A stretch of DNA of 40,634 nt, from contig NZ_RHOG01000025.1 of the NCBI RefSeq assembly GCF_003946405.1, positions 1 through 40,634 on the forward strand, read 5' to 3'. Both the position numbers and the translations under genes were made by a program. The notes below the pieces were generated by a model that did no database searches, had not been told where the DNA came from, and saw only the letters and a program-made list of their open reading frames with translations. Below are positions 1 to 40,634 of the stretch, piece by piece. Position 1 is the stretch's first letter; every line of letters begins with the position of its first letter. This DNA is from Lacticaseibacillus yichunensis (GTDB lineage: Bacteria; Bacillota; Bacilli; Lactobacillales; Lactobacillaceae).

Positions 1-195
1 CGATAAACCATGGATAAAACCTCCGAGTGAATTTCGTAAATGCACGGGAAATGTCTGAAAACCGGAATTTCGTATGCATTTATTATATGACAGTAATGAC
101 CTAAAATCACTAGTATCAAATGCTACACGTTTTTGAACAGCCACTAATATAGTTCGCTGGTGCTTGCGTGTGCGTTGCCGAATTTCTTTTCTCAT
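1..195 (-). CDS. Hypothetical protein, N-terminal part, cut by window edge
   Basis: An ATG at 193-195 on the minus strand opens a reading frame of 65 codons with no stop before the window edge. A G-rich stretch (GGTGGGGGTGA) lies about 5-8 nt upstream and could act as a ribosome binding site. The visible residues begin MRKEIRQRTRKHQRTILVAV, so the N-terminus is strongly basic and not a clear signal peptide. I do not recognise a family. It may be a real gene start, a fragment of a degraded mobile element, or a chance frame; the good Shine-Dalgarno-like sequence is the main argument for a gene. Confidence 0.35.
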   Translation of the reverse strand, partial: MRKEIRQRTRKHQRTILVAVQKRVAFDTSDFRSLLSYNKCIRNSGFQTFPVHLRNSLGGFIHGLS

Positions 196-511
196 TGAGT
201 TCACCCCCACCTATCGTCCATTTGTATTTGCGGAAAGAACTGTCCTTTAACTCGCTGAGCGAATGAAGGCCATATCTTCATTATGGCCGCGTGCCTGACA
301 CGTTCATTATCTGCGGCTGCCACCATAATCAATACTATCATTACTGTGAAAATCATGCCTAGTCGCTTAGCAAGTATGCGTTAATGATGAGACTCTATCC
401 AAGAATGGGGGAACCAGCACTTTCTCCCTCAAGCGGTCGCTTGTTTGGATGCTGATGTCTGTTGCGGTACAGAAATGACACCTGACCGCTTTGGAAGTCC
501 GTTTGTATCGC
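196..511. other. Non-coding stretch left of the first terminator
   Basis: About 315 nt between the partial left-edge ORF and the terminator at 512-547. It contains only weak inverted repeats (for example GGCCAT...ATGGCC near 268-288) and no convincing gene, RNA or promoter. It presumably carries the promoter of the left-edge ORF on the minus strand. Confidence 0.4.
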
Positions 512-547
512 AAAGAGCCCGCCGGTTTTGCGTTCGGTGGGCTCTTT
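512..547 (-). terminator. Intrinsic terminator after the first LacI gene
   Basis: Arms AAAGAGCCC (512-520, continuing into GCCGG) and GGGCTCTTT (539-547) form a stem of about 13 bp with one mismatch and a short A/T-rich loop. It lies about 60 nt past the stop codon of the LacI-family regulator and closes the first sugar operon on the minus strand. The stem is symmetrical and could also work on the other strand. Confidence 0.75.
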
Positions 548-609
548 GATTGGGGGTAGACATATTATGAAGTTGTTGCAAGGCACTTTTCAGCTGGCCA
601 ACCAGGGGG

Positions 610-1590
610 TTAGTCGGTCAGCTTTTCACCAAGCGAGCCGCGATGAAGCACCTTAGTCTTTAAGAACTGGTCCGCTGGCGTCTCGTCGGTCTCGATCATC
701 TTCAAAACCGTCTCTGCGGCCATTTCGCCCCAGCGATGTTTGGAGTAGTCGATCGAAGTGAGTTTAGGGTCCAAATAAGTATCGATATAGTCATTATCAA
801 AACCAACGATCTTGATATCTTGACCAACCACACGGCCCCGCGCGTTGAACCCGTCATACAGCCCAATCGCGAGTTCATCGTTCAGCGCGAAGACGCCAAT
901 GTTGGTATCACCAGTGTTGCAGATGACTTCCGCGGCTTTGCGGCCACCTTCAATGGTGAAGTCTCCCGGAATGACCAGGATCGATTTGCCTGAGATCTTC
1001 TCCACTTCTTGGATGGCCGCCTGCGCACGGACCTGCGAATCCCATGAATCGGAAGGCCCAGTGACCATCACGAAATGGTCCACATTCGCGGCAGCCAGCG
1101 CGTCGATTGCCTGTCTGGCACCGGCCGCGTTGTCGACAATGACCCGTGCGACATTTGGGTGTGTGATATCACGATCCATGACGACCAGCTTGTTCCCGGC
1201 GTCTGCGTATTCGCGAATTAAGTCAGTCGGAAACGAGACATCTAAGATGATCGCGCCATCCACAAAACGTTGCGGCACAAACGCGCGCGAACGACTGCCG
1301 CCAGAGCCGACGATCAACTCGTAGTGATGGGCGCGCAGCGTGTTGGCAACGCCATCGATCACGTGACTATAAAAATCCCCGCCAAAGCCATTGACGTAAA
1401 GGCCGATCATATTGGTCTTTTGTTTCTTCAACATCCGCCCAGCAAGACTTGGGGTGTAGTTCAACTCTGCCGCGATAGCTTTGATGCGTTCCCGGGTCTC
1501 CGAAGTGACTTTTGCGTTGTCGTTCAGCGCATATGAGACTGTCGAGATCGAAACGCCTGCCCGTTCGGCGATTTCTCTAATTCCAACCAA
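610..1590 (-). CDS. LacI/GalR-family transcriptional regulator (sugar locus 1)
   Basis: A 326-residue protein with the LacI layout. An N-terminal helix-turn-helix at about residues 3-23 (IREIAERAGVSISTVSYALN) is followed by a hinge (TPSLAGRMLKK) and a periplasmic-binding-protein-like effector domain containing the family motif VGFDNDYIDTYLDPKLTSID. The start is TTG at 1588-1590, set by GGAGGT about 8 nt upstream; no in-frame ATG fits better. It is the last gene of the minus-strand locus encoding GH3, GH94 and an ABC importer. By position it is the likely reader of the GAAACGTTTC operators at about 7539-7548 and 12976-12985; this is an inference. The effector is probably the imported oligosaccharide or a product of it. 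Confidence 0.9.
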   Translation of the reverse strand: MVGIREIAERAGVSISTVSYALNDNAKVTSETRERIKAIAAELNYTPSLAGRMLKKQKTNMIGLYVNGFGGDFYSHVIDGVANTLRAHHYELIVGSGGSRSRAFVPQRFVDGAIILDVSFPTDLIREYADAGNKLVVMDRDITHPNVARVIVDNAAGARQAIDALAAANVDHFVMVTGPSDSWDSQVRAQAAIQEVEKISGKSILVIPGDFTIEGGRKAAEVICNTGDTNIGVFALNDELAIGLYDGFNARGRVVGQDIKIVGFDNDYIDTYLDPKLTSIDYSKHRWGEMAAETVLKMIETDETPADQFLKTKVLHRGSLGEKLTD

Positions 1591-1694
1591 AGCGCGTTAC
1601 CTCCACTTGATATTGATTAAGCATGACGATACACAAAACAGCAACGCGTCTCGTGTTCATTCAATTTCTTATTATTTATGAGGGCCAGCCCCAC

Positions 1695-2465
1695 TCATTC
1701 AGGCGCTAATTCCGCGCAAAGCGGGAAATGGTCAGACGCATAGCGGCCGTCAAACGAGTCAGTCAACACCCCAGTTTTTAGAGTCTTTAACCCTTTGACG
1801 TAGATATAATCGATATTCTCAAGATCGTGCCAAGGCATGGTATAGGTGAAATTCTGGAATGTCCCCGTCGGCCCATAGTGTTGAATGTCTGGCAACGTTT
1901 TGGCGTTCACAAATGCGGCTTCCGTCAAAAGCGTGTGAACCGCTTCCGAAGGTTCTGCATTGTAATCACCCAGGATCACGGTCGGGTACACCGCGATCTG
2001 CGATGCCAACTGCTTCAAAATGACCTTCATCCCGTTCGTGCGCGCCTCTTCCGAGATATTATCCAGGTGGACCGAGATGACCAAGGTCTCAACGCGAGTC
2101 GCACGATCCTGCAAAATGGCCCATACACAAACACGCGGATACGCGGCCCCCGGATAAATGCTCGGTTGCGCCGGCGTCTGGGATAACCAGAAGGCGCCGT
2201 TATCAATCAAATTATAATTGTTTTCCTTAAAGAGTAAACCGATTCCTTCACCTGTGCCATCGCCATCACGTTCCTGACTCAGCAAGTGATACTCGGGAAG
2301 GCCTTCCGTCAGGTCTTTGACTTGGGTCGGCCGAATCTCTTCAACGGCCAGCACATCCCAATCATGAAACTTGATCAGATCAAGCACGTACTCGGCACGA
2401 TATGGCCATTGCCATTCTTTATCATAATCCGTATCGACACGAAGATTATAGGTTGCGATTCTCAT
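1695..2465 (-). CDS. Endonuclease/exonuclease/phosphatase-family protein
   Basis: A 256-residue protein with the DNase I-like metal-dependent hydrolase fold. Visible family motifs are ATYNLRVD at the N-terminus (metal-site Asn), the active-site Glu in AVEEIRP (about 41-46), the catalytic His in ISVHLDN, the GDYNAEP motif and the C-terminal SDHFPL. The family includes nucleases, sphingomyelinases and sugar-phosphate or lipid phosphatases; the sequence does not say which applies. No signal peptide is seen, so it is probably cytoplasmic. It sits between an esterase gene and the LacI gene in a sugar operon, suggesting a phosphatase or diesterase acting on a decorated sugar. The start has a clear AAGGAG site. 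Confidence 0.8.
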   Translation of the reverse strand: MRIATYNLRVDTDYDKEWQWPYRAEYVLDLIKFHDWDVLAVEEIRPTQVKDLTEGLPEYHLLSQERDGDGTGEGIGLLFKENNYNLIDNGAFWLSQTPAQPSIYPGAAYPRVCVWAILQDRATRVETLVISVHLDNISEEARTNGMKVILKQLASQIAVYPTVILGDYNAEPSEAVHTLLTEAAFVNAKTLPDIQHYGPTGTFQNFTYTMPWHDLENIDYIYVKGLKTLKTGVLTDSFDGRYASDHFPLCAELAPE

Positions 2466-2488
2466 CAGCTAATTTCTCCTTATTATTT

Positions 2489-3385
2489 TCACACACGTTG
2501 CGCAAGGGTTGCGGCCTTATCAACTTCCCAGCGAATCCTCGCAATGCCGCCGCCTTCGTGTGCGTGCCCCGTGTACACTTTCAATTCCTTGGGGGATTGG
2601 ATCTGATCAAAAGTGGGCAGGTAATCCGCCATCGGACACGTCGTATCTTGATCACCGCAAGAGGCAAAAACCGGCGCTTTGATCTGCGCGGCAAAGAACC
2701 GTGTGTCGTAAAACCGCATGGTACGTTCGACCGCCGCCCGCTTTTCCGGATGCTCGGCCAGATACTCGCCGATCACGCCGTATGAGCCGGCTCGGGCATC
2801 GATGCGTGCCATGATGTTGGACTGGCTCGGTACATCGCTAAAGATGGCGGTCAGTTCATAGGGGGACAACGCTCCAATCATCGTGGCCAATCCCCCGCCT
2901 TGGCTGCCGCCGCGGAGAAATAGTTTTTGACCAGACGGCGCCACCAGATCATGCGCGATCTTCAACTCCAACAGATGATCAGCAATGACGCGCTTCATGT
3001 AGAAGTCATCAGGATCGGTGAAGCCACGGCCCATCGGCATTTCGCCATAGGACATGCCATAAGGTGCCGTATCCTGTGTTTTGCCACCTTGGCCGCGATT
3101 ATCGATCACCAACACCGAGAACCCAATCGAAGGCCAGTGGTAAAACTGCATCGGATCTTCCAGATGATTCATGTACCCAAGATAATCGATCACTAGGGGG
3201 GAGGTGTGATCGCTTTGGGGCCGAATCAGATAACCGCGAACGCGTTCGCCATAAAGACTTGTGAACGCGACGTCGAACACTTTGACCGTTGTCGCGGCCA
3301 CCTTGGATGGTAAGATCGAAAGCTCGAGGTCACTAGCATTCAGCTCATCGATGAGCCGCTGCCAAAATGCGTTTGCTTCATTCAT
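2489..3385 (-). CDS. Acetylxylan esterase / cephalosporin-C deacetylase family (AXE1, CE7) hydrolase
   Basis: An alpha/beta hydrolase of about 298 residues. Counting from the chosen start, the nucleophile elbow GGSQGGG places Ser at about 161, the acid is in GDQDTTCP (Asp about 247), and the His is in YTGHAHEGG (about 274). The RGQGG motif upstream is typical of the CE7 family. These enzymes remove acetyl groups from small acetylated sugars in the cytoplasm. I chose the ATG at 3383-3385 (MNEANAFWQ) because it overlaps the upstream stop by 8 nt, as expected for coupled genes; the frame stays open to 3436 but the extra 17 residues overlap the upstream gene further. The operon context suggests deacetylation of an imported glucan oligosaccharide. 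Confidence 0.88.
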   Translation of the reverse strand: MNEANAFWQRLIDELNASDLELSILPSKVAATTVKVFDVAFTSLYGERVRGYLIRPQSDHTSPLVIDYLGYMNHLEDPMQFYHWPSIGFSVLVIDNRGQGGKTQDTAPYGMSYGEMPMGRGFTDPDDFYMKRVIADHLLELKIAHDLVAPSGQKLFLRGGSQGGGLATMIGALSPYELTAIFSDVPSQSNIMARIDARAGSYGVIGEYLAEHPEKRAAVERTMRFYDTRFFAAQIKAPVFASCGDQDTTCPMADYLPTFDQIQSPKELKVYTGHAHEGGGIARIRWEVDKAATLAQRV

Positions 3386-3968
3386 CAAAGACGCCAACTT
3401 TCCTGACAAAATAGATCTGAAGATAGCATGCCACAAAGAAACCGAGACACAGGGCCAGATATAGATTGACCTTACCGATCAGCGATAACACCACGACTGG
3501 AATCAGCAGGATCACGATGCTGTATACAATATGCTGAAAGAACAGAATCAGCGCGTTGTTGAATGCCTGGCGAACGCTGTCTTGACTGAGTGCAAAGTCA
3601 TATGCAAAGGTTCCAAGAAGTAGCGCCACGCTGGCCACGAAAAAGATCATCACGGCGGCGGCCCATTGTCCGAGCGCGCCAACCAGCAGCGTTAACCCGA
3701 TCGCCAAGCCTGCCCCGACCAGTAGGATGCCAAAAAGTTGCCAGCCGCGGACAAGGTTCTTCTTCATAATTTTAAAATACGTGGTAAGCACATGATCTTC
3801 TTCGCCAGCCATCACGCGCTTGGTGATCTGGTACAACGCGATGATGGCAGGCCCTAAGAGAACCACCGTCAAGCCGGACAACACGAACACTAAATTGATA
3901 ATGAAGGCATTGGCGGCAAGCGTCATCAACCGGTAGTAAAGCCCATCGACCCTAAATATCTCTTTCAT
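3378..3968 (-). CDS. DUF624 / YesL-like integral membrane protein
   Basis: A membrane protein of 196 residues if started at MKEIFRVDGLYYRL (3968), with several long hydrophobic segments. The N-terminal layout, a short polar head then LYYRLMTLAANAFIINLVF, resembles DUF624/YesL proteins, which commonly sit beside Lpl-type sugar ABC transporters. The role is unknown; an accessory to the importer is usual speculation. The start is uncertain. The frame extends to a GTG at 4016 preceded by AAAGGAT, but that 16-residue extension would be translated from a perfect hairpin (3977-4009) and is not part of the family pattern. The ATG at 3968 lacks a good ribosome binding site. Confidence 0.78.
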   Translation of the reverse strand: MKEIFRVDGLYYRLMTLAANAFIINLVFVLSGLTVVLLGPAIIALYQITKRVMAGEEDHVLTTYFKIMKKNLVRGWQLFGILLVGAGLAIGLTLLVGALGQWAAAVMIFFVASVALLLGTFAYDFALSQDSVRQAFNNALILFFQHIVYSIVILLIPVVVLSLIGKVNLYLALCLGFFVACYLQIYFVRKVGVFDE

Positions 3969-3976
3969 AACAAGCA

Positions 3977-4009
3977 AAGAAAGAGCTACAGTTTCCGCAG
4001 CTCTTTCTT
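3977..4009 (-). terminator. Hairpin between binding-protein gene and DUF624 gene
   Basis: Arms AAGAAAGAGCTACAG (3977-3991) and CCGCAGCTCTTTCTT (3995-4009) pair over 15 bp, with two G-U pairs in minus-strand RNA and a 3-nt loop. It starts about 13 nt past the binding-protein stop at 4022. On the minus strand the right arm is followed by TGCTTGTT, only a weak T tract. It could be a partial terminator or a 3'-end stabiliser that raises the amount of binding protein relative to downstream genes. Confidence 0.6.
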
Positions 4010-4021
4010 CTTTCACATCCT

Positions 4022-5620
4022 TTAGTTTAGCTTCTTGCGGTTAGAGGCCATATTCTTTGTCAGCGTCTTTTCAACGTTGGAATAATTATTCTTCTTCAAG
4101 AAGTCCTTGTAATTGCTGAGGGTGCTGTCAAAGCTTGCGTCACTGTTGGCGCGGATCAGGGAAATAACGGTACTATTCATCTTCGTTTGAACCTGATCAT
4201 AGACACGTGCTTCAGCAGTCCCGGCTTGCGGCTTGATGTTTTCGATCACGAAATGCGGGTATAGCTTGCCAACGCCCCACTTCTGCATCTGGGTCAAAGC
4301 GGAAGTCGTCGGTGCCTTCAAAGCGTTCATTCGGTCGTTGTTGAAGTAGAGGAAGCGGCTGATGCCGTACTTCTTGTTGTACAGGTCGTTATCGGTTTGT
4401 TCCAGCTTGTTAACTTCTGGCAGGTATTCGATCTTGCCATCAGAGTTGTACTTGAAGGTTACGCCTTCGATGCCGTACTTGGTCAGGATCTGGCCTGGGC
4501 GATCAACAAGATAGGTGAAGAGTTCCATGACTTTGGCTGGATCCTTGGCGTCTTTGGTGATGTAGTTGATCAGCCAGCCTGAGATCCCTGTCTGGTTCAA
4601 TGTCGCTTTGCGGCCAGATGTGCTGGACGGGCCATCCACGGCGATGTAACGCGTCTTGGAGTTCTTCATGAATTCGGTGAAGTTCCCGCCTTGGCCACTA
4701 GTGCCGGCCACGAACATGGTCGCGTACTGACCGGTCTTGACCTTTTGATCGAAGGTCGCGCCATCATCGGTAAAGCTGTCGTCGCTGATGTCCTTGTTGC
4801 GATACACGGTGTTGAGGGTCTTCAGCCACTGGATATATTCAGAATCCAGGCTCCGGTCGTAATAGGCGCCATCAGCTGTTTCAAGCGGAACACCGAGGAA
4901 GTCTTGCAGCTTATCGGTGAACCCACCCGCCGTTGTACCGACTGGGGTAAAGCCAAATGGCGTGAGCTTCGGATACTTCGCTGCGATCTCTTTCATCGCC
5001 TTTTCAAAGTTCCCCGGCTTGGTGAAGTCCGGCTTGCCGAGGGCGTCATAGACATCTTCACGGATGACGAAATTATCATTCACCGGAATGGTGCCGCTCT
5101 CGTAGTCTTTCTTCGTGTTGGAATAGTTTGGATACCCATACGTCTTGTTGTCAGACAGCGTGAACCACTTCATGGTGTCTTTGTTGGCAACTTTCAGGAA
5201 ATATGGATCATATTTCTTTGCCAGGTCGTTGAGGGAGTACGCCCAGCTGTTCGCCTTCGTTGCCGCCTGACTTGTCTTATCCATCAAGGTCACGATGTCT
5301 GGCATGTCACCACCTGAGATCAAGGCATTCAGCTTCGAGTCGTCACCAGTGACGAACTTGATGTTGATGTTCAGATCCTTCTTGATCTTCGCTGTGGTCG
5401 CATCTTCACCAAACGGGAGAGTCGTCCAATCAGAATTGATATACCAAGTGATCGTGGTCATCTTTTTCTTCTTGTCGAGCTTCCACGCCGGCGTTTTTGC
5501 ACTCGGAGTGTAACGATCTTTGATCGAAAAATTCGAGTTACCTGCATCCTCTTTGTTGCCGCAGCTGGCCAACGCCAACGCCGCTACGGCAACCATCGCG
5601 CCTAGAAAAGCCTTCTTCAT
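4022..5620 (-). CDS. Lipoprotein sugar-binding protein of ABC importer (locus 1)
   Basis: A 532-residue extracytoplasmic solute-binding protein. The start at ATG 5620 follows AAGGA by about 8 nt; longer in-frame starts to 5668 would overlap the permease gene. Signal peptide MKKAFLGAMVAVAALALASC ends in a lipobox with Cys20 as the lipid-anchored residue. The length and the pairing with Lpl-type permeases place it with the large LipO/YtcQ-like oligosaccharide-binding proteins. By analogy with Listeria innocua Lin1841, which binds sophorooligosaccharides, it may bind beta-1,2-linked glucose oligomers; this rests on gene neighbourhood. It is followed by a hairpin at 3977-4009 that may set its dose. 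Confidence 0.9.
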   Translation of the reverse strand: MKKAFLGAMVAVAALALASCGNKEDAGNSNFSIKDRYTPSAKTPAWKLDKKKKMTTITWYINSDWTTLPFGEDATTAKIKKDLNINIKFVTGDDSKLNALISGGDMPDIVTLMDKTSQAATKANSWAYSLNDLAKKYDPYFLKVANKDTMKWFTLSDNKTYGYPNYSNTKKDYESGTIPVNDNFVIREDVYDALGKPDFTKPGNFEKAMKEIAAKYPKLTPFGFTPVGTTAGGFTDKLQDFLGVPLETADGAYYDRSLDSEYIQWLKTLNTVYRNKDISDDSFTDDGATFDQKVKTGQYATMFVAGTSGQGGNFTEFMKNSKTRYIAVDGPSSTSGRKATLNQTGISGWLINYITKDAKDPAKVMELFTYLVDRPGQILTKYGIEGVTFKYNSDGKIEYLPEVNKLEQTDNDLYNKKYGISRFLYFNNDRMNALKAPTTSALTQMQKWGVGKLYPHFVIENIKPQAGTAEARVYDQVQTKMNSTVISLIRANSDASFDSTLSNYKDFLKKNNYSNVEKTLTKNMASNRKKLN

Positions 5621-5651
5621 CTTTATATCCTTCTTTCTTCCCTTTTTCCCC

Positions 5652-6548
5652 TTATTCCTTAACGGCACCTTCCATCATCCCCGCGATGAAATGCTTTTGA
5701 AGCAACGGATAGATGATGAGAATTGGGACCGTGGTGATCACAATTGTTGCAAGCTGCACGCCGCGCGTTGTCGCCTTAAACACCACGTCGGTCGAGCCGC
5801 TTTGAGTCATATTGCTGAGATTAGAGTTGACGATGATCTCATAGATCTTCATCTGAAGCGGGTAAAGATATTGTTTGGTGATGTAGAGCTTGGTCGTCAT
5901 GAAGTCATTCCACTGGCCGACTCCGTTGAACAAAACGATGGTTGCCAGGGCCGGTTTTGTCAGTGGCAGGTAGATCGAGGTAAAGATCCGCCATTCGCCG
6001 GCGCCATCGATCTTCGCCGATTCCTCAAGCGAGTCAGGAATCTCCCGGAAGAAGTTCATCAAGATGACACAGTCGTAATAGCTGAACAGGGCCGGAATGA
6101 TGTAGACCCAGAACGTATCTAACAACCCCAAGGACTTGATCAGCAAGTAGGTCGGGATCATGCCCCCGCCAAAGTACATCGTGATGACACCCATCGAGGT
6201 ATACAGCCGGCGCCCAATCAGCCGCGACTTGCTCAGCCCATAGGCCACGATCGCGCAAAACAAAGTATGCGTGCCGGCGCCGATCACCGTTTTCAGGACC
6301 GAGATCCCAAAGGCCTTGGGGATACTGCTATCGGAAAAGACTTTCGTGTAGTTTTCCAACGTGAAGCCCTGTGGCCACAACATTAAGCCGCCGCTGGCCA
6401 ATCCTGCGTTTGATGATACGGAGGAAACGAGGATATTCCAGATCGGCACAATGATGATCAGTGAAAACAGCGTCAGGACAATGGTATTGACTAGGTTGAA
6501 CCAAAAGCCTTCTTTTCGAGTCTTTTTACTATGGATCGCAATTTTCAT
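5652..6548 (-). CDS. Sugar ABC transporter permease, LplC/YtcP type (locus 1)
   Basis: A 298-residue membrane protein with about six transmembrane segments. It carries the cytoplasmic EAA-type loop of ABC permeases (SLEESAKIDGAGEWRIFTSI), which docks the ATPase. The C-terminal LLQKHFIAGMMEGAVKE is typical of the LplC/YtcP subgroup. The start ATG follows GGAGGCGAG. It forms a pair with the permease encoded just upstream (12-nt gap) and works with the lipoprotein encoded downstream. No ATPase gene is in the operon, so it must use one encoded elsewhere, such as an MsmK-type shared ATPase. Confidence 0.93.
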   Translation of the reverse strand: MKIAIHSKKTRKEGFWFNLVNTIVLTLFSLIIIVPIWNILVSSVSSNAGLASGGLMLWPQGFTLENYTKVFSDSSIPKAFGISVLKTVIGAGTHTLFCAIVAYGLSKSRLIGRRLYTSMGVITMYFGGGMIPTYLLIKSLGLLDTFWVYIIPALFSYYDCVILMNFFREIPDSLEESAKIDGAGEWRIFTSIYLPLTKPALATIVLFNGVGQWNDFMTTKLYITKQYLYPLQMKIYEIIVNSNLSNMTQSGSTDVVFKATTRGVQLATIVITTVPILIIYPLLQKHFIAGMMEGAVKE

Positions 6549-6560
6549 CCGACTCGCCTC

Positions 6561-7481
6561 CTAGACAATGACCGAGTGGCCGTCGTTCAACTTGCGCGTG
6601 ATGCGATCGGTGATGATCAGCAAGATGACCGAGACGACCGAGATACCTAACCCAACAGCTGTCGCATACGAGAAGTCCCCTTGAGTCAGCCCCATCCGAT
6701 AAACGAAGGAATTGATCACATCCGCGTAATCCTGGTTCTGTGAGTTCATCAAGACCAAGGTCTGATCAAGGTTCGAGCCAAGGAGCCCGCTGACCGTCAA
6801 AATCAGATTGAGCGAGATGATTGGGCCAAGCAGCGGCAGGGTGATCGTTCTGACCTGCGTCACCTTCGAGGCCCCGTCAATGCGGGCGGCTTCATAAAGC
6901 GTCGGGTCGATGCGCGACATCCCGGCAAGATACAAGATGGTGCCCCACCCGACTTCCTTCCAAAGATCTGACAGAACAGCGATCCACCAGTACTGGTTAC
7001 CAGCCAGCAGGTGGTTGGTCCCCTTGTCGATGATTCCCAGTGCCATGAGGATCTGGTTGAAGAATCCGTTTGTCGAGAGCCACGAGATCAACATCCCGCC
7101 CAGGACGATCCATGAGAAGAAATGGGGGATATAGGAGATCGTCTGCACGATCTTCTTGAACCGCATATTCTTGAGCTCAAAGATCATCACCGAGAGCACA
7201 ATGGGAATGACAAATCCAATGGCGAGTTTCAAGAAACTGATGGCGAGCGTGTTGCGGACAGATTGCCAGAAGAACTGATCTGAGACGATCGTCTTGAAGT
7301 TCTCCATCCCGACCCAAGGCGCGCTGCTCATCGTGTCAACAATCGTATAGTGCTTGAAAGCAGTAATGATCCCGTAGATCGGGATGAAATTGAAGATCAC
7401 CATGAAGATGACCCCTGGCCACACCATTAACTGAAGCTGTCCTTGCTTAATAAATCGCTTGAATATACTCATATTGATCAC
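6561..7481 (-). CDS. Sugar ABC transporter permease, LplB type (locus 1)
   Basis: A permease of 303-306 residues with six predicted membrane segments and the EAA loop TLYEAARIDGASKVTQVRTI. The N-terminal pattern LMVWPGVIFMVIFNFIPIYG is characteristic of LplB-like proteins. The start is either GTG at 7481 or ATG at 7472; neither has a strong ribosome binding site. The GTG overlaps the stop of a possible six-codon leader ORF (7478-7498) that does have a GAGGGGAG site, so the gene may be translated by coupling. It is the first gene after an internal promoter carrying a cre box and a LacI-type operator. Confidence 0.92.
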   Translation of the reverse strand: MINMSIFKRFIKQGQLQLMVWPGVIFMVIFNFIPIYGIITAFKHYTIVDTMSSAPWVGMENFKTIVSDQFFWQSVRNTLAISFLKLAIGFVIPIVLSVMIFELKNMRFKKIVQTISYIPHFFSWIVLGGMLISWLSTNGFFNQILMALGIIDKGTNHLLAGNQYWWIAVLSDLWKEVGWGTILYLAGMSRIDPTLYEAARIDGASKVTQVRTITLPLLGPIISLNLILTVSGLLGSNLDQTLVLMNSQNQDYADVINSFVYRMGLTQGDFSYATAVGLGISVVSVILLIITDRITRKLNDGHSVIV

Positions 7482-7498
7482 TCATCTGCTGCGCTCAT
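7478..7498 (-). other. Possible 6-codon leader ORF coupled to the permease
   Basis: On the minus strand GAGGGGAG is followed 9 nt later by ATG and the short frame MSAADE, ending in TGA. The stop overlaps the GTG start of the permease (GTGA overlap). The permease has no good ribosome binding site of its own, so this mini-frame may feed ribosomes to it. It is too short to prove by sequence. Confidence 0.25.
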
Positions 7499-7535
7499 TA
7501 CAGGCCGCTCCCCTCTGAGTATCCTCGAGATTTTT

Positions 7536-7596
7536 GGTGAAACGTTTCTCCAAATAGGATACTAGCACGCGAACCTTTTTTGCGCAAGCGCTTTCT
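7536..7596 (-). promoter_or_regulatory. Promoter with cre box and LacI-type operator for the locus 1 importer genes
   Basis: Minus-strand -35 TTGCGC (7582-7587) and -10 TAGTAT (7559-7564) are 17 bp apart. A CcpA-type cre box, AGAAAGCGCTTGCGCA (7581-7596), covers the -35. A near-perfect 16-bp palindrome GGTGAAACGTTTCTCC (7536-7551, core GAAACGTTTC 7539-7548) lies just downstream of -10, where a LacI-family repressor would block transcription. The same layout occurs at 12973-13020. Confidence 0.72.
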
Positions 7597-7606
7597 TTTC
7601 TGGTTT

Positions 7607-7650
7607 AAAAAATTTTTTCGGGCCTCGGTTGTCTTTAACCTGTTAAGGCC
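7607..7650 (-). terminator. Weak hairpin at the end of the GH94 gene
   Basis: GGCCT (7621-7625) and AGGCC (7646-7650) with inner GGTT/AACC pairing give a bulged stem that overlaps the GH94 stop codon, followed on the minus strand by AAAAAATTTTTT (7607-7618). It could be a leaky terminator between the enzyme genes and the importer genes, which have their own promoter. Confidence 0.35.
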
Positions 7651-10600
7651 GCGTTTCCTCAATCTCCGCCCCGATTTTCGAATCCTTCGATGGCTGCCAA
7701 TCAATGCGGATATTCGGATCAAAATCGGCTGTATCCGTCGACGATTCGTGGTTAAACGTTTCGTTACGAATTGATAATATCTCGCTGAGCAGCGTCCCGA
7801 TGAAGATTCCCGGACCGCTGCTGTACAAACGCCAACCACCTTTGACGCCGACCTGCTGCGTCTGCACCCGCTCAAAATCATTTTGAGCCTGATAGCGATC
7901 CGCAAAATCAGCATCCGAGCTCGAGAAATAAACATTGGCTTGGCGTAGCTCGGCATTCGAGATGCGCTCGGTCAGTTTGATCGGGTCGACCAGCTGCAGC
8001 ATTTGCCAGGCTTCTTGTCGCCGGCCGGCAACCGCCAACGCCCCGGCGTAGCGAATATGGGCATGGACATAAAGCAGCCCAATCTCCCGGCCAAAATTAG
8101 CGGCTTGCTCCGCGCGTTTGAAGATCTTGCTGACGCCGCCTCGATAAGTCGACGGCCGGTTCATCAACCGGACCCCATCTGGGAAAAGCAGGTGCTGGTC
8201 AATCAGTGCCAACGCATGATCCGCCTGTTTTCCTGTCAAAATGCCGCTCAGTACCCCTTGTGATAATGGCAACAGACGGTAATCGATGCCGGTCTGCTGA
8301 TCTCCGGGATGAATGATCTCTTTGACTTGCCCATCTGGTGCGATCTGAATAAAGCCAGGCAGGACGTTATCGCGCATGAAGTACCGCTGGAAATCCTCTT
8401 CCATATCGGTCTTGAGCGCTGCGACCCGGCGCTGGAGCGCATCCCCGTCTGATAGTGCCATCGCCAGTGTCGTCAGCGTCTCAAGCGTCAGCTCCTCCGT
8501 CCAGGTACTTGCCATGGTCGCTTTTTGGGCGGGATCGGCAGGTTGGAGCGTATCATCCCAGTCGCCATCCCCGTACGCCGAGACGTGGGTGCCGGCCAGA
8601 AAATGCGCCACGAGATAATCAAGCTGATGTTCGACATGTGCCCGCAACGAAGTCTTTTCACCAATGAAGTCGTGGGTCGTCGCGCTCATGTATGGCAACT
8701 GCTCGTCCAGAATCTGAAGGTCGTGGGTCGCCTTGAGATAATCCCCGAGAACTTTCAGCGGCCAAACGACGACATCGCCGTGACTTTCATCCGCAAACTG
8801 CGCGCGATACTCATCGTACATAAACCACTGTGGCCAGTTGCCTGTCTCAACGAATTGATGCGAGTAAAGGGTCGTCAGAATCTGCCGCACTTCTGCGTAG
8901 TGGCCCGTGGCTAAAAACAGCTCGACTGGGCCCTGGGAGACGTCGCGCGTCCCCCAAGCGGCCCCGCCGTATTGTTCAAGGCCATGCGGAGATAGCAGGT
9001 GGACCAGGGCATCATGGGCGAACCAGCGCAGAATCGTGGTGATCTCTTGTGCGTCGTCCTTTCTTGCCGGGGCCTCGTCCTTTAATGTCAGATGGTGCAA
9101 GAGGTCCTCAGTGTGCCCCGCATGCGCCTTCCGCGTTGTTGCCGCGTCCAGTTCGTCGAAGTGATTAGCGAGCGCCGTTGAGATTTTCAAATCAGAAGTG
9201 TTTCGATAACTCGCGGTGACCATCTCGAGTGATGGCAACGCCTCACCCAACACGTTCGCAGTATCGCCAAGCTCAAAGTGCCCGTCATGCTGACTGTAAT
9301 CAAGCCAGTAGGTTAGGTCCGGATTTGCGGCGTGCATCGGCATCCCCGACTCTGCTTTGATCGAGAGCTGCTCCCCGTGTGCCACCACAACGGGCTGATG
9401 GCCCATGGTGCCTGCGCTCAGTTGATCCGTGATCAGCAGGTCATAATGGTTGCCTCGCTGCGACTGAAAATGAAGGGTCAACTGATCCGAGTCAGCGGCG
9501 GCATCGTCTGTAATAATCAGCAGATCATCTTCCAGTTGGTAATACCAGGTTGCCCCGTTATAGGCCATCTCAAAGGCACTGGGTAGGCTCAGCAGATGAA
9601 ATTGTTGATCCGCCAATTTGATATAGATGCGGCGGCCCGCTGTCGTGAAGAAGTTGAACGGATCACGCACATCACTTGACAGATTCTGCATATTTGTGTT
9701 GCCAAACACAGTATGTGATTCAAACACCCCTGACATGAATTGGGTCGTTGCCAGCACCGGCGTCGTTGGCGTGAGGGTGTGCCCCGCCATCACGATATTG
9801 CCTGTCTGCCGCTGTTGAAGCAACTCCTTGGCTTGCAAGACAACATGGCGATGGTCCGGCAAAAAGAACGACAACAAGTCGCCATCTTGACGCTCTTCTA
9901 AGCTGCGAGCAGGGAAAAGGGCCATGATCTCCCGCGCTTTCAAAGGAATGCCTGATACTCTTTTGCCCAGCACCGGCTCCGTTTCAATCTGCGAATAGGG
10001 TTGTGGGGCTAATGGCGTCCGCAAAGAGCGCTCATAATCGGCTTGCAACTCAGTGTCAGCGAGCAGAATCCTTCGGTTGTCCTCTGGCTGATCCGGCATA
10101 AAGGCGGCATAAAAGACCGCATGTTTCGCCGCTTGACCGGCTGGGGTTCGAAGCGCGATCAGCGTCGCCTCGTACTGCAATTTCACATTGGCTAACTCCG
10201 GCTGTTGCATGCCAACCGGCGAAGCATCGGCGCGATAGGCTGGCCCGAAAAATTGCATGCCATCCGTGGCATAACTCGCAAGAGGCGTGAAGGCCCCTTG
10301 TTGCAGATAAGGATTTTTCCCAGATTGCGGTTGATTTTGCCGCGATGCGATGGTGATCTGTTGCCCATCGCGTGCCACAAAATGATCGATGTATTGCGAG
10401 GCATAGGCTTCGTTTGACTGCACAAACGAAGCGGCGCCCAAGCCTAGGTCTTGAACATACGTCAGAGCTGTTTCTTCCGTGACCTCGCCGTCAAGATCAA
10501 CGGTCCAGTACCAACCGGAGTCGCCGATCGTCAGCCGAATTAAATAGGACACATCGCCGAACACGCCTTTCCAGGACGCCTGCTCTTTGTCGTGGTTGAA

Positions 10601-10783
10601 GCTACTCTGGGCCCCGGTCAAAAGGCGAGAGACTGTCCCGACCCGCAGATAGATGCCGGCCATACTCCCATCAAGCGCGTTGCCATCGACCTGGTTGATC
10701 ATGATGCCTGACGTTTCGATATGAATCGGCGCGCCGACATCGCTCAACCCGATCGCGGTATTTCCGTGTCGAAGCTTAATCAT
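7643..10783 (-). CDS. GH94 glycoside phosphorylase, probable 1,2-beta-oligoglucan phosphorylase
   Basis: A 1046-residue cytoplasmic enzyme of the GH94 type (N-terminal beta-sandwich, helical barrel). The catalytic-site motif GDGDWDD at about 738-744 matches the GDWND motif that carries the general acid in GH94. The substrate-site stretch GGAAWGTRDVSQGP (606-619) is also typical. The length of over 1000 residues matches the 1,2-beta-oligoglucan (sophorooligosaccharide) phosphorylase group exemplified by Listeria innocua Lin1839, rather than cellobiose phosphorylases (about 800). The reaction would be (beta-1,2-Glc)n + phosphate giving alpha-glucose-1-phosphate + (n-1). Its start overlaps the stop of the GH3 gene by 8 nt. 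Beta-glucan linkage specificity is inferred from length and gene order. Confidence 0.85.
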   Translation of the reverse strand: MIKLRHGNTAIGLSDVGAPIHIETSGIMINQVDGNALDGSMAGIYLRVGTVSRLLTGAQSSFNHDKEQASWKGVFGDVSYLIRLTIGDSGWYWTVDLDGEVTEETALTYVQDLGLGAASFVQSNEAYASQYIDHFVARDGQQITIASRQNQPQSGKNPYLQQGAFTPLASYATDGMQFFGPAYRADASPVGMQQPELANVKLQYEATLIALRTPAGQAAKHAVFYAAFMPDQPEDNRRILLADTELQADYERSLRTPLAPQPYSQIETEPVLGKRVSGIPLKAREIMALFPARSLEERQDGDLLSFFLPDHRHVVLQAKELLQQRQTGNIVMAGHTLTPTTPVLATTQFMSGVFESHTVFGNTNMQNLSSDVRDPFNFFTTAGRRIYIKLADQQFHLLSLPSAFEMAYNGATWYYQLEDDLLIITDDAAADSDQLTLHFQSQRGNHYDLLITDQLSAGTMGHQPVVVAHGEQLSIKAESGMPMHAANPDLTYWLDYSQHDGHFELGDTANVLGEALPSLEMVTASYRNTSDLKISTALANHFDELDAATTRKAHAGHTEDLLHHLTLKDEAPARKDDAQEITTILRWFAHDALVHLLSPHGLEQYGGAAWGTRDVSQGPVELFLATGHYAEVRQILTTLYSHQFVETGNWPQWFMYDEYRAQFADESHGDVVVWPLKVLGDYLKATHDLQILDEQLPYMSATTHDFIGEKTSLRAHVEHQLDYLVAHFLAGTHVSAYGDGDWDDTLQPADPAQKATMASTWTEELTLETLTTLAMALSDGDALQRRVAALKTDMEEDFQRYFMRDNVLPGFIQIAPDGQVKEIIHPGDQQTGIDYRLLPLSQGVLSGILTGKQADHALALIDQHLLFPDGVRLMNRPSTYRGGVSKIFKRAEQAANFGREIGLLYVHAHIRYAGALAVAGRRQEAWQMLQLVDPIKLTERISNAELRQANVYFSSSDADFADRYQAQNDFERVQTQQVGVKGGWRLYSSGPGIFIGTLLSEILSIRNETFNHESSTDTADFDPNIRIDWQPSKDSKIGAEIEETRP

Positions 10784-12956
10784 CTGACTTCTCCTTCAAA
10801 CCCTGGGTGAACGTAAACCCGACTGCTTGGGTCGCATCCGAGCTCAGCCCCGCAAGCAACTCATACTCACCGGCATCTGCGGTATTTGTGAGATCTGTGT
10901 GCATATAACGTAGGCTGTCTTCGGTGACTGAAAACAACAGATCCGCTGTCTCGCCTGCCCCTACTGCGACTTTTTCAAATGCGATCAGGCGTTTGACTGG
11001 TCGAACTGTCTCACCGATTTTTTGGTGCAGATAGAGTTGCACGACAGCACGTCCGTCACGATTTGAGGAATTTTCAAGCCGGACATGCGCGACCATTGGC
11101 TTCTGGCTGCTCATCTCGGTGTTCTCGATCGTGAGACTTTGAAGCGTCACCTGCGCGTAGCCCAAGCCATAGCCGAACGGATAGAGCGGGGTGTTTTCTT
11201 CGTCGATATATTTGGACAGGTATTTATTTTCGGCATCATTCGGCGTGTGCGACAGCGGCCGGCCGGTGTTGTATTGGTTGTAATAGATCGGCACTTGGCC
11301 AACGCTGCGCGGAAAACTCATCGGCAGACGGCCAGAAGGTTCAACTTCGCCGGTCAAGATGCGGGCAATCGCCTCTGCCCCGCGGCTGCCCGGGAACCAG
11401 CCAAAGACAACGGCGTCTGAGAGTGCATCGACTTCACTCAGGTCGAGTGGCCGGCCGGCGATCACGATGGAGATGATTCTCTTACCATCTGCAGCCAGCT
11501 TCCGAAGCAAGGTCATTTGCTCTTCTGGTAGACGAATATCCGTCATGCTGGTGGCTTCCCCACTTTCGGCGCTCGGGATGCCGAGGCAGGCGATGACCGT
11601 GTCATAATGGTGCGCCGAGCCGAGCGCATCTTGTAATTGTTTTTCGTTCAGCTCGTGATAACCCACGCCTGGCACGCTCTTCACCTCACAGCGCTGGCTG
11701 AGCGCCGCCGCAATCGTGTTGTCTGGCGTACTCTTGCCCTGCCAAGACCAACTACCAAGAAGATCGTTCGACTCGCTCAGAGGGCCGGTCAAGAAGACTG
11801 AGGTGCCTGGCTGAAGCGGGAGAATCTGCCCGGCATTTTTCAACAGAACAATGCTTTCCTCGGCAGCATGCTGGGCGTCGACGAGGTGGGCTGGGCTTAG
11901 CTCTGTCGCTGTCTCCCGTTCAATAGAAATGTTTCGATACGGATCTTCAAACAACCCGAGCGTATTTTTCAATTCCAAAATACGCAGGACGGACTCGTCG
12001 ATCAGACGCTTCGTTTCGGCATCCAATGTCGCCGCACGCTTCAGGTACCGGGAATAAGCGAAGGACATCATATCGATATCCACACCAGCCTTGAGGGCGA
12101 GGTCAGAAGCGTGATCGAGGTCTCCGGCCACACCGTGATTGATGAGCTCGCCGATCGCGTCCCAGTCGGAGATCAGGACACCTGAGAAATCCAGTTCTTC
12201 ACGCAAAATGTCGCGCATGAGATGCTGATTGGCAGTTGCCGGCACGCCAAACAAGGTGTTAAAAGACGTCATGACTAGAAGGGCATGCGCCTTGATTGCT
12301 GCGGCATAGGAAGGCAAATACTGTTCGCGGAACCGCCACTCCGAAATATCGACCGTGTTATACTCGCGGCCGGCCTCTGGCGCACCATAAGCGGCGAAGT
12401 GTTTGACGCACGCCGCAATGTGGTCCTCATCCAGTGGGGCCTCACCCTGAAACCCCTGAACGCTTGCGGCGGCCAGTACGGTATTCAGATAAGTATCCTC
12501 ACCGGTCGATTCCATGACGCGGCCCCAACGCGGATCGCGCACAAGGTCGACCATCGGCGCAAACGTCACGTGAATACCGCCAGCTGCGGATTCACTCGCC
12601 GCCACAGCGCTCGCATTTTTAACGATCTCAGGGTCAAAGCTTGCTGCCATCCCCACCGGAATCGGGAAGATGGTCTTATACCCATGGACCACGTCAGCCA
12701 TGAAGAGCAACGGAATATGCAACCGATTGTGCGCTAAAAAGTCGGCTTGAATCGCTCGAACCTGCTTTGCACCGGAGATTCCCAGCACAGAGCCGGACCG
12801 GTAAAGTGTGTCCAGATCCATATGTTGTGCTTGCATCGGGCCGGTGATCGTCGCCTGCCCGTTCGGAAAGAAGTCGGCGCTCAGCTGACCAAGTTGCCCG
12901 ATCTTTTCCTCGATGGTCATTTCTTCAAGAAGTGCCTGTACCTGTGTATTTTCCAT
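10776..12956 (-). CDS. GH3 beta-glucosidase, probably acting on sophorose/beta-1,2-glucosides
   Basis: A 726-residue GH3 enzyme with the (beta/alpha)8 barrel, the alpha/beta sandwich and a C-terminal fibronectin III-like domain (from about 640). The nucleophile is Asp264 in LISDWDAI; KHFAAYG at 185-191 and the substrate-site motif DPRWGRVMES (141-150) are classic. There is no signal peptide, so it works on imported sugar. The length and its position directly before a long GH94 phosphorylase match Listeria innocua Lin1840, a beta-glucosidase that prefers sophorose. It would split the final disaccharide left by the phosphorylase. The start has AAGGAGGAG 7 nt upstream. It is the first gene after the promoter at 12992-13020. 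Confidence 0.9.
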   Translation of the reverse strand: MENTQVQALLEEMTIEEKIGQLGQLSADFFPNGQATITGPMQAQHMDLDTLYRSGSVLGISGAKQVRAIQADFLAHNRLHIPLLFMADVVHGYKTIFPIPVGMAASFDPEIVKNASAVAASESAAGGIHVTFAPMVDLVRDPRWGRVMESTGEDTYLNTVLAAASVQGFQGEAPLDEDHIAACVKHFAAYGAPEAGREYNTVDISEWRFREQYLPSYAAAIKAHALLVMTSFNTLFGVPATANQHLMRDILREELDFSGVLISDWDAIGELINHGVAGDLDHASDLALKAGVDIDMMSFAYSRYLKRAATLDAETKRLIDESVLRILELKNTLGLFEDPYRNISIERETATELSPAHLVDAQHAAEESIVLLKNAGQILPLQPGTSVFLTGPLSESNDLLGSWSWQGKSTPDNTIAAALSQRCEVKSVPGVGYHELNEKQLQDALGSAHHYDTVIACLGIPSAESGEATSMTDIRLPEEQMTLLRKLAADGKRIISIVIAGRPLDLSEVDALSDAVVFGWFPGSRGAEAIARILTGEVEPSGRLPMSFPRSVGQVPIYYNQYNTGRPLSHTPNDAENKYLSKYIDEENTPLYPFGYGLGYAQVTLQSLTIENTEMSSQKPMVAHVRLENSSNRDGRAVVQLYLHQKIGETVRPVKRLIAFEKVAVGAGETADLLFSVTEDSLRYMHTDLTNTADAGEYELLAGLSSDATQAVGFTFTQGLKEKSDD

Positions 12957-12972
12957 CTAGTTTCTCCTCCTT

Positions 12973-13020
12973 GGTGAAACGTTTCGATTGTATTGTATAG
13001 CGCTTCCATTTTAAAGGCAA
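12973..13020 (-). promoter_or_regulatory. Promoter, cre-like box and LacI-type operator for GH3-GH94
   Basis: Minus-strand -35 TTGCCT (13015-13020) and -10 TACAAT (12992-12997) are 17 bp apart. A cre-like sequence TGGAAGCGCTATAC lies within the spacer and -10. The palindrome core GAAACGTTTC (12976-12985), within GGTGAAACGTTTCGA (12973-12987), sits just downstream of -10, followed by the ribosome binding site. The operator matches the one at 7536-7551, so one repressor probably controls both promoters. Confidence 0.75.
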
Positions 13021-13142
13021 GGGGAAATTTTTGAGTAGTCCTCCGCAATGGCTTCTATTCAGGCTGTATTGCTGCGGCTCCGGCACAGGACGGTTTGGAT
13101 GAAACAACTGGCTCTGTTAGCCCCCTTCAGCAAGGCAAAGCA

Positions 13143-13185
13143 AAAGGCCAAGTCACAACTAACACTCGCTGCGCACTTGGCCTTT
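13143..13185 (-). terminator. Terminator at the end of the sucrose phosphorylase operon
   Basis: Perfect 11-bp arms AAAGGCCAAGT (13143-13153) and ACTTGGCCTTT (13175-13185), with a 21-nt loop, lie about 45 nt past the stop at 13229. On the minus strand the stem runs into TTTTGCTTTG. It separates the second sugar locus from the promoter of the first. Confidence 0.72.
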
Positions 13186-13228
13186 CCCATTGATCTCAAT
13201 GATTCACGTTTCCAAATGTTGATAACTG

Positions 13229-14680
13229 CTACCGCTTCGTCAGGTCGATCACAATCCCGTTTTCCGAGACCGCCATCTGGTCATTGACCAAGTCCACGCA
13301 AAGCGTTGCATTGGTTTGACCATCCTGACTCGTGCGCGTCAGCACAAAATGTGCTGGGTCCACCGCTTTGGCATCGAACTGACCATCCAGATCGAACGCC
13401 CGGCTTCGATTACGGAAGCGCATCAAGTTAAGAAGCGTGGACACTACTGGGCGTTGCACCTCTTCGGCAACTTCGTCCTCAGTGTAATAATGCCGGTTGA
13501 TATTTCGACCTTCCTTTGTTTTTTCGAGAAGGTCCAGGTCATTTGCGCCAGCCAAGAGACCGACGTAATAGACCTGCGGAATGCCTGGGGCGAACATTTG
13601 AATGGCCCGCGCGATCAGATAAGCTGCCTCGTTTTCTCCCAGCGCGGAGAAATAGGTCGAGTTGATCTGGTACACGTCAAGATTATGATAGGCAGCGCTT
13701 GAATAGACTTTCTTCACGTTGGAGCCGCGCTGATAAAGCTGCTGTGTCGTGAAATCGATCTGGTCATCAGATAGGATGTCTTTCACATCGACAACACCGA
13801 TACCGTCATGCGTATCCAGCGTGGTGAACTGGTGCATCGGACTTCGCCGCAACCACTTCAACAGCGGCCGCGCGTCCTGCGCAAAAAGCGTGTAGAGCAC
13901 CAGCATCGGCAACGCAAAATCATAGGTCCAATAGCCGTGCTGGTTGACCTTGTCGACCAACGTATAATGCTCATGAATCTCGGGCAAGACTTCTACGCCA
14001 TCTTCACCAGCGGCTTCTGAAATGCGATCGAGCAGGTCCCAGATCTCTGGCTCAACGAAAAAGTCATTGGTGCCACGTTTTTTCACGGCATAGGCAAATG
14101 CATCCAACCTGATCAGTGCCACGCCATTTGCAGCAAAACGGTTCATTGCCGTGGTCAGATAACGCCAAGTCTCCGGTGTTGTGACATCGAGATCGATCTG
14201 TTCATCGCTGAAGGTATTCCAGACGTGGCGCACCGAACCATCCGCCATTTGAACTTCCTGAACAGGTGCCTTGTCCTTGCGCTTATAGATCTGATCGACT
14301 TCTTCTTGAGTGGGGTGCCCCGCCGGCCAGAACTTGTCCCAATCGAGGAATAGCGTGCTTGAAGGCGATGCATCCCCTTTAGCGATAAAGTCCTTGAACT
14401 CCGGTGACTGCCGAGACAGATGATTGATCATCAGATCCGTCATTAAATAATACTGACTCGCCAGCGCCGCGATATCTGTCCAATCACCAAACCGTGAATC
14501 GATCACGTCATAGCGCTCAGGGGAAAATCCGCGATCGCCTGACGAAGGGAAAAACGGCAGAATATGAAGGCCACCGATCGCGTCCGTCAGATCACTTGCC
14601 AGCACGCGATTCAATGCCTGAAGGTTCGAGCCAAGACTATCTGCATACGTGATCAGCATGACTTGATTTGAAAGTCCCAT
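13229..14680 (-). CDS. gtfA: Sucrose phosphorylase (GH13_18)
   Basis: A 483-residue enzyme that converts sucrose and phosphate into alpha-glucose-1-phosphate and fructose in the cytoplasm. It matches the streptococcal GtfA type closely over its length: MLITYADSLG at the N-terminus, LPFFPSSGDRGF, the nucleophile Asp193 in IRLDAFAYA, acid/base Glu234 in LPEIHEHY, and Asp292 in LDTHDGIGVVD. The ATG start matches the family N-terminus although AAGGAG is about 14 nt away, longer than usual. It is the last gene of an operon after beta-phosphoglucomutase and a GH65 phosphorylase. Relatives in GH13_18 act on glucosylglycerate or glucosylglycerol, but the similarity to GtfA favours sucrose. Confidence 0.9.
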   Translation of the reverse strand: MGLSNQVMLITYADSLGSNLQALNRVLASDLTDAIGGLHILPFFPSSGDRGFSPERYDVIDSRFGDWTDIAALASQYYLMTDLMINHLSRQSPEFKDFIAKGDASPSSTLFLDWDKFWPAGHPTQEEVDQIYKRKDKAPVQEVQMADGSVRHVWNTFSDEQIDLDVTTPETWRYLTTAMNRFAANGVALIRLDAFAYAVKKRGTNDFFVEPEIWDLLDRISEAAGEDGVEVLPEIHEHYTLVDKVNQHGYWTYDFALPMLVLYTLFAQDARPLLKWLRRSPMHQFTTLDTHDGIGVVDVKDILSDDQIDFTTQQLYQRGSNVKKVYSSAAYHNLDVYQINSTYFSALGENEAAYLIARAIQMFAPGIPQVYYVGLLAGANDLDLLEKTKEGRNINRHYYTEDEVAEEVQRPVVSTLLNLMRFRNRSRAFDLDGQFDAKAVDPAHFVLTRTSQDGQTNATLCVDLVNDQMAVSENGIVIDLTKR

Positions 14681-14717
14681 TAGTTTCAGTTCATCTCCTT
14701 CTCAAGCAGTCTTCATG

Positions 14718-15392
14718 TTAGGCATCCTTTGAGGCAAAAGCCTGCTCGATCGCACTGAGCGAGACATCCGCGGTGGAGGCGAACACAAGGTCAGCTTCAT
14801 CGAGAATGGTCGGATCCCCAATGCCCACGGAGAACATTCCTGCATCATTAATGCCCGAGATGCCGGCGGTCGCATCCTCAAATCCGACCGTGGTCGCATA
14901 AGGACTATCGATCTGGTCGGCCGCTACCTCAAAGATATCAGGGGCGGGCTTACCATGCTTGACCGACGCAGGATCCACGATCTTGCCAAGGAGGTCTTCA
15001 AGCTTCAAACGCTTGATGATAAATGGGGCGTTAAAGGAGGCCGATGCGACCGACATCGGGTAATGGTGATCCGCTAATTCTTGCAGAAATTCGCCCATCC
15101 CCGGCAGAATGTCGGCTGGGGTCATTGTTTGAATCAACTGTTTATAGCGATCGTTTTTTTCAGTGGCGATAGCCTCTTTTTCAGCCAGGGTATGCTGCCC
15201 CTCTTGATGCCCGAATTTGATGATCTCTTCAAGGGAATCCATACGGCTACGGCCTTTGAGCAATTCGTTCACGGCCGGGGTGATCGTGATGTCGAGTTTT
15301 TCCTGCGCGACTTCTTTCCACGCCTGATAGTGAAACTTTGCGGTGTCGGTGATCACACCATCTAGGTCAAATACAAAACCAGTAATTGTCAT
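14718..15392 (-). CDS. pgmB: Beta-phosphoglucomutase
   Basis: A 224-residue HAD-superfamily enzyme that converts beta-glucose-1-phosphate to glucose-6-phosphate. The catalytic motif FDLDGVITDTA gives nucleophile Asp9 and acid/base Asp11. The cap-domain motif LLKGRSRMDSLEEI, the SVASASFNAP motif, HGKPAPDIF and GFEDATAGI are all diagnostic of beta-PGM. The start has GAGGT 6 nt upstream. It lies 17 nt after the GH65 gene, as expected, because inverting GH65 phosphorylases release the beta anomer. It would not serve the alpha-glucose-1-phosphate made by the neighbouring sucrose phosphorylase or by GH94. Confidence 0.95.
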   Translation of the reverse strand: MTITGFVFDLDGVITDTAKFHYQAWKEVAQEKLDITITPAVNELLKGRSRMDSLEEIIKFGHQEGQHTLAEKEAIATEKNDRYKQLIQTMTPADILPGMGEFLQELADHHYPMSVASASFNAPFIIKRLKLEDLLGKIVDPASVKHGKPAPDIFEVAADQIDSPYATTVGFEDATAGISGINDAGMFSVGIGDPTILDEADLVFASTADVSLSAIEQAFASKDA

Positions 15393-15409
15393 TTTATTAC
15401 CTCGTTGAT

Positions 15410-17551
15410 TTATTTTCGAGAAATTTCTTGTTCTTGGTCATCAACGGCCAGCGTCAATGGCTCACCAGCCAAAAGCGTCACCACGGTGTTGTCATGGGTC
15501 AGCACGATGTGAAGCTGGCGGCCGCGGAAGAGCAGGTTCAGTGCAAGTGTTTGCCACTGGGCGGGCAGTCGATTGCTAATGCTTAATTGACCCTCAACCA
15601 CCTTGAGCCCGGCGAATCCATAAGCAGCGCTCATCCAGCTACCACCTAAATTTGCCATGTGGAGGCCGTCTTTGGTGTTACCCTGAAGATCCGTCAGGTC
15701 GAGCAATGCTGAATCCATGAAGTAGTGATACGCCTTTTCTGTATCGCCAAGGTTGGCTGCCAGCACTGCATAGGCGCTACGTGATAGCGACGAATCGTGG
15801 GTCGCCAGCCGCTCGTAATAGGCGTAGTCGATCTTTTTCTGTGAGACAGCCTTGTCATCAGGAAACAACATGTCGAGCATTAGCTCATCTGGTTGTTTGC
15901 TGACCTGATAGCGGTAGATCGTCAGCGGGTGATAGTGCAGCAGTAGTGGATAATGATCTGCTGGGGTGGTCGCAAACGGCCAAATCGGCTTGCTCAAGAA
16001 CGTGTCGTCTTGAGCCGTGACTCCGTTGTCCCCAGGTTCGGGAAGATAGATACCTGCTGCAATATCCTTTAACGCTTGAAGATCCGCTTCCTCAATATCC
16101 AATAAACTGCTGACGTCCAATTGCGCATAGGCACTGAGAAAATTCTCAATGTTGGCCTTCGCCATTCGGTTGGTGTAAGTATTGTTATCAACCAGAGCCG
16201 TGTACTCATCGGGGCCGGTCACATCATGAAACATGAAGACGCGACGACCATCGCGCTCACTCCAGGCGCCAAAAGAGCGCCAGAATTGAGCGGTCTCCCA
16301 TAGAATCGGCAGGCCAAACTTCTCCATGAAATCTTTGTCTTGCGTCACATCAAAGTATTGAGCCACTGCATAGGCAATATCGGCATCAATGTGATACTGC
16401 GCCGTGCCGGCCGGGAAAAAGGCGCTGGCTTCGGCGCCGTTGATCGATCGCCATGGAAATAGGCCACCTTGAGCAACGCCCATGTCGTGTGCCCGTTTGC
16501 GTGCGAGCGGCAATTGACGATAACGAAATTCCAGTAGTTTGCGCGCAATTTCCGGATGGGTATAGGTGAAGAACGGCAACATGTACATTTCAGTATCCCA
16601 GAAGAAATGGCCTTCGTAGCCCGGTCCTGAGACGCCTTTTGCCGCAATACTATACTCGCCTGTTCGGTTAGCCGACTGGGCCAATTGAAAGACGTTGAAA
16701 TGAAGGCCTTGCGCCATTTTGTCGTCGCCGGTGATGTCGATCGCCGCGGATGCCCAGAATTGGTGCCAGAAGGCCTTCGTCCGTTGCGCAACGGCAGCGT
16801 CCAGGTCAAGTGCAAAACTATCTTGTTGGGCAACTTGGACATATGCCTCAAAGTGCGCCGGTTGAGCGGGTGCCACTTTGACTGTCTGAGTCAGCCCCGC
16901 AACATTGCTGGTTTTGATGAAGCGGGTCAACTGACTCTCGGTCGTTTGAATCCGCTGCACCACGGCCGTCGCGCTACTGTCGATTATTGCGTGCTTAAGT
17001 TGCAACGGCCGGACCACCACACGGGGATCTCGTTCAATATCGGATTCTTTTTCCTGAAAAACCAGTGGTCCCTTGGTGAAGGTGATCATTCCTTCATAAG
17101 CGGTTGTCGTCAAGGTGTAGCCCAGCAAATAGGCAGTAAGATCTTGGTCAGCTTGCCCGATCAATGAGGTCGTCGTTAATTCAAGTGGGCGGTCATCATC
17201 TGGAAAGACGATCTCTGTTGTCATCGTCAGTGCGCCCGTCTGCATGTCCAACCGAACGTCTTTTATCGCGCGCGTGGCCGCAGGTTGACCGGCTTGATCG
17301 ATGATTGTCAGATGCCGCAGTGATGGTAAAGAGACAATGGTCTGGTGTTCCTTTGCGTAGCCGTGGGCCGCCTCGCCATAAATGATTGGCGAGGTCTCAA
17401 AGAACCCGTTGACCACTGTACCATCCGTTGCCAGAAGTGGGTCAGTGGCGCGGACCCCAAAGGTGCCATTCCCTTGGGAAAAAATTGTTGCGACCGTATC
17501 GGGCTCACGGTTTGCGAGGTCCTCGAGTGCGATCTGATAGGCAGTACTCAT
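15410..17551 (-). CDS. GH65 alpha-glucoside phosphorylase (713 aa type, substrate uncertain)
   Basis: A GH65 inverting phosphorylase that would split an alpha-linked disaccharide with phosphate to give beta-glucose-1-phosphate. The catalytic Glu449 lies in TGPDEY (445-450). The barrel motif GYEGHFFWDTEMYMLP (311-326) and the phosphate-site stretch THDSSLSRS near the C-terminus are present. The protein is shorter than classical maltose phosphorylases (about 750-770), mainly in the N-terminal domain, and the segment AGTAQYHIDADIAYA (381-395) reminds me of the E. coli YcjT (kojibiose phosphorylase) group. That comparison is from memory and moderate. It lies between a LacI gene and pgmB with gaps of 17-18 nt. 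Confidence 0.88.
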   Translation of the reverse strand: MSTAYQIALEDLANREPDTVATIFSQGNGTFGVRATDPLLATDGTVVNGFFETSPIIYGEAAHGYAKEHQTIVSLPSLRHLTIIDQAGQPAATRAIKDVRLDMQTGALTMTTEIVFPDDDRPLELTTTSLIGQADQDLTAYLLGYTLTTTAYEGMITFTKGPLVFQEKESDIERDPRVVVRPLQLKHAIIDSSATAVVQRIQTTESQLTRFIKTSNVAGLTQTVKVAPAQPAHFEAYVQVAQQDSFALDLDAAVAQRTKAFWHQFWASAAIDITGDDKMAQGLHFNVFQLAQSANRTGEYSIAAKGVSGPGYEGHFFWDTEMYMLPFFTYTHPEIARKLLEFRYRQLPLARKRAHDMGVAQGGLFPWRSINGAEASAFFPAGTAQYHIDADIAYAVAQYFDVTQDKDFMEKFGLPILWETAQFWRSFGAWSERDGRRVFMFHDVTGPDEYTALVDNNTYTNRMAKANIENFLSAYAQLDVSSLLDIEEADLQALKDIAAGIYLPEPGDNGVTAQDDTFLSKPIWPFATTPADHYPLLLHYHPLTIYRYQVSKQPDELMLDMLFPDDKAVSQKKIDYAYYERLATHDSSLSRSAYAVLAANLGDTEKAYHYFMDSALLDLTDLQGNTKDGLHMANLGGSWMSAAYGFAGLKVVEGQLSISNRLPAQWQTLALNLLFRGRQLHIVLTHDNTVVTLLAGEPLTLAVDDQEQEISRK

Positions 17552-17569
17552 ACTGTCACTTCCTCATGA

Positions 17570-18595
17570 TTACTTGTCAGGAAATACGCCAGTGCTTTCG
17601 CGCTGAATAAATTTATGTGGAGAAAAGATATGGTGCATATTTGGTGCCACTTTGCCATTCAAGAGTTTATCGACCAGCTGGGCGGCCATACCGCCAATCT
17701 TCTCCATATGCTGATCGATGGTGCTGATTGTTGGCTGAGAATATTCCGTGATAGCGATGTTATCAAAGCCAACCACTTCACAGTCTTCTGGGACGCGGCA
17801 ATGAGCCGCTTTGAGAGCAGTCATGACTCCCATTGCCATCGCATCACTGGCACAGATCACGGCATCGATCTCCCGACCGCTTGCCAGCGCCTTTTGCATG
17901 GCGGCTTCAGCCTTGTCGATGTCAAAATCCGCGTACATGATTGCGTCATCAGATAAGGTCAGACCCGCATCGTGCATTGCCTCGCGAAACCCTTTTTCGC
18001 GAAGATTGCTGACCTGAGCAGACGGAATCCCGTTCATCATGACAGGATGGGACTTACCGTGTCTGAGAATCGCCTGGGTCGCTTCCTTTTCAGCGGCCAC
18101 ATTATCCACAGAAATAGAGACTGTGTTGGCGCCGGGTATTTCCAGGTCGATCATTACGACCGGCGTTTGGCTCTCGGAGATCTGCTTGATGTAAGGGTCA
18201 TCGATGTGAAGTCCCTGCACCACGGCACCGGCGACGTTGCGTTCCATGCAGAACTGATCAAATGTTTTTTCGTGCTGCAGCTTTGTCGTTGTTGGGTAAA
18301 GAACAAATTGCATGGCGTGCGTTTCGCAATAGTTGTAAACACCCAGAATCGTTTGCATTGAGACGCCATCAAAGCGTGAGGCAACCAGATCGTTCAAGAT
18401 CAGCGCAACCGTTTTCAACGATTTCGAAGATAAAGTGCGTGCGGCGATGTTGGGGGTATACCCCAACTTGGCCGCGACCTCATACACTTTTTTTCGCGTG
18501 TGTTCGCTAATATCTGGGTACCCGTTAAATACACGGGAGACGGTGCTTGACGTCACCCCGGCCGCCTTTGCGACATCATAGATCTTCACTGCCAT
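17570..18595 (-). CDS. LacI/GalR-family regulator (sugar locus 2)
   Basis: A 341-residue LacI-type regulator. Helix-turn-helix at about 4-24 (IYDVAKAAGVTSSTVSRVFN), hinge TPNIAARTLSSKS, and an effector-binding domain with the motif VVGFDNIAITEYSQPTISTID. The recognition helix differs from that of the other LacI protein in this window (TSSTVSRV against SISTVSYA), which fits the two different operator types seen. The gene is inside the locus, downstream of a hairpin terminator that follows the permease genes, so its own expression may depend on readthrough. A G-rich site precedes the ATG. Probable targets are the GAAAACGTTTTC-type sites at 24911-24926 and 24134-24145; this is an inference. Confidence 0.9.
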   Translation of the reverse strand: MAVKIYDVAKAAGVTSSTVSRVFNGYPDISEHTRKKVYEVAAKLGYTPNIAARTLSSKSLKTVALILNDLVASRFDGVSMQTILGVYNYCETHAMQFVLYPTTTKLQHEKTFDQFCMERNVAGAVVQGLHIDDPYIKQISESQTPVVMIDLEIPGANTVSISVDNVAAEKEATQAILRHGKSHPVMMNGIPSAQVSNLREKGFREAMHDAGLTLSDDAIMYADFDIDKAEAAMQKALASGREIDAVICASDAMAMGVMTALKAAHCRVPEDCEVVGFDNIAITEYSQPTISTIDQHMEKIGGMAAQLVDKLLNGKVAPNMHHIFSPHKFIQRESTGVFPDK

Positions 18596-18622
18596 TTGTC
18601 ATTACCCCCATCTACAAAGAAA

Positions 18623-18646
18623 ACCGGAACGAGAATCTGTTCCGGT
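18623..18646 (-). terminator. Terminator between permease and LacI genes
   Basis: Perfect arms ACCGGAAC (18623-18630) and GTTCCGGT (18639-18646) with an 8-nt loop, followed on the minus strand by TTTCTTTG. It lies just after the permease stop at 18658 and about 30 nt before the LacI start. It would reduce transcription of the downstream LacI-GH65-pgmB-gtfA genes relative to the importer. Confidence 0.72.
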
Positions 18647-18657
18647 CTCTGGTCGTA

Positions 18658-19485
18658 TCACTTCTCATTGTCCATTCTAATCCCCTGAAGGAAGAACTTG
18701 TTAAAGATAATATACAGAATTACGATCGGCAATATTGAGATGATACTTGCTGCCATGGTGTGATCCCAGCGGACGCCGGCCTGTTGGTTGGTGAACGACT
18801 GCAGCCCTAGGGTCAAGGTGTACTTGCTCGGTGTTGTGATATACAGCATCGGCTGCATGAAGTTGTTCCAAAAGCCCATGAAGGTGAAGATTGCTTGTGT
18901 CGCGATCGACGGACGAGCCAGTGGGAACACAATGCGGAAGAACACTTGCACACGACTCAAACCGTCGATGCTGGCCGCCTCTTCCACGTCTTTAGGGAAG
19001 GACAGGAAGAATTGGCGCATCATGAAGATGTTGCCGATGTTGATCGCAGACGGCAAGATCAAGGACTGATAGGTGTCGAGCATCCCCAAGTTCATCAAGA
19101 TCAAGTAGTTAGGAATAAGCAGGACCTGCGCCGGAATCATCATCAGCGAGAGAAACGCGTAGTAGATGCGTTCACGGCCAGGAAATTGCAAACGTGCCAG
19201 CGCATAACCTGCCATGGTGTTCAAGAAGATGTTGATCACGGTCCCGAGTACCGAGACAATGACCGAGTTCAGGAACCAACGCGGGAAAAGCGCGGAAGAA
19301 CTAAACATGTACTTATAATTGTCGAGCGTGAACGCCTTTGGTATCAAACTCATGTTGCCACTGACGATCACTTTCAACGGTTCAAACGATGCTGACAGCG
19401 CCCACAAGAACGGATAAAGGGTGATCAGCGCGTAGATCGTCATGACGATATAAAGGATCGTCCGACCGATATGACCTTTTTTCAC
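18658..19485 (-). CDS. Sugar ABC transporter permease, MalG type (locus 2)
   Basis: A 275-residue permease with about six transmembrane segments and the EAA loop DVEEAASIDGLSRVQVFFRIVFPLARP. The end is at FFLQGIRMDNEK, typical of MalG/MsmG-like subunits. The start is GTG at 19485, with AAGGGGG about 8 nt upstream. It forms a heterodimer with the permease encoded 13 nt upstream and receives sugar from the lipoprotein encoded by the gene before that. There is no ATPase gene in the cluster. Confidence 0.93.
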   Translation of the reverse strand: MKKGHIGRTILYIVMTIYALITLYPFLWALSASFEPLKVIVSGNMSLIPKAFTLDNYKYMFSSSALFPRWFLNSVIVSVLGTVINIFLNTMAGYALARLQFPGRERIYYAFLSLMMIPAQVLLIPNYLILMNLGMLDTYQSLILPSAINIGNIFMMRQFFLSFPKDVEEAASIDGLSRVQVFFRIVFPLARPSIATQAIFTFMGFWNNFMQPMLYITTPSKYTLTLGLQSFTNQQAGVRWDHTMAASIISILPIVILYIIFNKFFLQGIRMDNEK

Positions 19486-19498
19486 TGTTCAAGCCCCC

Positions 19499-20443
19499 TT
19501 ACATATCCTTCAAGCCGTTGCCGCCATTCAGCTTTTCAGCCAATCTGGAAACAATGTAGATCACAACAGCCAAGAAGATTGCCAGCGCACAGGCATAACC
19601 CATGGTGTTCATTTGACCGAAAGCGTATTGGTAGACCATCAGCGCGACCGTCAAAGTCGAGTTGTCTGGGCCACCTGACCCGTTCGAGAAAATGTACGCC
19701 TGGTCAAACATCTGGAAGGTCCCAATGATCCCCATCAACAGAACATAAGTGGTGATTGGTCGCAGATATGGCACTGTGATGTGAACTAATTTCTGCCAGG
19801 ACGAGGCGCCATCCATTTCCGCCGCTTCATACAGTGAATCAGGCAGATCCACCAACGAGGCCAGATAGACAGTCATAAAGTTTGGTACTGTCGACCAGAT
19901 ATTCATGACCATGATGACTTTCAACGCGTATTGTGGCTCCTGCAGGAAGTTGATTGGATCTTTGTACAATCCGATGCCTGTGAGGAATCCATTAATTGGC
20001 CCGTTGATGTTGAAGATAAACATGAAGATCAGGGTCAATGCCGCACTAGAAGTCAGCGTTGGCAGGAAATAGATCAAGCGAAACATTTTCTTGAAGCGAA
20101 TGTTCTTGTTGCTGAGGGCGTATGCGATCAGCAAGGCGAAAAACGTTTGCGTCGGCACAACGACCAGCGAGAATAAGGCTGTGTTCTTCAGCGCCGTCAG
20201 CGCGATACCGTCAGAAAAAATATTGGTGTAGTTCTGCAGTCCCCGGAACTCGTACGTCTCACTGTACATGTTGACTTTGTTGAACGACATGTATAGCGCG
20301 AAGACGATTGCGGCAACAAAGAAGACCAAAACGATGATCGCGGCTGGGAGCAGGAACGCATAGGCCTGGACGGCTTCAGATTGACTGCGGTTCAAGTGGA
20401 ACCGTTTCTTCTTTGGCGTATTTACTGGTGCTTCCATACTCAT
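19499..20443 (-). CDS. Sugar ABC transporter permease, MalF type (locus 2)
   Basis: A permease of 312-314 residues. A basic cytoplasmic N-terminus (PKKKRFHLNRSQSEAVQAY) is followed by six hydrophobic segments and the EAA loop SLYEAAEMDGASSWQKLVHITVP. Two start codons are possible: ATG at 20443, only 3 nt from GGAGGT, or ATG at 20437, 9 nt from it; the second has the better spacing and changes only two residues. It pairs with the downstream MalG-type permease. Confidence 0.93.
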   Translation of the reverse strand: MSMEAPVNTPKKKRFHLNRSQSEAVQAYAFLLPAAIIVLVFFVAAIVFALYMSFNKVNMYSETYEFRGLQNYTNIFSDGIALTALKNTALFSLVVVPTQTFFALLIAYALSNKNIRFKKMFRLIYFLPTLTSSAALTLIFMFIFNINGPINGFLTGIGLYKDPINFLQEPQYALKVIMVMNIWSTVPNFMTVYLASLVDLPDSLYEAAEMDGASSWQKLVHITVPYLRPITTYVLLMGIIGTFQMFDQAYIFSNGSGGPDNSTLTVALMVYQYAFGQMNTMGYACALAIFLAVVIYIVSRLAEKLNGGNGLKDM

Positions 20444-20471
20444 TGCACCTCCCCAGTGCGTTTGTTAAGGC

Positions 20472-21746
20472 CTATTTTGCTTTAGCGATCGCGGCGTTTG
20501 CCTGGTCGTCAGCACTCTTCATGGCCGACTTCAAGGTCGTCTTGCCTGCCAGACCATTTGCAACAAAGTTCTGGTAGGAGGTATTAACGGTGACAAGTGT
20601 GGTGCCGTCCTGCCAAACAGTGGAATAAGCGTTGGCATCCAGATGAACCTTCAGGGAAGCATCAGAGGTCAGATCCGCTGCTTTCGCGACATCTGGGCGA
20701 CTTGGCAAGGTTCCGGTGGTGGTGATGTACTTCTTCATGACATTCTTGGAGGTCACATACTTGATCCAAGCAGTAGCCAGTGGCTTAACTTTGGAGTTGG
20801 CGTATTCGCCCCAACCAACGGTGAAGATCATCCCGCCTTGCTTGCCTTCATAGCTAAGCATTGGCAAAACAGTGAAGTTGGTCTTGTATTGCTGCTTTTG
20901 TACTTCGTAGGTCCAGTTGCCTTCTTCCATCATAGCAACTTTACCAGCACCAAAGGCAGTCCCGTTATCGCCCTGGCCAATGCCCTTAGGCGTTACAGCT
21001 GCACCTGTCGCAACGAGGTCTTTGTAGAGTTGCAAGTTTTTAAGAACCGCATCACTGGACAAGTTGGCGTCGCCGTTGCTCTTGATTGGCTTGCCACCAT
21101 TGCGTTCGAGGATATAGAGGTTGCGTGCCAGATCCTGGTTATAGCTCCAAGCTTTCACCTTGTTCTTGCCGTATGCCTTATCAAGCTTTGCTTGGAACCC
21201 AGGCAACCATTTGAGGAGGTCTTCATAAGACTTTGGAATGCTGTCGATCGAAACGCCGACTTTCTTGAACATGTCGTTGTTGACGTAGAGTGCCAGCGTC
21301 GAGGTATCCTTGGGCACACCATACAACTTGCCATCAGTGGTGTAAGCCTTTGTTAGGGCAGGATAGAAGTTGCTTTCGCCGACATCTTTCTTATTCAACT
21401 CTTGCAAGACACCTTGCTTCTGGAAGAATGGATACATGGAGGAGTCCATGTACCAAACATCAGGTGCGCGATGTCCTGCCAGGTCTGCCTGAATCTGAGT
21501 ATTGAAGTCGGTATAAACTTTTTCAGTCACCTTCGCCCCGGTCTTCTTTTCAAAGCCGCTGATCAGGTCGTTCATACCTTTCTTTTCGTTATCGTTACCG
21601 ATCCAGACCCCAATCTTCAAGTTCTGTCCCTTGAAGTTGGTCGAGTCACTGCTGCTTGAGTTTGACTTGTTGCCGCATGCTGCAAGTGTCAATACTGCGG
21701 CGACGGTCGCGCCGATCGATAAGAGCCGTTTTCCAAATTTCTTCAT
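20472..21746 (-). CDS. Lipoprotein sugar-binding protein of ABC importer (locus 2)
   Basis: A 424-residue extracellular binding protein of the family-1 (maltose/multiple sugar) type. The signal peptide ends in LTLAAC, so Cys24 is the predicted lipid anchor, followed by a Ser-rich linker. Internal motifs such as APDVWYMDSS, TAFGAGKVAMMEEGNWTYEVQ and GTLPSRPDVAK are typical of MalE/MsmE-like proteins. It is encoded between a GH65 phosphorylase gene (18-nt gap) and the two permease genes, so the ligand is probably the disaccharide that the phosphorylase cleaves. GGGGGG precedes the start. Confidence 0.92.
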   Translation of the reverse strand: MKKFGKRLLSIGATVAAVLTLAACGNKSNSSSSDSTNFKGQNLKIGVWIGNDNEKKGMNDLISGFEKKTGAKVTEKVYTDFNTQIQADLAGHRAPDVWYMDSSMYPFFQKQGVLQELNKKDVGESNFYPALTKAYTTDGKLYGVPKDTSTLALYVNNDMFKKVGVSIDSIPKSYEDLLKWLPGFQAKLDKAYGKNKVKAWSYNQDLARNLYILERNGGKPIKSNGDANLSSDAVLKNLQLYKDLVATGAAVTPKGIGQGDNGTAFGAGKVAMMEEGNWTYEVQKQQYKTNFTVLPMLSYEGKQGGMIFTVGWGEYANSKVKPLATAWIKYVTSKNVMKKYITTTGTLPSRPDVAKAADLTSDASLKVHLDANAYSTVWQDGTTLVTVNTSYQNFVANGLAGKTTLKSAMKSADDQANAAIAKAK

Positions 21747-21763
21747 GGTGTTTCCCCCCTGGC

Positions 21764-24097
21764 TTATGCCAATTTGATAACTAACTCGTCATGCCCTGAA
21801 ACAGTGTAGGATCCCCCGACAGAATCCAGCTGAATATCAGCCGTTCCTGTCAAATTCTTGATCTTTAGCGCATCGTGAGTCTCGGTGATCGCGAGTTTTT
21901 GCTGATGCCACCAAATTTGAAACGATAATTCATGCCAAGCATCTGGCAGGTTCGGCACGATACGCAGATTGCCATCGAGATAACGAACGCCGCCAAATCC
22001 AAAGACCGTCATGGACCAAATGCCACCGATCGAGGCAGCGTGAATCCCTTCATCACTACTGCTCATGTTCGTTCCCATATCGATGTCACGGGCCCGCTGA
22101 TAGAAGTCATAAGCCATCTTCTTATCGCCGAGGTCAGCGGCAAAGATTGTGTGGGTCAATAGCGAAAGCGAGGAATCGTGAGTCGTTTTTGGCTCGTAGT
22201 ATTCCCAGTTTTTCAGCTTGACGTCTTTGGAGAAATGCTTTTCAAACAAGAACAGAAGCAAGATGACATCCGCTTGTTTGGTGACCTGCATCTGGTCGAC
22301 CTGATCCAGGTTGAAATGGTCAAACAGACTGCCAACTTTGCCATTCACCGTGTATGGTGCCAGGTCGATCAGCTTTTTACTCAGATAGTCATCGTCTTGA
22401 GGGATGACATCATTTGCGTTCGGCTCAGGCAAGTATAACTTGTCAATTTTTTCGCTGACTTCCTGTTCTAGCTGGTCGAGGTTCAACCGGTCATCCAACC
22501 GCGTGTATTCCGCCGGAGCGGTGTCACGCAACTTTTTGATCAGGTCCAGACCCAGTTGCATGTTCCACTTGGCCATGTGGTTGGTGAAGGCGTTATTGTT
22601 GGCGTGCTCCTTGTACTCGTCCGGACCGATCACGTCCAAAATCTCGTACTGGTGCTTGTCTTCATTCCAGTCCAGTCGGCTCGCCCAGAAACGTGCGGTA
22701 TCGAGAATAACTTCGTGGCCCATCGTTTCAGCAAATTCCTGATCGCCTGTCGCCTGAATGTACTCGTTGATGCCATACGCCACATCTGCCGTGATGTGCT
22801 GTTCAATAAAGCCCGACCAGATCTTAGTCGCTTTGCCGGTGACGATATCAGTCGCCCCCCAGACTGGCGTGGACTCGCCATCATCGATCCAAGCAGACTC
22901 CCATGGATATTGCGCCCCATGATAGCCATTATCTGAAGCCTTTCGCCGTGCCCCGCCAAGGCTCAGGAACCGATATGTTTCAAGCTTCTTGGCCACTTCT
23001 GGGTAGGTGAAGATATAATACGGAAGCATGAAGATCTCGGTATCCCAGAAGGTGTGGCCCTTGTAGCCTTCCCCTGAAAGACCCTTTGCCCCGATGTTCA
23101 TTCGCGGATCATGCGCTGGTGTCATCACTGCCAGATGATAACGGGCAAAATTGATGGCCAACGCATCACGGCTCTCGTCGGCGTCGATCGTGATCGGCAT
23201 CGCATCCCAGATCTTGTCTGCCCAGGCTTGAGCACTTTCTTTCTGTAAAGCTTCATAGCTGAAAGGCTTCAGTGCCTCTGCGGTTTCAAGTCCTTGCGCT
23301 TGAAGACTGCTGCGATCTTTGTAGATAACATCGATGTCCCGCGACGTGTATACATTGGTGATATTAGTGAAGACAAAGGGATGGCCGGCTTCGACGTCGG
23401 CGGTGTAGGTCGACATCAGCTGCCGCCGCAACATCTCTGTTTTTGTTTTGCCCATCGTCACACCCTCGGTCGAGAACCGATGCTCGGATGTCAGGACAAA
23501 ATAGATCTCGGACTGATCTGTCTTTGCGCTCAGCTGAAGGACTTGGCCTGGGTAAAGGCGTTTAACGTCATCATTGAAATGCTGAGTCCCATTATTAGTC
23601 ATCTGACCATCGATGCCGGCGGTCAACCGAATGCTTGCGTTAGCCGCGACTGGTGTGATCGAAATGCGCTCCGCGAGAACATGACGCTGTTTGAATGAAA
23701 CGAAACGAGAGGATTGGAACCGATATTGCTTCCCCGCATATGTCCATATAAAGCGCCGGGTCAGCTCACCAGTTCTGACATTCAATGTTCGGTCATACTC
23801 GCTGACCTCACCCTGGTTCAGATCGAGCTGTTGGCCATCAAGGATGACTGTAACGGCAAAGACATCTGGGATGTTGGGCAGTTCCGTAACCTCATCTTGA
23901 TCGAACCGGTCAAATGTCCCGGCGATGAATGTGTCACGTTTTTCCCCGACATACCGTTCTTCGGTGGCGGCACGGGCGCCCAAGTACCCATTACCTAATG
24001 CGAAGATCGTCTCGTACTTACCTAAAAACCGCGGATCAAACGTTGCTTCTGAAATGCGCCAAGGATCGTCCTTGGGGTACCTAATTGTTGTCTCCAT
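21764..24097 (-). CDS. GH65 alpha-glucoside phosphorylase (777 aa type, substrate uncertain)
   Basis: A full-length GH65 enzyme: N-terminal beta-sandwich (LGNGYLGARAATEE at 34-47), helical barrel with GEGYKGHTFWDTEIFMLPYY (342-361), and catalytic Glu494 in VIGPDEYKEHANNNAFTNHM. THDSSLSLL near the C-terminus forms the phosphate site. It would release beta-glucose-1-phosphate from an alpha-linked disaccharide. The N-terminal region does not look like classical maltose phosphorylase; trehalose, nigerose or kojibiose types are possible and I cannot decide. It directly precedes the binding-protein gene, so it is probably the main enzyme for the imported sugar. The start has TGGAG 7 nt upstream. 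Confidence 0.9.
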   Translation of the reverse strand: METTIRYPKDDPWRISEATFDPRFLGKYETIFALGNGYLGARAATEERYVGEKRDTFIAGTFDRFDQDEVTELPNIPDVFAVTVILDGQQLDLNQGEVSEYDRTLNVRTGELTRRFIWTYAGKQYRFQSSRFVSFKQRHVLAERISITPVAANASIRLTAGIDGQMTNNGTQHFNDDVKRLYPGQVLQLSAKTDQSEIYFVLTSEHRFSTEGVTMGKTKTEMLRRQLMSTYTADVEAGHPFVFTNITNVYTSRDIDVIYKDRSSLQAQGLETAEALKPFSYEALQKESAQAWADKIWDAMPITIDADESRDALAINFARYHLAVMTPAHDPRMNIGAKGLSGEGYKGHTFWDTEIFMLPYYIFTYPEVAKKLETYRFLSLGGARRKASDNGYHGAQYPWESAWIDDGESTPVWGATDIVTGKATKIWSGFIEQHITADVAYGINEYIQATGDQEFAETMGHEVILDTARFWASRLDWNEDKHQYEILDVIGPDEYKEHANNNAFTNHMAKWNMQLGLDLIKKLRDTAPAEYTRLDDRLNLDQLEQEVSEKIDKLYLPEPNANDVIPQDDDYLSKKLIDLAPYTVNGKVGSLFDHFNLDQVDQMQVTKQADVILLLFLFEKHFSKDVKLKNWEYYEPKTTHDSSLSLLTHTIFAADLGDKKMAYDFYQRARDIDMGTNMSSSDEGIHAASIGGIWSMTVFGFGGVRYLDGNLRIVPNLPDAWHELSFQIWWHQQKLAITETHDALKIKNLTGTADIQLDSVGGSYTVSGHDELVIKLA

Positions 24098-24118
24098 TGC
24101 TTAACTCCATCCAATTAA

Positions 24119-24147
24119 ATTGTAATCGCTAACAAAAACGTTTTCGA
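24119..24147 (-). promoter_or_regulatory. Operator and probable promoter for GH65-ABC genes of locus 2
   Basis: AAAAACGTTTTC (24134-24145) is an 11-of-12 match to the palindrome GAAAACGTTTTC found perfectly at 24913-24924. A -10 TACAAT (24119-24124, minus strand) lies just downstream; a weak -35 TCGAAA (24142-24147) is 17 bp away. A LacI-type repressor bound here would cover the promoter. Confidence 0.6.
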
Positions 24148-24162
24148 AACTGGCAAAAAAAT

Positions 24163-24447
24163 TTAGCGCCCATAGAAGTAATGATTCGACCGAAATGCCA
24201 AGATTCCTGCCCCTGCCAACCAGGTCGCGAGCACAAGTACAACCTGAACGTGCAAGATCAGTGCCAAGATCAACAGCGGAACCGCATACCAGCAATACCA
24301 CTTGATCAAAGACTTAGGGTCGTAATTCTCCCGAAAATGCCAGGCCAGCCAAGCCGCAAAGACAACCGTAATGAATACGATCGCAAGCAGTGGACCGGTT
24401 GGAATATTCGACAACGGGCTAGAGGTGATCGCCTTATTTTGTTTCAT
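24163..24447 (-). CDS. Small membrane protein, unknown function
   Basis: A 94-residue protein starting at ATG 24447 (MKQNKAITSS), chosen because GGGAGGT lies 6 nt upstream; a longer in-frame start at 24480 lacks this. It has hydrophobic segments at about residues 18-37 and 52-83 and a short polar end (FRSNHYFYGR). I do not recognise a family. The start lies inside the end of the RDD gene (14-nt overlap), so the two are translationally linked. It may belong to a membrane complex with the RDD protein. Confidence 0.7.
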   Translation of the reverse strand: MKQNKAITSSPLSNIPTGPLLAIVFITVVFAAWLAWHFRENYDPKSLIKWYCWYAVPLLILALILHVQVVLVLATWLAGAGILAFRSNHYFYGR

Positions 24448-24859
24448 TGGCGACCTCCCTTGGCTCGACGACTGTGACAACCGTCTGTCCGACGTAATCC
24501 TCGATTGTTCGACCCTTAAGCAGGCAGACAGCCAAGTTGACGATCAGCAGCGGAATCCCGATCACTGGGGTGAAGAATAGTACTTTCGTCACTTCGCGAA
24601 TGCCGACAAACATCACGTTTTGACTGGCGAGCTTAGCCGTATCGACCTTCAAATGGCCGAAATATTTGCCGACAGTCTGCCCGTGAAAGCCAGTCAAAGC
24701 CACGATATTGTACAAGACGAAGATTGCTTGGCCGAGCAGATCGGCATTGCGAGTCGACGTATGAAGTCCAAAAACAAAGATGATCACAGCTGGCACATAA
24801 GCAACAATGAAGTCAATCAGTCCAGCAAGCGCCCGAACAATCGTATAGCGTGTATGCAT
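24434..24859 (-). CDS. RDD-family membrane protein
   Basis: A 141-residue protein from ATG 24859 (MHTRYTIVRALAGLIDFIVAY), preceded by GGAGG 7 nt upstream. The RALAGLIDF segment carries the Arg and Asp pattern of the RDD domain. GQTVGKYFGHLKV in the middle is the typical conserved stretch after the second helix. Three to four membrane segments. RDD proteins occur beside many transport operons and some act as ion antiporters; the role here is not known. It is the first gene after the promoter at 24902-24930, so it is induced together with the sugar locus. Confidence 0.82.
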   Translation of the reverse strand: MHTRYTIVRALAGLIDFIVAYVPAVIIFVFGLHTSTRNADLLGQAIFVLYNIVALTGFHGQTVGKYFGHLKVDTAKLASQNVMFVGIREVTKVLFFTPVIGIPLLIVNLAVCLLKGRTIEDYVGQTVVTVVEPREVANETK

Positions 24860-24901
24860 CTTCCCGCCTCCATTTCGCACTTGTAAGTGATTTCATAAAC
24901 A

Positions 24902-24940
24902 ACCATAATTCCGAAAACGTTTTCGGTCAAGCGCTTTCTT
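24902..24940 (-). promoter_or_regulatory. Promoter, perfect LacI-type operator and cre box at the head of locus 2
   Basis: Minus-strand -35 TTGACC (24925-24930) and -10 TATGGT (24902-24907) are 17 bp apart. A perfect 16-bp palindrome CCGAAAACGTTTTCGG (24911-24926) fills the spacer, and a cre box AGAAAGCGCTTGAC (24926-24939 region) overlaps the -35. This gives specific repression and glucose repression at one promoter. Confidence 0.78.
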
Positions 24941-25088
24941 TAAATTTCATCGAACTCTAATGTGTAGACCAATTGTCAGCTACGTTGCTAATGGCGATTG
25001 GGGCCGCTTATCAAGCGCCGATTGGGACACCGCTGTACATATGCCACCGCCTCTAATTATAGAAGGAAAAAAACCTTCCGCCTACTTT

Positions 25089-26306
25089 CTATGCCCGTGG
25101 TGCTTGTCGTTCCTCTTTCCGCCAAGCCCCCGGTGTCACGCCCAGCGTGCGCTTGAATTGCCGGATGAAGGTGGTCACATCCCCATACCCGACCTTCTGG
25201 GCCACTTGGGCGATGCTGAGCGTGGGCATGGCTGTCAGGAGCGAGGCCGCCAGTTGAACGCGAAGCTGGTGCTTTAGCTGAGGAAAAGAGGCGTTGAAGG
25301 TTGCTTGAAGCAGCTGGGCCACGCGCTCTTCGGATTGGTGAAAATGTGCGGCTAGGGCTGGCAACGTCAGCGGGTCGCAGCAGTGTTCCACGAGGTAGGC
25401 ACCGATCGTCCAGCCGTCGTTCACGCTTAGCATTTCGGTTGCCTGTTCGCTTCGCGTCTGCGTCTTGTTTCCCGGCTTCTCCCCTGCCCGATACGCGCCT
25501 GGGGTCATGCCGTGAATGGCGGTGAAACGGGCGTAGAAGGTGCTGGGTGAGCGGTAGCCGCAGATCATGCCGATTTTGCGCAGGGTCAGCTCGGGAAACT
25601 GCATGAGGCCGGTCGCGTTGCGGATACGGACTTGGTCGAGGCAGGTCGCAAAATCGCGGCCGGTAACTTGCCTGAGCATCGCCTCCACGGCCTCGCCGGA
25701 ACAGCCCAGCGCAGTGCCCACTGCGCTGGCGGTGAGCGGGGCTTGGTGATGCAGCTGAAGATAGGCCAGGGCCTGGTATGGGGTCGGCGGGGCCGGCAGG
25801 ATGGCGCGCTTGCCGATCTGGAGGAAGTGTTCGAGCAGGCTGATCAAAGCGACGTTGAGGTTCGCGCTTTGGGGGTCGTTGCCGGCATTTAAGGCCAATT
25901 GGCAAAGCGGCGTCAGGGCTGCCTGCTGGGCGGGGTTGAGGTGGACCAGTGGCGGTTGTTGCTCAAAGTTTTTCAAAGCGGCTCGGTAGCGCCCCTGCTG
26001 TGTGGCCGTCAGAAGCAGTAGGCCCAGCGAGGCGCGGACATGAATCACTTGCAGCGCCCGATTTTCCCCGCCGAAATGATGCACGTGATAGGGCAAAAGT
26101 TGGATGAGGTCACCGGCTGAGAGCGGGATGGGGCGGGTGTTGACGATAAGTGCGCCGCGGCCGGCCAAAACGTAGTAAAACTCCGGTTCGTTGGCGTAAT
26201 GGGGGCTGTCTGGACGGGTGATTGTTTCGCCCCAGAGGCGCATTTCCTGGGGGCGATAGTCATCAGTCAAGTAGTCGGCACTCACATAGGGATAGTTTTC
26301 TGTCAT
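25089..26306 (-). CDS. AraC-family regulator with cupin and two AraC-type DNA-binding domains
   Basis: A 405-residue regulator. Start at ATG 26306 (MTENYPYVSAD), set by AAGGA 8 nt upstream. An N-terminal cupin-like sensor domain is at about 36-92 (EPEFYYVLAGRGALIV, GDLIQLLPYHVHHF). A first AraC-type helix-turn-helix region lies at about 185-273, ending IGMICGYRSPSTFYARF...GMTPGAYR. A second complete one lies at about 301-398, ending VAQKVGYGDVTTFIRQF...GVTPGAWR. Having two such domains in one chain is unusual; the first has a weaker N-terminal helix-turn-helix. It is divergent from the epimerase gene with 111 nt between them, so that gene is the likely target. Confidence 0.85.
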   Translation of the reverse strand: MTENYPYVSADYLTDDYRPQEMRLWGETITRPDSPHYANEPEFYYVLAGRGALIVNTRPIPLSAGDLIQLLPYHVHHFGGENRALQVIHVRASLGLLLLTATQQGRYRAALKNFEQQPPLVHLNPAQQAALTPLCQLALNAGNDPQSANLNVALISLLEHFLQIGKRAILPAPPTPYQALAYLQLHHQAPLTASAVGTALGCSGEAVEAMLRQVTGRDFATCLDQVRIRNATGLMQFPELTLRKIGMICGYRSPSTFYARFTAIHGMTPGAYRAGEKPGNKTQTRSEQATEMLSVNDGWTIGAYLVEHCCDPLTLPALAAHFHQSEERVAQLLQATFNASFPQLKHQLRVQLAASLLTAMPTLSIAQVAQKVGYGDVTTFIRQFKRTLGVTPGAWRKEERQAPRA

Positions 26307-26417
26307 GGGTTGGTCCTTCCGAACAGTTGACGGTTTTCTGCCGATTTTTCTAGTCATGAGCATCGTACACTTATTGTGAAGTCAATAACAGGTCACTCAT
26401 CGAAAGGAGTCTTTCTT

Positions 26418-27398
26418 ATGTCTAAGGTGTTTGTGCTCGGCGGGACTGGGTTCTTGGGGTATTACACGACGAAGGAATTGCTGGCGCGGGGGTATCAGGT
26501 GAAGACGATGGCCTTGCCACCGGTGCCGGCGGACAATTTGCTGCCAAATGAGGTGGAACTGTCGCTCGGCAATATCAATGAGTTGTCGGATTCAGCGATC
26601 GAGGCGCTGCTGGCGGATTGCGAGGGGTTTGTTTATGCGGCGGGCGCGGATGAGCGCGTGGTACCGGACGCGCCGGCGCTGAGCTTCTTTTATGAGGCAA
26701 ATGTCCTGCCAACGCAACGCATTGCCCGGCTTGCCGCGCGTACTGGGGTGAAAAAATTCGTGGTGTTTGGCTCCTACTTCGCGGAATTTTCCGAGCGCTG
26801 GGCGGATTCGATGCCTGGGCTGAAAAATGAGCCTTATCCGAACACGCGGCTGCTTCAGGAACAGGTCGCTTTTGCCGAGGGCGAGGGTAAGATGACGGTG
26901 TCGTCGCTGCGACTGCCTTACATTTTTGGGACGATGCCGGGCCGGATGCCGCTATGGAAGATGTTCGTCGATCAGATCCGGGACCAGCCTGTTTTCCCTG
27001 CCCTACCAGGCGGCACGGCGATGGTCACGGTCGAGCAGGTGGCGGAGGCCGCAGTAGGTGCGCTGGAAAATGGCGTGCATCGCGGGACTTACGCGATCGA
27101 TGCGCTGAACATGACCTACAAGGACTTCTACGAAATGATCGTTGAAGCGCTGGGGCAAGTGGGCAAAACGCAGATCCCGGTGGTGACGTACGATCAGGTC
27201 CAGGCGCAATACGAGGCGATGGATGCCGCAGTTGCCGCTCAGGGCAAGGAGCACGGGATTCACATCGCGACCACAGGCCAGATCCAGGCGCGCGAGCTGT
27301 ATCTGGACCCGCAGGACACGATGCCGGTGCTGGGCATCCGGGAGCATGATGTCAAAGCAGCGATTCGCGCGAGCTTGGAGAAGGCCGTGCGGGGTTAG
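26418..27398 (+). CDS. NAD-dependent epimerase/dehydratase-family oxidoreductase
   Basis: A 326-residue extended short-chain dehydrogenase. The Rossmann motif GGTGFLGYY is at residues 8-16 of the chosen start; the adenine-side motif (GFVYAAGAD) and the catalytic-type region FGSYFAEF...YPNTRLLQEQ follow. The usual YxxxK is changed: the Tyr-Pro-Asn-Thr-Arg stretch has Arg where Lys is expected, so activity may be altered. ATG 26418 was chosen because AAAGGAG lies 8 nt upstream. The substrate is unknown. It is alone between the divergent AraC-type regulator and a strong terminator, so it is probably that regulator's main target. Confidence 0.85.
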   Translation: MSKVFVLGGTGFLGYYTTKELLARGYQVKTMALPPVPADNLLPNEVELSLGNINELSDSAIEALLADCEGFVYAAGADERVVPDAPALSFFYEANVLPTQRIARLAARTGVKKFVVFGSYFAEFSERWADSMPGLKNEPYPNTRLLQEQVAFAEGEGKMTVSSLRLPYIFGTMPGRMPLWKMFVDQIRDQPVFPALPGGTAMVTVEQVAEAAVGALENGVHRGTYAIDALNMTYKDFYEMIVEALGQVGKTQIPVVTYDQVQAQYEAMDAAVAAQGKEHGIHIATTGQIQARELYLDPQDTMPVLGIREHDVKAAIRASLEKAVRG

Positions 27399-27471
27399 CA
27401 GGCGCGGTTGCCGGGGAAAGACGACGGCTCTGTGGACAGATGTCTCACTGAATAATTGAATGCTAGGCATG

Positions 27472-27511
27472 AGCCGGACTGACACGATCACGTGTTGGCC
27501 CGGCTTTTTTT
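27472..27511 (+). terminator. Intrinsic terminator after the epimerase gene
   Basis: Nested stem of GCCGG/CCGGC outside ACACG/CGTGT, ending in a run of seven T (27505-27511). It lies about 75 nt past the stop of the plus-strand epimerase gene and looks like a strong rho-independent terminator. Confidence 0.85.
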
Positions 27512-27950
27512 GTGTCGGGCTGCTCACCATTTTCTGGGCTGACGCCTCACCAATTTTAGGTGCTGTGTCCCAAACATCCTATATAGGAAGAAACACGCCA
27601 ACCAGCTGGTGAAAAAGCATAGGCCCTGTTGTTAAAGAACGCTAATCTCGACATTTAAATAACTTTCAAAAAGCACATTACGGCCAGTGCAGAACAACCT
27701 CCCACCGATTCTCAAATAATCCCGGAACCGCCCCGAACAGGACACTATTGTCCGTTGACTTTCAGGATTCCACATGTCCTGAAAACACGCGTTATGGTTT
27801 CAGCTCTGCCCGCTTTCCGACCAACTTTTATAACACACATTTGCAATATGCCATTTAATACAATAACAATTTACGAAACTTGCGGTGAATAGAAATAACC
27901 GTTTGTTACACTCAAGGCAGATACATAACGGCGAATGGTTGGACTGGGGG
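27512..27950. other. AT-rich intergenic region before the WxL locus
   Basis: About 440 nt without a plausible gene. It is more AT-rich than its surroundings. It holds an 8-bp inverted repeat TTTCAGGA/TCCTGAAA (27760-27784), a smaller GGACA/TGTCC repeat (27740-27753), and near its end an extended -10 TGTTACACT (27904-27912) that could start transcription of the lectin/WxL gene. The G-rich ribosome binding site of that gene follows at 27945-27952. Confidence 0.5.
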
Positions 27951-27958
27951 GTATCGCT

Positions 27959-30442
27959 TTGAAACGACGGGCTGAGACATTATTCATGGTGATCATGTTG
28001 ATCATCTCGACAGTGCTGCTGCCGGGGCGGCCGGCGCAGGCTGCGGCGGATGGGTTTCCTGTGGCCCCGCCTGCCTCGACGCTGCGGGCGTCTGACTTTT
28101 TTAATAAGAGTACCGCCAATCCGTCGAATTTTCCGAATATGTCGGCCTTTAGCACCTCCTATCCGCAGGCGCTGGTGGTGACCGGGAAGACTAAGACCAA
28201 GAGCTGGCAGATCGGCGGGATGTGGTCGAAAAACAAGATCGATCTAAATAGTGCCTTCACTTATGACACCTGGCATTATTTTGGCTCGGATCCGCAGCAC
28301 GATGCCGATGGGATGACGTTCACCTTGCAAAATGATCCGGCGGGCAATGGCGCGTATGGCTCCCCTGGTGGTGGGCTCGGCGCGTATCCGTGGTCGACGG
28401 ACGGCACGAGCACGACCGCCATCGTCAAGACTTACATTCACAACGCGCTGTCCATCGAAATGGATAGCTGGTGGAACGGCTCTGGGGTCGCGGATGACCA
28501 GTTCGATATCAATTATCCGAACACATTCGGCGTCGGCCATTTAGGCGTGGTGCGGCCCGGGGATGATCCGTTGAAGTCGACGAATTCTCGGACGGTTGGG
28601 CACCTGCAGTACATTCAGCTGAAAAATCCGCTGTCTAATGGTAAGTTTCGGCACTTTGTTGTCACCTGGACGCCGCAGGTCACTTACCAAAACGGAACGC
28701 GCATTCTCGGCGGGGACTTGACGTATTCGCTGGATGACGACCCGACGCAGGGCAGCACGTTCCATATCGACAACGTTCTGACGTATTTCAAATCGGATCA
28801 GGTGTATTACGGCTACACAGGCGCAAGTGGCGCCAATCCGACCTTCCAGGCGGTGGCGTTGATCAAGACGCCGCAAAATGCCCAGCCGGTGACGGTGAAT
28901 TTTGTCGACACAACGGGCAAGGCGATCGCAACGCCGGTGATCATTCCCGGGGATCCGAACAACTCGTGGGATGCAGCGACGCGGCGGCCGGCGTGGATCA
29001 AGTATCAAAACGATTGGTACCAGTACACGCAGCACTACACGGCCAACACGCCGGATGGCCAGGACCACGGCCATTTTTCCGCGACCACGCCGTACACGGT
29101 GACGTATCAGTATCAATTGCGCCAGCCGCCTGCGGAGTATGTGTTGAAAAAATCGTTGCGCAATGACTCGACTGGCGAGACCACTTTTTCCACTGAGACA
29201 GACGGTCATGATGGTGATCTGGTGACGTATCAGCTGGACTTCACGAACTTGGCGGGGTTGAGCAATGGGGTGTTGAAGGACTTGCTGGATGCGTCAACGG
29301 TGTACCAAAACGGGTCGCTTCAGATCGCGGATGCGGATACGAATGGGGCGTTCACGAGCGCGGATGACACCAGCTTCAAGCAAACTGGCACGATCAATTT
29401 TCCGTACACGATCGCGGATGGTGATGGGTTCAGTGTGCGTTTTCAGGTGAAGATCGCGCGTGCTGGGACGGCGGAGACCATTCTCAATCAGGCCAGTGTG
29501 GTCAGTGGCGGGACGACGATGCAGTCGAATCAAACGACGATCAACTTGCCGCCGGTGAATGGGACGGTGACGTTCCGGTATGTCGATCGCAGCTCGGATA
29601 TGGCAAACCCGACCGAGATCGCCCCTTCTGTGACGGTCACGGGGCCTGTTGGGCAGGCGGTGTCCACGGTGGATGGCGCGGCAATCCGGCCGAAATCGAT
29701 TGCTGGCTGGACGGTGGTCGATCAGGCCACAAGCGTTGACCTCACCACGGCGAGTTTTGATCAGGCCAGTGTGCTGGATCCGCATTTTGATACGGCGCCG
29801 CTGGTGATCACGTACCGGTATGAGCGGCCGATGTTAAAGCTGAGCGTGGATCAGACGCTGGATTTCGGGGAGTTCACGGATCAGCAGGTCGACCGCACGT
29901 ATTATATCGGCGAGAACCAGGCGAAAACGCATCAGGCGTTGCCGTTTGGGGTGACGATCGAGGATTACTACGGGGTGGCCAACTGGCAGCTGAGTGTCAA
30001 GCAAGATGGGCAGTTCACGTCAAACGCCAACCCAGACTCGCAGGATGCGGAGCTGCACACTGCCCATGAGTTAACGGACGCGACGCTGTATTTGCTCAAT
30101 CCGACGCTTAAGCGGACCAATGATGCGACGTCGCCGAGTTGGGCCACGGAAGATGATGCGGCGTATGCGGCGCCTTCGGATCTGGCGCTTGATTCGGCGG
30201 CGACCACGCCGACAATTCTGGCGACACTGACGCGGACGGGGCATTTTCTGGATCCGGATGCGACCACGGCTGAGGCGACTGGAACGAAGTACGACACCAG
30301 CGGTTTTGGCACGTGGCGGCTGAATTTTGGCGATGAGGCGAGCGGCGCGACGAGTGTGGGCCTGCATGTGCCGGCCAGCACCACGCGCTATCACACGCGG
30401 TATGAGACGACGCTCACGTGGAATCTGTCACTTGTGCCATAG
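27959..30442 (+). CDS. Large secreted L-type-lectin / WxL-domain surface protein (CscC-like)
   Basis: About 828 residues. The TTG start at 27959 is chosen because GGGGGGT lies 6 nt upstream and the product begins with KRR and a hydrophobic signal ending PAQA. Rough domain order is: L-type lectin-like domain (30-270; DGMTFTLQND, SIEMDSWWNG, GHFRHFVVTW-like stretch); a MucBP-like repeat (VTVNFVDTTGKAIATPV); a DUF11-like beta-rich repeat (EYVLKKSLRND...GDLVTYQLDFTN); a second MucBP-like repeat; and a C-terminal WxL domain (LDFGEF, WQLSV, LTWNLSLVP). WxL domains bind peptidoglycan non-covalently and lectin domains bind glycans, so this is probably an adhesin or plant-polysaccharide binder. It starts a locus with two DUF916 proteins and a small WxL protein. 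Confidence 0.9.
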   Translation: MKRRAETLFMVIMLIISTVLLPGRPAQAAADGFPVAPPASTLRASDFFNKSTANPSNFPNMSAFSTSYPQALVVTGKTKTKSWQIGGMWSKNKIDLNSAFTYDTWHYFGSDPQHDADGMTFTLQNDPAGNGAYGSPGGGLGAYPWSTDGTSTTAIVKTYIHNALSIEMDSWWNGSGVADDQFDINYPNTFGVGHLGVVRPGDDPLKSTNSRTVGHLQYIQLKNPLSNGKFRHFVVTWTPQVTYQNGTRILGGDLTYSLDDDPTQGSTFHIDNVLTYFKSDQVYYGYTGASGANPTFQAVALIKTPQNAQPVTVNFVDTTGKAIATPVIIPGDPNNSWDAATRRPAWIKYQNDWYQYTQHYTANTPDGQDHGHFSATTPYTVTYQYQLRQPPAEYVLKKSLRNDSTGETTFSTETDGHDGDLVTYQLDFTNLAGLSNGVLKDLLDASTVYQNGSLQIADADTNGAFTSADDTSFKQTGTINFPYTIADGDGFSVRFQVKIARAGTAETILNQASVVSGGTTMQSNQTTINLPPVNGTVTFRYVDRSSDMANPTEIAPSVTVTGPVGQAVSTVDGAAIRPKSIAGWTVVDQATSVDLTTASFDQASVLDPHFDTAPLVITYRYERPMLKLSVDQTLDFGEFTDQQVDRTYYIGENQAKTHQALPFGVTIEDYYGVANWQLSVKQDGQFTSNANPDSQDAELHTAHELTDATLYLLNPTLKRTNDATSPSWATEDDAAYAAPSDLALDSAATTPTILATLTRTGHFLDPDATTAEATGTKYDTSGFGTWRLNFGDEASGATSVGLHVPASTTRYHTRYETTLTWNLSLVP

Positions 30443-30454
30443 GAGGACAAATGG

Positions 30455-31489
30455 TTGCGTAAACAATTATGGAGGTGGGCGCTTGCCCTAGCGCTAGCGG
30501 CAGTTGCCTTGGCGCCGGGTCAGTTGACCCAGGCCGCGAGCCAAACGGAAACAACGGATTTTGAGGTGCAGCCGGTCTTGCCTGATGCCCAGACGAATAT
30601 GAACCTCAACTATTTTGATCTGGTATATGAAAAAAATACGACGCACACGATTCAGATGCGCGTGCAGAATTTTTCCGATAAGAATATCACGGTGAAAAGT
30701 GACCTGCGCAATGCGTATACGCAGATCGGCGGCGGGATCGATTTCATGCCCGCGACGAAGGACTTGGATCGCTCGCTGAAGCATCCGTTCACGACGTTGG
30801 CAAAATTGGCGGCGGGCGATGACACGATCAAGCTCGCGCCCAAGCAGATGAAGGTCATCAGCGCCACGATCAAGATGCCCACTGCGGATTACAAGGGCCT
30901 GATCTACGGGGATTGGCACTTCATCGAGCATGTCGATAAGGGCGCGACCAGCTCCAATGCGGTGGGGTCCAACTACGCCTATTCGGTCGGGGTGGTGTTG
31001 CGCGGGCATGATGATGCGATTTTTCCCGACTTGAAATACGACATGACGGAAGCGATTCTCTATCAAAAGCATCCGGCGCTTGGCATCACGCTGTGCAACA
31101 CGGCGGCGATGGCGATGTCCAAGGTCAGCGTGGATGCGGCGATCAGTGGTCCGGATGGCGCGGTGCGCAGTTATCAGGCAACGAATTTGATGATCGCGCC
31201 GAATTCTAAGGTCGTGTTCCCCGTTTCGTGGAGCTACGACACGATGAAACCGGGCACGTATCAGATCAAGGTGACGGTCAAGGGCGTCAATACGCAAAAT
31301 CGGTTCCCGGTGAGCTGGGCGTTCAAGAAACAGATGAAGGTCACCAGCGCGGCGGCGGAAACGGTGAATAAACAGGCGATCCACAAGCCGGTCAACCACT
31401 GGCTGTACGCAAGCATCGGAACGGGTGTGGCGCTTTTGCTGAGTCTGGGGGCGTTAGGATGGGCAATCAAACTGCGGCCACGGGGCTGA
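30455..31489 (+). CDS. DUF916/DUF3324 cell-surface protein (CscA-like), first copy
   Basis: A 344-residue membrane-anchored surface protein. It has a signal peptide (ending LTQAAS), the DUF916 beta-sandwich beginning FEVQPVLPDAQTNMNLNYFDLVYEKN, the second domain with GDWHFIEH and SYAYSVGVVLRG-like features, and one C-terminal transmembrane helix followed by LRPRG. Family members bind WxL proteins and peptidoglycan, linking the WxL complex to the membrane. The start is TTG at 30455, 8 nt after AGGAGG; a nearer ATG at 30451 gives only MVA before a stop. It is 12 nt after the lectin/WxL gene. Confidence 0.9.
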   Translation: MRKQLWRWALALALAAVALAPGQLTQAASQTETTDFEVQPVLPDAQTNMNLNYFDLVYEKNTTHTIQMRVQNFSDKNITVKSDLRNAYTQIGGGIDFMPATKDLDRSLKHPFTTLAKLAAGDDTIKLAPKQMKVISATIKMPTADYKGLIYGDWHFIEHVDKGATSSNAVGSNYAYSVGVVLRGHDDAIFPDLKYDMTEAILYQKHPALGITLCNTAAMAMSKVSVDAAISGPDGAVRSYQATNLMIAPNSKVVFPVSWSYDTMKPGTYQIKVTVKGVNTQNRFPVSWAFKKQMKVTSAAAETVNKQAIHKPVNHWLYASIGTGVALLLSLGALGWAIKLRPRG

Positions 31490-32661
31490 AAACGAGGCTT
31501 GGTTGGCGCTTGGGGCGACGGCGTGTGCGACTTGCGCGGACCTGGGCCGCTGTGCGGGGCAGGTTGCGCGAGATTCGCGGGCTACGCAAGTTTCGCCGGT
31601 TTCGCGACCTGGCCCTGAGCGTGGCGGTTGCCTCGGGGGTAGCACTGGTTGGCTTTGGGCTGGCTGAAGCGGCTTTGCCGACGCGGCCGGTGGCGGCGGC
31701 CAGCGACCAGGGTCTGATGGTGGCGCCGGTGTTGCCCAGCGACAATCATGTCGGCAAGGCGGCGGGCTATTTTGACCTGACGCTGCCGACTGCCGAGGCG
31801 CGCGAGGTGACGGTAACGACGTACAACGCCAGCAAGCGCCCCATCACCGTGGACATCGCGGTGCTCGATGCCACCACGAAGACCAATGGCCAGGTGGTGT
31901 ATGAGGCCGAATCCTCGCCGGATAGCCAATTGGTGATGCCCAGTGCCAGCTCGTTCATCAAGGCGCCAAAGTCGGTGCGTTTGGCGGCGGGCCAGCAGAA
32001 AAACGTGACGATCACGGTGGCGGCGTCAAAAATTGCCCCTGCCGGCTATTACCTGGGCGCGTTGCGGTTTTCGGCGCTGGTGCCGGCCACTGGGCAGCGC
32101 GATGTGCGCAACGAGTTGGCCTACACGATCGCGCTGGCGCTGCGGCGCGGCCAGCTTGTCAGCGGATTGGCTTCGCTGGCCGTGACGCAGCCGAGTCTGC
32201 GCGCGACGACTAAGGGTGTGGTGTTTGAGGCAACGGTCACGAATGCTGCGCGGGCGCTTTTGAAGGATGCGACGGCGAAGGTCACGTTGACGAATGCGGA
32301 AAGTAGCTTTTTATCCCAATCTTTTCGCCAGCCGCTGAGTCGCATCGCCCCGCAGACCGAATTTTCCCTGACGCATTTGTTTCAGGGGCAAAAGCTGGTG
32401 GCCGGCGCGTACCGGATGACGACGACGTTCACGCTGGCGGGTAAGTCCACCACGCGTGTGCAGTACTTGCAGGTGGCGCAAAGCGGTGCGGTGCAGGCAA
32501 GTTCTAAGCAGGCGTTCAGCCGGGCGAAGGATCGCTGGCGGTATGTGAAAAGCGGCGGCATTGGGCTGGTCATCTTGGTGCTGGGCCTTTTGGTCTGGCG
32601 CGGGTGGCGGCGGCACAGTCGCAGGAAAGGAGGTGATGCCATTGAGCCGACTGATCGCTAA
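31459..32661 (+). CDS. DUF916-type cell-surface protein (CscA-like), second copy
   Basis: A 400-residue protein of the same class as its upstream neighbour but clearly diverged. A hydrophobic signal (ALSVAVASGVALVGFGLAEAALP, about 52-74) is followed by a DUF916-like domain starting LMVAPVLPSDNHVGKAAGYFDL, a second domain (AYTIALALRRGQ onward), and a C-terminal membrane helix at about 364-384 with a basic tail. The first 50 residues are very Arg-rich and unusually long for a signal peptide n-region; a later GTG or TTG start is possible. The ATG at 31459 has GGGGG and TTAGG upstream and overlaps the previous gene by 31 nt. Confidence 0.85.
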   Translation: MGNQTAATGLKTRLGWRLGRRRVRLARTWAAVRGRLREIRGLRKFRRFRDLALSVAVASGVALVGFGLAEAALPTRPVAAASDQGLMVAPVLPSDNHVGKAAGYFDLTLPTAEAREVTVTTYNASKRPITVDIAVLDATTKTNGQVVYEAESSPDSQLVMPSASSFIKAPKSVRLAAGQQKNVTITVAASKIAPAGYYLGALRFSALVPATGQRDVRNELAYTIALALRRGQLVSGLASLAVTQPSLRATTKGVVFEATVTNAARALLKDATAKVTLTNAESSFLSQSFRQPLSRIAPQTEFSLTHLFQGQKLVAGAYRMTTTFTLAGKSTTRVQYLQVAQSGAVQASSKQAFSRAKDRWRYVKSGGIGLVILVLGLLVWRGWRRHSRRKGGDAIEPTDR

Positions 32662-32797
32662 GTTTTCTTATCCAAAGGTCAAATGGGCGCTGATCATTTT
32701 ATCGGCTCTCCTGCTGGTCGCATTTGTTGTCAGTCTCGTGTTTACCGTCAAGACGTACAACGATTTCAATACATGGAAGACGATCAACTTGTTCTGA
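32642..32797 (+). CDS. Small single-pass membrane protein of the WxL locus
   Basis: A 51-residue protein starting at TTG 32642 (MSRLIAKFSYPKVKWALIIL). GGAGGTG lies 7 nt upstream of this TTG but only 1-2 nt from the in-frame ATG at 32636, so the TTG is preferred. One strongly hydrophobic helix (about 16-38) is followed by a short polar end (KTYNDFNTWKTINLF). It overlaps the end of the second DUF916 gene by 20 nt. There is no LPxTG signal, so it is not a CscD-type anchor protein. The role is unknown; it may help to assemble the WxL complex. Confidence 0.65.
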   Translation: MSRLIAKFSYPKVKWALIILSALLLVAFVVSLVFTVKTYNDFNTWKTINLF

Positions 32798-32803
32798 TCG
32801 TCT
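32778..32803 (+). terminator. Hairpin before the small WxL gene
   Basis: Perfect 9-bp arms AGACGATCA (32778-32786) and TGATCGTCT (32795-32803) with an 8-nt loop overlap the stop of the 51-residue protein. A second small stem CGCGG/CCGCG follows at 32829-32844. There is no clean T tract, so this may be a partial terminator or a leader that stabilises the WxL mRNA. Confidence 0.45.
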
Positions 32804-32878
32804 GGGGTAGTTTAACAGGGTTTTATACCGCGGTCTGGGCCGCGATGTAGAAAATATTTTATTAGGAGGAATTTCACG

Positions 32879-33775
32879 ATGAAATTCAAAAAGTTCACTG
32901 GTTTGATGATCGCCGGCGCCGCACTGCTTTCCGTTGGCGCGATCGCACCACTCACCGCTAATGCCGCAACGGTTGAAGGCAACGCTGAGATCAACGGCGG
33001 CCAGGCACTGCCACAAGACGCCCAAACCACGGCGGGTATCTCATTTGGTCAGACCTCCCCGACCGGCAACACTGGCTACCTGCGCCTGCAGATGGTGCCG
33101 AAGATTCTCGATTTCGGGAACCACGAGCAGTTTTTCTCGGAATACCCGATTTTCACCGCTGATGGGAAAAACGTGGCGAAGGATGACAACAACCGTTACC
33201 CGAACTACAAGAGCGGGAGCACCAACTTGACCGCGATTCTCAACACCGATGACGCGGCGCTTGCGAACGTTCAGGGGAAGGTTTGGACCACGGTCGTTGA
33301 CAAGCAGACCACGCGCACGGCCGACGAAAACGCCAAGGATACGACCGGCAAAACCGACAGCGCAGCCGGCACCTGGACGCTGAACGTGAAGGCGGACGGC
33401 CCGCTGTCTCTGGTCAATGACGCTGGCGAATCCACTGGCAAGACCATCGACGATGCGACCCTCACCTTGCTCAACACGGCATACGGCCAGACCGGCGATG
33501 TATACGCGTTGACCAACGAAACGCAGGACGACGGCTTCACCCCAAGTGGCGCCTTGACCGCTGTTTCCGATTTGACCAACACGATCTCCATGAATCTCAC
33601 CGGCAGTGACACGAACCACCAGGTGGCCAGTGCAGCGGCGGGCGAAGGCGAAGGCGCCAACGTCTTTGGTTGGAACAAGACCAACATCAAGCTCGTTTTG
33701 CCGAAGACTTCCGTTGTTGAAAACGGGATCTACGAAACGACCCTGACCTGGACCCTTGCGACGGGCTTGAACTAA
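32879..33775 (+). CDS. Small secreted WxL-domain protein (CscB-like)
   Basis: A 298-residue secreted protein. Signal peptide MKFKKFTGLMIAGAALLSVG...TANA is followed almost directly by a WxL domain: RLQMVPKILDFGNHE, then GTWTLNVKADGPL as the first Trp-x-Leu motif, and a C-terminal LTWTLATGLN as the second. These domains attach to cell-wall peptidoglycan without covalent anchoring and are held by DUF916-type partners encoded just upstream. AGGAGGAA precedes the ATG by about 7 nt. Base use is more regular than in the upstream genes, suggesting higher expression. Confidence 0.93.
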   Translation: MKFKKFTGLMIAGAALLSVGAIAPLTANAATVEGNAEINGGQALPQDAQTTAGISFGQTSPTGNTGYLRLQMVPKILDFGNHEQFFSEYPIFTADGKNVAKDDNNRYPNYKSGSTNLTAILNTDDAALANVQGKVWTTVVDKQTTRTADENAKDTTGKTDSAAGTWTLNVKADGPLSLVNDAGESTGKTIDDATLTLLNTAYGQTGDVYALTNETQDDGFTPSGALTAVSDLTNTISMNLTGSDTNHQVASAAAGEGEGANVFGWNKTNIKLVLPKTSVVENGIYETTLTWTLATGLN

Positions 33776-33901
33776 GCCGTTTCGCGTCGGAATTCATTTG
33801 TTGACTGAAACCATTTCATTTGGCGAGTCGGAAGGCGTACTGATGCGGCCTGCCAGCTGCCAGCACTGACAACGTCGATCGCCAGCCCTCCAGAAGCGAT
33901 C

Positions 33902-33987
33902 GACCCCACAGCCTCAGTGAAAAGACCCGCTTCAGTGGGACAAGCAATTTGCGCTTGCCTCTCCGGAGCGGGTCTTTGTGTGGGGTC
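33902..33987. terminator. Large nested hairpin terminator after the WxL locus
   Basis: Three nested or branched stems: outer GACCCCACA/TGTGGGGTC (33902-33910 and 33979-33987), middle AAAGACCCGCT/AGCGGGTCTTT (33921-33931 and 33967-33977), and inner CAAGC/GCTTG near 33941-33957. It lies between the plus-strand WxL gene and a minus-strand gene and could end transcription from both sides. Confidence 0.72.
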
Positions 33988-34030
33988 GCACTGGCTTAAT
34001 CCCGCGAGCGTTATGCGCGAGGCTGGCGGC

Positions 34031-34297
34031 CTATTTTTCCTTGGGCGCGAGCGCAAACTGCAGGTGATATGTCCCCTCGCCCGCAGCCATCGCGGATTCG
34101 ATCATCGTCACCTCACGCTCGGCCTCCACGCGGGTGGCATACCGGCCAAGTTCGACTTGCCCCGTATTAAAGAAATCATGCTGGTCGGTCTCCCCAATCA
34201 AAGTGACCTTCCCCGCATTTTTCCGAAACGCCAGATTGGTCGCCAGGCTAAAGCCAAAAACGCGGACGAGTTTGCCATTGATCAATGAGCGAATCAT
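34031..34297 (-). CDS. Hypothetical small protein
   Basis: If started at ATG 34297 (MIRSLINGKLVRVFGFSLAT) the product has 88 residues and is soluble, with a charged helix (RVEAEREVTMIESAMA) near the end. The frame stays open to 34444 but that longer form would begin inside the T tract of the terminator at 34443-34469. No good ribosome binding site is seen for any start. I do not recognise the family. The sequence looks protein-like (mixed alpha/beta, NGKLVRVFGF...VTLIGETD), so I keep it. The stretch 34298-34442 holds nothing clear apart from its likely promoter. Confidence 0.45.
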   Translation of the reverse strand: MIRSLINGKLVRVFGFSLATNLAFRKNAGKVTLIGETDQHDFFNTGQVELGRYATRVEAEREVTMIESAMAAGEGTYHLQFALAPKEK

Positions 34298-34442
34298 CAG
34301 GTGGCCCGGGGCAATCGGGTGCGCCGCGGACTGGCCGTCGCCTGGGCGTTGCATTTTGTCAACGAACGGTTGCGGCGTGATTTTTTGGGGGAAATCAGGG
34401 CGGTGACAGTGAGGTTTGGCGAAACGAAAACGGCTACGCAAC

Positions 34443-34469
34443 AAAAAAGGCCACTCGCGATGAGTGACC
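34443..34469 (-). terminator. Terminator after the NADH oxidase gene
   Basis: Arms GGCCACTC (34449-34456) and GAGTGACC (34462-34469) with a 5-nt loop. On the minus strand the stem is followed by six T (34443-34448). It lies about 180 nt past the stop of the NADH oxidase gene. Confidence 0.7.
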
Positions 34470-34649
34470 CCTCTATATAAAGATCAATTCGGCAATCATG
34501 GTTAAATATGGATCTCAGCCATTCGACTAGGCGCGCAACAGGTAACCCCGTCGCGATTGGCAAGCGTGGCCCGCCCCACCAAGTAACATCAATGCTGGAT
34601 ATGAGGGTGGGCGGAGGCCACCCGGGCGACCCCACAAATGCTTTTTAAG

Positions 34650-35987
34650 TTACTTATTAGCCTTGGCCACAGCTTCCATCGCGACGGCGTTCAGCCAGTT
34701 GAGCGGCTGGTCGAAGTTGGGCTGGAAGAACATGTCGACCATGCTGAGCTGCTCGATCGTCATGTTGGCCTGAATCGCGATCGACAGCGCGTTGGCCGAC
34801 TGCGACACATCATGACTCGAAAAGACCGACCCGCCAAGAACGCGGTGCGTCTCTGGATCCCAAGTCAGACTCACAAGAATTTTCGCGGTCGTCAACATAA
34901 AGTCCGGGCGATAATCCTGCTCGATCGTCACGCTGGCCGCTTCGACCCCGCGTGCCTTCGCGCCTTCTGTGGTGAGGCCGGATGCCGCGATGGTCATGCC
35001 GAACAACTCAACGGCGCTGGTGCTTTGCGTGCCCATGTAGGCAACGGTCGGCTTGTCGATGTTGTGGCCCACGAGAATGCCCTGGCGCACGGCGTTGGTG
35101 GCTAACGGAATGTAGTCGGCCTTGCCAGTTGGGTTGTAGTGCACTGTCGCTGAGTCCCCTGCCGCAAAGACATCCGGATCGCTGGTGCGCATGTATTCGT
35201 CGGTAATGAGCGCGCCGTTTGGCAGGGTCTCAAGTTGGTCACGGACGAGGTCGGTGTGCGGCCGGAAGCCGATGCTGAGCACGGCGATGTCGGCGGAGTA
35301 GCTGCCTTTGTCGGTGGTGACGGTCAGCTGATCGCCGCCTTCAAAACCGACGACTTTTTCGCTGAGGGCCAGCTTGACGCCGTGATCGGTGTAGAGTTTT
35401 TCCACGCGATCGGTGATGTCGCTGTCAAAGTTTTTCGCCAAAACGCGTGGCAGGGCATCGATCAAGGTGACTTGCTTGCCGTTCAGGGCGTACTGTTCGG
35501 CGAGCTCGGCGCCGATGTAGCCTGCGCCGATGACGATGACGGACTTGATCTCAGGGGTGAGGTCCTTGAGCGTCTTGGCGTGGCTCCAGTTCTTGGCGAG
35601 GTGTACGCGCGGATCGTCGATGCCAGGAATCGGCGGGGTGAGTGGCGCAGAGCCGGTGTTCACAACGAGCTTATCGTATGTTTCGGTGGTCGTGCTGCCG
35701 CTCACAAGGTCTTTGACAACGACTTGCTTGGCCTTGGTGTCGACGCTGAGCACGTCATGTTGCATGTGCATATGGGCGCCAAGCGCGCTCAAGGCTTCAG
35801 GCGAGGAGTAGAACATTTTCTCGGGCGACGAGACGTGACCGCCCACCCACAAGGCGATCCCGCAGGACAGGAAAGACAGATTCGTGTTGCGTTCATAGAC
35901 GTGCACGTCATAATCTGGATGCTCGGTCAGGATCTGTTGCGTGGCAAATGTGCCAGCATGGGTGGCACCAATAACGATGATCTTCAT
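34650..35987 (-). CDS. nox: NADH oxidase, FAD-dependent, water-forming type
   Basis: A 445-residue flavoprotein of the pyridine nucleotide-disulfide reductase class with one redox-active Cys. FAD-binding IIVIGATHAGTFAT is at the N-terminus, Cys42 lies in LSFLSCGIALWVGG, the NADH-binding motif is VIVIGAGYIGAELAEQ, and the FAD ribityl motif is VFAAGDSA. This pattern fits the NADH oxidases that reduce oxygen to water and recycle NAD in lactobacilli; CoA-disulfide reductases are close relatives. ATG 35987 is chosen over the TTG before it because GAGGAGA lies 8 nt upstream. It is a single-gene unit with its own promoter and terminator. Confidence 0.9.
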   Translation of the reverse strand: MKIIVIGATHAGTFATQQILTEHPDYDVHVYERNTNLSFLSCGIALWVGGHVSSPEKMFYSSPEALSALGAHMHMQHDVLSVDTKAKQVVVKDLVSGSTTTETYDKLVVNTGSAPLTPPIPGIDDPRVHLAKNWSHAKTLKDLTPEIKSVIVIGAGYIGAELAEQYALNGKQVTLIDALPRVLAKNFDSDITDRVEKLYTDHGVKLALSEKVVGFEGGDQLTVTTDKGSYSADIAVLSIGFRPHTDLVRDQLETLPNGALITDEYMRTSDPDVFAAGDSATVHYNPTGKADYIPLATNAVRQGILVGHNIDKPTVAYMGTQSTSAVELFGMTIAASGLTTEGAKARGVEAASVTIEQDYRPDFMLTTAKILVSLTWDPETHRVLGGSVFSSHDVSQSANALSIAIQANMTIEQLSMVDMFFQPNFDQPLNWLNAVAMEAVAKANK

Positions 35988-36036
35988 CAAAAAAGTCTCC
36001 TCTCAAACGATGCTTGTGTTCTACATCACGAGATAG

Positions 36037-36042
36037 ATTGTA
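36037..36042 (-). promoter_or_regulatory. Extended -10 promoter of the NADH oxidase gene
   Basis: Minus-strand TATGGTACAAT contains an extended -10 (TGG then TACAAT, 36037-36042). No strong -35 is visible 17 bp upstream, which is common for extended -10 promoters. It lies about 50 nt before the start codon. Confidence 0.55.
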
Positions 36043-36103
36043 CCATACCGGATGTCTTGTGGCTAGATTGATGACAATTTAAATTGGTTAAAGAAATGGA
36101 CAC

Positions 36104-36149
36104 AAAAGCGGACCCGCGCGCTGCATGGGCAGGACGCGGATCCGCTTTT
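36104..36149. terminator. Strong bidirectional terminator between pilus locus and nox
   Basis: Arms AAAAGCGGACCCGCG (36104-36118) and CGCGGATCCGCTTTT (36135-36149) pair over 15 bp with one mismatch, ending in A and T runs on both sides. It closes the minus-strand pilus operon and separates it from the NADH oxidase promoter. Confidence 0.82.
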
Positions 36150-36181
36150 CTGGTGGCCGACTGGGGGTGCCGGCCGTGTCT

Positions 36182-36268
36182 TGGTTCGTTTCAGTTGACA
36201 AGGCGCGCTGAGGGCTGGTTCGTTTCAGTTGACAGAGTTTTCTCAGCACTGGTTCGTTTCAGTTGACA
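36182..36268. repeat. Three direct repeats of 19 bp at an exact 34-bp period
   Basis: TGGTTCGTTTCAGTTGACA occurs identically at 36182-36200, 36216-36234 and 36250-36268. The two spacers are 15 bp each and differ, but both carry CTGAG or CTCAG at the same offset. The array lies between the last sortase stop (36273) and the terminator at 36104-36149, so it is in the 3' end of the pilus mRNA. Function unknown. Confidence 0.9.
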
Positions 36269-36272
36269 GTCC

Positions 36273-37118
36273 TCAGTCGCGTTGGCGCAGGTAGCCCCAG
36301 CTGGCGATGCCCCACATGAGGAGCCAGACCAGCGCGAGGAGCCATAATTGCCAAACGAGCCAGCGCCGACTCAGCGACTGGGCAACGAGCCAACCGAGCT
36401 GATTTTCAAATTGGGTGAAGCCGCTGGTGGTTGGAGTCGTTGGCTGAATGCCGAGGGCTGTCTCTGTGGGCTCGGCGCCTCGTGTTTTCTGCAGCTTCGC
36501 GATCACAACTCGGCGGTACTGGGTTCCTGCCCCGCCTTCACAGCGAATCAGGGTCAGGCGGTCGTCGCGGGTGTTGTCGAGGACATCGACTTGGGTGTCC
36601 TTGACGACTTGGTTGACGGCGATGCGATACTGCCAGACTTGCTTGAGGTCGGAGACGAGAATGAGGTCGCCGACTTTGGCGCGGTCGACCTTGTTGAGAA
36701 GCAGGTCGCCTGCACCCCAGAAGTTGTGTGCGGCCATGACGATGTTGCCACCGCTGAGCCCGCGCTTGGGGTAATAGAGCGCGACGCCTGCGCTGAGGGT
36801 CAGGTCCGTGGCTTCGCCAAAAATTGGCAGGCTGATCTGGCAGCTCGGAATCGCAAGCCGCCCCACCCCGTAACGCTGGGTCAAGCCGGTGCTCTGTTGC
36901 CGCGCGGCCAAAAGCAGCTTGAGGTCCGCCTCTTGGATGGCCTCATCCGATGAGTTTTGCCCGCTTCGCGCGAGGTTGGCGGCGGCGGTGGTCTGGAAGG
37001 CAACCGGCATGGTGCTGGCCGGTTGGGTCAAGAACACGTGGTAGCCGCGGATCAAGAGGAGCAGGCTGCCGAAGATCACGATGGCCGGCAGCGCGAACCA
37101 TTTGAGCAGCCGCTTCAT
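36273..37118 (-). CDS. Third sortase of the pilus locus, class A-like
   Basis: A 281-residue membrane-bound transpeptidase. Start at ATG 37118 (MKRLLKWF), preceded by AAGGGGG; a GTG at 37127 overlaps that site and is less likely. It has an N-terminal membrane helix, then the sortase core with His131 in VMAAHNFWGAG, Cys193 in TLIRCEGG and Arg202/203 in TQYRRVV, and a second membrane helix at the C-terminus (QLWLLALVWLLMWGI). The order LSAGVALYYP...GGNIVMAAHN is like class A enzymes, but TLIRC instead of TLxTC and the C-terminal helix are odd. It may attach finished pili to the wall or process a minor pilin. Confidence 0.82.
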   Translation of the reverse strand: MKRLLKWFALPAIVIFGSLLLLIRGYHVFLTQPASTMPVAFQTTAAANLARSGQNSSDEAIQEADLKLLLAARQQSTGLTQRYGVGRLAIPSCQISLPIFGEATDLTLSAGVALYYPKRGLSGGNIVMAAHNFWGAGDLLLNKVDRAKVGDLILVSDLKQVWQYRIAVNQVVKDTQVDVLDNTRDDRLTLIRCEGGAGTQYRRVVIAKLQKTRGAEPTETALGIQPTTPTTSGFTQFENQLGWLVAQSLSRRWLVWQLWLLALVWLLMWGIASWGYLRQRD

Positions 37119-37142
37119 GGCGGTCACCCCCTTTTCGCAGGA

Positions 37143-38333
37143 TCATTCAGTCTGGTGCGGTGTGTCGTCGGAGGTGGCGGGGTCGGCGGGTGTGCCGGTT
37201 GGGGCTTGGGCAGTTGCGTCTGCTTCTGCCTTTGCGTCGGCCGCTGCCTTTGCCGCTTCTTCGGCCTTTGCCTGTTCTTCGGCGATGCGTTTCTTTTGCT
37301 TTTCCAGACCGCGTTTGCGGTAGCGGCGAATGAGCCACCAGATCAGCAGGAGCAAAATCAGGATGAACAGGGTCAGATACCAAATGTGTTCGAGGCTCCA
37401 GCGGTCGCGGGTGGTCGTGACCACTTTTTTCGCCGCCCTGATCGGAATGCGTTTGCCGTAGACGATCAGGCGGTGGGAGTTGATGAACAGCGGGGTGCAG
37501 GTCATGAGGGCGACCAGGTCTTTGCCAGGCTGGACGTAAAACGACTGGACGGCGGCCTTGCCCGATGGCGCGATGACTTTGTGGCCGGTCACCTGATACG
37601 CGCGGTTGCGCCCGAATGCGTTGACGTAGAACACGTCGCCTTTTTTCAGGTAGCGAATGTTGTCAAAGAAGATCTTATTGGCGAGGCCGGAATGCCCGGT
37701 AATGGCGGCCAGCGTGTTTTTCCCGCCGGTGGGCAAGCTCGTCCACGGCATGGTGCCCAGCGCGCGGTTGAGCACCCAGTCGGAGTCGCCAAAGTAGATC
37801 AACATGTTCTTGATGTGGATGCTGGGAATGTTGATGTACCCGATCGGCGACTTGAGGTCCGGCTGGATCTGCGTGATGTCGATGTTCTCGTGGGACTTAT
37901 TGTGCTGCTTGGCGTCGATCATGGCGTTGTAGCGGTTGATCAAGTCCAGCGTCTTGTCGGTCGGCGGAATGTACGCCTCCTCGTATTCACGCATCTTCGG
38001 CTGGCGCTGGAGCGTTTCTCGCCAGTTGAACAACAGCGGCAGTAGCAACAGGAACACCCCAAGCAGAAGCGTGAGGGTGAAAAAGGCATAGTAGACGCGG
38101 TGATGCTTGACCTTGCGAGGCGGCTGGGCGGTTGGCTGCGCCTCGGCTGGGATCGCCGTTGTTGACGGGGCGGCGGCGCTAGTCAGCGTCTCCGGTTCCG
38201 TCGGTGTGTCCGGGATCGCCTGGTCGTGGTTCTCCGGGTTCGCCTGGTTGGTGCGTTCCGAGTTCGCCTGGTTGGCCGGCGTCTCGCTCGCCTGCTTCGC
38301 GGGCTGCTTGTTCTTGCGCTGCTTTTTCGGCAT
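37143..38333 (-). CDS. Class C (pilus) sortase, second copy
   Basis: A 396-residue pilin-polymerising sortase. Motifs are His214 in ITGHSGLANK, Cys279 in MTCTPLFINSHRL and Arg288. Membrane helices lie at about 78-101 and 317-335, giving the class C two-helix layout. The first 75 residues are a low-complexity cytoplasmic tail rich in Gln, Asn, Pro and Thr, and the C-terminus is an Ala/Lys/Glu-rich tail. The start ATG 38333 lies 155 nt inside the previous sortase gene in another frame; AAGGAG is about 14 nt upstream and a closer AAGG is 4 nt away. A later start in the tail is possible and would shrink the overlap. Confidence 0.9.
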   Translation of the reverse strand: MPKKQRKNKQPAKQASETPANQANSERTNQANPENHDQAIPDTPTEPETLTSAAAPSTTAIPAEAQPTAQPPRKVKHHRVYYAFFTLTLLLGVFLLLLPLLFNWRETLQRQPKMREYEEAYIPPTDKTLDLINRYNAMIDAKQHNKSHENIDITQIQPDLKSPIGYINIPSIHIKNMLIYFGDSDWVLNRALGTMPWTSLPTGGKNTLAAITGHSGLANKIFFDNIRYLKKGDVFYVNAFGRNRAYQVTGHKVIAPSGKAAVQSFYVQPGKDLVALMTCTPLFINSHRLIVYGKRIPIRAAKKVVTTTRDRWSLEHIWYLTLFILILLLLIWWLIRRYRKRGLEKQKKRIAEEQAKAEEAAKAAADAKAEADATAQAPTGTPADPATSDDTPHQTE

Positions 38334-39162
38334 TGGCCTTTTCCTTCTCCTTTCGCCGCTGGTGCTGTTTGATCAGGAACCAGATCAGTATCAGCAATAA
38401 TAGTAAGATCACGATCAAGATCCAGAGGCGCTCGATGCCCCAGCCATCGCGGGTGGTGACGGTGTGGCTCGCCGCTGTTTTCAGCGAGATGCGCTTGCCG
38501 TAGACCATCAACCGATGCGTATTGATAAACAAGGGCGTGCATGTCAACAGAACGGCGATGTCTTTGTGCGGCTGCACATAGGTCGCCTTGATGGCTGATT
38601 TTGCATTGGGGTCGACCACCTTCTGCTGGTAGACCTGGTAGGCTTTTTCCTGCCCGAAACTGGTGACATAGAAGATGTCGCCATTTTGCAGGTAGCGAAT
38701 GTTGTCAAAGACGATGCGGTTCGCGAGGCCCGAGTGCCCGGTGATGACGGTGAGCGTGTTGGTGCCACCGCTTGGCAAAGAGGTGCCGGGCATCGTGCCG
38801 ATCGCGCGGTCGAGCACCCAATCCGAGTCGCCGAAGTACATGGTCTGGCCGGCGATGTGAATGGCGGGAATCCGCACGAAGCCAATGGGGTCGTGCAGAT
38901 CCGGCTGGATATCAGTGATCTTCACTTTTCGCTTCGGCGGCTGGCCTTGTTGAAAAGCGGCGATCATGGCATTGTACGCCTCGATGTCTTTTGTCTGCTT
39001 GGAGGTCGGCGACTTGGCGTTTTTTTCATAAACCACCGTCGCCTGCTTGCTTTGGTAGTCGTGATACACGTCAAAGCCAAACGGCAGCAGTAGCAAGATC
39101 AGCCCCAGCGCAAACAGGAAGCCGAAAAACAGATAGAATGTTCGATCTGACAAATGGCGCAT
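38179..39162 (-). CDS. Class C (pilus) sortase, first copy
   Basis: A 327-residue pilin sortase. Start at ATG 39162 (MRHLSDRTFYLFFG), 6 nt after GGAGGTG. Catalytic His143 in ITGHSGLANR, Cys208 in LLTCTPLFINTHRL, Arg217. The N-terminal helix is at about 9-30 and the C-terminal helix at about 245-264. The usual Asp-Pro-aromatic lid before the core is not obvious. The last 50 residues are a Gly/Pro/Glu/Asp-rich cytoplasmic tail encoded in the region that overlaps the next gene. It directly follows the major pilin gene, so it probably polymerises that pilin through the YPKN lysine. Confidence 0.9.
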   Translation of the reverse strand: MRHLSDRTFYLFFGFLFALGLILLLLPFGFDVYHDYQSKQATVVYEKNAKSPTSKQTKDIEAYNAMIAAFQQGQPPKRKVKITDIQPDLHDPIGFVRIPAIHIAGQTMYFGDSDWVLDRAIGTMPGTSLPSGGTNTLTVITGHSGLANRIVFDNIRYLQNGDIFYVTSFGQEKAYQVYQQKVVDPNAKSAIKATYVQPHKDIAVLLTCTPLFINTHRLMVYGKRISLKTAASHTVTTRDGWGIERLWILIVILLLLLILIWFLIKQHQRRKEKEKANAEKAAQEQAAREAGERDAGQPGELGTHQPGEPGEPRPGDPGHTDGTGDAD

Positions 39163-39218
39163 CGTCTTCACCTCCGTATGCCACATTTTACCCGGTACAT
39201 ATTATTCCGGGAAAGAAC

Positions 39219-39247
39219 AAGAGCCCCGAGCCCGGCTCGAAGCTCTT
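39219..39247 (-). terminator. Hairpin between pilin and sortase genes
   Basis: Arms AAGAGCCCCGAGC (39219-39231) and GCTCGAAGCTCTT (39235-39247) pair over 13 bp, with two G-U pairs in minus-strand RNA and a 3-nt loop. It lies between the pilin stop and the first sortase. With only a weak T tract (GTTCTTT), it may be a partial terminator giving more pilin than sortase. Confidence 0.6.
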
Positions 39248-39264
39248 ATTCAAAATACGTGTGT

Positions 39265-40634
39265 TTAGGCGTTCTTTTCGTCCTTGCGACGCTTGATGTA
39301 AATCATCGAGCCAGAGCCAACGATCAGCACAGACGCGGTGACAAGGATCAACAGACGGGCATCGGAACCGGTCATAGGCAGGTTTGGAAGCAGGTTGTCG
39401 CTATCCTTGACAGTCGCATCGAGGGTGGTATCGGCTTGCGCGGTGACTTCATGAATAGTCCCGTCAACGTTGTAGCCGGCTGGTGCGTCGGTTTCAACCA
39501 GGTAGTACTTCTGGGTCTTGGTCGTTGGATCAACAACCAAGCCATTAAATTCAGCTTTACCATCTTCGCCAGTGGTGACAGAGATAGCATTACCATCGTT
39601 ATCTGTGATCCAGTTGCCATCCTTGGCATCCTGTTCGGTCGCCGCAAGCTTGAAGGTTGCGTTTGCCAGTGGTGTTGCTGCGGATGAATCATCCGTCTTC
39701 AGGACATCAACATTCCCATAAACGATCTGTGGGTTATCACCAGGGTCGTCAGGATCTGGGGTGTTAGGATCATCAGGGTCTGGATCGATCGGGTCACCAG
39801 GGGTGGTCGTTTCGTGCTTCGGATCGCCGCCAGTGGAAGGCGTGTAGTACGAGTCAAATGTATTGACAATAGACGACGTATCAGTGGTAACCGGGTTGAT
39901 CGTGGTGGTCAACTGAGCCACGATCGTTGAAGAACCGGCCGCCTTCTTCATCCCAGCTTGAGTCAGAGAGATCATAACGACATCGTAACCGCTGACTGCG
40001 GTGGAATGGGTGACGGTATAGTCATCGTCAACGGTCAAGGCAGTCTTAGTACCATCAGAAGCCAGGGCATTCACAACAACACTGCCGTCAACAAATGTCA
40101 GGGTACTACTATCGATAGGATCAGAGATCGTCAGATTCGTCGCATACACAGCATCCGAATCGTCATCCTTACTGCCGGCCGTGTAGATATCTGCAGGCGT
40201 ATTGACCTGCAAGTTCCAGGAAACTTCGGAACCAGGCTTTACAGACTCAACTTTGGTATCACTGCTGCCATTCGTCCCAGTCAAGGTCTTGTTTGGCAGG
40301 AGGTTGATATCTTTCGTATCATTCTTCGGATAAACATTGACGTCATAAGCCAGGCTCTGACTCGAAGTAGATGCATCGGTCACAGTAAGTGGCACGTGCA
40401 CGACGAAAGGATCAGATGGCGACTCAACAGCCGCTGATGCCACTTCGGTTACGAGATAGTAGCCATCTGCACTAGTCCCAGTGCCAAGAGTGGCACTGGT
40501 CAAGCCATCACCATCCGTCGCATCGGTCGTCAGCGGATCGCCAACCGTTGTATAAGTAGTCAGTACTGAACTAGGCTGCTGACTTTGACCGTTCAGTGAT
40601 GACTTTATAGTTAATTTGATATGTTTTGCCGGCT
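39265..40634 (-). CDS. LPxTG major pilin (SpaA/EbpC/FimA type), N-terminus beyond window
   Basis: 455 residues are visible and the frame runs off the right edge, so the signal peptide is missing; a TTG at 40503 is in frame but is not the true start. The pilin motif AYDVNVYPKND holds the Lys that joins subunits. An E-box is seen as YYLVETDAPAGY. A Pro/Asp-rich linker (DPDPDDPNTPDPDD) separates two Ig-like domains. The sorting signal LPMTG, a hydrophobic helix and KRRKDEKNA end the protein. Domain order fits a pilus backbone subunit that is polymerised by class C sortases, two of which follow. Confidence 0.93.
   Translation of the reverse strand, partial: PAKHIKLTIKSSLNGQSQQPSSVLTTYTTVGDPLTTDATDGDGLTSATLGTGTSADGYYLVTEVASAAVESPSDPFVVHVPLTVTDASTSSQSLAYDVNVYPKNDTKDINLLPNKTLTGTNGSSDTKVESVKPGSEVSWNLQVNTPADIYTAGSKDDDSDAVYATNLTISDPIDSSTLTFVDGSVVVNALASDGTKTALTVDDDYTVTHSTAVSGYDVVMISLTQAGMKKAAGSSTIVAQLTTTINPVTTDTSSIVNTFDSYYTPSTGGDPKHETTTPGDPIDPDPDDPNTPDPDDPGDNPQIVYGNVDVLKTDDSSAATPLANATFKLAATEQDAKDGNWITDNDGNAISVTTGEDGKAEFNGLVVDPTTKTQKYYLVETDAPAGYNVDGTIHEVTAQADTTLDATVKDSDNLLPNLPMTGSDARLLILVTASVLIVGSGSMIYIKRRKDEKNA

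Follow-up and report, generated by a model that had tools for sequence, protein, structure and literature searches.

The closest described relative of our locus is the lin1838–lin1843 cluster of Listeria innocua. It likewise carries a sophorooligosaccharide phosphorylase (SOGP), a GH3 enzyme of the Lin1840 kind, a LacI regulator and an ABC importer, with the same predicted chemistry (PMC3960220, PMC4757417). SOGP acts on chains of at least three glucoses (PMC5309861). In the excerpts seen, the literature on SOGP and its GH3 partner treats an undecorated glucose chain; natural beta-1,2-glucans, such as those of Gram-negative bacteria, bear acyl and phosphorus-containing (phosphoglycerol) groups. 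A second point of reference is provided by the MsmX-dependent Lpl/YtcQ-type importers of Bacillus subtilis, which borrow a shared ATPase (PMC5730181) and take up pectin oligosaccharides rather than beta-1,2-glucan.

The operon and its two catabolic enzymes

The window, the whole 40,634-nucleotide stretch analysed, is one entire contig of a 2.56-Mb Lactobacillaceae genome, and for that reason the view ends at base 1. A sequence-only reading had proposed that positions 610–12,956 hold a sophorooligosaccharide utilisation locus with GH3, GH94, a lipoprotein, two permeases, an acetyl esterase, an EEP-fold protein and DUF624. Open reading frames and Pfam profiles confirmed this content and its limits, with all genes in one run on the minus strand:

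610–1590, minus strand: LacI-family regulator of the operon (PF00356, PF13377)
1695–2465, minus strand: EEP-fold metal-dependent phosphoesterase (PF03372; best PDB match 3l1w)
2489–3436, likely true start 3385, minus strand: CE7-type acetyl esterase, AXE1 (PF05448; 5gma)
3378–4016, minus strand: DUF624/MusI-type membrane protein (PF04854)
4022–5668, minus strand: large oligosaccharide-binding lipoprotein, 548 aa, not Lin1841-like (no Lin1841 match; clade membership)
5652–6548, minus strand: Lpl-type ABC permease B (PF00528)
6561–7481, minus strand: Lpl-type ABC permease A (PF00528; syntenic across variant loci)
7539–7548, no strand assigned: GAAACGTTTC in front of permease A, within the 161 bp that separate it from SOGP; predicted LacI operator
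7643–10783, minus strand: GH94 enzyme, SOGP, 1046 aa (PF21958, PF21250, PF17167; LpSOGP 5h3z)
10776–12956, minus strand: GH3 beta-glucosidase, Lin1840-like (Pfam; best PDB match Lin1840 4zoa)
12976–12985, no strand assigned: predicted LacI operator GAAACGTTTC before GH3

The Pfam matches lie far above chance (E-values: SOGP_N 4.7e-64, GH3 N domain 2.8e-62, AXE1 1.8e-48, EEP 3.7e-15, DUF624 3.6e-11), and another species of the genus (genome G013) has the identical gene order.

The GH94 protein, expected to exceed 1000 residues and found to have 1046, is by profiles, PDB matches and residues an SOGP with the corresponding predicted activity, as had been proposed. It carries the SOGP domains (PF21958 4.7e-64, PF21250 1.2e-60, PF17167 4e-11); its best and sole strong PDB match is LpSOGP (5h3z, E 6.4e-208), and at E <= 0.001 no phosphorylase of any other kind was matched in the PDB. 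The catalytic acid and the residues of subsites -1, +1 and +2 named for LpSOGP are identical at 17/17 positions, one of which, S1006, lies one residue beyond the printed part of the alignment. Fifteen of the 17 are invariant among 104 SOGPs, Y141 being F in one and G623 differing in four. The GH3 protein, predicted to hydrolyse sophorose, has Lin1840 (4zoa, E 7.2e-183) as its best PDB match and retains the catalytic pair and the subsite residues that mark the Lin1840 type, including Arg572 and Tyr583. All nine listed active-site residues are kept: D88, R146, K185, H186, D264 (nucleophile), W265, E467 (acid/base), R566 and Y579, with W265, R566 and Y579 forming subsite +1. These were taken from PMC4757417, mapped by hand onto the Lin1840 alignment and their positions then checked. 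At the level of sequence we regard the identity of both enzymes, with intact active sites, as established, and the Lin1840 likeness and the sophorooligosaccharide assignment are both supported.

Could the phosphorylase have drifted to another linkage or substrate? The branch leading to the SOGPs of the window and G013 is long (0.74 and 0.69 changes per site in the SOGP trees), and these two have the lowest SOGP_N scores among 16 family genomes. All named LpSOGP subsite residues are kept, however, and GH3 and the operator fit the same pathway, which makes drift highly improbable. A beta-1,2 linkage is well supported, and the predicted role of the operon is, with high probability, the use of beta-1,2-glucooligosaccharides.

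A replaced importer under a common operator

The locus had been described as the same set as lin1839–1843, and for the importer this is wrong. Neither as a single sequence nor as a profile did Lin1841 (5ysb) match the 548-aa binding protein at E <= 0.001, whereas a control, the binding protein from a further lactobacillus SOGP locus (L025), matched it at E 7e-123. A different, Lin1841-type importer is present in 13/16 Lactobacillaceae SOGP loci, the L025 protein being the one binding protein searched. A Pfam search of the window protein gave no match, and an AlphaFold2 model built from six sequences had a mean pLDDT of 51.8, too poor for a fold search. In a tree the protein falls within an SOGP-linked clade of 23 with support of 100. 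This corrects a transfer of function: on these comparisons, it would be a mistake to label the protein in annotations as homologous to Lin1841.

The window instead encodes a large lipoprotein, two permeases and a DUF624 protein with no ATPase within the locus, an arrangement for which we take Lpl to be the fitting name. The genome holds one MalK-type ATPase, encoded on another contig. Between the window and Lapidilactobacillus achengensis, permease B shows 90% identity and SOGP 54%. The DUF624 protein (PF04854 3.6e-11; NF052431 MusI_fam under its cut-off) is predicted to be a partner of the importer. DUF624 is also linked to MsmX-dependent Lpl/YtcQ-type importers.

Loci with an Lpl-type importer and no SOGP (GH1/GH3/ROK or GH5/ROK type) have similar permeases and binding proteins 46–51% identical to that of the window. 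By BLAST, DUF624 occurs in 11/12 and SOGP in 0/12 of such order-level loci, and their operator differs. The sequence-only reading had counted DUF624 as a pointer to a decorated substrate; because it accompanies this type of importer in loci without SOGP as well, it is no evidence of decoration. The window's own genome carries one Lpl-type importer system of the non-SOGP kind.

The regulatory element links the two importer types. A syntenic LacI, 40–66% identical, is found in 13 Lin1841-type Lactobacillaceae SOGP loci, and the 10-mer GAAACGTTTC lies at importer promoters in 18/23 Lpl-type and 56/63 Lin1841-type SOGP loci and in 0/25 related importers without SOGP. We predict that GAAACGTTTC is a LacI operator common to both. 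The half-motif AAACGTTT was rejected as SOGP-specific, and only the 10-mer was used, since AAACGTTT is present in 14/25 control loci without SOGP.

Distribution of esterase and phosphoesterase

The comparison covered 104 distinct SOGP loci: 23 Lpl-type, 63 Lin1841-type and 18 other, some cut by contig ends. The SOGP-based collection included the best 80 of 541 relatives. Repeats of the same contigs were left out by hand (L022, L024, L026, L028, L029, L030, L032), and a script removed duplicates (L189, L191, L202, L203) and L067, which has no full-length SOGP. The Lpl-type set is enriched because the window's binding protein also served as a query; of the 46 match rows, 32 were fetched, 5 were known before and 9 (47–52% identity) were left out. 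SOGP and GH3 adjoin the binding protein in 20/20 fetched loci at >= 53% identity and in 0/12 at <= 51%. The importer marks a variant of the SOGP locus, represented by 23/104 loci examined. Searches of open-access PMC text gave no title or opening of an abstract that deals with SOGP together with CE7, EEP or an importer of the Lpl type.

The variant differs from the Listeria cluster, judged by the Lin1841 PDB chain, in its importer and in the addition of DUF624, CE7 and EEP. The Lin1841-type loci of Lactobacillales and Bacillales, including that of Enterococcus italicus (L044), share SOGP and, in 59/63, GH3, and differ from the window in the importer and the two accessory enzymes. CE7 occurs in 22/23 Lpl-type, 0/63 Lin1841-type and 0/18 other loci; at a cut-off looser than the one used for counts, and only there, the Lin1841-type locus L079 shows a weak match to CE7 (23% identity). 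Within the stretches examined, EEP occurs in 19/23, 1/63 and 1/18, respectively, or in 2/63 Lin1841-type loci if the EEP of G042, outside the counted stretch, is added. EEP without the Lpl importer is seen in SOGP loci L096 and L097 and, in G042, beside a Lin1841-type locus. EEP is missing from four of the 23 variant loci, and in one (L070) both enzymes are missing. Among loci found via SOGP alone, 7 are Lpl-type including the window, with CE7 in 6 and EEP in 6. On the SOGP tree the importer type has changed six times or more; CE7 tracks the importer in 5.8/6 independent pairs (median p 0.03) and EEP in 5.2/6 (median p 0.06).

The esterase matches PF05448 (1.8e-48) and, in the PDB, cephalosporin-C deacetylase (5gma, E 4.1e-40), in an alignment that includes the GxSQG and HE stretches. 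It has the AXE1 domain and both catalytic motifs, serine and histidine, that define CE7. CE7 esterases are broad enzymes, and this one is predicted to remove O-acyl groups. The EEP protein has the Exo_endo_phos fold with its metal-site residues; N7, E43, H133, D135, D167, N169, D219, D245 and H246, presumably catalytic, are invariant in five loci. Its best PDB match, 3l1w (E 6.7e-91), is listed as uncharacterised, and removal of a phosphorus-linked group is its predicted role. EEPs of the same subfamily fall inside SOGP loci in 14/17 matches; with 3/17 outside, one in a genome without SOGP, the idea that EEP marks SOGP loci exclusively was rejected.

These distributions bear on a plain beta-1,2-glucooligosaccharide pathway, in which the importer was swapped for another preference in length or shape and CE7 and EEP are passengers or general clean-up enzymes. 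The unchanged SOGP and GH3 active sites fit such a pathway, as do the general chromosomal places occupied by EEP relatives and the importer of L070 with neither enzyme. No SOGP column at 80% conservation separates Lpl-type from Lin1841-type loci, and there is no fixed difference. Against it stands CE7, whose association with the importer recurs on five to six branches independent of one another and extends over three gene orders, more than expected of a passenger. We judge the plain pathway unlikely, though the strongest of the competing readings.

A model for decorated beta-1,2-glucooligosaccharides

We favour, with somewhat better than even confidence, a variant-type operon for beta-1,2-glucooligosaccharides that includes removal of decorations. 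The large lipoprotein would catch the oligosaccharide outside the cell, and the two Lpl-type permeases with their DUF624 partner would import it, powered by the MalK-type ATPase from the other contig. Once in the cytoplasm, the oligosaccharide would lose its O-acyl groups to the CE7 esterase and a phosphorus-linked group, most likely glycerophosphoryl, to EEP, leaving a free glucose chain. By phosphorolysis of this chain SOGP would release alpha-glucose 1-phosphate until sophorose is left, which the GH3 enzyme would split, while a LacI repressor would act at the two GAAACGTTTC sites. The decorations, the order of the steps, the role of DUF624 and the inducer are what we infer in this scheme. 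A profile search of the window's own genome for PF10091, the domain of GH144 beta-1,2-glucanases, returned none.

The earlier suggestion of a decorated substrate survives in part: comparison of CE7 and EEP across loci supports it, DUF624 does not, and we lean only slightly towards the use of decorated chains, the substrates being suggested by these genes. Speaking against the favoured scheme are the breadth of CE7 esterases, the variant loci that lack EEP or both enzymes, the EEPs located outside SOGP loci or in SOGP loci with other importers, and the want of a fixed difference between the SOGPs of the two locus types. The decoration might be another one, for example the acetylated sophorose of yeast sophorolipids, or a phosphate monoester, which would make EEP a phosphatase rather than a glycerophosphodiesterase. 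The match of EEP to a named mannosyl-6-phosphatase (4c1r, E 8.9e-30) is consistent with the latter. Sophorose alone, however, would not call for SOGP, given the requirement for at least three glucoses (PMC5309861), and the sequences pick no particular decoration; we consider such alternatives improbable.

What are the implications of the favoured scheme? Within a conserved pathway, and under the same operator, the importer has been exchanged several times, and its combination with the esterase and the phosphoesterase recurs in related bacteria. A bolder proposal, which we hold tentatively and at somewhat less than even confidence, is that Lactobacillales possess a dedicated module that has been exchanged time and again. 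It would consist of the Lpl-type importer, DUF624, CE7 and an EEP phosphodiesterase that removes glycerophosphoryl, and through it the SOGP pathway would draw on anionic beta-1,2-glucans, bearing glycerophosphoryl and acyl groups, from neighbouring Gram-negative bacteria. By pairing another importer with these two enzymes, the recurrent locus names two candidates for the removal of decorations from beta-1,2-glucans.

Operon architecture and enzyme identity

The predicted beta-1,2-glucan operon lies at 610-12956 on the minus strand of the window, which is one entire contig of a 2.56 Mb Lacticaseibacillus yichunensis genome (Lactobacillaceae). Gene calls and domain matches bear out the gene set and placement proposed by the sequence-only reading. 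From 12956 to 610 the order is GH3, GH94, two permeases, binding lipoprotein, DUF624, CE7-type esterase, EEP-fold protein and LacI regulator. Adjacent genes overlap or nearly touch, save for two gaps, one of 161 bp separating GH94 from the first permease and one of 104 bp preceding LacI. A second congeneric species (G013) keeps this order. SOGP_N is present in 2/30 genomes of the genus and in 16/397 Lactobacillaceae genomes, representing 7 of 40 genera.

As far as sequence can tell, the GH94 protein (7643-10783) is a beta-1,2-oligoglucan phosphorylase (SOGP), as first read. A domain search found both SOGP-specific domains. For LpSOGP (PDB 5h3z), residues contacting sugar and phosphate have been named, with D760 as catalytic acid (PMC5309861); 17 of these were mapped by hand through an alignment, and the window protein has the identical residue at all 17. 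In a set of 104 SOGPs, one has F in place of Y141 and four differ at G623, and the remaining 15 residues are invariant. The top PDB match of the GH3 protein (10776-12956) is Lin1840 (E 7.2e-183); it keeps all nine active-site residues listed for Lin1840 (PMC4757417).

Further features of the window are:
13229-24097, minus strand: second sugar locus adjoining the operon, including LacI and an ABC importer
within 13229-24097, minus strand: sucrose phosphorylase (TIGR03852 above cut-off)
within 13229-24097, minus strand: HAD protein, probably beta-phosphoglucomutase-like
within 13229-24097, minus strand: two GH65 proteins, top PDB match kojibiose phosphorylase (4.8e-81 and 1.4e-134)
27935-33775, plus strand: WxL surface cluster (L-type lectin/MucBP/WxL protein, two WxL-interacting proteins, WxL protein)
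36273-37127, minus strand: sortase
between 37127 and 39265, minus strand: two genes, sortase-like by eye
39265-40503, minus strand: SpaA/pilin-like protein

If the GH65 pair are kojibiose phosphorylases, alpha-1,2- and beta-1,2-glucoside pathways adjoin here. In G013, two overlapping reading frames (L241:7367-9909) match consecutive segments of a single GH31 domain, the pattern expected of a split or frameshifted gene.

A distinct importer and its predicted operator

The sequence-only reading equated the locus with the Listeria lin1839-1843 set. This holds for SOGP and the Lin1840-like GH3 but not for the importer: the Listeria innocua cluster has Lin1841 as its binding protein, whereas the window carries a different, Lpl-type importer. 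Its 548-aa binding protein gave no match to Lin1841 (PDB 5ysb) at E <= 0.001, as a single sequence or as a six-sequence profile; it has weak matches to 9pmy, the 5gub group and AlgQ2. The control was a 414-aa binding protein from L025, a SOGP locus of another lactobacillus, which matches Lin1841 at E 7e-123. L025-like binding proteins occur in 13 of 16 Lactobacillaceae SOGP loci and the Lpl type in three (window, G013 and Lapidilactobacillus achengensis). Compared with L. achengensis, the window shows 80-90% identity in the binding protein and permeases, 66% in EEP, 64% in GH3, 56% in CE7, 54% in SOGP and 41% in DUF624, a pattern that suggests separate movement of the importer. The one OB_MalK match in the window genome lies on another contig; at one other locus (L204) a MalK-type ATPase sits between CE7 and EEP, which fits an importer type that borrows its ATPase elsewhere. 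The window genome holds a second Lpl-type importer (L130, G000:C1:176000-195900; binding protein 46% identical) beside ROK, DUF624, LacI and GH5 genes, without SOGP.

A search with the window binding protein over 395 genomes of the order (E <= 1e-140) gave 46 match rows in 42 genomes, and neighbourhoods were examined for 32 of the rows. The 20 loci whose binding protein is at least 53% identical all have SOGP, GH3, the two permeases and DUF624; LacI occurs in 19 of them (and in the 20th once the stretch was extended), CE7 in 19 and EEP in 16. At 51% or less, SOGP occurs in 0/12 loci, GH1 and ROK in 11 each and GH3 in nine; the locus lacking GH1 (L209) is a 4.4-kb contig, too short for judgement. 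When 49 binding proteins were placed in a quick-search tree, those linked to SOGP, 23 in all, formed a single clade (SH-aLRT support 100).

Two exact copies of GAAACGTTTC lie in the window, at 12976-12985 before GH3 and at 7539-7548 before the first permease; allowing one mismatch gives five sites, against a mean of 1.76 in shuffles. Within 250 bp upstream of permease A or the Lin1841-like binding protein gene, GAAACGTTTC is found at 18/23 Lpl-type and 56/63 Lin1841-type SOGP loci, and at 0/25 related Lpl-type importers without SOGP, 14 of which have the shorter AAACGTTT within a different palindrome. Two unrelated importers therefore lie behind one and the same predicted regulator site, and the variant importer does not share the predicted operator found at its relatives. 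In L198 and L201, both Lpl-type, the core is missing before GH3 as well as before permease A.

Linkage of the esterase and EEP protein, and a possible decorated substrate

Linkage was counted over 104 distinct SOGP loci (23 Lpl-type, 63 Lin1841-type, 18 other). CE7 is present in 22, 0 and 0 of these, and EEP in 19, one and one. The Lpl-type share of this set is enriched by the search with the window binding protein, some loci end at contig ends, and an EEP of one Lin1841-type locus (G042) falls beyond the counted stretch and would make two of 63. The SOGP tree (FastTree, 17 open forks) requires six or more switches of importer type, with gains and losses counted alike. CE7 changes with it in a mean of 5.8 of 6 independent pairs (median p 0.03); for EEP the mean is 5.2 (median p 0.06), and neither ever changes in the opposite direction. 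The set recurs in three gene orders: importer, CE7 and EEP follow SOGP in the window, G013 and L. achengensis, and precede GH3 and SOGP in enterococci and others; in L195, L196, L203 and L204, CE7, with EEP if present, follows LacI.

What would such a locus do? Sequence establishes the enzymes and that their active sites are intact, the replacement of the importer, the recurrence of the gene set and the operator. The Lpl-type importer would bring in a beta-1,2-glucooligosaccharide, from which cytoplasmic CE7 may strip acyl groups and cytoplasmic EEP a phosphorus-linked group; SOGP would then phosphorolyse the chain to glucose 1-phosphate, down to sophorose, which GH3 would hydrolyse. The proposal of a decorated substrate draws on the CE7/EEP linkage and on what is known of such glucans in nature, which carry O-acetyl and O-succinyl groups in Dickeya (PMC4726272), phosphoglycerol, succinate and phosphoethanolamine in E. 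coli (PMC10514313) and glycerophosphoryl or succinyl groups at C6 in Sinorhizobium (PMC7569799).

DUF624, earlier taken as a further sign of decoration, proved uninformative on this point. CE7 enzymes have a broad substrate range, which counts against a decorated substrate, as does the absence of any fixed difference between the SOGPs of Lpl-type and Lin1841-type loci. EEP proteins of the window subfamily also occur at general chromosomal sites, once in a genome without SOGP, and this too argues against it. Two genomes (G517, G584; stretches L233 and L234) in which the Lpl-type SOGP locus is without EEP have a same-subfamily EEP elsewhere, in a chromosomal context common to both. A Lin1841-type SOGP operon (L152:4423-17969, G042) extends past LacI into GH35-like, GH13, EEP and YitT membrane protein genes, its EEP being 56% identical to that of the window. 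EEP adjoins a YitT-family protein in two genomes (L153:9179-10635, L152:4423-5806), one pair lying away from any SOGP within the stretch seen.

Among the papers listed by searches of open-access texts, none describes this locus type in its title or the opening of its abstract. The pathway is of a known kind and the locus type a variant; its gene families are ordinary, and their combination is new and recurrent. Within it, CE7 and EEP could jointly handle the ester and phosphodiester groups that such glucans, their predicted substrates, carry.
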